Assembly (NCBI RefSeq): GCF_900496995.4
Contig: NC_044019.1
Coordinates: 6,731,501 to 6,795,500, forward strand
DNA: 64,000 nucleotides
Direction of reading: 5' to 3'
Origin: Aquila chrysaetos chrysaetos
Lineage: Eukaryota; Chordata; Aves; Accipitriformes; Accipitridae
The stretch's first letter is position 1, and every line of letters starts with the position of its first letter. The position numbers were made by a program, and so were the translations under genes. The notes below the pieces were generated by a model. The model saw only the letters and a program-made list of their open reading frames with translations. It did no database searches and was not told the origin of the DNA. Of the stretch, positions 1 through 64,000 are shown one piece after another.

Positions 1-134
1 ACCTGCCCTGAAAGCTAAAACTGAAGGAAAGCAGGAGAACCGTGTACGCTTTTTGTGCGTATTCTAACCTGTGGTTTGAAAATGGGTGTTTTGTGAAGGG
101 TTTTCCTTTAGGTGTTGTGTTGGTTTCTTCACAG

Positions 135-192
135 GTTGCTACAGTGACAGAATACGGGGCATTTATAAAAATCCCAGGCTGCAGGAAACAAG
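135..192 (+). CDS. ZCCHC17: ZCCHC17 exon: start of S1 domain
   Basis: The acceptor is a pyrimidine tract ending ACAG at 134; the donor is GTTTGT at 193. The 58 nt start in phase 0 and end in phase 1. They encode VATVTEYGAFIKIPGCRKQ, the first strands of the S1 OB fold. Confidence 0.95.
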
Positions 193-3100
193 GTTTGTTT
201 CTCTTATTTTGGTCAGACGTAGTTTCATGTTGGTGTGTTTGAGCCAAGCAGTCGTCCTTGCAATTAAAGGCTTGCCACCTTTTAGAAAAATCTCAGAAAA
301 GGTTTTTTTCCTATATTAGGACGAAGTGGAGGTTCTTGGAAAGTACTTCCAATATGTTTGCATGAATACAAAAAAGACTCAGAGGGCTTTTTGCTAACTT
401 CCAGATGTTTTAGAGAATCATTTTAAGGTATTGGATAGATTGTAGAAACTTTCTACAGTTAGATAATTTGTCCAACTTCTTTTATGGCCAATACAAATGA
501 AGCTGAAATAAAAAAATAAACCAGAAAAGCTGACTTAAAGCTCTGTCTATGTTTGCGGGAAACCTGCAAAGTCAAACTAACTCATTTTACTAAAGCAGCA
601 GCTTACGGTGGATGTTCTGTCAAAGGCTGGTAGGCCCACAAACAATGCCGCCTCCGCTCCCCTCTTGAAGTGTCCAGTCACTGTAGTGCCAGTTCTAATA
701 AAAGTTTTTGGACACAAGCGTGGCTGCTGGAGGGAAGTCGCTTTGAGACGCAAACAGGCCCTGAAACGTGATCTTGAACAGCAAGGTGTGTTTCCAGATT
801 TATCCTTCCTTGTATCCCTTGTCCTCTCTGTAGCCCACATGTCATTTGTGCAAATTAAAAATACAATTTTGGGGCTGTGTGACCTTGCAAGCGCAGGAGA
901 TTGGGGCAGCCGTGGTGTTTCATGCTTTTGACTTTGCCAGCAAAGTATTGTGTTGCTGATGCGTGAAATGGGCTCTTTATTCTCCGGTGCTTGGGGTGGC
1001 CTCAGAGGACAGGCAGGATGGGAGAGGTGTTAGTGCCTGCTACAGTTTTCCATATGGGTGCCTGATATGTTGAGTACGAAGACACTGCTTTGGGGTCCTG
1101 CTTCTCTGAGTTAATTTGGAGCAGATCTTGGTGACCTTTTACGTGTTTGATGCAACTAGTTGATTCTCACCTGCATAATGTACCGGAGGAAAGAAATGGT
1201 TAGTTTTGCTTAGGGGAACCGCTGAATATGTGCCCTGTCTCCCAGAGCACTGGTCTCCAAACGTTTTTGATTATGCAACCCCAGTTAACCCTATCAGTTA
1301 ATTTTTTGAGCACACACCCCCGATATATGTATATTTATTAATAAATTATACACATGTACTACTGTACTAATGTTATGTACATTAGAAAACATACTCCAAA
1401 ATAGAAGTCAAAACAGGATGAGCTAAAGATGAAATAAGCACTATTAATTTTTTTTATTTTATTTGTTACTGGTAAAAAAATATTTTCTTCCCACACCCCA
1501 AAGGATTGTCTCACCTCCATCACACTTTGGAGACTGCTGTTCTAGAGGGCAAAACTGAGAAGTGGAGGCTTGTCTTTATTTTTTCCCTTTCTTCTCTTCC
1601 AAAACCATGACCAGGCCTTGTCCATAAGACTCACATGTCCTCCTGCCGTGTGGATAAACCCTCAGAGATAGTAGATGTTGGAGACAAAGTATGGGTGAAG
1701 CTTATTGGAAAAGAGGTAACGTTAATTTTTGTTTCTTTAATGTTGCGGTGATAAAATATACTGCGAAAACACTGAGAACTTCTGTTCACAGAGGCTGTGT
1801 GTTCCTGTTGCTTTATTGGGGTTTGGCAGGCTCTATTTCACAGACGGGCGAATTCTCTTTACCTCTAGATGTGACTTTGGGCACATCGCTTCTGTGACTT
1901 GCAACAATGCAGGTCAGAAAAAGGGACTTTATAAAAGCTTTTGGCTTAAAAGTAACAAAACACTTCCCTTTCTTCCCCTGCGCACCCTTCGCAGCTTGTA
2001 TCACTTAAACTGTGTGATTTGGTGGCTAAATGAGCAATTTGAAAGGATCCCAAGATAAGAGCTGATATAAACCCAGCTTGAGAGGCAGGAGTGTTCTTAA
2101 AGATTTTTGTTCATTTGTTTTCAAGAAAGTATCAGTGGCAGTGAATTATGCCCAGACTTTTTGTTTGTTTGTTTTGAAGTAAGAGCATTATACATTCCCC
2201 ACACACACAATCTACATTCCTTTTTCTCCTGCAGAAGATGTGACAATGGGTATATCATCTGTATTTAAAGATTACATGGAACAAAAACTAAAGACTTGTG
2301 CTTTGGTGAGCCATGGAAACAAAGCAAGCTGACTGTATTTTGTTGGGATCAAGGTGGAAGCATTCAGTTCAAAGTTGCACAGGATTTGGCCATAAATGCT
2401 TTGCTTTTTTTGTTTTGGAAGAAGATAATCAGGTTGATGTACAAAACAAAGACTTAATTTCGTGTGAGATAAGGGAAATGGGTTGAGAAACTTGGTCTTA
2501 TTTACACAATATAGAAAAACTATATGAAAGACTTCACAGATTTTCACAGATATTTTTTTTTTAAGCCATCTGTGGTGTGCCTTTTTTTAACTTTTATTTT
2601 GTTTGTGTAAGTTTCTATTAAGCCACTGTTTTCTTTATCTGGAGCACAGCTGTTGGGCTCCTGGCTTCCTTGCTGTAGAGGCAAGGGGCAGAAGCATGTT
2701 GGAGAGGTGGACAGCAGAAGAGTTCATTGTTGGATTGCCTGCAAATAGCTGCATGGGTGTCGTAAACAGACAAAACAGAAATACCTTCAATAGTAGCATT
2801 GGTGAAAATGCAGAAAGTTGCAAGAAAGGCTTAAAAAAACAAAAAAAAAAAACCCCAAAAAACCCAAACATACAACTTTTGCTCTTGCTTCTAAAGTGGT
2901 AATGTGGCAATCAAGGACTTACTAGGATTCAGAAAAGAGTAAGCCCCTAACAGAGATACTTTAAACATTTTTAGTCTCATAAGAGGATCGAAATAGGGAA
3001 ATGGATATAAAGTTTTATTTTTCAGGATGCAAGTTGGCTAAAGTACTGGTCCAGGGGGAACTGTCTCAAGGGTGGATGATTTGAGAATTGTAGCAAAGCT

Positions 3101-6100
3101 TCCAAACATGCACTTTCTTCTACAGCTCTTGGCTTTGGTCATATTGAAAGCAGAATGTTAATCTGAGCAGACCTATAGTTTGAGCTTGTCTTACTACTGA
3201 GATAGCTGCTTAACAGAAGCTATTTTATTAGCTAAAGTACTCTAAATGCAGCAACAAAATAATAGAACAAAAGCACTTTCACGTAGTATCCTTTGCGGTG
3301 CTGCTCTTTGCTAACCAACAGTTTCCTTCCTTCTCTATAGGCCTCCAGACACAGTGTATTAATTAACGTCGTTGTCATTTATTTGTCTTGTTCCATGTCC
3401 TCCTCTTTCAGATGAAAGATGACAAACTGAAGCTTTCCCTCTCCATGAAGGTTGTTAACCAAGGCACAGGAAAAGACCTTGATCCAAACAATGTTTCCCT
3501 TGAGTAGGTAAATCTACTGAGCAGAATATAACAGATCAGACAGGTTCCTACTGCCTGCTTTGCCCTGCCTTGCATTCCTGGCTTTCCTGCCATACTTATT
3601 CTCTAGGTCCCCCATCCTTTGGAGGGCGAGGCTGGCTCTCCCTGAGCCCCCCAGTGATGCACTGGCTGGCTGGAGGATTGACTGAAGGCATTCCCTTGGT
3701 TATGCTGCCTAGAGTCAGGCAGGAGCTGGAGGAGGCTTCAGGGAGCTCCAGCCTTTCACACCATGGCAGGATTTTCATTCCTGTGTTGTGATGGCAGTGT
3801 GCTTGTACTGGAAGGACTGATCATTCCAGCTGGGGATTTGTCTCACTTTCACATACTATGAAATCAAATCTTAACTGCTTGGATGTTTCAGAGCTTCCTT
3901 GTCTACCTTTTTTTGCAACATCTTTTGCAGGTCAAATAAAATTGCTTTATTTTCATACTGGGCAAGTATATTTATGTGTGTGTTCACACAGAAAATACAG
4001 ATGTTAGTATAAAGGATGTAACTGCAGCTCCCTGCACTTGTCTGCTTTGTGTAGAGTGTGCTCAGTTAGTCTCAAAAGTAGAAGATGACAGGTAAAATAT
4101 GCTGTTAACAATGTGGTTTATTCTAACGAGCAGTTGGTCAGCTCTGTTCTTTGGTTTAGCTGATTAAGTGGTTCTTTTAGAGCAACATTTGAGAAAAACT
4201 TCTGTTTAGGTTGTGTCCATATAAATACACAGGGTTAAAGATGAAAGTGGTTGAGAGTGGAAGAGGGAGAAAATGGAACTGTCTTTCTCTTTCCAGTCAG
4301 GATGAGAGGAAAAAACGCACGTTCAGAGACTACACGAGTCAGAAGATCACGCTTGAAGCTGTCTTGAACACTGTGTGCAAGAAATGCGGTTGCAAAGGTA
4401 TGTTTATGCAGGGCTGTCTTGTTCTTTTGATGTAGCCTTGTTCTAACCAGGTGGTGACTTGTAGATAGGATTGTATCAACATCTGTCTCTCGGTTGTGTA
4501 TAAGGACTGGATTGTGCTTCCAGGTGTCTCTTTTAGAGGAGAACTACATTTTCAATCACTTCTTACAAAAAGGAAAGACTTAGCTGAACTCCTTTTATAA
4601 AGGTTTGTTTCTTAAAACTGTGTCCCTTTGAGCTTCCTGTAAAGAACCTTCCTACTGAGTGCAGGTTCAGTACAGGTTCCCTTCTTGCAGTATTTGTGTT
4701 AATGTGTCTTACAGCTGAGGTCCTCTTTCGGTTTTGCGTTTTAAAAAGTAAACATATGCCTTCACCAGATCATTTAATTCTGGAGAACAATCAGTGGAAA
4801 TTACTGATCAGTTGTTGGAAACACAGTGTTAGCTTGTGAGCAGTGTCTTAGAGCTGAACAAGCATTTGGTTTTTTTTAACCTGGTGAAATTTTTGTGTTT
4901 TGCCTAGTTCAGCAATAGGAAGTTGGCTTATGTGATGGCTTTTCAGTAGCTTTTTGCAAGTGGCTGAGGCATAAAGTAGTCTTTTGTACATGGAGTTTTT
5001 GCTGCACCCTACTTGTCTTAGGTTATTTAGCCATAGAATAAATGGTTAAGCTGGAGTTAATGCTGTTCTGCAGAAGGTTAATAATGAATATGGTTCTCTG
5101 TAGTGGTAGACAACTATCTTTAAAATAACATTTTAAAGAACCCCAAAAACTTTAAACTGGATACTGTGTATTTTCAGTCTGCTTTTTAATGATGATGTCT
5201 ACTTGTAACAGGCAGGTAGATGTTATCTATCTGCAGTTTCCACTACAACTCTTAGTGGGTCAACCTTGATGTCTCCACAGTAGGAAGGGTAGAACCAGAA
5301 TGAGCTGATTTCCTCTATATTTGTGGCTTTGGTCTCATTTACCAGGTGCCTGTCATGCCAGTTTACTCCCTTTCCCATACACTTTTACGTGCTCTTTAAG
5401 CCCTTGCACAGACACGTTTCTGCCAATTGCCCTATTCAGACAAAAGTGTCTTAGTTTTTGCCTGACTAATCTTCCCGGAATGACCTGTGTTGCATTTGCT
5501 CCCCTGCTTGTTTAATTGGGGCATGTTAAACTATCTGAAATGCTAGGACAAAAAAATGTACAGCGTAGATTCTCTTATTGTGACTAATGATAGAAAGATC
5601 ATTGGCAGCACTTCAGCTGTCTGAAATGCAGTTGTTTAAAAAAAAAAAAAAGGGGGGGGGGGGCCTGCTCCTTCAAACATTATTTTACAGGTCATTTTGC
5701 CAAGGAGTGTTTCATGCAGCCTGGAGGTACCAAATATAGCCTCATTCCAGAAGAGGAGGAAGAGGAGGTGGCAGCAGCAGGATATGAAAGAGATAAAAAG
5801 ACCAGCATGGTTGATGAGCCTCCAAAAAAAAGGAAAAAGGTATGAAGCGCCCTACTGCTGGCCTGGAAAAGTGAACCAGATAATTTGTTCTGTATAGTTA
5901 CACCTGTGATTTACTATGGCAACATGGTTATGAGTAGCCAGTTCTGGGCTGAGAAAGTGGCTCAGTTTTGTGCAGGTTCTATAGCAAAACAGGAATCTTC
6001 TTTGCAGACTTTTTAGTAATTCTTACGCATTCTCCCTTTATTCTTGTTAAACTGTCTTTAAGATGGTTTTGTGCTATAATGCACAGTCCTCAAAAGAGAT

Positions 6101-9100
6101 TTCTTACAGTGAGAAAAGGATTTTTATTTTTTTCCTTGGTCTTTGTGAGGCTCTGTAGAAATTGCTTCAGTTTCCTTAATTTCTGATTCTTGCCAATAAC
6201 CCTGTTTCTCCTCCCTTCTCACTGCTCTCGCCCTAACACCTTTCTTTAATCTGAACTAAATGCCCTGCTGCCTTGCTACAGCGGGTATCCTGACCCAGCC
6301 AGTGTGATGTGAACTGGGCTTATCTGCACATGCCAGGGGAAAATTGCTGGTGTATTTGCGCAGGGGGCATACTCCATTTCCATGCTCTAAAGCAATTTTT
6401 GTCTATGTGAAAATGTCAAGAGGTAAGAGACCTTTTACATCCAGTGTTTGAACTCTGGCTTCAGGGCATGCTGGCATAAAATGTAGCGGAGACCTGAATC
6501 CAAAACAGGAGCATTCATTGGTCGGTCTCTTTATACAGCAATGAGTATTCCAGTTCCGGACTTCAGTACATAAACTGTTTCATCAGCCCCTTCACAACTG
6601 GAGTCCAACTTCTAATGACACTTCCAAAGCCCCCTTTTTTCTTTTTTCTTCTTTTTTTCTTTCTCTTTCCAGGCCACAGGGCTGGCTGTATCCCTTGACA
6701 GGAGCGACAGGCAGGAAAGGTGGTAGATTTCATTTTTACAAGAGAGGGACAAAGATGGTGTTAGCAATTGCATAGCGAGAACTGACTTCTGAGGGCTTAG
6801 TTCTTCCAGGCTCACTGTGGAGTCAAACCAGTACTGGTGCTAGTAGGAGAGACTGCAGATGCTGGCAACAGGCAACAGAGGAGTCTGTTTTGATGACAAC
6901 ACTCAGACCAGTCCAGAGTCACTGACCCTGGTAGCTGAAGTCTTGCTTCCCGTCATGTTTTTCACTGGTATTGTGGTTTCTGGCACTCTTACGGTACGCT
7001 CTTATTTGAGAGAGGAGTAGCTGGGGCTGTTTGTGGGATTTTAGGTGTTGACTACACTGGAGTAGAAGAGCCAGGTGTGTAGTGACTTTCCTGTGTCAGC
7101 CTCTGCCCTGTGGCATACCTGTTTCTGCCCTACAGTCAGTACAAAATGAAGTTAGCATTAATTTGATGCCTAATTTGCAGTTCTTGTTTGCTCTGTAGTG
7201 CTCTGGATAGCTGATCCAGTAGCAGGAATGGGATCTGTCTTCACTGTAGGTCCTGTTGCCTGTTCCATCCCAAGATGTGCTTTGTTTTCCCACTACGTAG
7301 GCTCTTATTCAAGAATGTCTTGTACTTGTCTGCAGAGCATCATTACGCTGCGATAGAAAATACACCTGGTCTTCTTTCTACTCTGATCTTGGAAGCACAC
7401 GATTGAACAGAGTTGTCTCTCAGATCCCAGGCTAACTGCGACTCTGACCTTTCTGGAGTCCAGATGTTGGGCTTCCCTCTTGCCATGGAGCAGTGTGTGA
7501 GCAGGCTGTTGGTAATACCTTTGCAGGGCTGGGTATTCTCCTGCCTTGGGTTCTCTTCCCTCTAGCAGTGGTGATGGTTTGTTTGGTAAAGGCTTGTGTA
7601 ACTGTTACTTAAATGCTGCAGGGGGGGAAATTACACTGAGGTGTGCAAATAACTCATTATCACATCAGTGCTCATCCACCAGGGTGGGGATTCCCTGTGG
7701 AGTCTTGCCCTGCTGAGACTACAGGAGATGTGGGTGACTGTCCTGAATTTGTTACTAATTTTTGGGGGGGGTCTGTGGATTAACAGCCTTCCTTTAAATC
7801 TTGCTTGTTGCTTTGATCTTCCTCCCTTCTCAAGGAGGAGATCAAAAGTTTTCAGATGTTTTCCAGTGCTGGAAAAGAAAGCTTTGAGCTTTTTGGAGGC
7901 AGGATGTGGGATCCTCGAAATGAATAGCTCCCTTGTTGTCTCGAGTGCCTGCTGTGATCTTGTCTGGGAGCCACCATATGCTTCCTTGCTTGCCTGAAGC
8001 CCCAGGGGGATTTACACAAAGTAGAAATAGCTCAGTCTACCTAGTAGCAATTGCCTTGCTGACCCCATCCCATCCTATGCTTGTAACATAAATGTAGAGT
8101 TTATGTTTTTAAATGAATAGACAGAGAACTGCTATCAACCAAGCATCTGTTTAGTGTCATAGCAATAGTATTAACCTTTTTGGTTGTTCATGATCAACAT
8201 TTTCTGTTTCCTTGATCTGGTGCTTCCTTGCAGTTTCTGGGTGCTCTTTTCTCTCCCCAGAGATTACTCTCCTTACCGAGATACTCTGGGGTCCTCACCC
8301 CCTTTTTTCTTGGCTTGCCTTCCCAATGGTTCCTCAGTTCCTCACTTTTCTCCTGCCTGAGCCCCACAGCATTTACAGGATTAAGAGACAGCTGTGGGCT
8401 TCAGGTCTCTGCACTGTCACAGGTTTCTGCTGTGACCTTGGGCACAAGTCTTTCTAGTGACAGATCACCCTGTTAGTATCCTGCATGAGAGCACTCTCCT
8501 GCCTCCTGTAATCCCTGAGAAAATAAGTGACTTGAGGGAGAAGCGGAGATGCTGCTGTCGCAGCGCTGCGCGGAAGTACCGGGGAGCATCTGAGGAGTCG
8601 CTGACAGCTGTGCAGGCATGTGTCTGTGTCCCTTTCACTTTTACTCTTTGGGTCACAGGGTGAAGGAGCTCCTATGGGAACGCAGCAGCGTGCCTGTGCT
8701 GTGCTTGCGTGGGAGGGAGGCGTGCTGAGAAGAAATGAACCCTTCTGCTGCTTCTTTCTTCTCTGTCTTTCAAGAAAAGATCTGCAGGTTGGACAGCAGG
8801 AGTAACCCCTTTAATTTAAATTTTAGAAAAGCTTCCCATCTTCTCCTCAGACACATGGATTAATTTATCCCTGGGGTAGTTTTGCAATGGTCGTTGGAAT
8901 TGCATAGTAAATGTGACCTGTGATGGCTTGTAGGCAGACTTTGCTGTTCTTTCTCCCATGTGTAAAAGGTGTCCAGGCAATCTGCTTGCGGATGTTGTCT
9001 CCTCGTGTAAAAACCACACCTTCTTAATTGTTACCTGTTCAGTGACCTGTAGTTCATCAAGCCTTAGTCCATTCTCAGTTGTGGCTGGTACTTGTTCTAC

Positions 9101-12100
9101 TAGTTCTTACATGGCATTAGCTTGGGGCACAGCTCTTCACACACCATGCTGTTCTCTTACTGTCCTTATCTGTGCTATTCTGAACTTTTCTGTATTTATT
9201 TAATGGCTATAGACTGGATTCTTCTCATCACATTAATTCTGTCTGGTCCTCAAACAAGGCATACAATAATACCTTTAAAGTTACGTAATTAATCTTGTTT
9301 GGAATTAAACTGAGTGGTGGAATTTTGCTTTTTTCTTTTTTTTTCTTTTTCTCTTGAAGAATAAAAAAAACCTAGAAGGATTACTGACACCTCTCTGGTG
9401 ATGCAGGAAGGCATGTATCTGGAAATCCATTCTAATTTTTCACAAGGACAGACATAAAGTCTCTGAATGAGACCATAACTCCACAAAAGGGCCTGGCGAA
9501 AAATATTTAAACTTCTTGGAGAGTTCTGGACACTCCCCTCTTATCTCAAAATCAAATACCTTCAGAAAGAATGAATTGCTGTAACATTCTTAAAGCATAG
9601 CCTGAGGCAACTTGCCTTACAAAAGACAGAAGAGAGCCTAGTGTGCTATGTTGTCCCCCCTTAGTGCCAGCTATTTAAAAATAACTAGAGCAGTAGGAAA
9701 ACCAGCACTATCAGGCTCTAGTCCAGCCTGTTGCTCTTCTGCATGTCAGCTCCCAAGGAGGGTTTTGTAGAGGAAAGATATTGAGGCAAGTTTGTTCTGT
9801 TTTGGTAGAATTGTAATCGTTACATAAATTGGACAGGACATGCAAGGAACCCTAAAGTGCAGGTCTTTGTACTTGTTGGCCCTCTCTGCATCTTTACACC
9901 GGGAGTCTGATTGGGCAAAATCCACTCAAAATGTTTACACAAATGCAGTGTTTGCAGTTCTGGGGGAGTGCCTGGGTGTGCCTGAGAGCTGAGTTGAGTT
10001 TCATCCATCAGCAGCCATCAGTTTTGGAGACAGGTTTGCAGCTCAGGGTGTGGTAGGGCTTTGCTGCTGTTGCTGGAGGCAGAAACCTGGCCTTTGCTTT
10101 GGCACTGCCCTCTCCATATGTAAACTAGAGAAATGCTCCTGCTTGTGCAATGGTGAGTTGACTAGTAACCAGCAGAGTGCTTGTCTCCCAGTACTGGGAC
10201 ACTGGAGTTTAAAGAAATCTGTGGTGTAATAGAAGGGTGCTGCTCATGCAGAATGATTTCACAGCAGCACTGTCTCCTGCTACAGAAAACGTTAAGCTTT
10301 TCTGTTGCTGGCTTGCTCCCTGCAGTGTTTGCAGTCCAGCTTGTGCTTATATGCTGTGGTGCTTGCATTACTGCACTGAAAGTACTTTTTCTGTGTTAGT
10401 GTGAGCAGTTTGGCTGTTAGAAGCCTCAAAAAGGGGAGACTGAGGGGTTGGGTTTTTTTCAGCCAGCACAATGTCCACGTGTGTACTCTTATTTCCCCTG
10501 TAATCCTGAAGGAACATGTGTGACATCCTGTCCTGTCTTCAGCCTTCACATGCTGAGAAAGTTTCCCAAGCTCTGGAATGAAACTCTGTTAGTTGTTAAG
10601 GTCTTGTCAAACTTTCTCACCATGTGCACAGGCTGGAAAAGCTTGAGAAAATTCTCCTTGCTGCACCCCTTTCTCTAGAACATTTAACTCTTCACCATCT
10701 GCCTCTTCTGAAGACTGTTATGATTTGCTTCTGCTCTTTGTCTGTGGGTAGGGGACTTTGTAGGGACTTTGGTATTGTCCCACAGAAAAATGTAGACACT
10801 CAAATTTTGGGTGACATCAATGATCATAGTGCTGTTGTGGAGCTACAAAAAACTGATACCTGCCAAGAGTGTGCTAGGTGTGGAGTGAACTCAGTGCTTT
10901 GTTCTCTTCCCTGGAGTCTCAGAGGACTCTCTGCTTGATGTTAGCTCCAAGCAATGTGTTGTCTTTGCTCTTCCACCTCCCTAGAAGAGTTGTTTCACAT
11001 TGAAAAAGCTACTAGCTTCCTTCCTTTGTTGTCCCTAATTGATAGCCTGTATCTGGTGCTACAACACGCGATCCATACTAAATTGATGTCTTTAGCTGGG
11101 CCTTTTGTGTCCCCACTCTTACGGGAGAGTATGTTGTTTTTAAATGAAGTGTAGACAGACTAGGCGTGTCTTCCCGTAAGCCAGTATATTAACCTTCATA
11201 TGGAAACTGCACTTGACTGGAAGTGGCTGAAGCTAATGGAAGAAATGTCTTGTGGGGAGGAAGGGGGAGAACCTAGCCTTCTCTGTGCTCTCCGCATTGG
11301 GACACTTCTTTTTCCCCAAGCAATTTTAAGACCATTTGCACTTCAGGGGAGGATTGTGGGTGGCAGTGGAGGGCTACCAGGAACCCTGTGCCTTCGCTGT
11401 TAATGCATACCTACATACAGCACGGGCTTGGCTTTGATGTGCTTGCCTGCCTTAGTGAGCTACCTGAGCACCTCCAAGCCTACAGCAGATGATGCAGAGT
11501 CGGGATGTAGAAGTCAGTTACTGCAGGGGATTTCCCCACCCTTTGCCTCATTTTTTCATGCTGTTCTTAGCAGCTGCTTCTGGCTTTTGTTTTGAACTGA
11601 TGAGTGCTGGTCTCTTAGCTTGGAGTCCTCTTGGTGAATATGCGCATGCTGTCGTGTCTTGGGCTTCCTTCTTTGAAGCGAGTTTTCTTTATGTGGATGC
11701 TTTCCAATCCATTTCCAGCCAGGGTTGTTCTTTTCCCCTGGGTGGGGTGGGTGTATAACAGGCTTAAGGCGGCACCTGCGGGCATCTGAGGGAGGAGGGA
11801 GTATCTCACGCTGGACCCGCAAAACCGGTGTCAGCGCTGGGTTCAGACCTTTAGCCCCCATGACCAGCCCTGTGCTGTGCCTGGTTGTGTTCGAGCAGGT
11901 GGAAATACTTGCCCACCCCAATCATTCTGATTTTTTACAGGTATCTCGTGTATCTGTGGCTGATTGCCACTGTTCCCTTCATCTAATCCTGTGTTCATTT
12001 TCTCTCCCTTGGCTTAACTTCTAGGGTGGCTGTGGATGTCTGCAGCAGCTGGCCAAGGAGGGTGGCCTTGCCAAGGACTTGTCCTGCCTGTAGTCCTGTG

Positions 12101-15100
12101 ACTGGCTTAACCGTGCCCTTGGCCTTGCTGCTTCTTTCTGCTTCCTCATGAAGTGAGTGCATGGCACTAAGAGTCCTGCCAAGGCAGGGGTGACTTAGCA
12201 GCAAACCTCTCCCAGGAAAACTCTGCAAGCCCAAGGGTGGCCTTGAGGTCACTGGGGACACTCTTGGCAGAGAAAATAAGCAGAGCTGTTGGCTTGGGGG
12301 CTCCCATTACACTCCCTTGTGTAGTGGAACGTCAGACATGTTTGTGTGTTATGTTTGGGACTGTCACTTGACCGCTGTCTGTCTCCCATTGTGCTGCTCC
12401 CCAAAGTCTGTGCACAGCCGTGCTCTGAACAAGCCATCATTCAACCTCTTTCAAGTAGAGATGGGGGTTGGGGAAACGTAGCTTTTTTTTGTCTGGCTTA
12501 CTGAGACTCCTTTTCCTGGTCTAGTGATGCCTTGAAGTGAATGCCCTGGGCTTCTCCCACTCATTTGCGCAGGCTCAGCAGACTCATTACCACTGCTAAC
12601 AGAGAGAGCTCAGCCCTTCGGAGGTGGTGGTCAGCATGGGAGGCAATGCCATGGCTCCTTGCTAATGCTCTGCTTCAAGAGCTCCCTTTGACCCCAGATG
12701 CAATGCTGCTGTGGCGTCTCAGCTGCAGGGCATGTTTTTACAAACCCAGGATGACACCAGTCTACAGGAGGTGCATCCAGTAAAGATAAAGTATGTGCAG
12801 GGGGAAAGGAGTTGGGCTATGCTAGGGGTTAAAAGCTCATCTAATGCAGCTAGCAGTAGCATCTGTATCACTGGCACCTGGCTGCATAGTTAAATTATGG
12901 AAGAGAATAGGATGCTGGTTTGCAGCAAGTTTGGGGAAGATTGTGCCCAGTCTTACAGGTGTGCCAGTTCCAGAGCAGTGAGCACATGTGGATCACCCAG
13001 GAAGGTGCAGCTCACTTTAAGTGAAAAAGCTGGTATATGGCTTAGTTAAAACAAGCAAGCTCGGTTGCATTCCTCACTGGTGTTGTCTAAGCCTATCACA
13101 TGGGCTTGGGTTGCCTTGCTGGTCCATCTCTGCTTCATGAAACCCTCTTTTGCTTCTTTCACTGCGTCTTCTGTATGTCTTTGAATAGAAGGAAAATTCA
13201 TGATAGCCATTTTCACAGGAAAGTCTCTCTTTGATGTTGATGGAACCACGGATGAGATCACTGGATCCTCCTTGGAGGCCAGTGTTGCTGGGCTTGGACG
13301 GAAAGCTGGAACCCTTCCTGGTCTTAGCAATCTGGAAGTGCTTTATATTAAGCATGTGCCAAATACTAAAATTACTTTATTTTATGGGCACTCTCACCTG
13401 CATGCTGCTTTCCTTTACTTCCCAGAACCAAGGGGCGATAGAGAAAATGCCTCATTTTTGCAGGACAATAATTTCTTTTTCAAAGCATCTTCCTAAAATA
13501 TGCCTGAAAAAAATATCTTCCATCTTATTCCAAGAGTTGGTCTATGTTATCACTTTACGGGTATTCAGAGGATTAGAAAGGTGAGTCATGCTGGGATCAG
13601 AATTGGATGCTTGTTTATTTGCACACAAAAGCTGACCACGCTGGCTGACACCTTCTGAGCCATTTGTGTTCTGGGCACCGGGACCACTCGGGTTGGCGCT
13701 GGCTGCCCAGCCTGCCTCCAACGCTGGCCTGCTCTGGCTGAAGAGCAGTGGTTTACTGAGTCGTTAGGCTCCCTGGCTCTCAGAGGTCACGTCTGGCTCC
13801 CGAGAGCTGTGGTCAGCATTTCTCCTCCTGCTCCTTGCTGGAAGGGGATGAAGCAATGGGCAGAGTGGGGCTCGCAGCTGGGCTGTGTGCACTGCCAGTG
13901 CAGGCGGATCAGATCCTCTCCCCAGTACCGTTTTCTAATTAAATATATACAAATTGCTGTACTGCATCATTAAATAGTCTTTATCTGTTTTGGGATGCTC
14001 TGCCTGATGTGATTCCAGTGGAAGGTATACCGCGGCATTGATCTCAGAGTAATCTCTACTTGGCAGTTAGTCACGTGCCTCAAAATGGAGGGTTTAGATC
14101 CATTTCAAAGTTCCTGATGAGCTTTATTCCAGCACCAGCTGTTCTTATTCTGCATCTGAATGTCAGGTCTTGAGCTCTGTGTAGCTTTTGCTTCAGGGCT
14201 TTGCAGAAACACAGCCCGGGGGACTCAGTGCTGCCCCCGGACTCTGCCTGTGTGCAGGGGCGGGGCGGGGGGGGGGGAAGCTGCAAGAGCAGGAGGGTGT
14301 GCAATCTGCTTGGAGATTGTGCAAAGAGTTGCTGCTTGCAAAAGGGCACTTTCCTCATTCCTGCTCCCCTCCAGGGAGGGCTGCAAGAAACTCTGACTGG
14401 CATTTCTTGGGCTTGGGCTTTCCTGCAAGGAGATGGGTGTGTTGTCATGGGTGCTTCAGCGCATCAGTGCTCATTTCCTGGCAGTCTGTGGGCTGATGAT
14501 GGTGTGGGGATGCAGAGATGGTGCTCATGTCCAGCTGGCTATTTTAGAAACCCATTTTGTTGGCAAAAAGACTTCATCCTGCCAACTTTTATTAATAAAG
14601 AATAGCCTTAAATAATGGAGTAAGCTCTGACCGTGAAGGGGTGGCAAGGACACTTGTGATTCTACTAACAGTTTTCAGACTTGGATTTACATTTTGATAT
14701 CCCACATCTGCTCTGACAGCTGCTGTACTCTGCCTGGTGCAGCTGTGGACTGACAGTGGTGGTTAAATCCTGACTCACTGGGGCAGAAGCTGTGTGTGCT
14801 TTCCGTGTAGGAACAGGCTTGCCCCTGTCACAGCTTGCAAGGCACTCATTACAGAAAGTGTCTCGCTGCCCTGGTGAGCACAAGTGACAGTTTTCCCACA
14901 TGCAAGGCTTTTTATTTGTTTTCCTTCATTTGCTAGGAGAAGAAGAAGAAAAAGAAGCACAAGAATAAGCAGTCCTCCGAGTCAGACTCAGACAGCTCGG
15001 ACTCGTACAGCGATGGGGCTCAGCCAGCCAGCAAGAGGACCAAGCATTCGGGGAAGCCCAGCAAGGCTCAGAAGAAGAAGAAGAAAAAGAAGCATAAGAA

Positions 15101-15116
15101 GAAGCCCCGGGATTGA
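135..15116 (+). CDS. ZCCHC17: ZCCHC17 (nucleolar protein of 40 kDa, pNO40/PS1D), 5'-partial, six exons in window
   Basis: ZCCHC17 is a nuclear/nucleolar RNA-associated protein linked to ribosome biogenesis and splicing. Exons seen: 135-192, 1615-1715, 3412-3503, 4297-4397, 5691-5839 and 14937-15116, all with GT-AG borders and matching phases. In order they encode the S1 RNA-binding domain (starting VATVTEYGAFIKIPGCRKQG, running to SLSMKVVNQGTGKDLDPNNV), a linker, a CX2CX4HX4C zinc knuckle split between exons at 4397/5691, an acidic stretch, and a lysine-rich C-terminus with a Ser/Asp cluster ending KHKKKPRD. The match to remembered vertebrate ZCCHC17 is close along the whole length. The start codon and N-terminal residues lie before base 1. 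FABP3 follows tail-to-tail. The exon ending at 3503 has a tandem donor that could also yield a truncated product. Confidence 0.95.
1248..1539. mobile_element. Non-autonomous hAT-type DNA transposon relic (292 bp)
   Basis: The element has imperfect terminal inverted repeats: CACTGGTCTCCAAA at the left, and the complement of TTTGGAGACTGCTG at the right. Flanking 8-mers TCCCAGAG (1240-1247) and TTCTAGAG (1540-1547) agree at 6 of 8 positions, consistent with a decayed 8-bp hAT target duplication. The interior is AT-rich and has no coding capacity. It lies in a ZCCHC17 intron. The family name cannot be fixed by eye. Confidence 0.65.
1615..1715 (+). CDS. ZCCHC17: ZCCHC17 exon: middle of S1 domain
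   Basis: Acceptor CCAG at 1614, donor GTAACG at 1716. Phase 1 in, phase 0 out. It encodes GLVHKTHMSSCRVDKPSEIV followed by DVGDKVWVKLIGKE, the conserved S1 core. Confidence 0.95.
3412..3503 (+). CDS. ZCCHC17: ZCCHC17 exon: end of S1 domain, tandem donor
   Basis: Acceptor TTTCAG at 3411. The exon encodes MKDDKLKLSLSMKVVNQG and the following TGKDLDPNNVSL. The end is set at 3503 because only CTTGA joined to the next exon (TCAGGATGAG) keeps the family sequence L-D-Q-D-E-R. The donor is GTAGGT at 3504; a second GT lies four bases downstream. Confidence 0.92.
4297..4397 (+). CDS. ZCCHC17: ZCCHC17 exon: linker and first half of zinc knuckle
   Basis: Acceptor TTCCAG at 4296, donor GTATGT at 4398. 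It encodes QDERKKRTFRDYTSQKITLE and the following AVLNTVCKKCGCK, which supplies the first two cysteines of the CCHC knuckle. Confidence 0.95.
5638..5663 (+). repeat. Homopolymer A14 followed by G12
   Basis: An uninterrupted A run passes directly into twelve G residues, 28 bases before the acceptor of the next ZCCHC17 exon. It is low-complexity intronic sequence with a high chance of length error. Confidence 0.9.
5691..5839 (+). CDS. ZCCHC17: ZCCHC17 exon: second half of zinc knuckle and acidic linker
   Basis: Acceptor TTTTACAG at 5690, donor GTATGA at 5840. Phase 1 in, phase 0 out. It encodes GHFAKECFMQPGGTKYSLIP (His and last Cys of the knuckle), then a run of glutamates and a basic PPKKRKK end. 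Confidence 0.95.
5840..14936 (+). other. ZCCHC17: Last intron of ZCCHC17 (9.1 kb)
   Basis: Moderately AT-rich intronic DNA. Reading frames are short and unlike known proteins. I see small poly-T/CT tracts (6640-6672, 9330-9355) and a G run (14263-14277), but no transposon, RNA gene or exon I could defend. Confidence 0.8.
14937..15116 (+). CDS. ZCCHC17: ZCCHC17 terminal coding exon (basic tail)
   Basis: Acceptor TGCTAG at 14936, phase 0, 60 codons including TGA at 15114-15116. It encodes two poly-lysine blocks flanking a Ser/Asp-rich segment (SSESDSDSSDSYSDG) and ends KHKKKPRD. This is the nucleolar-targeting type tail of the family. Confidence 0.95.
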   Translation, partial: EKKKKKKHKNKQSSESDSDSSDSYSDGAQPASKRTKHSGKPSKAQKKKKKKKHKKKPRD

Positions 15117-15759
15117 GCAGGCAGGCAGGCAGGGGTACTGGCATTGTGAGTCCCTGGTGCACACCATGAGGAGCGAGCAGAACTGAATCAGTGCACCCCT
15201 TGCTCCAGGGACAAGGAGTTTCCTTCTCCTAAAAGTAACGCTCGGCGTGCGGTGTTACAGGTGTTGACTTTGATACAAGTTGTCCTCTGTTACTTTAGGC
15301 GCAAGCTGCCGTTTTCTCCCACCAGTAGGCATTCCTGCCAAAATAGGCTAATTGCACCCCTTAGTCGGCACCTCTCCCATCCTGTAGCCTCATCGTTTCG
15401 CTGGGTAAGCTGCCAGTGCTCGGCCGCTCCCCTGGACAGTGCGGCCAGCTGCACCGAGCCTGCATGACATCAGCCCCCATCCAGTTGCCTGTAAAAGGTG
15501 GAGCCGCGCAGCTGTGCTTTCCCTGCCTGTCCCGGCACTGTGCTCGGGGACAGAGGTGGTTGTTGCTGGGACCTGTGATGGTACCTCCCAGCTGGTAACA
15601 GTGTGGAGCTGCTTGGCTTTGGTCTGCAAACCTTCCCCCAGCCTCACTCATTTCATCTGCAAACATTGGGAGTGAAAGAGTAAGAAGCAAATGGGAGAGT
15701 GGAGGTATTTTAAGTAAACATTAACTGTGGTGTGTTTGCCGCCTTGCAAAGTGATGAAA

Positions 15760-15765
15760 AATAAA
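15760..15765 (+). terminator. ZCCHC17: Poly(A) signal AATAAA of ZCCHC17
   Basis: A canonical AATAAA 644 bases after the ZCCHC17 stop, followed within about 25-40 bases by a GT-rich stretch (TTGTACTTTGTACTGGG). It gives a 3' UTR of about 0.66 kb. Confidence 0.75.
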
Positions 15766-15799
15766 TCTCTCCAATCTCCAGTTGTACTTTGTACTGGGT

Positions 15800-16780
15800 C
15801 TTTTCTTTTCTATGTTCCATGCTTCACCTTGGGCAGTGAAAAAATAGGGCTAGCTGTGAGGGAGGGGATGAGACCTGCATTAAAGGGTTTTTTTGAAAGT
15901 CCTGGCTGCTTTCAGAGCTTCCCCAGGGTGGGAAGGGGGTGTGTGATGACGTGACCCCTACGAGAAGCCTGGTGCCTTCTTGTAAGGAGCAACTGGACCA
16001 TAAATCTTGTAACTGGAGCTGAAGGTCAGGGGGGAAGGGATGACAGAGGGCTGAACTGTCCTGCACTGGGTCTGTGGTTGCTCCAGGCTGCGGTGACAGC
16101 AGAGGAAGTCTGCCAGGAGCAGCTTGTCCCTGCTGGGCAGATGTGTCAAAGGGAGAGCTGAGTCGCTCCTGGTGTCTACAGGGAAGTGAGAGTTGGGCTG
16201 GCGATTGCCCCTTGGCGTAGCAGGAGGAGGACTCAGGGTCGCTAGAGGCAGCCTGCCCCTTCTCCCTGTGCTTTGCCCTTTCAGTGCTCCTCACCCCAGT
16301 TCCCCATGGCCGAGTCCCCCCTTTTGGACCGGTTTCCTTCCCAAACCCAGACACAAGTGCTCGTGACCTTGATTCCTGGCCTGGGCACTTCTGGGTGTGC
16401 ACCATCAGCTGATGCTTTGGCAGAGAGTGAGTGCCCGCCTGCACTGGTGGTGGAAAGGTCGCTCTCGCTGGGATGGAGCGTGTCTGGATCCTGGACGATT
16501 GATGGCAGAGCTGCAGTGGGAGTAAACTAATATTCCCCCCTGAAAAGCACATTTCTAACTATAAGGACCTCTCTGATTTCCACAGCTCAGAGAACTGGCT
16601 GAGACTGGCTACTGGGATCACTGGTCATTTAACCCCATTGCTGCCAGGGTGTCTGGGCTGGATTTAACCGCCGTGTTCCTCCCCGTAGCCTGGCTGAGAC
16701 CGGCATGGTTCAATGCTGTGGGTGAGCACGTGCTAGAAAAGCCTTTTTCCAAGTAAACTGATCACAGAGCTGTAACAAGA
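15800..16780. other. Spacer between the ZCCHC17 and FABP3 3' ends
   Basis: About 1 kb separating two convergent genes. A 242-codon open frame on the minus strand has no recognisable domain and looks like GC-rich chance coding. I see no repeat family or RNA gene. Confidence 0.7.
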
Positions 16781-16785
16781 TGGCC

Positions 16786-16791
16786 TTTATT
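16786..16791 (-). terminator. FABP3: Poly(A) signal AATAAA of FABP3
   Basis: TTTATT on the + strand reads AATAAA on the minus strand, 225 bases beyond the FABP3 stop codon. It gives a compact 3' UTR. Confidence 0.75.
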
Positions 16792-17015
16792 ATTTTTCCA
16801 TGTGGATTTTCCCATTATTAAAAAAAAAAAACAAACCCAAACCATGAAACCACCACCCAAGCCCCAAGCAGCCCCATGAGGCGATGGGGACGGGACAGCC
16901 GGCGTTCCCGGCGGGTGCAGTGGGCTCCAAGACCATGGCAAACCGTGCCCGGCGCGGGGCAAGGGCGGGGGCGAATGCAGGACCGGGTGACGGGTGAGGG
17001 AGATGGGGATGGTGT

Positions 17016-17069
17016 CTATGTCGCCTTCTCGTAGGTGCGGGTGGAGACGACGTTGCCCATGGTGAGAGT
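17016..17069 (-). CDS. FABP3: FABP3 exon 4 (C-terminus)
   Basis: Encodes [17 protein letters not shown] and the stop TAG (complement of 17016-17018). It carries the Arg-x-Tyr fatty-acid carboxylate contacts. The acceptor is CCACCAG at 17070; intron 3 is only 105 bp. Confidence 0.97.
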   Translation of the reverse strand, partial: TLTMGNVVSTRTYEKAT

Positions 17070-20000
17070 CTGGTGGCAGAAACGGTGGTGGGGAGGTTAG
17101 TTGTGCCGAGCCGGTGGAGCTCCCGGCTTGCCAGGCTGAACCCCTCTGATTTAAAACCATCTCTCTTTCCTTACCAGAATTAATTTCCCATCCTTCAGCT
17201 CCCGGACCAGCGATGTCTCCTTCCCATCCCACTTCTGCACGTGGATGAGTTTGCCTCCATCCAGCGTGACCTTGGACTGCAGGGAGAGAGCAAGACCTGC
17301 TGTTACCCTCCTCCCTGGGGTTTCTTGGCTCCTGGGGGCTTTGTCCCTTGGAGGGGACGATGCTGGGTGTCCTTGTGCTCGCCCAGGAGCCCCGTGGGGC
17401 TCAGGGACAGGTTGCAGGTGCCACCATCGGGACGCCCATCTGGCATCATCCCTCCTGACTTTGTCAGCTCAGTTCGGCACACGCCGGATCGTGCTCTGTC
17501 TGCTGGCTGGGTCACGGCCTCGGCTGCCCCCCCGGTAACCCCGCTGTGGGCACCGTCACGGTGACCCTGCCCTCCCTGACCCGGGGCCAGCACAGGGAGC
17601 CCTGCCCAGGGCCACATCCTGCTCTGGGGCTGCCGGGACCTGATCCTGGCCGCTCCCAAGCATGGCTCACCGCCTCGGGTGCTGGAGGGATCAAAGAGGT
17701 GGGGCAGTTATCAGTGCTTTGAACCGGAGAGCCTGGCAAGGGTTTTTGGAGGGGCCGATCCAGCAAACATGCCTCTGCTTGCCGGGGCCGCTGTTTGCAC
17801 AGCCGTTGCTGTTGACTCTGCCCCAAAAGCCTGGCCCTTGCCAAGGTTAGTGTGACAGCCGGCTGGGCACAGCCGTGGGGCAGCACGGTGCGGGGTTGTG
17901 CCGGGACAGGCAGCGGCACCGGCTGCCCGACCCCATTTCTGCCCCGTGCCCCCCACCCAGCTCCTCCACAGCCGGGTGCTGCCTTTCAGGTGCCCCCATG
18001 GCTCGGGTCTCCCCATAGCCCAGGTCCCCACAAGGTTTGGGTGCCCCCCGTGGCTCGGGGTCCCCCCCCCCAGAGCTCAGGTCTCCCCATAGCTGGGTTG
18101 TCCCCACTGCTCAGTGCCCCAGTAGCTTGGGTCCCCGCATGGCTTGGGTCCCCCCCAGCCAGGGTCTCTACACACCTTGGGTCTCCCCACAACTCAGCTC
18201 CCTGCACAGCTCGGGTTCCCCACAGCCCGGGACCCCACTCATCCCGGGTGCCCCACGACTCGGCGCACCCCACAGCGTGGCAGACCTGCCCCATCCCGTG
18301 CAGCCCCATGGCCCAGGCAGCCGTCCTGGCCCCCGCTGCCCTGTCGCGTGCCCTCTGGCCACCGGCCGAGGGGCGTCTGAAGGGCACGTCCCCGGGCTGC
18401 GGGCAGGAGCTCGCGGCAGGTCGTACGTCTCAAACTTGAACATAGTTTCCACCAGCTCCGGCGGGTCAGAGCGGCGGCAGTGCTGCAGGCAGGGCTGTGC
18501 TGCCCTGTATCTGCCCGGCACTACTGCCTTGCTCGCTCTTGTCCCCTTTCAGCCTGTCCTCGCTTTGTGCCCAGCCCTTGCGCTTGCTGCGTTGGGGTCG
18601 GGAAGGGGTTTTGTGTCCAATGAGCCCCAAGGTCCCCCCCTGAAGTGCCCCCGGGGCTGGGTGTGGGGCACAGAGCTGCCAGCTGCTCCATGCACAGCAG
18701 CTGGGAAACTAGGAAAAAGTAGGGGCTCGATCAATCCTGCAAGGGAAAATGTCTCTGCAGGATGGGAGAGGCCGTGAGAGAAGCTCTGACCTGTCTCGAG
18801 GTGTTTTTTTCCTTGCTTTTACAGGGAGGAACAGCCTGACCCGGGAGGTGTTGGCCTCCTCAGAGACCCCGGGGGAGGCATCAGCCCCTAGGGAGGCATG
18901 GGCCAGGCAGGATTGCCCAGCTGCTCCATCCCTGCCTGCAGAGCTGCCTGCTTTGTAGGGCAAGCCAAGAGAGGGCTCAACAAAGAGGTCTTGTGCCCTT
19001 CTCCCCCCGCCCCGGAGTGGGGACAACACTTGCTGCCACCCCACCACGTCCCCTTGCCTCCTCTTGAGCAAGCCCCTGGGCGGGCAGCTGGCATTTGCAA
19101 GCCTGGTTCTTGCACAACCTTCCCGGCAGCTCCAGGGCCCCGTGCTGCTCCCCGGGGGAAAACCCCGCTGCAAAATGGGGTGAGGTGGGGGGCCTTGGCT
19201 GGGTGAGACTGGGCTTGAGCACCAGCTCCAGCAGGCAAAGTGGTTTTACCCTTCCAAAGGCAAAAAGGATGGAGCCCCAGAGCCAAGAGCCGATGGCCAG
19301 ATTCAGTAGAGCCCGCAGACCCTTTTTTGGGGGTCTGACGCGGGGGGGGGACGGGGGCTGGGGGCTCACCTTGACGTGCCTGTCGTCCGCCGTGGTCTCG
19401 TCAAACTCCTCGCCCAGCTTGAAGCTGATCTCTGTGTTCTTGAAGGTGCTTTGGGTCTTCACTGTGATCTTGTCGCCCGCCACCTCGATGATGGTGGTGG
19501 GTTTGGTGAGGCTGGCCACCTGCCGGGTGGCGAAGCCCACCCCTGTGGGGTGCAAGGTGGGGGAGAGCTGAGGGTGCGTGGAGGGGCAGGATGCGGCTGT
19601 CAGCCTCTGGTCCCCCCCGGCATCACCCCGGCATCTTCCTCCCCGTGACGGTGGGGGGTGAACCCCAAAACTGCTCTCAAAAACTTGTGGTCCTGGGGGG
19701 CTTTATGTGTGCCCACAGCGCCTGGGGGGGCTCCAGGGCAGAGGCGGGGAGGGGCTGGCTGGGAACGCTTCCAGTGCTCGGTGCACTAGCACCCACCAGC
19801 TCCAGGGCTGGGCAGGGTGGGGGGGCACTGGTGTCACCCCCCACTCTGCCCGGACCACTCTTGGGTGGGGACCAGCCCTGCCCAGAAGCAGCGCAGGGGC
19901 TGGAGCTGGGTGATGGGGAGCTCCGGGGCTGGGGGGGGGAGGCTGAAAGGGTCCTGGGCGGCTCCCTGTGCCCCGGCGGGGGCATCCCCTCCCTCCGCCG

Positions 20001-20345
20001 AGGGCTGAGCCCCGAGGGGGGGGGGCAGGGGAAGGATGAGACCCCCCTTACCCCGCCCAAGCCCCCAGGCATAAAGCCCCAGAGCCCCCCATAAACCACC
20101 CTGCCCAGGCAGCAGCGACCCCCCCCCCCACCGCCTGCAGCCACCCCCAGCCAGACCCCCGTGTGCAGGGGGCTCGGCCAGGCAAATTGGGGGGTGGGGG
20201 GTGGTGGTAGAAAAAAAAGGGGGTGATGTCGTGACTCCAGCCCCCCCCCCCCCCGCAGACCCCCCCACTCACCCAATGCCTTCATGTACTCATCGAAATT
20301 GGCCGTATCCACCAGCTTCCAGGTGCCCAGGAAGGCGTCAACCAT
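17016..20345 (-). CDS. FABP3: FABP3, heart-type fatty-acid-binding protein, complete
   Basis: A cytosolic beta-barrel carrier of long-chain fatty acids in heart, muscle and brain. Coding exons on the minus strand are 20273-20345, 19370-19542, 17175-17276 and 17016-17069 (73, 173, 102 and 54 nt). This is the invariant four-exon FABP layout and gives 133 aa. It begins [20 protein letters not shown] and shows the FABP signature G-W-K-L-x-x-x-x-N-F-D-x-Y. The ligand residues Arg107, Arg127 and Tyr129 (Met = 1; R-T-Y near the C-terminus) are intact. Close identity to remembered human FABP3, including [20 protein letters not shown], separates it from FABP4, FABP5 and FABP7. The C-terminus is [20 protein letters not shown]17 converges from the left; a PKI gene in the same orientation lies 3.6 kb upstream. 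Confidence 0.97.
17175..17276 (-). CDS. FABP3: FABP3 exon 3
   Basis: 34 codons in phase 0: [20 protein letters not shown], then [14 protein letters not shown]. It includes Arg107. Acceptor CTGCAG at 17277, donor GTAAGG at 17174. Confidence 0.97.
17985..18300. repeat. Degenerate minisatellite in FABP3 intron 2
   Basis: Irregular repeats of about 20-33 bp built on the theme CCCCAYAGCTCGGGTSCCCC. They produce long, meaningless Pro/Ser/Gly-rich frames on both strands. Confidence 0.6.
19370..19542 (-). CDS. FABP3: FABP3 exon 2
   Basis: 173 nt. Begins [20 protein letters not shown] and ends [11 protein letters not shown]. Acceptor CCACAG at 19543, donor GTGAGC at 19369. It codes strands B-E of the barrel. 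Confidence 0.97.
20273..20345 (-). CDS. FABP3: FABP3 exon 1
   Basis: ATG is the complement of 20343-20345. 24 codons plus one base, then donor GTGAGT. It encodes the signature [20 protein letters not shown] followed by MKAL. The start is fixed by family length. Confidence 0.97.
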
Positions 20346-20474
20346 GGCGAGGGGGTGCAGGGGGGACACACACACAGAGCCACACGCGTGTATGGGGGTC
20401 CCGGGGGTCCGGCTGGCTGTGAGCGTGGCCCTGCACCGCCCAGCTCGCAGCTGCCTGCCGGCCTCGCAGCCGCC

Positions 20475-20481
20475 TTAAATA
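20475..20481 (-). promoter_or_regulatory. FABP3: TATA-like box of FABP3
   Basis: TATTTAA on the minus strand, 130 bases before the FABP3 ATG. It would place a start site near 20,445-20,450 and a 5' UTR of about 100 nt. This suits a tissue-restricted FABP promoter. Confidence 0.5.
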
Positions 20482-20726
20482 ATGTCCTCATCACATGATT
20501 GGAAAGAGCACAACCGCACTCCAGAAATACTCCTCGGCAGCGCTGCCAGCGGCCACCTCAGCCCGGCCACCCGTCATCTGTCACTGGCCACCAACCTCTG
20601 CCGAGATCCCCTGGTCACGGAGGGTCAGGTTGGGTTGGGTCAAAGATGGGGAGACCAGAGTGGGTCAATTGTGTCATGAGTTGTGTACGGTCTCTGCACT
20701 GGTGGTGCGGGGTGGCCAAAGGGCAT

Positions 20727-20942
20727 GGGATGTGGGGAAACTGAGGCAGGGCAGAGCTGGGCAAAGCAGGTGTGTGCCCACCCCATGGCTGCCCCAAGGC
20801 GGGGAGGGGGTGCGGGGGTGGGTGCTGCTTGTGGTCTGTGGGTGGTGGGGCATGGTCAGGACATGGGGACACCAGCAATGGCAGTGTCCTTCAGGATAAT
20901 GTGTCCTGGCGACAGGGAAGCTGAGCTGGGGAAACTGAGGCA
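20727..20942. repeat. Two short GGGGAAACTGAGGCA motifs (ancient SINE-like)
   Basis: The motif occurs at 20734-20748 and again near 20928-20942. It is the complement of TGCCTCAGTTTCCCC, the conserved 3' segment of MIR/CORE-type SINEs. The rest of each unit has decayed beyond recognition. Confidence 0.35.
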
Positions 20943-21006
20943 CGAGGAACAGCAAGTACTGGGGAGGTGGGGGGGGGGGGGGTGTGTCAGGCATCCAGGG
21001 GAGTCT

Positions 21007-21130
21007 GGGGACACGTGTGAACCCACCTCTGCTCCGTGTGTGTGTGGGGACACGTGTGACCCTGTCCCTGCTTCGTGTGTGGGGGGACAAGTGTGACCCT
21101 GTCCCTGCCCTGTGTGTGGGGACCCTGGGG
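21007..21130. repeat. Tandem repeat of about 40 bp, three copies
   Basis: Three units each contain GGGACACGTGTGACC or a close variant, then CTGTCCCTGC and a GTGTGTG tract. It lies upstream of FABP3 in noncoding DNA. Confidence 0.75.
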
Positions 21131-21613
21131 ACACATGTGTGCCCCCAGGGATGCTCTGTGTGGTGGGGGGATACTGGGGACAAGGCCAGCCATGGGGCTA
21201 TGGGACCCACAGCATGTCCCCCCCCTCACATCTCCCCTTGCTTTGGGCTCCAGTGGCAGCAGAGTCAGTGCCAGTGCATCCCCCAGTCTCCTCCCAGCGT
21301 GCCGGGGCTCACCTGTGGCCATGGGATTTGGTGTCCCCTGACCCCCGGCTCCCCGGGGACGTGCCTCCCCCTGCCCCTGTCCCCAGGCAGTGGAGGGTCC
21401 CAGCTGGGGGAATTGGGTATCCTCGAGCTCTGTGGCTGCAGTGCGTCCCCCCATCTTGGGGACATGGGTGTCAAAGTGACCAGGTCCGGGAGGGACCTGG
21501 GGACAATTTCTCCCTCTCCCTGGCCCCAAGGTGTCACCACAGACACCCAAAAATAGCCAGGAGCTCGTGTTCAGCCTCCTCCCTCCGAGCAGGACCCCCT
21601 TTCCTCCTGTCCT

Positions 21614-21634
21614 GGGGGGGGGGGGGGGGGGGGG
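21614..21634 (+). repeat. G21 homopolymer
   Basis: A run of 21 G residues. It is prone to quadruplex formation and to length miscalls. Confidence 0.9.
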
Positions 21635-21924
21635 ACAGGCACCAGACCCCACAGGATGGGTGTCCCCCTGCCCCAGCTGGGACACCGCACAGGGCACAGC
21701 TCCCCAGGGAAAGACGGGCAATTTATTCCCTGGACAAGTCCCCGGGGAGTCAGAGCCCCAGCTCACACCCACCCACACAGCCCTGGAGGGGACGAAGAGG
21801 GCAGGGGCTGTCCCCTGTCCCCTCACCCTCCCGGGTGTCGGTGTCCCAAATCTGCACAGCCCTGGTTCCCACACACGCTCCCAGCCTCCCCCCAAGACAA
21901 CAGGACCATAAGATGTGGATGTTC

Positions 21925-22610
21925 ACACGTATGACTGCCCACACACACGGACACCCACCCACAGGAGCACCCACACATGTGGACACCCATGCTGACAGAC
22001 ATGCACTCGTGCACATGAACATATATGCACACGGCCGCTCACGCACATGGACACCCACCTACAGGAACACCCATGCACGGGAGCACCCACACACACGGAC
22101 ACCCACCCACACCAGCACCCCCCACCCCAGACATCCCTGCAGACAGACACCCACCCACAGGAGCACCCATGCACATGGACACCCACCCACCCACAGAAGT
22201 TCCCATGAGTGTGGACACCCATGCTCACAGAGACCCACCATGCACATGGGTGCCCATGCACATGAACACCCATGCACACGGCTGCCCGTGCACATGGACA
22301 GCCACACACATGAACACCCACGCACATGGGTGAGCACCCATGCACATGGACACCCATGCTCACAGAGACTCACCCGCACAAATGGACACCCACCCACAGG
22401 AGCACCCATGCACATGGCCACCCCCCCTGCACACACATGCACGCTGACACCCATGTGCACAACACCCACGCACATGGATGCACAAAGGTGCCCACACATG
22501 TGGGTGCTCCATGCACAGAGGCATGCACGCAGACACCCATGCACATGCGTGTGCATGGACACACACGGATGCCCACCCACACGGATGCCCACCCACACAC
22601 GACGCTACGT
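21925..22610. repeat. Minisatellite of about 15-bp units (GGACACCCAC/GCACATG theme)
   Basis: About 690 bp of imperfect repeats such as GCACATGGACACCCAC and CACAGGAGCACCCATG. Because the unit is close to a multiple of three, it holds several frames open and creates a false 576-codon His/Thr/Pro-rich reading frame from 21,112. It lies 3' of the PKI gene. Confidence 0.9.
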
Positions 22611-22806
22611 CCTGGCCGGGGCTGGCCTCCACACCAAGGGACGGGCAGCCGGTGTCCTTGCCCAGGAGCCCGGGGGTGGCCAGGGCCACCCTGGGGTGCT
22701 GGGGATGGGTGCTGCTGGACATGGTGGCCCCGTGTGCGGCCCCGCACAGCTCTCCCAGACCTGGTCACCACCTGGGTGGTGGCCAGAGTGGACCTGGGCT
22801 TTGGGA

Positions 22807-22812
22807 TTTATT
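22807..22812 (-). terminator. Candidate poly(A) signal of the PKI gene
   Basis: AATAAA on the minus strand, about 1.1 kb beyond the PKI stop codon and just before the minisatellite. No earlier AATAAA was seen on the minus strand after the stop, so this is the best 3' end. Confidence 0.45.
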
Positions 22813-23918
22813 TGCTGGTCCCACAGCGACAGCTATAGGTGACCATCCGCGATGGAGCTGGGTCCAGCACAACGTGCAACCGCTCTGTCTGGCTCCAGCC
22901 TCCAGCCAGCAAACCCCAGTCTGGGAAACCAGCCCCTGACCTGGGCAGGATCCGGGCAGCTCAAGTCCTTCCCGGCCTCTCACCTCCCCCAGCCTGGGCA
23001 GGAGGGTCCCCATCCCACCCACTAGCAGGAGCGGAGGTTTTGGGGAGCATGGCCGGAGCCTGGGAAAGCCCGACTCCATTTCGTGCACATCCCCAAACCG
23101 CCGCAGGACCTGGCTGGCCCCGTTTGCTGCTGCTTCTCCCTCTCTGGGTTATCCCCAGGGACACGGCAGGGATCCCAGGGCTGCGGGAGGGGAGCAGGCA
23201 TGGGGACCCATGGGTGGCCCTGGTGTGGGGAGCTAGAGTGATGTGCAGGGCTGGGGATGCCCAAAACAGCATCACCCTGCTTATCGCCCCGAAATCACCG
23301 GCATCCCCCTGTCCCCAGGAGCTGAGACCCCCAGGGCAGGGACCACCCTGGGGTTCTTCGCTCCTCGGTGGGACTCCTCAGCAAGGTGCTGGCTGCCGGG
23401 GTTGGAGGGGGGGAGGGCTTTGCTTAAGGGCTGGGGGGGGCTGTTGGGGTTGTGCAGTGCTTCCCAGCCCCCCTTCTTGAAAAAGGCTCCTGGATCACGC
23501 GGGAAGAAAGGCCAGGAGACGGAGGTGGTACCCAAAACATCACAGTGAACACCACACTCAGCTAGAAACACCCGCGGGCTGCTCCTGCGACGAGGAGAAA
23601 GGTCCCCCCGGCAAACCCCCTGTGCTCGGTTCTGCCAAATGCCCCAGAAGAAAAATATTCCTCCCCCCCGGGGAGGCAAAAAAATCCCCTCCCCGAGGTC
23701 CTCGCCCAGGGCGTGGGTGGGAATCGCCCCTTCGTCACGGCAGGTCCCCGCCATGCGATGCTCCCCCCACGGCGGGGGGGAGATGACACCCGACGGTCTC
23801 GCCGCCGTAGCACCGAGGAAAACCCAGCGGACTCCGGCCGTGCCAGGAAAGCTGGGCTGATGCTCTGCAGCCTCCTCTTTCCTCCGCTGGTCAGCAACGT
23901 TTCCCCCCGGGAGCGGGG

Positions 23919-24001
23919 TTAGGACGTGTCCTTCAGCTCGGGGCTGGGGGGCTGCGGAGGGGGCACCTCCGCCGAGGGCGACTGCATCTCCTGGGCGCTG
24001 C
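23919..24001 (-). CDS. PKI-family gene, coding exon 2
   Basis: Acceptor CTCGCAG at 24002. Begins in phase 1 (G|GC) and ends TAA at 23919-23921. It encodes GSAQEMQSPSAEVPPPQPPS, then PELKDTS: the variable acidic/proline tail. Confidence 0.85.
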
Positions 24002-24224
24002 CTGCGAGGAGAGACGAGGGTATGAGCCACTCTGGTTCCTGCCCGCCCCGTGTTGTCCCCCATCTTCCCCATCACCTACCTGCGTTCAGGGACATCTCGG
24101 CCAGCTTGAGGGGCAGGTCAGAGGGGCTGACGCCGGCCGGCGAGCCCAGGATGTCGGGCAGGGCATTGCGCCGGCCCGTTCTCCCAGAGGATGCGAAGTC
24201 CAGCACGGGTTCCACCTCGGTCAT
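23919..24224 (-). CDS. cAMP-dependent protein kinase inhibitor (PKI) family, apparent fourth paralogue
   Basis: A small heat-stable inhibitor that should bind the free PKA catalytic subunit as a pseudosubstrate and export it from the nucleus. Coding exons are 24080-24224 and 23919-24001 (145 + 83 nt), giving 75 aa; known PKIs have 76-78. Residues 1-20 read MTEVEPVLDFASSGRTGRRN. The pseudosubstrate core is F10, R15, R18, R19, N20, A21, with Leu in the P+1 position. The nuclear export signal is LPLKLAEMSL (residues 37-46). The tail is acidic and proline-rich (SPSAEVPPPQPPSPELKDTS). Compared with PKIA the N-terminus is one residue shorter and lacks the tyrosine before the Asp-Phe. RRNALPDI resembles PKIG (RRNAVPDI). 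The start is the only sensible ATG: GGTTAGC precedes it, right after an acceptor. Neighbours FABP3 and SERINC2 show it is not PKIA, PKIB or PKIG. Confidence 0.88.
24080..24224 (-). CDS. PKI-family gene, coding exon 1 (inhibitory region and NES)
   Basis: Acceptor CTCTCCAG before 24231, ATG at 24224-24222, donor GTAGGT at 24079. 48 codons plus one base carry the pseudosubstrate GRTGRRNA and the export signal, the conserved functional core. Confidence 0.9.
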
Positions 24225-24577
24225 GCTAACCCTGGAGAGACACGGGCCCCTCTGCGTCAGCACCGCTGGGCAAGGTGGCCCCCAGGCCCTGAGTGGGGAG
24301 GGTGGCTCTGGTCCAGGCAGGATGCTCTAGTTCAGGGCAGGCAGCATCCCCTGCCTGCAGCTGCCCAGGGAGCAAGGCTAAGCCCTCTACAATCCCCTCT
24401 GCCCACCCTGACTGCAGGCTCTCCAGGAGCAAAGGCACGGACCACCCTGCCCACGGGACTCCCCCGTCCCCAGCGTTGGCACCTTTGGGTGCCGGGATCT
24501 CTGCTGGTCACCGCATCATGGAGGAAGGGGGGTCCTCAGGGGTCCCGCTAGCACCCCCCCACCCCCAGCAGCCTTAC

Positions 24578-24733
24578 CGGGCACCCTCCAGCCTGGCCTG
24601 GCGCTGCGTCTCACCCGTGCCCAGGATCCTGCTCCACTCCCCGGCCTGGCGGTTCCCCCTCCCGATGTCTCCCAGCCAGTGAGGGACCCCACGGGAGACG
24701 GGGACTCCCGGCCGGGTCCCCTCCGGCTCCAGC
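24578..24733 (-). other. Candidate upstream exon of the PKI gene (156 nt)
   Basis: Acceptor GCTCTGCCTCCCCCAG ends at 24734 and donor CCCG|GTAAGG is at 24577. Spliced to the exon at 24231, its open frame continues into the PKI ATG (A-R-V-S-M-T-E-V), but it contains no ATG itself. It is most likely 5' UTR; a longer N-terminus is possible. Predicted by eye only. Confidence 0.4.
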
Positions 24734-25534
24734 CTGGGGGAGGCAGAGCAAGGGGTCAGCGATGGGGCTGGTGTCAACAGGGTGTGAAGGAGGGAGCGAG
24801 GGCCAAGCCTGGGGGTGGGAGAGGCTGTGTCCCCATGCGGGGCACCCATAGCACCCAGCACCCTGCTCCCTGGGTGGCTACACCAAGCCGGGCTGTGAAG
24901 GGCAGGGACCTCTTGTCCCTGGTGGGCAAGCAGGAGGAGGGGACGACAGCAGGGGATGGATGGAGAGCAGGGATGGGGACATGGAGGTGACACCCAGCTG
25001 GGAGGTAGAACAGCAAGGGAGGCTGAGAGGGCAGAGGGGGACCGGCTGCAGTGCCAGGGGACAAGGGCACATCGTCCCCAACCTGGGGACCCCACTGTGT
25101 TCCTTGAGGAACAGCTCTTGCTGAGCCAGGGCAGGCACTGGTGATGCTGGAGTCTCCTCGAGCGGGTGGGGGGCTGTCCCAGGAAGCCTCCAGCACTGGG
25201 CACTGTGCAGATCCCAGTGGCATGGACCTGATCCTGGTGCATGCTGCTGCTGGGACCTTACTGGGGTGTTTGCTCAGTGCTGGTAAATATTCTGGACTTT
25301 TGCAGAAGGGTTTTGCAGCTGCAGGCAGGAGGTGGCACAGGACCTTGCAGGGACAGGGGTGGCCTCTACCCTCCCGAAACCCCCTCCGCCCATTCATGGG
25401 GCGTAGGGACCCCCAAGCCATCACCCCAGCAGCCCCGGTCCCTCCAGGTTGGACACTGGGGGCAATGCTGGGACTGGTGTCCCCATGCTGGTGGCAGTGG
25501 GAGCTTGTCCTGTTGGGGGGGGTGATGAACTTAC

Positions 25535-25631
25535 CGGTGTCCCCCTGGGAATTGCTCTCAGGTGGAGGACGAGCCAAGGTCTCCGAGTCCTTGGGCGCAG
25601 GCGCTGTGCCGAGCGAGACGAGTGACCCTGG
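25535..25631 (-). other. Second candidate upstream exon of the PKI gene (97 nt)
   Basis: A pyrimidine-rich acceptor CTCCTCGCACGCAG ends at 25632, and a consensus donor CCG|GTAAGT lies at 25534. In the frame that would reach the PKI ATG it contains a TGA, so it would be untranslated leader. Predicted by eye only. Confidence 0.35.
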
Positions 25632-25726
25632 CTGCGTGCGAGGAGGAGACATGAATGATTAACCCGAGAGGTAAGATTAGTCATGGGGTGGCCGCCCTAC
25701 GTGGGGCAGGACCCATGCCCTTTTCA

Positions 25727-25790
25727 GGTGGGGAAACTGAGGCACAGAGTGAGGCTCAGGTGTGTGACGAGGGCAGGGTCTGTGGCCCTG
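25727..25790 (-). repeat. MIR-like SINE fragment
   Basis: The minus strand reads CTCTGTGCCTCAGTTTCCCC then ACCTG, matching the conserved MIR 3' segment. The remainder is too diverged to delimit. Confidence 0.45.
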
Positions 25791-25904
25791 CAAGCGGTGG
25801 CTGTGCTGCTGCAGAGATTGGTGGAGGTGTGATGCTCCCTGTGCAGGTGTACACGCAGGCACCATCTATGGCACTCTGGGGCTGCGTGCATTTGCCTGTG
25901 CATT

Positions 25905-26320
25905 GGCACACGTATGTGCATGTTTGCATGCATGACCTCTGGCTGGGCTGTTGTGTGTGAGCATACATGTACATGCAGCTGGAGCTGAGCCCCAGGGTGT
26001 GTATGTATGGTGCCCTCTGGTACACATGTGCATGCATGGTGTCCCATGGTACACGTATGTGCATGCTTGGCATCCCTTGGCACATGTGTGTGCATGCATG
26101 CTGCATTGTAGCACATGTGTGTGAATGCACGGAATCCCCTGGCACATGTGTGTGCATGTGTGGTGTCCCATGGTACATTTATGTGCATTCGCGGCATCCC
26201 CTGGCACATGTGTGTGCATGCATGGTGCATTGTGGCACATGCATGTGCATGCATGGCACTCCCTGGCACACATGCGTGCATGCCGTGTGCCCGGTATGCA
26301 CACAAGCACACGTGTGCACC
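25905..26320. repeat. Minisatellite of about 30-bp units
   Basis: About 13 imperfect units combine CCCNTGGCACATGTGTGTGC with ATGCATGG. The Z-prone TG/CA content and regular period make long Cys/His-rich false frames on both strands. Confidence 0.85.
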
Positions 26321-26644
26321 CCTATGTCAGTGTGAGGGCTGCTGCCAGCTCCTGTTAGTGCCGGAACCATGTCACCTCCTGGTCACAGAGTTTCTCATCA
26401 CACACCACAGGTTCGAGCTCACGTCTTTCCTCTCGCAGCGAGTGCCCTGCAGCAACGCCTGCTCGCCTGGCGGGAGCCCTCGGCCCCGCAGCCCCTGCTC
26501 CGGGCACCGGGACACGGGCAGGCAGCGTGTAGCATCTGTGATGGCACCGGAGCACCCGCCGTGTCACCTGGGCAACCCTGTGGGAACGTGGGAACAGGGG
26601 CTGGGGTGACCGGGGGCTCACACGCCAGGCCTGCCGGATTGTGT

Positions 26645-26845
26645 GAGCACGTGAGCATACACATGCACGCTCATGTTCACACACACACATATGCATATAC
26701 TCATGCATGCACACATGCAGCCATGCATGCATGCAGATGCACGCATGCAGATGCACGCACGCATAGAGGCATGCGTGCACACGTGCAGGCGTGCATGCAC
26801 ATATGCACATACACATGAATGTACATGTGCGCACACACAGGCTTC
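26645..26845. repeat. CA/CATGCA-rich simple repeat
   Basis: Alternating purine-pyrimidine sequence dominated by CACACATATGCATATACTCA-type steps and GCATGCA palindromes. Confidence 0.8.
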
Positions 26846-26849
26846 CCAC

Positions 26850-29800
26850 AGACAGACTGACTCGTTGCACATCCCAGCAAGAAAGGAGCCCTGCAGGGCT
26901 GGATCAAAGCTGCCTTCCTGGCAGCCCCAGCAGCTCCTGCTGGCTCAAGCGCTGGAGAACCAGGCAATAAAAAAGCCTTCAAGACCAGGCTGGCTCCTGC
27001 CTATCTCCTTCCTGTAGCTAAACATCTCCAGGGACGCTGGGGACGGGGTGCCCAGGATACAGGCAGGAGTTACACCCCGTATGCTCACCCACTGCACTGA
27101 AAAGCCATGCAGAGAGATCGGGACTTTCATGCTGGCATGGACAGAAAAGCTACTGGGACCCTGGAGGGGACCGAAACCCCTGGGGGGTTGTCACGGGCAG
27201 GGGAATGCTGACCACTCCTGGGATGCAGCATCACTGTCATGGGGAGCCCATTGGGCTGTCCCCCATCCCCCTGCACCCCTGGGCTCCCTTGGGAGCAATG
27301 TCCAAGGTACCAATGTCTGCCCTGTCCTCCCAGTCCCACAGGCAGCAAATCCAACCTGGTACTGGGCAAATAACGTTGCATAAACCTGGGGCCTCTGCCC
27401 AGCGAGTGGGGATTTCTCCCTCTAAGCAGGGACTGTTTCTGGGAGGCTTAACATGGTCTCAACTTAAAAAAGCTCCCGGAGTCACATGGAAGGTCCTCAG
27501 GGCCGCTGGCTCCTGCTTTAATGCTCCTAATGGGATATAGGAGCATAGGGCAGAAATAAACCTTAATCCCTTTTGGAGATGGGCTGCGGTGGAAGATACT
27601 GGGAAGAGGTGGAGGGAGGACATGGCGCTGGGATGTGTCGTGTCCCCTTAGTCAAGTTCCTCGGGAATCAAGCCAGCCCCACCATGGCAAAAGCTGCCTC
27701 CTGCACAGAGGCCACCAGGAGACCAGAAAATGTCCTACAGGACCATATCCAGGCTGGGATGTCCCCAAACCTCAGGCATCTTCATGCAACACAACATCCT
27801 CCCAACAAGAGAGCTCCCCAGGTCTCCGTCCCCATGGTGCCGCCGAGCCCTGACGCTCTCATGCCACATGGGCAAGAACTGTGGGCACACGCTGAGCTGT
27901 GTATGGGCTGGGGATGCTCAGTAGCATAATTTGGCTGTGGTGACGACCAATTAAAGCACAGGAGAGGAAGGTGACGGTCTGGCTGAAGGCCAACGGGCCA
28001 GATGCTCGCGAGATGAAAGAGAAGCAAGATTTTTGCCATCCCACAGCGGCCGGGATGTGCTGCTCCCCATCCCGTGCTGCTGCAGATCCTCAACCCCATG
28101 CCCAGTGTCCAGGCTGCCTGGGCAGCTTTTGCAGGATTAGACCTTGCCTTTGGCATCCAAGCTCCTTGCAGGATGATCTGCTGCAGGAAACATCTCCTAA
28201 GCCCTGTTTTGGGTGCTGCCCCACTGCTTGCCTTTGACATTTGGGTATGAATCCTAAGCCTGGAGCCGCCTGGGGAGCTCCTGTACCTGCAGGCAGCAGG
28301 AGGAAGGGCTCCTGCCCCAGCCTCTGCTCCCTGCTCACCTGCTCTTTGCTCCAAACCTCCTCATCCAAGCCCAAAAAAGCCAAAATCCATGGCTTGTGAA
28401 GGAGGTGCTACAGCTGGACACCTCTGCTGAGACCCAGAGCATCAGACCTGGGAAGGAGAGTGGTTTGGGGTGAAGAGCACCCAACCTCCTCTTCCTTTTC
28501 CTTATTATCCTCCTCTCCCAGCCTTGGGCCAGGGAAGTTGCAGGATGGACCCAGCCAAGGGACTGACCTGGCTTGGAAACAGCCACCCCTTTCCCTACCA
28601 CCTGCAGGCAGTGACGCCAGGCGCAGGCAGTGATGGGCAGGGACACGCTACGGCCACCCCGTGCCAGACCTGGGCTTTGCCATCAGTGGGAGGAAACCAG
28701 CCAAGGGTGTCAGGAGGAGCTCAGTCCCATCCTGCGGGCTTTGGGTAGGATGGGCAGCAGGGTTTGGTGGTGGAGGTCTTCCCTCTGGCATGGCATCATT
28801 CCTGCTCGAAGGTTTGACTTAATCTCCCATTTCCCTGGATATAAAAGCCTTGGAGGAAGGAAGGAAGATGCTGAACAGGCAGAGAAAGGTGTGAACCACC
28901 CCGGGGATGGAGCAGCTGAAGAGACTGAGGGTTCAGTTCGGGATCAGACATCTCCACGGGCAGCAGCACGTCCATGCATCCTCCCCAGCGATGGAGGCAA
29001 GGATGTCCCCCTGACACAACAACTTGGGGTGCCGGAGGGCAGGAGGGAGCAGACCACGCTCAGGGCTCACCCAAAATTGCACCTGTGGCTGCTGCTGGAG
29101 CCAGCACCTGGAGCATGGGGACCACGGGACATCTCGCAGTCCCCACTATGGTCACACAACTCTGGCCAGCTTTGCCAAACGCATTTCACCTCCCAGGGCA
29201 TATGAACCAGAAATGCTCTGGGGTGTTTAGGACGGGGGAGATGTTATGGCGATGGCTGTAAAGTTTTGTTATGGATTCATTTAACCTTAGGCAGTAGGAT
29301 TTGCTTTTTCAGATTCAAAGTGGTTGATGGGCTGTCAGCTAATTTGGAAGTGTGGGTTTGGACCATTTAATGTTCTCAGCTTTCTTTATAAGGGAGGCTC
29401 TTCATGCTTGTTTAATTCAATGTGTTATGGGGTTGGTGCTATGCCCCACAGATGACAGGCTGGGAAATGCTGCAGCCCAGTGCAAGCCCTCTGAAAATCC
29501 ACCTGCAAGCCCATGACGCTGATGTTATTAAGAGATGATGAACACGATGAAAAATGGGAAGCGTAACCGTAACATTGAATTAAATGAGCGTTGCAAGCTG
29601 GGAAGGAAATAGCTGCCCCGGATCAAAAAGGGATGAGAGCATCATCCAGGAAAATCAACGATGAGTCCACAGGGAAGGAAAATCCAACGGGGCTGATTTA
29701 ACCAGAGACCAACAACCACCAGACAGACTAAGCAGCCCCTGGAGCCTGGAATAGCAGATGGCAATAATTAAACACAGGCTAAAATCTGGAGGGCTGAGGG

Positions 29801-32800
29801 ATCTCCCATGGAGGCAGCAGGTTTGGTCCCAGCGGTTTCATCTTGAGGGATGCGGCTGCAGGCAGCAGCGTTCCTGCCTGACGTAGCAGCAGTGCTGCTG
29901 GTGTCGGAGCCCAGGAGGTGCTGAGCAGGCACTCACTGCCACATAGAAATGGGCTTCGTCAGCTGTCAGCAGCCCATAAACAGCTCCCAGGATCCAGGCG
30001 AGAGGGAAGGATGGGAATAAATACTGTCCCAAACTCATCATCTCCAGGGCACGGGGGAGAAAACGAGAAGGGAAAAGGCCCCAGGGATGATGGCTGGTGC
30101 GGGAATATTTAACATGAAGATAGAGAGTGATACAGAGAACAGGTTTTGCTTCAAGCTCAGAGCACAGGGAAGTCCCAACCCAAGTGCCTCGAGCTGGTGA
30201 TCCCTCCTGGAAGCGGTGCTGGGAGGGAAGCAGCTGCCAGCACCTGCCCACAGGGGGATGCTGGCACCTCGCTGCCTGACCTCGGCAGTGGAACCTCTCC
30301 AACCATGGACCGACATTTTTATCCCTAAATCACCAGGTTTCCAGGCAGCCTGGGAAGGTGCCTGGGCCAGCTCGGATCCTGCCTGACATGTTTTGAGTGA
30401 CGGTGACACAGCACGGAGCGAAGCAGTGCAGGGACCCAAGCGAACCTGTGCCTGGATGCTCAGAGCATCATCGAGGTCTCACACTACTTTTTCTCCCATT
30501 TTTCCTTGGCTTCTCCTCACCCTGTGGCCTCAGCTCCTTCCCAAAGCTCTGAGGACCCGTTCCAGCAGGTTTTCAGAGAGGAGGCTACACTGGCAGCTCC
30601 CCAAATCTCTGGCCCTGCCTGAGATGGTCTAGCGCAGCCCCGTACCGGTGGGGTTGGCCCCTCCATGCGATGCACTTGCCAGCAAACACCATTGTCCAGA
30701 AGGCATCCAACACGTGGGCTCCCACCACCTCCCCTCGCCACTGAGCAGCGGATCTTCCTCGTTAGACTAATGTACTTAGAGCAGTAATTCTCGTTACCCT
30801 CTAAGCCCCTTCCCGTTGTGTCCTGCTTCGCACTTTGACCTTCCTCCCTGCTCTTGCTCTTGCATACCCATCCTCGCAGCCTGACCTGCTTTCCCTCTTC
30901 TCCACGGTTCCTGCCTGTGCTTGGACTGCCTCATCCATCGGTCTGGGGCACGCTGAACTGTCTCTTTGTCCCGTCCATCATCCTGACATCCCTCTCATCA
31001 TCCTGACATCCCTTTTCTCCCTTTCCCCTGCTCCGTCCCTGCTCCCCACCCCTGCCCTGCGGGTGGGCAGGACCAGGTCTAAGCTCAGTCCCATCCCTGC
31101 TCATACCCCAATCCTGAATTATTCCACCCAAACCTCTCCCTGGGTTACAAGGATGATTTTAAAGATCACCCTTCATTTGCCTTTATTCACCTTCTGTTTC
31201 CTTTTTGCGTGCTTTAGGGCTGACTTATTTTTTTAGGATTTTTTCTCCAGCTGTAGGACTTAGAAATTTCTTTTTTGTGCTAAAACCTGAGATGTGTCCT
31301 AGCTAACACCAGCCTAGACTGAACACAAACACTTCCCTTCACTGGCTCTGCAGCAGGGCTCGTCCAGGCTTGTTAGATATTGGTACCTAAATTCCCATTC
31401 AAGGCAAAGAGTGAGAATGAAGGACTCCAAAACCGATAATCTTAATTCCCTGTAATTCCTGGATGCCAACAGGGAGATGAGCACAAGAGGTGGGTTTTGC
31501 TGCTGACATCCATAGGATGGAGTCACTGGGAGAAATGAAGGGTGCGTTATTGCTCCATCAATCCTGGTCTCGTTGTGCTCGGGGATGACGGCAGAGTTCA
31601 GCTGTTTAATACCCTCACGAAAGCCAGGAAAAAAATAAAATCCAACCTGAGTCTCTCCAGACAGGATTTCAGGCTATTTGAATAAACTGTCACTTTGGTT
31701 TACAATGCTGCAAACACAAATCAGAGCAAGTCCTGCTCAAGGGTAAGAGTGAAACCAGCTCATGCACTTGCTGACATCCCAATCCAAAGTTTCCCTGAGC
31801 ATCTGCAGGGCAAACCCAAAAGCTGCGAACCCGTATCTGGGTGCCTCCAGACCTCGAGGTGCTCACCACCGTGCCGCACATCATGCCTTGGCTTCCCCAA
31901 AGGATAGTGACTACAGAGAAAATCCCCTTTTGATCCTGCAGACCTAGATTGGGCCAGGAAAAAGTGCTCTGGAGGATTTGGCAGTTTAATCCTGACACAG
32001 CCCCGCTGAGCTCAGCATCTCCTACAAGTCCATACATCGATAAAATTGAGGCATCTTTTCCCATGGGAGCAGCTCATGGGGCATCCCGGGCAGACGCTGA
32101 AAGCACTGGGGAAACCTGAATGCGCGACGGCCTCTGGACTATCTTGATTTCATTCCCGGACATGCCTGAGTTGCTCTTATTAAAGACCAAAATGCAAAAA
32201 GCTCAGCAGGCAGAGGCACGAGGACGTGGGCTGACAGCACAGCATTGCTGCTGGGCTTTGCCGGGGACTTATCCTGCACCCAAAAGCTCCCCAAACCCGG
32301 GTGCAGGAGGGAGGGGGATGGATAACCTCATCTGCGTTGGCCTTGGGGTGTGCATCGAGCCCCACTCACCTGGAGAGGAAATAACCATATCCCAGGTCCT
32401 CTCCTCCATCCTACCGGAGCCTGGGGCTCCCAGCCCAGCGCACATCACTGCTTCCCATCCCGCCCGATCTCCCCTGGGTTCCCAATTCTCCCCTGGGAAA
32501 TTCAGAGAGGACAATTTTTTCCTTCACTTTGTGCTAATAACAAGCACCTCCGGCTTTTACCATCATATAGAGCAGGGCTCCTGTTCCCTGGCAGCCGAGA
32601 GGGGCGAGGTCCCCATGCAAAGATGCTGCTGCTGGCAGGGATGGAGCTGTTTTGCAATATGGCATCCACGAGGAAGGAGCCGGCAGCTCCCTCACTGGGC
32701 TCTGACACATGGGCTGGGCAAAACACCGGAGCGGGAGCAGCTCTGGGACAGCAAAACGATCCCACCCCTGCACCGCAGCCACTGCCGGCCCTGCCAGCCC

Positions 32801-35800
32801 ACCCACTCATTGGCATTAGGAAAATGAAAAGCACCCAAAAAATCACCAGCGATATTCCGGTTGTGGATATTTACTGTCGGAACATGGTAAATCCTTAGGG
32901 CCAGCAGCGCTGGCAGCTCCTGGCGTCCTGGTGACAGGGGGGAGGTGACAGCTACGTGACCCAGCTTGACACCGCCAGGCAGGAGGACGCAGCACGAGCA
33001 CAGCAGCGAGCGAGACCCTCAACCCGCACGCCGGTTTGGGTGCAGATTGGGATCACCCATTAAAGCGCAGCTCCCCCGGCTCACAGCCGTCCCCCTGCCC
33101 ACACATGAGCAGCTGGGACCACAGGCTTGCGTTCCCCTGCCCAAACCTCCAGGACAGGAGATGCTGTCCTGCATCCCAGGGAAGGGTGGAGGGAGGGTTG
33201 GAGGCATCCCAGGGAGAGATCCCACCACATCCCAGGGAGGGATAGAGGCTCCCAGGCCAGCTGGGTGTTTGCCAGCCTGTGGGCTGTGACCTCTTCAGGG
33301 CTTGTGAGCATCCCTGCCTACACCCCCATCAATTAATTACCTTTAATTGCTGGTGTGGTGGGAGAACAGGAATTTCCCCCGGGGGATTCGGGTGCCTATC
33401 AGGGACCCCGCAAGGGTGCTGGGTGCTGCGTGGGAGGGCTGAGCCTATCTCCCCAGTGCTCCTCACCCCGTGGGTCTGCTCTCAGTCCCACCGCCTGCAT
33501 TCAGGTCCTTTTCAAGTCCAAGGGGGAAAATGCAACAGGGGTGATAGAAGCCCACCTGCAGCCCCCATGGAGAGGGACCTGGCACCATGGGTAAATCAGC
33601 GCTTGCTCCTGTAGCCAAGGGAGGTAAACAGGAGCTTCTCCTACCACGCGTCTCAGTTGCAAAGCAGGTGATCTAATGGGAGGTAATTATGGTGATTGAG
33701 CCCTGGGTAATACAGCTCCCACCGTAACCTTTAGTTAGCTGCTCCAACTACGGCACAAACTATAATTTTGCATAATAAACGTGTCACCCGCATCTAAATT
33801 GGTTTCATTCTTCAGTAGTTTCAGGTTCCCTCCTCCCCAAATGGCTCTTCATCAGCTGCTCCAGCCTGAGCATCCTGGGTGGGAGCTGATGGACCCCATT
33901 CGAGATGATGGGGACAGGGATGTCCTTGATTCTCCTGGCTGTGGATCGCGTGGGTGAGTACCACGGCGCAGGGATTTGTGCCAGGGGAAACTCAAGGAGC
34001 CATGAGGATGCTGCGATGCAGGCTGTGGGCTGCTTGGGGCAGGGGCTGGGAGACCTGCTGGGGCACAGGGTGCCAGCTGGGTGCCACTAAGCATGTGCCT
34101 GACCATGCCGTGGGCTGGGTGACATGAGGCACCAGGCATTTCTGAAACGCAGCTGGATGGCCACGGGCTCAGCCATGCACTGTGGGAGCCTCTTCCCCAG
34201 CTTCTCCCAGCACAACGTCCCTTATCTCCATCTGCCACCAGTTGGCACCAGGAGAGGACAGTGGTCCAGCTCCTCGTGTTGGGGGGTGTTTGCTGGCTCC
34301 GTGCAGCCCTGTCCTGCTGCAGTCGGGTGGGGGGAGCGATACTCCATGTTGCCCATCCCATGGCACCACATTAGTGCTTGCACCACATCCAGGGCCCACA
34401 CAGGGACCCCCCCTGCTCACCACCCCCAGGGTTCCTTTCCTCCAGATCCCCTTCCTCTGGGTCCCCACCTGCCTGGTGAATCCACAGACCCGTGCTGGGG
34501 GATACTGGTCCCACCACAAAGGCTGGACCGGTCACACCAAGGAGAGCCCAGATCAGCCCGTGGGTGCTCCTGCATCCAGCTGGCTATGGCAGAGAGGGCA
34601 GTGGGGTGCCCTGGGGAAGCAGCACTGAATTTGGAGGCGTCTCCCTGGCTCTGCCAAAGCAGCAGGACATGTGCAGGCACCCGGATAATTAATTTTGGGG
34701 AGCTGAGCCAGCTGACGGCTTCGCAGGCCATGTGCTGCAGCTAGTACCTCCAGCTCCCTGGGGAGCCCCCGGCATGTGCTTCCCCCCAGGTCCCTGGCAG
34801 CCAGCAGATTTTCTCCTTCCCACTGCAACTCATCCAAGAAGGGAGATGGCTAAGTTCCAGAGTGTCCTGCTCCCCTGGCAGCATCCCCTCGGGAGGGACT
34901 GATGGGCCTCCCCCATGGCGAGGCCTTGCATGAAGGTGATCCAGATATTTTCCCCTGTACACATGCCGGGAGCATCATTGGGATTCCCTGACGTGGTGGT
35001 TGTCACAGCACCTTCCCTGCCACCCAGTGACACCTGCCCGGCCCCTGGGGAGCTGGCAGGGAAGGGACTGAATGCCAAGGAGCAAAGAAATCTGTGCAGG
35101 CACCCTAGGGTCAGAGGCACGGCTTGAAATCCCCAGTCCTGATGGAGCAGAGCCAGATTCATTGCCCCTTGGCTGAGCCAGGCGCTAGAACCGCCTGCCC
35201 GAGGAGCCAAGGTCAGAACCAGGCTGTATCCCCCGTCCCCATCCTTCGTGGTGCCATGTCCCCACAGGCGACCAGAGCACCCTGTCCTGCAAGGGAGCAT
35301 GGGGCCAGGTCAGGAATGGGTGTCAGAGCTTCAATGGCTGAACTGGGAGCTGAACCACAAGGCTTCCCCCAAGGGTGGCTGCAATGACAGCCACCGACAG
35401 CCTCCCACCGAGCATCCCCCAGCGACCTCATCTGCCTCCACCTCTGCCTCCCGGCATCCCAGTCTGGGAGGAAACGCTGTGACTCCCCCAGTTTAAAAAA
35501 GTGAGGAGAACCTGGCTCTGCCACCACCTTTCCCCCTCCAAAACCTCCTGCTGAGCAGAGTAGAGACAGTAGTAGGGCCATCCTCCCCCCCCCCCCCCCC
35601 CCCATTATATCTCCTGCCCAGCTGTGACAAGGGAGGGACATCCCGGGAGGAGTCCTGGCAGCCCTCTGTGACAGCAAGGGCTGAGGTGACCCTTGGTGGA
35701 CAGCCCCAAGGTCATAGGCTGTGAGTACTCAGGGTGAGCACAGGACATCCTGCCTCTGCCACCTCCTTGGTGGCACTGCCACCCAGCCAGGGGACAGGAG

Positions 35801-36650
35801 CCAGCTCCTGGGACCAAAGGGACCCAATCCAAGCATCTGCAGGGGCAACCTGCCAAAATAATGCCCTGAAGGCAATGAGGAGGGGTTGTCCCTGGGGAAG
35901 CCCTTTCCTCCCGAGAGGATGCTGCCCCAGGAGGAGTCACAAGATGAGCATGTCCCCCGCACAGAGCCGTGCTCAGCCCTGCGCCAGCTCTCCCTGCGAT
36001 CTCACTGCCTGGGGCCCCTGCAGCTTCCCGGGCCCAAAATCATCTGGGAAGATCTAATCCAAGAAGCTGAGGGCTGGAGCTGGGGAGGTTGGGGGCATCT
36101 GGGTAGCTGCAATGAGGATGGGGCAGGGTAGAAGGTGGAGGGGGCAGTGGTGACCCCAGGACCTGCCAGGAAGGAGGAGGCAGGTGGTTAAGGGGCCAGG
36201 GGTGGGTGCCAGGATGGACAGAGGTGCCACCACCATGGGGGTTGATCTGAAGTGCCCACCCTGAGATGGACGAGCTTTGCTTGGTGTCCGACTGCTGCTC
36301 ACGCTGATCCTCCCTAGAGCCACTTGCCCCCAGTGGGATGGGCACGGACCCCCCCAAGCTCTCGAGAGACACCCCACTGCCCTGCTCAGCACCGCAGCCT
36401 GCCGCAAAGTTTCATCCCCCCAAAACCCATCTGTCCACCGAGGCCACCGCCATCTCCTGAGCCTCCTGCCTCTCCCTTTGCTCCGATGTGCTGCCATGGA
36501 GGTGCCCAGGGCGGGCTCTCGCTTCCCAGGGCGGGCACCCAGTCCCCACGGCGGGCACCCTGTCCCCAGCACCCGTGAGCATAGGGCATCCACCGCCGTG
36601 GGCCAGGGCCTCGGTGCGACGATGTCCCCTGCACCCACCACCCATCAGCT
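26850..36650. other. Intergenic region between the PKI exons and the 37-kb CpG island
   Basis: No exon with protein similarity was found. Open frames up to 235 codons are chance frames in GC-rich DNA. It contains short direct repeats (30970-31015) and several AT-rich islands in GC-rich context (about 29240-29620, 31150-31290, 33685-33810) that could be conserved noncoding elements. If the 37-kb CpG island is the PKI promoter, this is its first intron. Confidence 0.6.
35585..35603 (+). repeat. C19 homopolymer
   Basis: A run of 19 C residues in noncoding DNA, equivalent to G19 on the minus strand. Confidence 0.9.
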
Positions 36651-36671
36651 GCTCACCTGGGCTCTGCTGGA

Positions 36672-36990
36672 GCCGGTGCCAACGTCGATACCAATGCCGA
36701 TACCGGTGCCGATGCCGGTGCCGGTGTCAATGCCCGTGTTGGTGCTGCTGCCGGTGTCGATGCCTGTGCCGGTGTTGACGTTGATACCGATGCCGGTGTT
36801 GCTGTCGGTATCGGTGTCGATGCTGCTGCTGATGTTGCTACGCGTGCCGGTGCCGATGCTGATGCCGGTGTCGGTGTCGATGGTGCCGGTGCCGGTGTCG
36901 GTGTTGATGTCGGTGCCGATGGTGCCGGTGCCGGTGTCGGTGCCGATGCCGGTGCCGGTGCCGGTGCCGGTGCCGATGGTGCCGGTGCCC
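36672..36990. repeat. Hexamer-based tandem repeat (GGTGCC/GATGCC variants)
   Basis: About 320 bp of degenerate 6- and 12-bp units such as GCCGGTGCCGGTGTCGATG. On the minus strand it gives a spurious Gly-Thr-Gly-Ile-type frame. It abuts the CpG island. Confidence 0.9.
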
Positions 36991-36994
36991 GCCG

Positions 36995-37450
36995 GGCGGG
37001 CGGGAGGAAGGATGCTCCGCGCTCGGCAGGAGCCCCGGGGAAGCCTCCGGCTCTCAGGCAGCCCTTGGGGCACCCGGGGCCGAGCCGCCCGCAGCCGCCC
37101 GCCCGCCCGCCCGCCCAACGCCGCCGCTCCCCGCCGCTCCCCCCGCCCGGCCCCCGCTCCGCGCGGGGGGACCCCCCCGCCGCCGCCGCCGCCGCCGCGC
37201 CGCCCCGCCCGCCGCCTCCCCCCGCCGCCGGGCTCTGCCGGGGGCTGCCGGGCCCCCCCGCCCCCTCCCCGCCGCCTGCCCGCCGGGGACCGTCCCCCCC
37301 TCCGCGGCCGGGGCCGCCCCGCAACGCCCCCCCCCCCCGCCCCGGGCTGGCCCCGCACTTGGTGGCTGCTGCTCCTCGCCGCGGGGCTGCCAGCCTGCCC
37401 GGCGGCTGTGTCTCCCCCCGCGCTGAGACATTTGGCGGGGGGGCTCTGAC
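36995..37450. promoter_or_regulatory. CpG island not assigned to a known gene
   Basis: Extremely GC-rich sequence with dense CpG, CCGCCCGCC boxes and many GC-box (CCCCGCCC) motifs, typical of a TATA-less promoter. The nearest coding starts are SERINC2 (12 kb right, with its own island) and the PKI gene (12.8 kb left, minus strand). A consensus minus-strand donor CCAG|GTGAGC lies at 36656. A distal PKI promoter or a lncRNA promoter are both possible. Confidence 0.6.
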
Positions 37451-37459
37451 ATCCCCACC

Positions 37460-40400
37460 CGGGGGCCCCTCTCCCCCCCCCCCCCCCCTCCGCCCCCTTA
37501 AGGCTCCATATGACATTGCCCTGCGATGAACTGAGACCACCCACCAGCTCGGACAGGGGGCTCGTAGCCCAGCATGGCCAGCAGCTCTGCTCGGAAAAAA
37601 AGTGCAAACCCCCACATTTCTTCTGAATTAGGGTTCCTGGCTGCGGGCCTGGGGAAGGAGCCCCATGGCCCCCGCGGGGGGGGGGGGGGTGAGGAGGGCT
37701 CTGCTCGCCCACTGGGACAGCTTGGCCCCAGCCCACACACCTCCTTGCGCATTTATTTCAGCCAAAAATAATTGCCAGGCTCAAAATCTTTGGAAAAAAT
37801 AATTTAGAAATATGTGGCTGCATCCCTATGGAATGTAGTGCCCAGGGTGGGGGGTGCAGGTGGGGAGGGGGGCTTGGGGACCCTGGATCCAGCTGGTAAA
37901 TCCGCCTGATCATGTCACAACCCCATGTTTTGCCCAGCACAAGGACTGTCCTCACTGGAGAAGGACGCAGGGCAGAGCCTGGGCGCAGGGCAAGATGCCG
38001 CCGTCTTGGCAGCCCAGGCTGCTCCTGGCCTGACACCAGCATCACCTTGAGGGGGGGACGCAGCCAACACCGAGCGTGTGTGATGGGGGTTCCCCACCCG
38101 CACCCCTGAGCTGGAGCAGAACAGGGAGGGAGGGCAGAGGCAGCGATGAACAGAGCCCCCCCCGCGTGAATTAAAAGCAACTCAAATTTGCACGCAGGAA
38201 TGGCAACCCACCCCCTTGGGCTGCCGCTGGTGTTCTTGCCTGTGTGTGCAACAGGGAAACAGCACAATTGCGGTGAGAGGCTCCGAAATGTCCCCTCCTG
38301 GCTCTCGAGGTGCACAGATGATGTCCCCAGGGCTGGGGAAGCGGGGTGCACCCGGGCGATGGAGTCCCTGCTCCCCTGGCCCTCCACCAGGATGCTGTTC
38401 CGGGCAGGAGTGGGGCTGGGCCCACATTCCCAGATTCCTAGCTCTGGCCATCTCTTCTCACTGCTGATGGTAAGGGGTGATGCTCAGCACCCAGAGCAAG
38501 GTGCCCATCCTGTCCCTTCCCCGAGGAAGCTCAGCACCGCCCGGGGCTTGTGGACCATGGGGAGAAGCTGGTGGCTGAGCCTGGCCCAGCAGTGGTTGCT
38601 GACCTGGGAAGGGCGATGCTTTCCTGACCTCTGCACCGGCCAGCAAGGCCAATTCGGACGTGCCTTGCAATGCCAGGGTTGTAGAGGGACAAGAGTCACT
38701 GAAGCAGCCAGGACTTGGCCGGTCTCAGCCCGATGCTTGTCTCCAGTACCCGCCGTACCCCCAACAGCTCGGGGCGGGGGGTGCTGGAGCCACTCGGCCC
38801 CACCAGCCAGCGGGAGGGACATTTATCCTGCCTGCTCGCTCAGGCGTGGTGATGGGCGACTGGCAGCTCCCGCGCGGCCAGCGGGGAGGAGAGCCTTCGC
38901 CAGCTGCTATTTTTAGCTCCTCACGCTCCGTTTTCTCCTTGACTGTCTCCCCTCTCTGGAGCAGTCTCGGGCCGAGCATCGGTGATGTTTATCCTGGCTG
39001 GCACCTGATCGGATGTGACACTGGCTGTCGCGGGTGGGGGGGATGGCTGCCATCCCTCTGCTCCGGGAAACGTGTGGGAGCAGGGGAGGAGATGTCGGGG
39101 GGACAGGGAGGGAGACAAGGGAAGCCCAGGGTGGTTGGGGAGGGTTCTGCTGGAGCACCCTGGGGAGGGTCTCCCTACCTCCAGCTCCTGGGTGCCCCCG
39201 AGGGATGGTCTGCCCTGGGAGAGCTGGGGGAGAGCTGCGGTGCGGTCCCCATTTCCACCTAGGCTGAATGCTTCCCTCTGCCAGTGTGATCCTTTGGGGA
39301 TGGCTGGGCTAGGGGAGCTGGGTAAACTGAGGCATGCAAGAAGTGTGCGAGTCCCTCCATGTTCAGTCAGTGCATTGCTGGCACCGAATAACCTCTCCAA
39401 ACCTGCCTGCATCCAGGACGTGGTAAGCATCAGGAGCCCAAACTCCCAGCTAAAGCTCGCAAAACTCTTGGGTACAAGCCCTGGCAATGCAAAAGCACGT
39501 CGGCATGGCAGCTGGGAAGGGAAAAATTATTCCCTTATCAGGCAGCACCTGTTCGGTGTTGGTACGGGGCAGTGCCGCGGTGCTTGGTGCTGTACTGACA
39601 CGGGAGCAAAGGTTGCTCTGCTGTTCCTCTGCTCTTTCAGTGCCTGCTCTCAGGCTTTGAAGACATTGAGATCCTCTTCCCAGAGTGTTCCTGGCAGGGT
39701 GAGTATCCCTGCTGATGGAGGACATAAAATATACTGTCGGTGCCCTCCCAAGTATCGGGTCAGCCCCTGCTTTATCCATCAGGGAGGTGAAACCAGCGAG
39801 GTCGGCGTCAGACCACTCCCTGCTCTGCCACTTGCTTTAAACCCTACTTTCTTCTAAAAAAAAAGGGTCCACAATAGGGAGGAAAAGGGCTCAGGAGAGT
39901 ATTTTCCTTCCGCTGCTGCTGCCAAGCTGCTTTATCCCACTTATGCAGGAAGGTCATTAAAAGCCACCAACTCTCGAGCTGCCGTAGGGCTGGGGCATCC
40001 CCCCGGGGATGGAAGCAGGGTCCCCCTCCCCAGGGGTGCAGACAGGGGAGGAGCAGGGTTGTTTTCCACTCGCCTGCCCAGTGCTGCAGGCTCTGTTCTG
40101 GGCTAAAAGTCACTTCTGAGGGAGAGCAGCACTTTGCTGTTCCTCTTTTAGACGTATCTTCCTAATTTCCAGCCCAGTTAAGACCCTGATTTCTCGCTGG
40201 GTACGTAGGTGACGTGGAGGAAAGGTTATTCCTGAGCTGAGCTCGCCCCTGGGCTGCGTCAGTCCCTCCGTTAAGGTGCTATTTTGGGACACGGGTCACA
40301 GGGTTTGGGGACCTGCAGGTTGCTCCCTGGCTGGGGACAGGAACTTTCCATCAGCCTGAGCTGGACATGGCCTTGGGGCCATCCCTGCATGGGGGGTACC

Positions 40401-43400
40401 AGCCCCAGAGCGATGGAGGGGGCTCCTGCAGGATGCATCTGCAGAAAACATGCTCAGCCCTTGGGAAAACCATCCTGCCTGTGAGATCTCAGAGGCCAAA
40501 GGCAGCGAGAGCATCTCATTGCCTGGAGGATTTAAAACAAGAGGGAAAATGCCAGCAAACACCTCCCAGGGAGGCAATTTGTCACCAGGCAGGGTGGAGC
40601 GTCACACTGAGACAAAAGTCTGGACATCTCCATGCCACCTCGACAGGAGACGCTAAGGTCACAGCAGATAGCAATGCCCTTTCTGGGCATTGTCTTTGCT
40701 CCGAGTACTCAGCCATCTGGATCTGAGCTTGCTGCACCCTCCTTCGCAGGGCACATCGATTATGCAGCATCATCTCCCACCGGGCACAACGTGATGGAGG
40801 TGGTGGAGATCTTCCCCCCACTGTGCCATGCCATCCCTTCCACGATGGGGGATAGCACATAAGCTGTTTTTCGTATTTCTGTAGGTCAAGGCAGCTTGAA
40901 TACCTGCAATGAGTTGCACAGGTCTTTGCAACTCATCTGCAACTTAGCCATTCCCAGCAGAATGGGAAAATTCAACCAAAATAATGATGTCTTTTTTTTT
41001 TTTTTTTTTTGCAGCAGAAGCTCTTTCCTGACCCAAAGGCGTGGTGGATCATGCAGCCAGATGTAGCCACAGCTTGGGGCTTATCCTGCTGCCAGTTCAT
41101 CACAAGAGCTGCTGTCCCACCAGGGAAATGAGGTCCCCATCGAATGACTCTAAGTGCCTCTCTTGGGGCCCAGCCATTGAAATATTCATCACCTGCCCCA
41201 ACGGACAAGCAGAACATGCAAATTATTTCTGGGACAAATTAGCTACAGTTCTGGAAATGACCTTTCCAATGTATCGACTCCTATATTGGTTTAAATCTGA
41301 TGTTTCTGGGCAGCAGCCCCATCTGCACAGGCAGGTGGTGAGTCCAGGCAAGGTCGGGGCAGTGCAGAAGAGCTCATAGAAACACAGGAGGGTTTGGGAA
41401 GAGCTGGGACATGGTGGGACTTGCCCAGTTTTTGCTTTAAGAGGCCAGATCGGGGCTGCGAGGTGAGCCTTTGGAAGAAAGGTGTGTTCAAGTTAACTGA
41501 GCATAAAGAAAGCATCCCAAAAAGGTGTCTTCATGGGCAAAAAAAAGCACTCAAATCTGTTGTTCATGCTCCAGTAACTTCCAGATGCCTGGATGGGGAT
41601 GGAGGGAGCCTCACAGACACCTCCCAGCTTGGGGGAGCAGGCTGTCCCTCCTGCCTGCCACTGTCTCCTGTCCATGGAGGGGGATGCCTGCCCCAAAAGC
41701 CCTGGGATTTAACCAAAACCACTGAATTTCAGGCCCCATTCTCCCCCAGCAGACCCTTGCCATCCAGCTGAATGTTGGTATGCTGCAAACCAGCCAAATC
41801 AGCCCAAAATCACAGCAGTCAAATCGCCAACCAAGTGGACGGCGAGTAGCCATCACCCAGTGCTACCACCCTGGGGGGATGCGGTTGCTGCCTGCAGCCC
41901 TGCCTGCCTGCCTGCCTCCACCTCCAGCAGCGAGAGGGATTTGTGCAAAGCTCCCAGTGCCTGGGTTGGGCTTTTTTTATCCCTGGCTGCTCTTACGTTG
42001 ACATTCTTAGCTGTGCCACTGGCTCCAGCGCTGCTTGCTAACCCCTTTTACAGGCAGCTAAATATAGCCCAGGCAGCTAAGCAAAATCTGCTCGGCAGGG
42101 CCACGTGGGGCTCGGCAGCGCTGCCGCAGCCACGGCCAGGGTGTGGGGTCTGCGAGCACTGGGGGGGGACAACGAGGTCCTCGCTGGTGGCATCTTTCAC
42201 CCCGCAGTGTCTCACCCCCATCCAGGTGAGCATCACCGCTGCTGTGATGCTCCCAACGGCATCTCATCACTTCTCCCCACCTTGGTAGCCCCGCTCCTCT
42301 CCCACCCCAGGGTTTCCTGGGGTCCTTCCACCCAAGCTGGGGTATTTTATGCTGGAGAGCATCTGGACTTTATTAGCATCTCTGATCCTACAGAAACATG
42401 GTGTAAAACCCCAGCTTGCTGCTGTGCTTCATAAAGAACAGCCGAGTGACTCTGGGCATCCAGATGGGTGTTGTGCGAAGCACCCGGTGCAGGGAGCAAA
42501 CCCGAAACCTGATGAGGCACGCTGCGGGCTCACCCGCACTCCACAAAGGGTCTGCAAAGGGGGGAACACGGCTCCCACCCCACAGCACACTCGCCCACGC
42601 GTGCAGCTCGGTTTCTGCCTCTCCTGTCAAAGACAGATATTTCCGCCGGAGCCATGAACTCATTAAGGAGACACTGATCTGATTGTCTCCACGCTTGTGC
42701 ATGTTGGTTTTTTTCTTTTTTTTTCTTTTTTTTTTTTTTTATTCTATACGGCAAGGAACAAGGCGAAAGGCTGACTGGAGAAATCTAATTGGATCCCCAT
42801 GGCTCATTAGCCATTTCTCCGAGAGGAAGAATCATTAAGGCTGAAAATGAACAGGCTCGAAAACTGCCTGCGCCATATGCAGCTTTCCAAGGGCATCCCA
42901 AATTTGCAATCCCCCCAGCATTGCCCTGGCTGGGACACCCAGGTGGCACTGGGGACACCCGGTCACCCAGGGGATGTTGGGAAATGCAGGTGAGGGGCTC
43001 AGGGAGGCTCGTGCTGTTGTTTGGAGGAAGGCTGGAGCCTTTGGGTGCTGGGAAAGCAAATTGGGGGGCTCAAACTCAGAGCTGGGGCGAGCGGCAAAGC
43101 AGAAGCACCCAGTGGTGTGGAGGCTGCAGGCTGAGAATGAAGGAAGAACCAGGTCCTCCTGCCAGGTGGACCAAGGACACCTTCAGATCAAGGTCTCACC
43201 CTGCTTCTTCCTCCCCCCACCTCCCTACCCCACCGTCTCTGTTGACTCAGATCCTGGTACCTTGGGGAAGACATTCAGCTCACAGTGGCGTCGCCTCCTC
43301 CCCAGATTTTCCACCCCATGAGAGACCCAGCAGTTGTGACAGCGCAGAAACTCCTGCGCGACACTCCCATCCATCACCGGCCAGGCATCTGGCCACCGCC

Positions 43401-46400
43401 ACGAGAAAGACAAACAGCGTCTGTCCAAACTCAGCAGGGAAATGCCAAAGCTTTTCCAGTCAGTCACTGTGTCTGCAAGCCTAGGCTAAATCAAGCTTCA
43501 AGGACGGAGGGCAGCCAGCATTTCTCGGCCTCAAAGCCCTTTGCTCTTCTAGCTGGGAGAGGCTTTGGGGAGAAGACCTCAGCCTGTTGGATGACAAGCG
43601 ATAAGTTTGGTGATGGCCCATTACAGAAACCGCCAGCCACGTCAGCTCCACATTGCCCCACTGGTCTTTAAGACGTCTCAAACTGGCAAAAGGTCCTCGA
43701 AGAGGGTCCAAAATGCAAATCCCGATGCTCAGTGGGTTTCCCAGAAGCAATGCCAGCAGGTGGGATGCCCATCACTAGATTCAGAGGGTTTTCTTTGTGT
43801 CCATCAGGCTCCTCTGTTGGGCTGGTCTCAAGGGCTGATGCATTTGAGATGTATTCGGCTGCTAAGCATGCGGTGTTGCAGGATGGGAGGGTCCTGGTAA
43901 ACAAAAGGGACAAAGCAGGAGCTCAAGCACAGAAGGTTCTGAAGGTGCCTGCAATGGTCTTCCTGAAAATCATCCCCTTCATTTCCACTGGGTTTGAATC
44001 CCGGCTCCCGTGACCCTGAACACTCTGCCTCTGTCTGTAATTAAGGGCCAAGCAATCGCCCATTGCTAGTCCTCCCGTGTCTCTGTTTATTACAGAAGAG
44101 CTTAGTGGAAAACTAATTCCCTGACTCGAAGACATCCTTAGACAAGGGGGGAGGGAGACGCTTCAATCTCAGGACTTTTGCATTTGTCCTTCCCATCCCA
44201 GACTGGCTTTTTGCCTGTCCCCCTTCTTGTCTGGGGGCTGGAAACCCCGAGAGAGGCGGCATGGCTGAGAAAATATACTGCTGGCAGTAAATGGGGCTAG
44301 CTTCGTCCCTGGCCTCCCCTGGCTTCTCTTGCAGCCTGGGAAGGGCAGGGGGACCCCCCACACCTCCCAGCACAGATAAGCAGCACCCTGACATCTTGGA
44401 GCAGTTCCGCAAAGCACCCAAACCACAAGGCTGTGATGGCAGCTGGTGGCTGAGGGGAAGGGTCCCGGATACCCTAAAAGCCCCATCCAGGAGCGGGGCC
44501 GGCCCCCAGGGTGCCAGAGGTAGGACAACTCCATGGACCAGGGGTTCATCAAACCCATAATCATCACCCCAAAAATGCACCTTATGCCATGCCTGCATTT
44601 GCCTGCACTAGACGATGCTCTGGAGGAAAGGTGCTTGATGGGTTTAGCTGGTTTTCCAAATACAGAGTCGATTATTAATTATTATTAATTATTGTAATGT
44701 AGGTTTATCCATGAATAGCATTGCTCAGGCTCAGCAGGAACCCTTCTGGCTGCGCCCACGGCTAAGCTGGTATTGTCCCAGATACAGTCACATGAGATCA
44801 TTTGTTTTCCCCCCTGGGTTCCCGGGTGGGAGAGCATCCCTGGCAAGCTGTGCTTGGCCTGCCAGTCTGGTGCTATCCCCAGCCCTATAGTCCCCCGTGG
44901 CAGGCAGAAAATGATACCCTGACCCCTAAGGAACCAGGCACTGAGGGGAGGGAAAGAAGATGTCCCCTGGCGCCTCGGGAATGCTGAGTGATGCGGGAGG
45001 AGCGGAAAGGGAGGCAGAGCAGAAAAAAGGTGTTTTATTAGGGGTCCATGGGCAAGGATGCTCCCAGCCCTGCTGAGCAGTGGGACGTGGGCTGGGGGTT
45101 TCTGTTGCACGGGGGGCTGGAGGCAGCCACACGTCCCTGGGCTCTGGCAGCATCCCTCCTCTCCCATTCCTCATCTTCCCCGTGTGTGGGGTGATGTAAA
45201 ACCAGCGTGTCCTTTGGTGCACGGGGGGGACTGTCACAGCTCTGTCACTTGTGACATTGCTGCCTGCCTCGCTGCGTCCCGGTCCGGCCCAGGGCAGCTC
45301 TTGCTGCCGACGACAAGCCACCTCCCGAGAAGGGGACGGCCAGGGGCTGATGCTGTGGCTGGTGACGTGGACTCTGCTCACCAGCAAAAGCCAGGCGTGG
45401 GGACACCCCTATGACACGGGGGGGGGGGGAAGCCCTCTCCGTCCTGGCAGCCGGGGCCCTGCTTGGCCACTCAGGAGCAGGCAGGGCCCGAGCCCAGCCA
45501 CCGTCCCCACTGCCGTGGCCGGTCTCATAGCGGCACTGCCATCTGGTGGCGTCGTCAAAGGGGACGAGGGGACAGTGTGGGCAGGATTGGTCCCCTCCAG
45601 GGTCGATGGAGCCGGTGGGATTTCTGCTCCCGGCGTGCCAGCGGGCTCACGTCCCTGGCAAGGCACAGGGGGACAGCCAGGACCCAGGGGACAAATACCC
45701 CTCGGGCCGATTTGTCCTTCCCAGGAGGACAGGGACCAAAGGACACTCGTGCTGCGGCTGTCACCGGGCTCCTGTGGCCAGCCGGGAAGAGATGGGAGCT
45801 GCCAGAGCCCCCGCGTCCCACCCGGGGGGCTGTGCCTGGAGCCAGCCCATCGCTGCCAGACCCGTGCCCGCACCCAGCCGGGCCGGGCAGGTCCCCAGCG
45901 CACAGCCCGGCCCGTCTCCCGAAAGGAAAAGCAACCCGAGGTCAGCTGAGATCAGCGAGCAATTTATGGGTGCTGACCTCTCCTGTTGCAGGACTGCAAT
46001 CAGGTGGCAGCTTTTGGGAGCCCACGGTGGCTTAGAAAAGCTTTTTTTTAAATTTGTGCCAACCGCTGATCAGAGGCGGAACCCTGGAGCTTTACCTCTG
46101 GAGCAAGAAGCGTGACACCCTCCTCTTCCTCAACGAGACAGGAGGCATGTTGGCTCCTCATCTGCCCCAGCCCCGTGCCCCCCAAAGCCTGCCTGCTGCT
46201 GCATACTCATGTATTTTCCCGGCTGTCTAAATTTAGGGTCTGGAAGTGGGCTAGCACATCCCAGTTTATCTCAGCCCCTGAATTATGCATGCCAGCAGCA
46301 GAGCAGCATTCGCCGCTCCGAGCAGACGTGCCAGACTCCAGTGGGGCAGGCAGAGCAGGGAGATGGGCTGCCTGCCCAGCCCCAGCTCCCACCCTGGGCT

Positions 46401-46470
46401 CTGTGCAGGCAGATGCCCCTCGGACCCCCTTGCCCGGGGTCTGGTCCCGCAGGTGGAGTGGGTTCAGGCT
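37460..46470. other. Intergenic region, CpG island to CR1
   Basis: No recognisable coding exon. Contents: G/C runs (37476-37490, 37677-37689), T19 ending in GCAG (40992-41014), a poly-T/C tract (42708-42740), an 8-bp-stem hairpin (40672-40692), a short SINE-like motif (39321-39334), a CTCF-like motif (45534-45550) and an AT-rich patch (44660-44700). Confidence 0.6.
45534..45550 (-). promoter_or_regulatory. CTCF-like binding motif
   Basis: The minus strand reads GCCACCAGATGGCAGTG, agreeing with the CTCF core CCASYAGRKGGCRS. Confidence 0.5.
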
Positions 46471-46474
46471 GGTA

Positions 46475-46530
46475 GGTCTGCTGGAGCTGGGCGGTCTGCT
46501 GGAGCTGGGGGGGTCTGCTGGAGCTGGAAG
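46475..46530 (+). repeat. 18-bp tandem repeat, three copies
   Basis: GGTCTGCTGGAGCTGGGC repeated with small changes, directly left of the CR1 element. A similar GGCTGGAGCTGG phrase resumes right of the CR1 end, suggesting insertion into this repeat. Confidence 0.75.
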
Positions 46531-46533
46531 GTG

Positions 46534-48306
46534 TGTTGTCAAAGCCAGCAAGAGGGGCTGCTACAGGCGACAAGCGGAAGACTAGGGAAAATATGGGTCC
46601 ATTGCTCCATGAGATGGGAGACCTGGTGCCACAGGGCATGGGAAAGGCTAAGGAACTGAATGCCGCCTTTGCCTCTTTACCTGCAAGACCAATATTCAGG
46701 AATCCCAGGTCCCAGAGACCAAGGAGAAAGTCTGGAGCAAGGGAGACATACCCTTGGTAGAAGAGGATCAAGTCAGGGGATACTTAAGCAAACTGGACAT
46801 ACAAAAGTACCTGGACCCTGCTGGGATGCACCCACGAGTGCTGAGGGAGGTGGCTGATGTCATTGCGAGGCCACTCTCGACAACCTTTGATTGATCATGG
46901 CGACTAGGAGAAGAGCCTGAAGGCTGGAGGAAAGCAAATGTCACTCCTATCTTCAAGAAGGGCAAGGAGGACCCAGGGAACTATGGGCCTGCCAGCTGCA
47001 CCTCAATCCCTGGGAAGGTGATGGAGCAGCTAAACCTGGGAAGCATTTCCAGGCACATTAAGGATGAGAAGTCAGCATGGCTTCACTAAGGGCAAGACAT
47101 GCTTGGCCAACTTGATGAACTTCTACAGTGAAAAGACTGGCTTGGTAAACGAGGGGACAGCAGTGGGTATTGTCTACCAGGACTTCAGGAAGGCCTTTGA
47201 CACTGTCTCCCACAAGATCCTCACAGAGAAGCTGTTGATGCAGGTGGATGAGCAGACAGTGAGGTGGGTTGAAAACTGGCTGAATGACCAGGCCCAGGCG
47301 TGGTGATCTGTGGCACAAAGTCTAGTTGGAGACCAGTCACTAGTGGTGTACCCCAGGGGTCTGTACTGGGTCCAGTCCTGTTAAATATCTTCATTAACGA
47401 TCTGGATGATGGGGCAGAGTGTAGGCTCAGCAAGTTTGCAGATGACACCAAACTGGGAAGGGTGGCTGGTATAGCAGAGGTCATGCTGCCATCCAGAAGG
47501 ACCTCGTCAGGCTGGAAAAATGGGCTGACAGGAACCTCACGGACTTCAGTAAGGGGAAGGGCAAAGTCTTGCCCCTGGGGAAGTACAGCTCCAGGCACCG
47601 GCACATGCTGGGGGCCGCCCAGCTGAAAAGCAGCTTTGCAGAAAAGGACCTGGTAGACACCAGGTTGAACATGAGGCGGCAACATGCCCTTGCTGCAAAG
47701 GCGGCGAAGGGTGTCCTTGCCTGCATTAGGCAAAGCACTGCCAGCAGGTCGAGGGAGGTGATCCGGTGATCAGCACTGCTGAGGCCACACCTGGACTGCT
47801 GTGGCCAGTGCTGGGCTCCCCAGTACGAGAGACGTGGATGTACTGGAAAGAGTCCAACAAAGGGCCACGAAGGTGATGAAGGGACTGGAGCGCCTCACAT
47901 ATGAGGAAAGGCTGAGGGAGCTGGGACTGTTCAGCCTGGAGCAGAGAAGGCTCAGGGGGATCTCATCAACGTATGTAAATACCTGAAGAGAGGATGCAAA
48001 GAGGGCGGATCCAGCCGCTTTTCAGTGTTGCCCAGCGACAGGACCCGTGGCCGTGGGCACAAACTGAAACACAGGAGGGTCCCTCTGAACATCAGGAAAC
48101 ACTTTTTTTACTGTGAGGGTGCCCGAGCACTGGCACAGGTTGCCCAGGCAGGCTGTGGAGTCTCCATCCTTGGAGATATTCAAATGTCGTCTGGACATGG
48201 TCCTGGGCAACTGATTCTGGATGGCCCTGCTTGAGCAGGGGGGTTGGACCAGATGACCCCCAGAGGTCCCGGCCAGCCTCAGCCATGCTGTGATTTTGTG
48301 ATTCTG
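46534..48306 (+). mobile_element. CR1 LINE, 5'-truncated, reverse transcriptase broken
   Basis: A chicken-repeat-1 retrotransposon of about 1.77 kb in sense orientation. Successive frames encode pieces of the CR1 ORF2 reverse transcriptase: FRKAFDTVSHKIL (near 47,185), [19 protein letters not shown] (near 47,350) with FADDTKLG, and the C-terminal [20 protein letters not shown]. These lie in different frames separated by indels, so it is dead. The 3' end carries the CR1 hallmark GGTTGGACCAGATGACC and a terminal TGATTTTGTGATTCTG. The left border is approximate. Confidence 0.9.
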
Positions 48307-48559
48307 AGACGGTGGGTGGGCTGGAGCTGGTGGGCGTGCTGGACTTGTAGGACTTGATGGCCAGGAGTAGCCCAGCACTCTGCTCTTCCTGGGCCTCCAG
48401 CGCAGTCACTGACCCCACGTCTGCCCTCGGCAGCTCTCAGCAAAGTCACATCAGGCTGCACAAGCGGCATTCAATCACCAAAAATCCCAGGGCTTCATTA
48501 ATTTCTCTCCTGGAGCCGGGTGCCGGGTGACCCCAGGCTCCCTGCAGCACCCTCAGCTG

Positions 48560-49330
48560 CTCTGGGGACAGGCGGCGGGGGGGACCAGACCCCCGGACAC
48601 GGCCTTTCCAAGGGGACCCGGTTCACCGCGAACACACTCAAAACACCCCTCGGGACCCCGAGCTGCCTCCGAAGGCGCCGGGCCCTTCCCGCGGGCTGCT
48701 TCGAGGGGAAAGAAAGAGAGCCCCGGCGCTGCGGGCCTGGCCGTTCCTCCCCAGGGCCCCCGCTCCGGCCCGGGCCCACGGTGTCGGCGGGGTCCCCTCG
48801 GCGGTCAGCGGCGAAGGAGGGGCCGGGGCTGCCGCTCCCCCGGTCCGAGGGGCTCGGGGCGGCGGTGGAGGGGCTGCCCTGCGGTCGGGAGGGACCCGGG
48901 ACCCGCCCCCGCCGCCGCGGGGGCCGCCCCGGGGGGAGGCGCGGCGGGAGCGACGCGCCCGGAGCTCGGTGCCCCGGGGCCGGCCCGGGCGGAGCCAGCG
49001 CGGCGGCGGCGGAGGGGAGCGGGGAGCCGGCGGCAGCCGCGGCCGCACCATGGGGGCCTGTCTCGGCGTCTGCTCCCTGCTCAGCTGCGTGAGTGCCGGC
49101 CCGGGAGGGGAGCGGCGGCGGGGGGGGGGGACGGGACCGAGGCGGGGAGCGGGGCTGCGCCGGGTCCCAGCGCCGCAGCGGCGGGCGCGGCCCGGGGGCC
49201 GGGGAGCCGCTGCTGCCGGGGGTCCGGAGGAGGGTTCAGGGGAGGCCCGGGGAGGTCTGAGGGGCACCCCGGGGATGGGCCCCGGTACACCCGGGGGGGC
49301 GAAGGAGACGCGGGGGGGGGGGGGGCCCAA
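48560..49330. promoter_or_regulatory. SERINC2: CpG-island promoter of SERINC2
   Basis: Dense CpG sequence with GC boxes spans the SERINC2 first coding exon and about 500 bases upstream. No TATA box is visible, so initiation is probably dispersed, around 48.9-49.0 kb. Confidence 0.75.
49050..49088 (+). CDS. SERINC2: SERINC2 exon 1
   Basis: ATG in good Kozak context (GCACCATGG). 13 codons [13 protein letters not shown], donor GTGAGT at 49089, phase 0. The short first exon is typical of SERINC genes. Confidence 0.95.
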
Positions 49331-52300
49331 GGGAAGCCCGGAGGGTGCGCAGTGCCGCTCCCGGGGGGATGGAGGGGACCCCCGGGGCGATGGAGGGGAC
49401 CCCCGGAGCAGGGCATCCCACTGCACCCGGGGGTGCGCAGGGGAGACCCAGAGCGGACCCCAGTGCGCTTGGGGAATGTGGGGAGCTGGAGGAGTGATGC
49501 CCCCCTGCACCTGGGGGAGTGGGGGGGTCCTGGTCGCCCTGCCCTGATACACTGGGGGGGGGTCCAGTCCTGCTGCACCCATGCAATGCTGAGGGGCCGG
49601 GGGTCCTGCCCGGTTCTCACTGCCGAGCCCCAAAGCGGGGGGCTGGGGATGGAGTAAGAGCAGGGATGAGGGGGTGCAGGTCCGTGGGTGGGGGAGGCTC
49701 TGCGTGGGGTGCCGTGGCCCAGGGAGGGTGCAGGGTGCGTGATTCGGGGTGCCGTGCCCGGTGATGCAGGGTGCGTGATTCGGGGTGCCGTGCCCGGTGA
49801 TGCAGGGTGCATGCTTCAGCGTGCCGTGCCCGGTGACGCGGCGGCTGCCCACGGCCGGCGTTGCCTGCCCTGGCGTTGCCTCACCTGCGGGCACGGGGCC
49901 AGGGCAGGGCTGTGAGACCAACCCGAGAGCCGCTGGCCTGGAAACCTGGAAATGGGGCCAGTTTTGCAACTTGACCTCAAAGTTTTGGAGGTTTAACGAA
50001 CCGGAGCTTTTGAAATGTAAGATCGGACGGAGGGCGGTCTGCAAGGCCTCCGTCTGTAACACGTCCGGTATTTTTTCTTATGGGCAGGTATCGGAAAAGC
50101 TGGGAGTTACTCTGGAGCAGGGCTGGGGAGGTTTCTGGCCTAGTTCTGGATTTTTTCCCCAAAAAACCTATTCTGGCCCAGGCCATGGTAACAGGATAGA
50201 GTTGCTATACAGGTTTAGTTCTCTTATTCTTTCCAGTGGGGCTGGTTGGCTAAAGGGGTGTTTTAGCTCAATTCTGAACTGAAAAACCACAACAGGGGAA
50301 AAAAAAACCACCCCCCAAACCAAACAAAACCTTCAATCTTTGTATTTTTTTTAATTTTTAACAAGAAAATCTGAACTAAGTCCTTCTGGTCAGCCTGCAT
50401 CATTTGACTCAAAGCAGCATCAGATTGTCAAGCCATCTCTTCAGCACTGTCCCGTTAAAACTCTACAAGCTGTTCCTGAGTGAAACTTTGCACCATCTGA
50501 GAAAAAATTTCCCTTTCTCTGCCTCCAGTGATTTGCCAGGCTGCCCACCGCCGCCACGAGCAGCGCGGTGGTCTCGAGCTGCCTTCCTTGCGGGACAGGG
50601 TTGGTGTTTGCCAGCAGAAGCTTGCCCAAGCTAAAGCAAACCCCAGGGGCAAGTGCAGCCCTCTGGCATGGTTTGGGCACCTCATGGGGACTATCAGCCT
50701 CGTTGTACCAATGCAAAGCCACCTGCCAGACGTGAGAGCCACCAGCCTCCCGAGCCTGTGCCTGATCCCGTGGGTTTGGTACTGATTAACCTGCCGGGTT
50801 ATTCATTTAACAGGAGATAAAGACTGGTTGCTCGGCATTGCTTTTGGTTGACTCAGTCTCTGCCTCCCTGGGTTTGCTGGGGCGAGGGCAGCTTGCAGAA
50901 GATGTGGTGTTGGGCTGGTAGTGTTGGGCTGGTGTGGTTGGGCTGTTGTTAGGCTGGTGTAGTTGAGCTGGTGTAGTTGCACTGGTGTTGTTTGGGCGGT
51001 GGTGTTGGTTGGTGTAGTTGGGCTGGTGTAGTTGGGTTCATGTTGTTCCATTTCCCTGGGTTGGACTGGGTGGACAGTACTTGTCCGGCTCCAGCCACGC
51101 TCTCCTAGTCACCAGGCAGGGGAGGCACAGCAGCCCTTACCTGCAAGTCGCACTGGAGGTGAGCTGGATTTAATGAGGAAGTTGACAGCGAAACTGGAGA
51201 GGTTAATCTTTCATCTGCAGCAGCTGAAAACCGATGCTTCCTCATTAATCCACCGCTCTCATGCTGCAGCCACTTCCCTCGGTTGGCTTTTTCCATCCTG
51301 CTGTTTGGCCGTTGGCCATGTTCATACTTATGGGCATCTTTGAAAGTCTTTGAAATGAGGTGTATCAAAGGGTGTCCAGTGCTGCCTTAACATGGGAGGA
51401 TTTTCCCTGCTCTTAACCCATTTGCTTTTTAAAGAGAAAGACTGAATTCAAGAGGTGCCCGGGCAGCAGGTCAGGTTAGCACATGGCACAAGGGATCTGC
51501 TTCCTTTGCAAAGGTGCTTAGAGGGGGATACCCAAGAAGGGCACCAGAAGTCATGAAAAAAGGCACCGGGTGACACGCGACTCTCACATTACTGCTGCAC
51601 AAAGCAGGTCAGCAGAACTGGGCTGCTGTACCCCATTACCTTGGCAGTTGCCCTCCCATGGTTGCAAAAGGCTGTAAAACCTGAAATATTGCTATGGAGC
51701 TTGGCCCTCTAAGAGTCATCCTTGAAAATAAACCTCCGGCAGGCTCCAGGGTTGCTGTGGGCTCCCCAAAACCTCATACTAGAAACTACCTCATCCACCT
51801 GCAGCTTTCCCAGAGGTCAACCACAGGGTTTGGAGGCTGCACGTGGAGCAAGGATTTCCTTCAGCCCAGCTCCATCCTGGCCCTGTGGACACCCCTGCAC
51901 CCCCATCCACCTGCACCGACCCTGGGGAAAACGTGACACCCAAGCCTGTGCCTCCTGCAAGCCTTCAGTGGTGTTTGGATGGGAGGCTGAACCCTCAAAT
52001 CCAACAACCTCCTAAACAACAGCCAACCTCAGGATTTTCCAGGCTGGTTTCAGTGCTTTTAGGACGGGTGCTTTTTGTTTCAGTTGGCACTGAAAGGAGA
52101 GGAGCTGGAGGTATTGATGTGCTTAAAGTTAAGGGTGCACTAAGGTGCTTTGCTAGGTCAGGTGAAGTAATGCAGTAATTCTGCCTTAAAAGGGATTTTT
52201 GTTGTTCTCTTTTTTTTATTAGAAGGGGAAATACGGTAGTGGTGGCACATTTAAATGCATTCTTGTGCAAGTGGTGCATTTAATGAGCCTGAAAGGAAGC

Positions 52301-54911
52301 AATCTCTAACTGAAGGCCATTTTTTCTTGTCTTCAAGTTGAAAGCATGAAGTGATGTCCCTTGAGCAGCTCTTGGAGAGGTGGAATGAGGGTCCCTGTGG
52401 GATGCAGGGGCTCTCTCACCCATCCCAGCTCCCGTGGGTACCGTCAGCTCAACACAGCCTCTGGTGGGGCTGGGACATGGGGCTGGGATGTGGGTAGAGA
52501 GGAATAAATCAGGAAGGAGGTGATTTTTCTCAAATAATGATGTGCTTATGTTTCAAAAAGAAATTCAAAGCCACCTCTAGTGATTCAGGGGCATCAAAGT
52601 GATCGCTCATGACCATCCGTGAGCATCCTGGATGAGGGAGCTGCAGGTTTGATGTCCTGCACACAGAGCAGCTCAACATCTGGTTTCCTCTTCTGCCACG
52701 TCCATTTCTTACACATGAGAAATGTACATTTGTGTTGATACTTAGTGATATTTAATTAATATTGATTGCTGGGCACAATTAGGAAGTACATAGCCATAAT
52801 AAACACACAACACGTGCGCATCCCTTAATAGTGGGAGAGAGCTGAACCCTTCTCCTGCTTGCAAGTGCATCTGGCTGGCTGATGTGTCTCAAGTGCAGGA
52901 GAGGAAGAGCTGTTCAAAGGGAAGAAATGAAGTATCAAAAGCAAAATAAATCAATGAAGTTAGCTTGTAAGTAGAGGGAAGGTAGTTTGCTGAGGACCAG
53001 AGATGGTCACAGGATTTCCTAGGAAGAAGCTGCCTGTGATACAGGAGTTAAAAACGCCCAATGGTCTAAATTTTTAAATAAGTGGATTTGGGAATGTGTT
53101 TTAGCTACAGAAAAACATTTTAAAAGCAAAGCAGTAGTATTTTAAACAAACTCTGAATATTTAATTCCCGTTGGTCTCTAGGCAATACCTGTAGCTGGAA
53201 GCTTGCCAGTACCTGCTTGGGGATTTCTCTTTGCTCCCTGGGCTGGTGCGTGGGACAGGGGAGGCTGTGCGCTTGTGATGGCTTCAGTGAGATATTAAAA
53301 AAAAAAAAGGAAATAGCCTGAAGTTTCCCTATTTTAGAGGACTTGGGGTGTATTTTGCTGCTGCATTGCTTGGGCTGTCTGTCCCGAGAGCCTCACTGTT
53401 CCTGCTTACACCATGGGGAGTGGGGCAGAGTTGGGAATTTAGTTTTAATTTAGGTTTTGGGTCCCTTGATGTTTTATTTAGCATTTTAGCCCATCTGTTT
53501 GTTTACATGGGGTCAACGCTGGCTCCTGGTTCAGTGGCCCGGAGGGCACAGACACCTGCTTTGCCTTGATGTGAGATGTTGGGTTTACTTCCCCAACCAA
53601 CCCCGATAAATCCCGAGAGTGCAGCGTCTTCAATGCAAACCCGAGAGATACCTTATTCCCCTATTTTTTCCCCAAATATTGAACATGGGACCTTCTGCTC
53701 GCATGACATAGTGGATTAGTGACCCAGCAGTGACAGGCCATCCCAAAAAGCTTCTTCCATTCTCTTGCCTGAAAATGCCCTAGTTGTTCTCCAACTTCAC
53801 CCTCTTTTGGGAAAATAGGGGTTTCAGGATGTGGCCGCAAGCCAGGAGATCCTGGGGGTGGCATCGGTGATTAAGAGGCTGAAAATCTTCCCCACCCAGC
53901 TCAGGGATGTCAGAGTCAGGGCTGGCTATGGCCATATCCTGCATTCCTGCCCCGTCATGGGCTTTAAAACTTGTTATGCAAAACCCCTGCAGCTGTTCTG
54001 CCTCTAAGGCAACTGATTGATGCACTCCCAAACTTTGTAGATATTGAATAGGCAGGTAGGTAGCCAAATTGTTGGACAAGCTGGTGACAACAGTGTATAC
54101 TGGAGCAGCAAAACTCAACTCAACTCAGCCCAGCCCAGCCGAGCTGGTGGGATGCAAACAGCATCTCCCTAATGCTCCTCTGGCGATGGCTTGCAGGAAC
54201 CAGGGAAGTCTAAGAATATAGTTTAATAAAAATTTCCTTTTTCTCCCTGCAAGCCTTATGCTGCACAATCCTTGTGCAGGAAACCCCTGCCAGTGTTTCG
54301 CTAGGTAGTAAGGTTGGGTTTTGTTAAGCTGGGGTTTCCCCAGTTGCCCAGCTCCCCACAGCAGTGGGAGACCCTGGAGTGAGCATGCACCTGGCAGTGC
54401 TGCCAATGCTGGCTTTAGGAGCCCAGGACCCACCATGGACTCCCAGGGATGCTGTGCCTCAGTTTCCCCACCTGTAAAGTGGCCTTTGGGGAAGGGGAAG
54501 GATGGCAGAACAAGCTAGTTTCCCCATGATGCTGATATCAGTGTTTTCCCCATCCTGTATGTCCTGGTTTTGGCTGGAATAAAGTTAATTTTCTTCCTAG
54601 TAGCTGGTATTGTGCTGTGTTTGGGATTTAGGATGAGAATAATGTTGGTAACACACCGATGTTTTAGTTGTTGCTAAGCAGTGTTTATACTAAGTCAAGG
54701 ACTTTCCAGCTTCTCATACTGCCCTGCCAGCAGAGGCTGGGGGTGCACATGAAGTTGGGAGGGGACACAGCCAGGACAGCTGACCCAAACGAGCCAAAGG
54801 GGTATTCCATACCATGTGATGTCATGGCCAGTATATAAACTGGGGGGAGTTGGCCGGGGGACACTGTGCCTCGGGGTCAATTGTATTGTGCATCACTTGT
54901 TTTGTATATTC

Positions 54912-54966
<55 letters not shown>

Positions 54967-57900
54967 ATAATAATATTTATTTTCCCCCCTTCCTTTTCTG
55001 TCCTATTAAAACTGTCTTTATCTCAACCCACGAGTTTTACTTTTTTTTCCCCCAATTCTGTCCCCCATCCCACTGGGTTGGGGGGGAGTGAGTGAGTGGC
55101 TGCATGGTGCTTAATTGCTGGCTGGGGTTAAACCATGGCACTGTATTGGATTGGAAAGGCAGCCTTAAATTATTTTACAAGCTCATTTTATTTGGTAAAG
55201 AAAAGAAGCTCTGCAGGGCAGTGCTTTGTTTGGACCAGAGCCCTTTTTTGCATGCAATTGCTGGGGAGCTAAAAAGAAGATGAGGGTGTCTCCCAGACTC
55301 TTGGTGTCATTTTCCAAGTTGGTTGGTTATTACAGTGAACCCATTCCCGTGGCTTTTTTGGTTTTCAGCAACTTTTTGGGGGGATTTGGGGCCATTTCCA
55401 TGAGGTCCCGCAGGGTACAGGTTGCAATGCTGGCTGGCGAGAAGCTCTAAGCAAAGCCCCTGGTGCAGTGGTGTGGATTGCTGGGCAGTTCTCCTTACGG
55501 TTCGACCTGGGCACGTGTTTTGGGGACAATTTTGACCCCTCCGATGCAGCGATGCTCTCATTGCAGGTGTCCTGTCTCTGCGGCTCTGCGCCATGCCTGC
55601 TGTGCGGCTGCTGCCCCTCGGCCAAGAACTCCACTGTCTCGCGCCTCCTCTTCACCTTCTTCCTCTTCCTCGGCACCCTTGTGTCCATCATTATGATAAT
55701 CCCTGGCGTGGAGAAGGAGCTGCACAAGGTAAATAACTCCTGGAGGTCCTGGGCCTGTTCACCACGGGGAAGAGGTTTAACTCGTGGCGGGTACATGAGG
55801 CTGAATCAGAAAGTGAATTTTTGAGGCATGATGTTGCTTCTGTTCCTTTTTTTCTGAGCATCTCGCTGGGAGAGGGTGTTATTAACCCCATCTTTCCACA
55901 GAAGGGAAAATGCAGTGGGATAATTTCATGCATTATCTAGTTTGCCCAGATGTCTCCCAGGAAAGTTTCCTACATCCTGTTTTTGGGGTTCCACTGGCCA
56001 AGTGACTTGCAAGTCATGGAGGTGGGACTTCAGATGCAGGGAGCTGAGGTCTGCCGGCTGAGCTAATGCGAAGGCTGGGCTAGGGTTTTTGGGAAATGCT
56101 GGTTTCATCCCAGCTTTCCACTGACCTGCAGGGTGGCTTTAGCTGTGTCACCCCACCACTGTCCCCAAGAAGGCCAACTGCTTGCTTTATGGGTGGCAGT
56201 GGAGCAATCATGGGCTGGCCCATCTTTGGTGGCACCAGGGCTCGCGGTGGGTGCGGGATGCTGGGGTGATGTTCACCCTCCCGTCGCCTTTGCAGCTCCC
56301 TGGCTTCTGTGAAGGCAGCGGGTCAGTCCTGGGGGTCCAGACCCACGTCGACTGCAGCAGCTTCCTGGGCCACAAAGCCGTGTACCGCATGGGCTTCGCC
56401 ATGGCCGCCTTCTTCTTCCTCTTCGCTCTGCTCATGGTGTGCGTGCGCAGCAGCAAGGACCCGCGAGCCGCCGTGCAGAACGGGTGAGCGTTCGTCCCTG
56501 GGGGGGGATGCTGGTGTGGGGAAGGGCTAGCCCCCCTCTTCCCCGCTGGCTTCCTGCTTGCAGACCGTGCCTCCTCTCTCCTGCCACAGCTTCTGGTTCT
56601 TCAAGTTCCTGGTGCTGGTGGGGATCACGGTGGGGGCCTTCTACATCCCTGACGGTGCCTTCACCTCAGGTGAGGAGCTGCCCGCACTGTCCTCTGCATC
56701 TCTGGGTTAACCCTCAGCACAGGATCAAACCTGGCGCTGGAGCTGGCATCCCTGCTGCCACGTGCCCCATTGCCAAATTCCCATTTTCCCTGCTCTTAAC
56801 TGGTTTTTCTCTTCCCCTCAAGTCTGGTTTTACTTTGGTGTGGTTGGCTCCTTCCTCTTCATCCTCATCCAGCTTGTCCTCCTCATCGACTTCGCCCACT
56901 CCTGGAGCCAGCTGTGGCTGCACAATGCGGGCGAGAGCAATGCCAAGGGCTGGTACGCAGGTTGGTACGGCTGGCACTGCAGAGGGTTTAGGGATGGGAA
57001 GCTCATCCTGGGGGTGGGTGACACTGAGCTCATGGAGACTCGGGCTCTGCTCCAGCCTCGTTCCTTTTTGCTTTCTCCCCCAGCTCTTTGCATCATCACC
57101 TTCATCTTCTATGCCACCTCCATTGCGGCCATAGTGCTGCTCTACATCTACTACACCAAGCCTGAGGGTTGCACGGAGGGCAAGGTCCTCATCAGCATCA
57201 ACCTCATCCTCTGCCTCATCATCTCTGCTGTGTCCATACTGCCCAAGATCCAGGTGAGGCGGCGGGGGGGCACCTGGGAGGCTGGTGGCCATGACACCGC
57301 GGGGTACACGACCAGCCCTGAGCATCCGCCGTTGCGTTTGCAGGATGCTCAGCCGCACTCGGGGCTGCTGCAGGCGTCCCTCATCACCCTCTACACCATC
57401 TACGTCACCTGGTCCGCCCTGGCCAATGTACCAAGTAAGCAGGATGCGGCCTCGGGTTCGGGAGGGGGGTGCACAGGGCAGGACCACACGCTGGGTGGTT
57501 GCTTTGCACCCCTGGGTCTCTGGGGGCTGAGGAAAGGTGCTGAACTCCCTACACGTCCTCCCCAGCCCAGACCTGTAACCCCACGCTGCTGGTGAGGAAC
57601 AGCACCGGCTCGGCGACAGCCACCCAGCCGCTGACAACCTGGTGGGATGCCCCGAGCATTGTGGGGCTGATAATCTTCATCCTCTGCACCCTCTTCATCA
57701 GGTGAGGACTTGGCTCATGTCCCCAGGGACTGCACTGTCCCTCTGCCTGCCCACAGCAGAGAGGCATCGGGAGACTTTTAGGGAAAGACAATGCTGGAGG
57801 GGAGGTCGCAACTTGGTCCAGGGTTTTTGTCACTAAGTGCCTCTTGCAAAGCCGTCCCGGTCCCCAGGGACACAGGCAGGCTGCCCTGAGGGGTTGTGGG

Positions 57901-58918
57901 TGCAGCTTTTAGGGTTTCCGCACAAGCTGCATCCCGCAAACTGCCCTGCCTGTCCTGGGGATGGCCCCACTCGGGCTGGGGGCAGCCGAGGAGGCAGTGG
58001 GCAGGCAGCCCTGAGCCTGCTCTCCCTCTGCCTGCAGCGTCCGCTCCTCGGACCACCCGCAGGTCAACAAGCTGATGTTGACGGAGGAAAGTGCGGCCGG
58101 GGCGGGCGGCGAGGCGGCGGCCGTGGAGAGCGGGCTGCACCGTGCCTATGACAACGAGCAGGATGGCGTGTCCTACAACTACACCTTCTTCCACCTCTGC
58201 CTCCTCCTTGCTGCCCTCTACATCATGATGACCCTCACCAACTGGTACAGGTGGGCAGAACTCCCGTGGGGACCGGGGACTGTCCCCCTTCCTCTGCATC
58301 CACTTCTCCTGGTGTCCTCCCTGCTCTTGCGCTGGGCAGAGCTGTTTGCTGAGATGTGTCTGTGTGCAAGCCCACTTAATGTGCACCCTAATCATGTTAA
58401 TTATTTCTAGGTAGCATAGGGCTGCCTGTGGCAGGTTGTGCCTGGGCTCACCATCTGTCTACTGCAGCATCTTCTGGTGCAGCCCAGGATCCCTTGGGAC
58501 ATGGGGCGAGCAGGGACCCAGCCCATGGGGTGCTGTAGGCTGCAGCGGTGGGGTCACATCCCCTGGGTGAGCTGCAGGCAGCTGCGCGGCTGCCGGGAGC
58601 TGCGTGGCTGCAGGCACGGGGCTCCTCCGCTCTCTCCTCCATGCTCTTTGCATTGCACCCGTGGCTCGGTGCTCGCAGCCTCCATCCTTCTCCAGCGCAG
58701 TTGCTGCCCGCCGTGCTCGCCGTGCCACCCTGCAGGCGCAGCACAGTGATGGGTGCCGCCTGCTCGTTTGCTGTTTCAGGCCGGATGAGAGCTTGCGGGT
58801 GCTGACGAGCCCCTGGACGGCCGTGTGGGTGAAGATCTGCTCCAGCTGGGCCGGGCTCCTGCTCTACCTCTGGACGTTGGTGGCTCCGCTGGTGCTGCCG
58901 AACCGAGACTTCAGCTAA
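49050..58918 (+). CDS. SERINC2: SERINC2, serine incorporator 2, complete
   Basis: A multipass membrane protein of the SERINC/TMS1 family, proposed to help serine enter phosphatidylserine and sphingolipids; some relatives scramble lipids. Ten coding exons: 49050-49088, 55567-55728, 56296-56483, 56590-56669, 56823-56960, 57084-57253, 57344-57434, 57566-57701, 58038-58250, 58780-58918. They total 1356 nt (451 aa; human about 455) with all phases consistent. It starts [14 protein letters not shown] cysteine-rich N-terminus is followed by about ten hydrophobic segments, the family phrases [20 protein letters not shown] and [13 protein letters not shown], the loop [12 protein letters not shown] and the end [12 protein letters not shown]-glycosylation sequons at N34 and N301. 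The cytosolic loop before YDNEQDGV is Ala/Gly-rich and lacks the glutamine run I recall in human. Paralogues SERINC1/3/5 fit less well. Confidence 0.97.
49730..49837 (+). repeat. 36-bp tandem repeat, three copies
   Basis: Three adjacent units beginning GCAGGGTGCGTGATTCGGGG; the third unit has a few substitutions. Located at the start of SERINC2 intron 1. Confidence 0.9.
50908..51045. repeat. Minisatellite, GTTGGGCTGGTGTA units
   Basis: About nine imperfect units of 12-16 bp on the theme TTGGGCTGGTGTAG in SERINC2 intron 1. The opposite strand gives a false Thr/Pro/Asn-rich frame. Confidence 0.85.
54451..54487 (+). repeat. MIR-like SINE core fragment
   Basis: CTGTGCCTCAGTTTCCCCAC followed by CTGTAAAGTGG matches the conserved 3' part of MIR (CTGTGCCTCAGTTTCCTCAT). 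Confidence 0.5.
54560..55140 (+). mobile_element. Solo LTR of an avian endogenous retrovirus (581 bp)
   Basis: It begins TGTCCTGGTTTTGGCTGG and ends GGTTAAACCATGGCA (TG...CA). It is flanked by a perfect 5-bp target duplication CTGTA at 54555-54559 and 55141-55145. Inside, in order: a CRE-like TGATGTCA (54817-54824), TATATAA (54833-54839), an expanded TTA tract and ATTAAA (55005-55010), the U3-R-U5 layout. I recognise it as an abundant avian ERV LTR; a 5-bp duplication suggests an ERVL-type relative. No internal viral genes remain, so it arose by LTR-LTR recombination. It lies sense in SERINC2 intron 1, 426 bp before exon 2. Confidence 0.92.
54912..54973 (+). repeat. (TTA)n microsatellite inside the LTR
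   Basis: Near-perfect trinucleotide TAT/TTA repeat about 18 units long, then ATA units. It is an expansion of the AT-rich tract normal in this LTR. Confidence 0.95.
55567..55728 (+). CDS. SERINC2: SERINC2 exon 2
   Basis: 54 codons, residues 14-67: a cysteine-rich segment [14 protein letters not shown], sequon N34, then a first membrane helix (about residues 40-60, [19 protein letters not shown]). Acceptor TTGCAG, donor GTAAAT. Confidence 0.96.
56296..56483 (+). CDS. SERINC2: SERINC2 exon 3
   Basis: Residues 68-130: a lumenal/extracellular loop with conserved cysteines (FCEG..., HVDC), then helix 2 ([19 protein letters not shown]) and the [13 protein letters not shown] loop. Acceptor TTTGCAG, donor GTGAGC. 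Confidence 0.96.
56590..56669 (+). CDS. SERINC2: SERINC2 exon 4
   Basis: Residues 131-156: [20 protein letters not shown] then DGAFTS, a strongly conserved family segment. Acceptor GCCACAG, donor GTGAGG. Confidence 0.96.
56823..56960 (+). CDS. SERINC2: SERINC2 exon 5
   Basis: Residues 157-202: [20 protein letters not shown] then LIDFAHSW, a membrane helix plus the conserved IDFAHSW. Acceptor CCTCAAG, donor GTTGGT (weak but frame-required). Confidence 0.95.
57084..57253 (+). CDS. SERINC2: SERINC2 exon 6
   Basis: Residues 203-259: two helices ([20 protein letters not shown] and [16 protein letters not shown]) separated by [12 protein letters not shown]. Acceptor CCCCCAG, donor GTGAGG. Confidence 0.96.
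57344..57434 (+). CDS. SERINC2: SERINC2 exon 7
   Basis: Residues 260-289: [20 protein letters not shown] then [10 protein letters not shown]. Acceptor TTTGCAG, donor GTAAGC. Confidence 0.96.
57566..57701 (+). CDS. SERINC2: SERINC2 exon 8
   Basis: Residues 290-334: a variable loop with CNPT and sequon N301, then [20 protein letters not shown]. Acceptor CCCCAG, donor GTGAGG. Confidence 0.95.
58038..58250 (+). CDS. SERINC2: SERINC2 exon 9
   Basis: Residues 335-405: [14 protein letters not shown], an Ala/Gly-rich variable loop, the conserved [20 protein letters not shown], and the helix ending TNWY. Acceptor CTGCAG, donor GTGGGC. Confidence 0.96.
58780..58918 (+). CDS. SERINC2: SERINC2 exon 10 (C-terminus)
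   Basis: Residues 406-451 with TAA at 58916-58918: [20 protein letters not shown] then [20 protein letters not shown] and PNRDFS. Acceptor TTTCAG at 58779. Confidence 0.96.
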
Positions 58919-59550
58919 GGTGGCCCTGAGCATCCTGCTGCTGGGTCGGAGCCGCCGTGGCCTTGTCCCTAGAGGCCGGGGACAGCCCCAGCTCTGCCTT
59001 GGCCTCAGGTTCTGCATGCTGGAGCTGCTATGCTGGGTTGTGCCTTCTTGCAGGTTTTCTGTTTTAATTTGAAAGGGATGAAGTGCCAAGCAGGGAAAAT
59101 CAGCAAGGGCTGAGAAAAACTTGAAGATGTTTTTAAAGCTCTTATCATCTCCATGTTTGTCGGTGCCTTTGGCGGTACCTCCATACCCTCTTCTAGCGGA
59201 GACCACCGCCTTGCCTTGGGAGGGTTTGGTTTTCACCAGCTGCTGTCGTCTCGCTTGGTGCCCTGGGACCGCGGTGCCTTTTGGAGGGGCTCTGGGGACC
59301 GGCTGTGTACCAGGACCCAGGACCTGGCCAGTGTTGCCTTCCAAAACAGCCTGGAGGAAAATGAATCTCGGGAATTCGTGACTGGAGGCAGATGTCCCAC
59401 TGCACCCCCCAGCCTCAGCGGTGGCTCCAACTCCTCGAGGGCTCTCCTGCCCAGCCCTCCCCACGGGAGAATGGGTCCCTGGTCCTTGCTGGAGGACAGG
59501 TCGGGTTTCCCGCAGGCTGTGCTGGCCTGGCCCCAATGTCTTGCCTTGTT

Positions 59551-59573
59551 AATAAAGTCTTGTTTGGAATAAA
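59551..59573 (+). terminator. SERINC2: Poly(A) signals of SERINC2
   Basis: Two AATAAA hexamers (59551-59556 and 59568-59573), 633 and 650 bases past the stop, followed by a T-rich element (GATTTGTCCTTCTGGGGTTT). Confidence 0.8.
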
Positions 59574-60185
59574 CCTGGCAGATTTGTCCTTCTGGGGTTT
59601 TTCCTGCCGTGTGTGCTGGGTGCATGGGAGGTGGAGGAGGAGAAATGTATTAGAGACCTGACGCCGGGGTGAGGGCACAGCTGGCTGCCCCGTGGGTGCA
59701 GGTAGGGTGGCATCGCATTGGGGGGCACGGCGGCTTGGAGCCCTGGACCCTGTTGCCGGCCGGTGGGACCCCGAGAGCCGCTGCCGGAGGAGGGCACGTT
59801 GCTCGCAGGGCAGGTGGTGGCGGTAAGCCCAGCGGAGTGCATGCACCACATGGTGGGGTGCACACAGCGTGGGGGTGCACACAGCGTGGGGGTGCCCACC
59901 GTGCCCAGGGGCACCTGGGGATGGGGTGGGCACCACGGAAGGGTGCGCGGCGTGCTGGGACGCACGGCGGTGGGAGGCGGGAGGTGCCCGTCGCCCACCC
60001 CAGCCGGGGCTCCCAGGCAAAGGGCCCCCCCCCCGCCCCGGCCCTGCCCGGTGCCGGAGCCGCGATTCGGCCCATCCCCGTGGCCAGGCTGGCTTTGTGC
60101 CGGAGGAGGGGGCCGGGCCCCGCCGGCGGGAGCGGGCACGGCCGGGCCGGGGGCGCCGAGCGGCTCGGCCGGGGACGGGCCTCCG

Positions 60186-60200
60186 CCGCCAGGGGGCGCT
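60186..60200 (+). promoter_or_regulatory. Near-consensus CTCF motif in a CpG island
   Basis: CCGCCAGGGGGCGCT followed by GGCAG is a near-perfect match to the CTCF core CCACCAGGGGGCGC, about 0.6 kb past the SERINC2 poly(A) site. Likely insulator or loop anchor. Confidence 0.65.
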
Positions 60201-60231
60201 GGCAGCTCGCGCTGCCGCACCCGGCCCGCGG

Positions 60232-60285
60232 CACCCAAAACCCCGCGCCCAAAACCCAAAACCCCGCGCCCAAAACCCCGAACCC
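60232..60285 (+). repeat. CCCAAAACCCCGCG short tandem repeat
   Basis: Three to four units of CACCCAAAACCCCGCGCC or variants. Noncoding. Confidence 0.7.
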
Positions 60286-61757
60286 TGCTCCCAGCACCCT
60301 GCACCCAGCAACCCTCAGCCCGCACCCTTCATCGTGTGTTCTGCATCCCGCGTCCGTCATTCCGCACCCCGCGTCCTGCAGCAGCCTGCGCTGGGGTGTG
60401 TGGGCGGTGCTGGGGGGTGAGGCCTGGGCAGAAACTGGGGGGCAGATGCACCCCCCAGCAGTGTGTTTGCAGATGCCCCCAACCTTTGCCGCTCCAGCCC
60501 AGGCCACGTAGGTGGGGGAGCTGCAGGAGCCCCCACTGCAGACCAGCTGTGCAACCAGCAGCAACGCACCAGGGAGCTGACCGGCACCTGGGTGACTCGA
60601 ATATCCCCATAGGCACCTTGGGCAAGTGACACTTGCCAATGTGACATAGCAGCAGCTGGAGGTGACACAGTGACGGGGTGTCCCAAGTCTCCAGCTGAGC
60701 CAGCAGCAAGTCTCTAGCTACCACCAAAATGCCTTGTCCCTGGGATTTTCTCTGAAACAAGAAATCCTTGTTCTTTCATTTGGCTCTCCAGCTATATCCA
60801 AAGAGTTCCAGTGTGACGCTGCTGGAATAACCCAACAGCGAGCGGCAATGTGCTCGTTCCCTTGGCTTGGGAAGGCCTGGATCGCACAAGGGCCTGCTAC
60901 AAGATTTATTTTCACTTCATGCCACCTATCCATTATTTATTTAAACACGAATAATCTTTGCTTGCTGTTTTCTTTAGGAGATGTTTCAGACCACTAGCAA
61001 ATACACCTCAATGTAATGAGCATTGCAGCCCCAAAACAACTAAGGAAACTGAGGCAGGGCGACTCGGGGTGACTCTGGCTGTGCTGCTACAGCTGCCAAG
61101 CCATGCTGCCGCCGGCATCCTTTGAGTTTGGGTTTCAGCATAGAAAAACCTCCCCATGGTGCGTTATTCCCTCTATGATGTGACTGCCCCATCTGACTCT
61201 ATTTATCTATTCACACATTCGTCCAGCTACGGAGCCCCCGAAGCAGGAGTTCAAACCACAGAGAAGCCTGGCTGCTATTGCAAGCACCGGCTGTATATTT
61301 TAATGCAAATAAATAAATTAAAAAAAAGATGGATTGATGGCAAGGCAAAAAAACCCAGGCCTAAACATGACATGAGTGAGGGTCATGGGCAGAGATGCAG
61401 CGTTCAGTCTGGGCCCTTGCAATCCCCTCCTGGTGCCTGTCACGGGAATGGAGAGTTGTGGCTGTTCTGCATTTGCTTCTTAGCAAGCAAGATCCGTTTC
61501 TGAGTCCAAATATCCCATCGTCCACAGGCAGGGGGGATGGGAAGCAGCCCCCTGCCAGCTGGGCATCACCTCTGAGCTCACCTGAGCCTGCAGGAGAGGC
61601 TGCAGGGAGCATCCATGGAGGCTGTCACCCTCCAGCTCAGGGTGACAACCTAAGAGGCGCACGCTGCCGGACAGCCCAGAATTACGCCTGGGATTCCCCA
61701 GCCATGGCTTTGCATCACGGTGTCACGTCCCAATTTCTCAGGACGATGTCTCAGGCT

Positions 61758-62606
61758 TGCTGATTCCCAGGTCAGGATTAAGGTGAAATGACACCAGGGA
61801 TCCTTTAACTCACAAAACTCAACTTTTATTTGCTCACAAGAATTGGCATGCTCACCACAAAAATTGGCATGAAACTACATCAGTAAACTGTGTAACATGC
61901 TAACCCTACATCACCAAACATATACTACAGGCCTTGCTTATTCGGGGATCAGTTCAGGGAAGACAATAAGGAGAGCCCTCCTGTTGAGTCATGAGGTTCA
62001 GAGTAGACTCCCTTGTTTTCTAGACTCTTTCTCAGTGACAAGCCATGGGGTGGCTGGATCCACTCCTAGTCCCAGACTTGGTCAATGGTTTATGTCTAAA
62101 GGGATAAGGTGTAGGGATTCTGGAAAAAAAAGAGAGAGAGACAGAGAGAGAGAAGAGAAAGATGTCACCGGTCCTGGGTGCAGCGTTGGTCCAGTCAGCC
62201 GAGGGGTCCAGTCCCGGTGGGCTTGCACACATGGGGCTTCAGTTTCTGTCCTTTTATCATCCTTGTCCCTCCTTCGGGCGCACACTCGAACTTATTAGGC
62301 TAATTAGGTGTCATGAGCGGTTTGTGAGCCTTTGGGCTTGGGGTCATTTGGGGAGCAACTTCCCCTTCCCTGCAGACATGATCTTTTGCCATGCATGGTG
62401 AGCTGTCCTGCTCAGCACATCAGAACAGCGTTATCAGACCAGGGAGCTGTGCACCCTCTGGCACAGCCTCCCCCTCCTGTTGCTGATGGGTGCTGCTGGG
62501 CTGCTTTACACCTGGGGTTCCTTGCTATGCAGGGTTCCTTGTTAAGGAGAGTTTGTCATTAAGCAGAACTTGCCCCACCACAATGTTTGAGACATTAACT
62601 CTTTCA
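61758..62606 (-). mobile_element. Solo LTR, minus orientation (849 bp), second ERV family
   Basis: On the minus strand it begins TGAAAGAGTTAATG and ends GGGAATCAGCA. It shows a TATA-like GATAAAAGG (complement near 62250-62258) and a poly(A) signal AATAAA (complement of 61825-61830) about 70 bases before the end. A 4-bp duplication GGCT (61754-61757, 62607-62610) flanks it, as is usual for gammaretrovirus-like ERV1 elements. The sequence is unlike the LTR in SERINC2 intron 1. No viral genes remain. Borders rest on the TG...CA and the 4-bp match, so they are tentative. Confidence 0.6.
62127..62160 (+). repeat. GA-rich simple repeat within the LTR
   Basis: AGAGAGAGAGACAGAGAGAG tract in the LTR transcribed region; it reads CT-rich in LTR sense. 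Confidence 0.85.
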
Positions 62607-62610
62607 GGCT

Positions 62611-64000
62611 CTCACACACGGGTCTGATGGAAAAGGGAGGCACCAAGGAGAGTTTTTGTGCATGGGTGTTGCACAACTGGCATAGAGGCAGTGAGGGTCT
62701 AAAAACTTCCTTTTTTTTGGTGATCGTCACTTCCAGAAGGAAATGTTCTCACGTAACTATACTTTTGGGAGGCTAGCTGGTTGTTTAAATATACAGCATG
62801 GGCTGGTTGCTCCAGCTCTGCTAGTGATGACGAGGTACGGGCTGTCTCCAAAGTGTGCCTGGTTTAGATAGCATCGTCGGCCTCCAGATCCTGGTGGCTT
62901 CAGTAAATGGTCCATTGGCAGGCATGGGCCAGACCGGAGCACCCACAGCCACCTTGTTTCAGAAGTGGCGTGACCCTTTTCATTCTAATTTTCTGGGTGA
63001 ATAATTCATCAGCAAACATCTGCCATCTTTTGCTCAGCAAAAAACACAGCCCTGGGTTGGGTCCCCTCCCTGCCTGTCCCTCCCCATTGGGCACCCGAGT
63101 CTCAGCCCCAGCCTGGAGAGCAGGATCAGACCATGCACGTACTGGGAAATCCACACACCGGCACGGGCACTATCTACTGATGTGGCTTTAAGTGCTCTAG
63201 TTTGCTCTCCCTGGGGCACGGGGCACCTCAGAATGATGGATATGGGGGAAATAGCAGTAACGGCTGAAATTGGGGACCCCAGGCAAAGTCACTCAGCAGT
63301 TTGACTAACTGAGTGACTAACACAAAAGATAACTGTGATCACTGCGTTGCCAAATTAAACTGAATTTAAACCCAGGGATGGGGACAGTACCCTCCTGGAG
63401 GTGCTCAGGTCATCAAAGGGTTTAGGACCACGCAGAGGGGGGACCCTCCAGCAATGCCCAGGTCCAGGGTGACAGGGGCAGCCGCAGTCCCAAACCTCTC
63501 CCCTGCCCGCCCCGGCCCCCAGGCGATGCCAGCGCTGCCAGGGGCTTCACAGCATCGTTTTATTCTCTTTAATGCATGGTCTCCCTTGTTTTTTATTTTA
63601 TTCATGGGATTAACACATCGGGCAGCAGCCGGACTGGCTTTTGCTCAAAAGAGGAGGGGAAAGCGTTTACATAATTCATTTAAATGAGGCACCCGGGGAA
63701 ATCCAAATTGGACTTCCAGCATGTTTACAGTGCCACGCAGAGCCCCATGATCCGCATCTGGAGCCATTAATGCCTCCCAGACGGACCACAGAGCATGTAT
63801 AATTAATTGTGGAGCGAAGCCATTGCCCAGCCTCCAAAGACAACGCTCAGAGGCAGCATCGCCCAATGCTGTCCCCCCCGGGGCACAGATTTATTTCAGT
63901 GGGTCTTTTCTCTTTCCCAAGATGTTCAACCAACCTTCCTTGGGGTAGGAAGATGCTGGGGAACCGGTGGGGTTAAAGCAGCAGGAGGAATAAGACAAGC
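62611..64000. other. Right-end intergenic DNA
   Basis: No gene recognised. The last 450 bases are AT-richer with TAATTA/ATTAAT homeodomain-type words (63680-63810) and could be a conserved noncoding element. Confidence 0.55.

Follow-up and report, generated by a model that had tools for sequence, protein, structure and literature searches.

A two-exon PKI gene beside FABP3

The window, the whole 64,000-nucleotide stretch of Aquila chrysaetos chrysaetos DNA analysed here, holds a small minus-strand gene of the PKI family ("window PKI") between FABP3 and a Serinc-family gene (Table 1). We take the latter to be SERINC2 from its position; the names SERINC1, 2 and 3 follow human maps, and our analysis identifies the family alone. 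The two coding exons of window PKI join in phase 1 into a spliced frame of 228 bases, which encodes 75 residues and a stop without any internal stop codon. The original prediction had described two in-phase exons encoding 75 residues at this position between FABP3 and a Serinc gene, and both parts of that description held, with coordinates and junctions right to the base.

A Pfam-A scan of the protein gave one match, to PKI (PF02827; 74.2 bits with the cut-off at 25, E 1e-20, residues 2–62 of 75), and exon 1 alone scored 69.5 bits in a PKI profile search of the genome. Alignment with PKIA shows the same distance of 11 residues between Phe10 and Ala21, and the predicted export signal, L37-x3-L41-x2-M44-x-L46, agrees with that of PKIA in both its internal spacing and its distance from Ala21. 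The intron sits just past this signal, at the family's place. The profile match, the R-x-G-R-R-N-A motif with its Ala and the Phe at −11, the putative export signal and the phase-1 intron place window PKI within the PKI family (PF02827), and the Pfam match and PKIA alignment bear out the earlier reading of a GRTGRRNA pseudosubstrate, an upstream Phe, a leucine-rich signal and PKI architecture. By sequence, the protein also matched solved structures of PKIA (3wyg, E 1.2e-8) and of PKI peptides (1cmk; 1apm, which is PKI(5-24)), entries that we take to show these proteins bound to export factors and to PKA. Over all 75 residues, window PKI is 97% identical to a hornbill protein that is already annotated (P0003); this identity and the E-values exclude chance. 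Tails similar to exon 2 are seen in relatives of window PKI among the matches listed.

Table 1. Positions within the window of the PKI gene, its parts and its neighbours.
Feature	Position	Strand	Remarks
FABP3	17025..20345	−	three exon stretches placed, at 20345, 19543 and 17282 downwards; best PDB matches heart FABP
Coding exon 2, window PKI	23919..24001	−	proline-rich tail, end SPELKDTS, TAA stop
Intron, window PKI	24002..24079	−	78 bases, GT-AG, phase 1, acceptor CTCGCAG
Coding exon 1, window PKI	24080..24224	−	ATG to phase-1 donor GTAGGTGAT; holds inhibitory segment and leucine-rich export signal
Leucine-rich export signal LPLKLAEMSL (predicted), window PKI	24087..24116	−	L-x3-L-x2-M-x-L; PKIA spacing
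Pseudosubstrate GRTGRRNA, window PKI	24162..24185	−	Ala replaces the phosphorylated residue; R−6, G−4, R−3, R−2, N−1 and A0 each in 120/120 relatives listed
Phe10 codon, window PKI	24195..24197	−	11 residues ahead of the pseudosubstrate Ala; Phe in 120/120 relatives listed
Start of ATG exon, 5' untranslated part, window PKI	24225..24231	−	after acceptor CTCTCCAG; agrees with the join in P0005 and P0006
Probable 5' untranslated exon, window PKI	24578..24733	−	donor GTAAGG; upstream end inferred from an AG only
Serinc-family gene	56143..58407	+	range of three open frames holding exons; Pfam Serinc in 3/4 frames scanned; PDB serine incorporator 3

Two diverged tandem arrays flank window PKI, at 21944–22427 (units of about 32/68) and 26013–26283 (31/62/124 bases). 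Between the PKI and Serinc genes lie two CpG-rich stretches, 36001–38000 and 48001–50000 (GC 0.69 and 0.71; CpG ratio 0.61 and 0.64), which are candidate promoters of these two genes.

Indirect evidence for a spliced transcript

The related sequences P0005 and P0006 read QARLEGAR ahead of VSMTEVEP, and in the window their join coincides exactly with two splice sites, a donor at 24577 that follows an exon ending at 24578 and an acceptor ahead of 24231. The P0005 extension aligns to window positions 24735–24577 with 46% identity (E 2e-4) and a gap. Both coding exons are read without the intron in 9 of the 15 listed relatives that are sourced solely from 'lgn' (P0005, P0006, P0018, P0032, P0047, P0052, P0098, P0118 and P0122), and the longest contigs of these nine measure 0.9 to 4.2 kb; the remaining six run into or end in the intron or past exon 1, like genomic DNA. 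Our reading is that the 'lgn' sequences are assemblies of raw sequencing runs. They provide good, if indirect, evidence that a spliced transcript of window PKI carrying an untranslated 5' exon exists in related birds. The concern that the gene might lack transcription or selection, raised with the original prediction, finds no support in these intron-free two-exon frames on short contigs or in the strong conservation of the protein.

Several bird models and open frames (P0010, P0013–P0015, P0017, P0019, P0022 and P0023; 96 to 109 residues) run on through all or part of the short intron, and database versions of the gene therefore carry a false mid-protein insert. The Aquila chrysaetos model P0054 has an alternative end that matches window 23150–23025 (−), 3' of window PKI, at 95%; this end is probably a false exon.

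Conservation and predicted function

A protein search with window PKI returned 290 matches, of which the best 120, 101 of them named, were examined. The relatives were aligned on GRRNA, which all 120 hold. Unchanged in 120/120 are Phe −11, Arg −6, Gly −4, Arg −3/−2, Asn −1, Ala 0 and Leu-Pro-Asp at +1 to +3, and the export-signal positions are nearly as constant, with Leu +16 in 118, Leu +20 in 118, Met/Leu +23 in 117 and Leu/Ile +25 in 114; all these figures are biased upward because the 120 are the best-scoring of the 290. Some of the departures in the export signal arise where a gene model omits the end of exon 1 or gets it wrong.

Window PKI is 80% identical to its basking shark relative over 74 residues and 89% identical in the exon-1 part. 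The values for PKIB of the loon are 67% (79% in the exon-1 part) against great white shark PKIB and 72% (81%) against that of Heterodontus. Sharks and birds have been separate for more than 400 million years, and protein conservation over such a span, used here in place of dN/dS, implies purifying selection on window PKI.

PKIA carries a Tyr at −14, which helps binding. In window PKI this residue is Val, as it is in 117 of the 120 listed relatives and also in bird PKIB. Having Val at −14 as bird PKIB does, rather than the Tyr of PKIA, window PKI might be guessed to have an affinity more like that of PKIB than that of PKIA. The Val in place of Tyr, taken with the fact that many relatives share a distinctive C-terminal end (SPELKDTS or a close variant), could also be read as a sign that the protein no longer usefully inhibits PKA and is kept for some other role, which might lie in CRM1-dependent transport or depend on its tail. 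We consider this improbable: Phe −11, Arg −6, Arg −3, Arg −2, Asn −1 and Ala 0 have not changed in a single listed relative, and bird PKIB has the same Val yet its isoform is counted as an inhibitor in the review PMC7723848.

According to that review, PKI enters the nucleus and binds the free catalytic subunit; the export signal of PKI is then uncovered, and the complex exits via CRM1 (PMC7723848). The near-invariant motifs of window PKI suggest that it too would inhibit PKA and promote nuclear export. The substrate groove of the PKA catalytic subunit would receive the N-terminal segment of window PKI, Phe10 filling a hydrophobic pocket and the arginines the basic-residue sites; Ala21, standing where a substrate has Ser or Thr, would block the kinase. 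Binding would expose the L37–L46 signal, and the complex may then leave the nucleus through CRM1.

Four PKI loci in one genome

When the assembly that contains the window (1.23 Gb in 144 contigs) was searched with the PKI profile, 7/7 candidates were scored and four PKI matches emerged: one PKIA-like on contig C4, one PKIB-like on C2, one PKIG-like on C3, and window PKI itself on C16. At all four loci exon 1 reads as ending in phase 1 where the sequences align, and exon 2 could be placed for window PKI, PKIB and PKIG. The intron measures 78 bases in window PKI, about 4.4 kb in PKIB and 1.1–1.2 kb in PKIG.

Synteny was read in this one genome at the window PKI, PKIB and PKIG loci. At the PKIB locus (200 kb examined), FABP exons with best PDB matches to brain FABP lie at C2:54,047,555–54,045,938 (−), PKIB runs from 54,066,318 to 54,061,718 (−), and Serinc exons follow at 54,149,035–54,156,478 (+). 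The order and orientation FABP(−)/PKI(−)/SERINC(+) are thus identical at the window (FABP3) and PKIB (FABP7) loci. At the PKIG locus (50 kb upstream examined), Serinc exons at C3:11,251,032–11,245,206 (−) stand head to head with PKIG at 11,283,740 (+). A duplicated neighbour set in the same order, as expected of ohnologues, is accordingly found as FABP-PKI-Serinc at two loci and as PKI-Serinc at a third. Since such a repeated block is what whole-genome duplication leaves, window PKI is the expected copy beside FABP3. We conclude that it arose by an ancient duplication shared with the FABP3/FABP7 and SERINC genes, with PKIB as its nearest relative, and most likely it is the copy of PKIB produced by the whole-genome duplications early in vertebrate history.

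Distribution and naming

Among the best 120 of the 290 matches, relatives of window PKI come from birds, crocodile, turtles, tuatara, lizards, snakes, frogs, axolotl (a salamander) and lungfish, and from bichir, sturgeon kin, many teleosts, sharks and a ray. The names in this set do not include coelacanth, gar, bowfin, chimaeras or caecilians. A gene found from sharks to lizards, with gene models under sister names, does not fit the earlier suggestion that birds retained it while other lineages lost it or lack an annotation for it. The labels of these relatives (P0003–P0122) are 'alpha-like', 'beta-like', 'beta', 'IPKA', 'IPKB', uncharacterised or nothing useful, with si:ch211-255i3.4 in cichlids, and the (shortened) names of the best 120 of the 290 include no label for a separate fourth PKI. 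We read the database rows under alpha, beta and si:ch211-255i3.4 labels as the same gene as window PKI; 24 were placed in the tree with it.

Teleost copies are often labelled 'inhibitor beta', and PKIB is the nearest paralogue, which could mean that window PKI is PKIB under another name and that there is one gene rather than two. However, at least 21 species (counted by eye) are named in both the window PKI and the PKIB matches listed, with different proteins, and so the two are separate genes; in the eagle assembly, moreover, they coexist on C16 and C2, each with FABP and Serinc neighbours of its own. We regard the single-gene reading as extremely unlikely.

No mammal is named among the 101 named relatives in the best 120 of the 290 window PKI matches. 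The database does cover mammals: the PKIA/PKIG search matched echidna, rodent, muntjac and wombat proteins. The best 120 of the 319 matches to PKIB likewise name no mammal though mammals do have PKIB, so the lack of mammals in the window PKI set argues only weakly for loss. For the same reason the case for loss comes mainly from the literature: three PKI isoforms are counted in the review PMC7723848. The window PKI gene may have been lost in mammals, a possibility that these searches probe only weakly.

Phylogeny of the PKI family

The tree set consisted of 66 of the 360 proteins found, hand-picked to be mainly named, two-exon sequences from a wide range of species, together with the four sequences of the eagle genome, aligned over 77 columns. 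Its 70 rows represent the window PKI gene (25), PKIB (25), PKIA (13) and PKIG (7). Window PKI and relatives from 24 other species, ranging from sharks to birds, form one clade with support of 100/99, and PKIA and PKIG part from the window PKI gene and PKIB together at 100/100. In a tree of PKIB and the window PKI gene only, the two separate with 100/100 support and each side contains cartilaginous fishes, so that the split seems to predate the jawed-vertebrate crown.

Rooting on PKIA and PKIG failed to yield reciprocal PKIB and window PKI clades. Once PKIA is included, whether or not PKIG is present, PKIB forms one clade in 0/200 bootstrap trees because shark PKIB falls outside and the window PKI gene inside. 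An AU test does not reject a single PKIB clade (p 0.316; p 0.304 without PKIG). PKIA is itself not one clade when PKIG is included (AU p 0.434) and becomes one, at 100/100, without PKIG. The alignment is short, at 77 columns, and does not fix the root inside the pair of PKIB and the window PKI gene. The tree alone would also allow window PKI to have arisen within PKIB before the jawed-vertebrate crown, so the reading as a genome-duplication copy leans on synteny.

Orthology of window PKI with PKIB itself was rejected: window PKI belongs to its own clade (100/99) and neighbours FABP3, and PKIB lies elsewhere by FABP7. PKIB itself is not one clade in the trees that contain PKIA. The clade and the genome search also sustain the original view of a distinct fourth paralogue, one that falls neither inside PKIA, PKIB or PKIG nor at their loci.

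Alternatively, birds might have acquired the gene recently by retroposition or tandem duplication of PKIB or PKIA, and it might be a pseudogene. The identity of 62% to loon PKIB over 71 aligned residues (77% in the exon-1 part) might seem to favour such a copy, but window PKI has an intron at the family's place, stands on another chromosome-scale contig and groups with sharks, fish, frogs and reptiles at 100/99, and its frame is intact with the core residues conserved. Tree, intron and locus, and a distribution wider than birds, led us to reject the recent-copy and pseudogene readings, whose probability we put at close to nil.

A fourth vertebrate PKI gene

We consider it highly probable that window PKI is a fourth vertebrate PKI gene, most likely the copy of PKIB left by early-vertebrate genome duplication, and that sharks, bony fishes, amphibians and reptiles (birds among them) have retained it. 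With somewhat less assurance, we think it likely that jawed vertebrates inherited four PKI genes, that the fourth, whose inhibitory segment has hardly changed between sharks and birds, was lost toward mammals, and that the three-isoform picture is a mammalian simplification. If so, mammalian tissues must cover the role of the fourth PKI with PKIB or go without it.

PKA inhibitor peptides derive from PKI, itself a classic PKA regulator. A fourth member retained all the way from sharks to birds would alter the number of genes in the family, and would explain the mixed 'alpha-like/beta-like' annotation across many species. For work in fish, frog and chick, it would mean that removal of PKIA, PKIB and PKIG may still leave an inhibitor; mammals, if they do not have the gene, would offer a natural experiment on the role of each isoform. 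A small search of the open literature found no description of a fourth PKI gene, and we tentatively regard it as undescribed there; the gene is certainly in databases, as unnamed or misnamed models.

Comparison with PKIB, PKIA and PKIG

PKIB is the closest counterpart of window PKI. The two share the arrangement of two coding exons with a phase-1 intron, the GRRNALPDILGSPAG core, the SDLPxKLAE signal (in birds), and flanking FABP(−) and Serinc(+) genes in the same order. They differ in that PKIB lies by FABP7 rather than FABP3 and has another tail, and identity is 62% (loon PKIB, 71 residues); bird PKIB also starts MTDVEPVVTDF, with one residue more before the Phe than window PKI. PKIA has the identical GRTGRRNA pseudosubstrate and export-signal spacing, whereas its overall identity is 45% (penguin PKIA, 73 residues) and it carries Tyr at −14 and His at +2 in place of the Val and Pro of window PKI. 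PKIG shares the family architecture, the phase-1 intron and a head-to-head Serinc neighbour, but identity falls to 37% (sea-eagle PKIG, 68 residues) and the PKIG branch in the tree is long.
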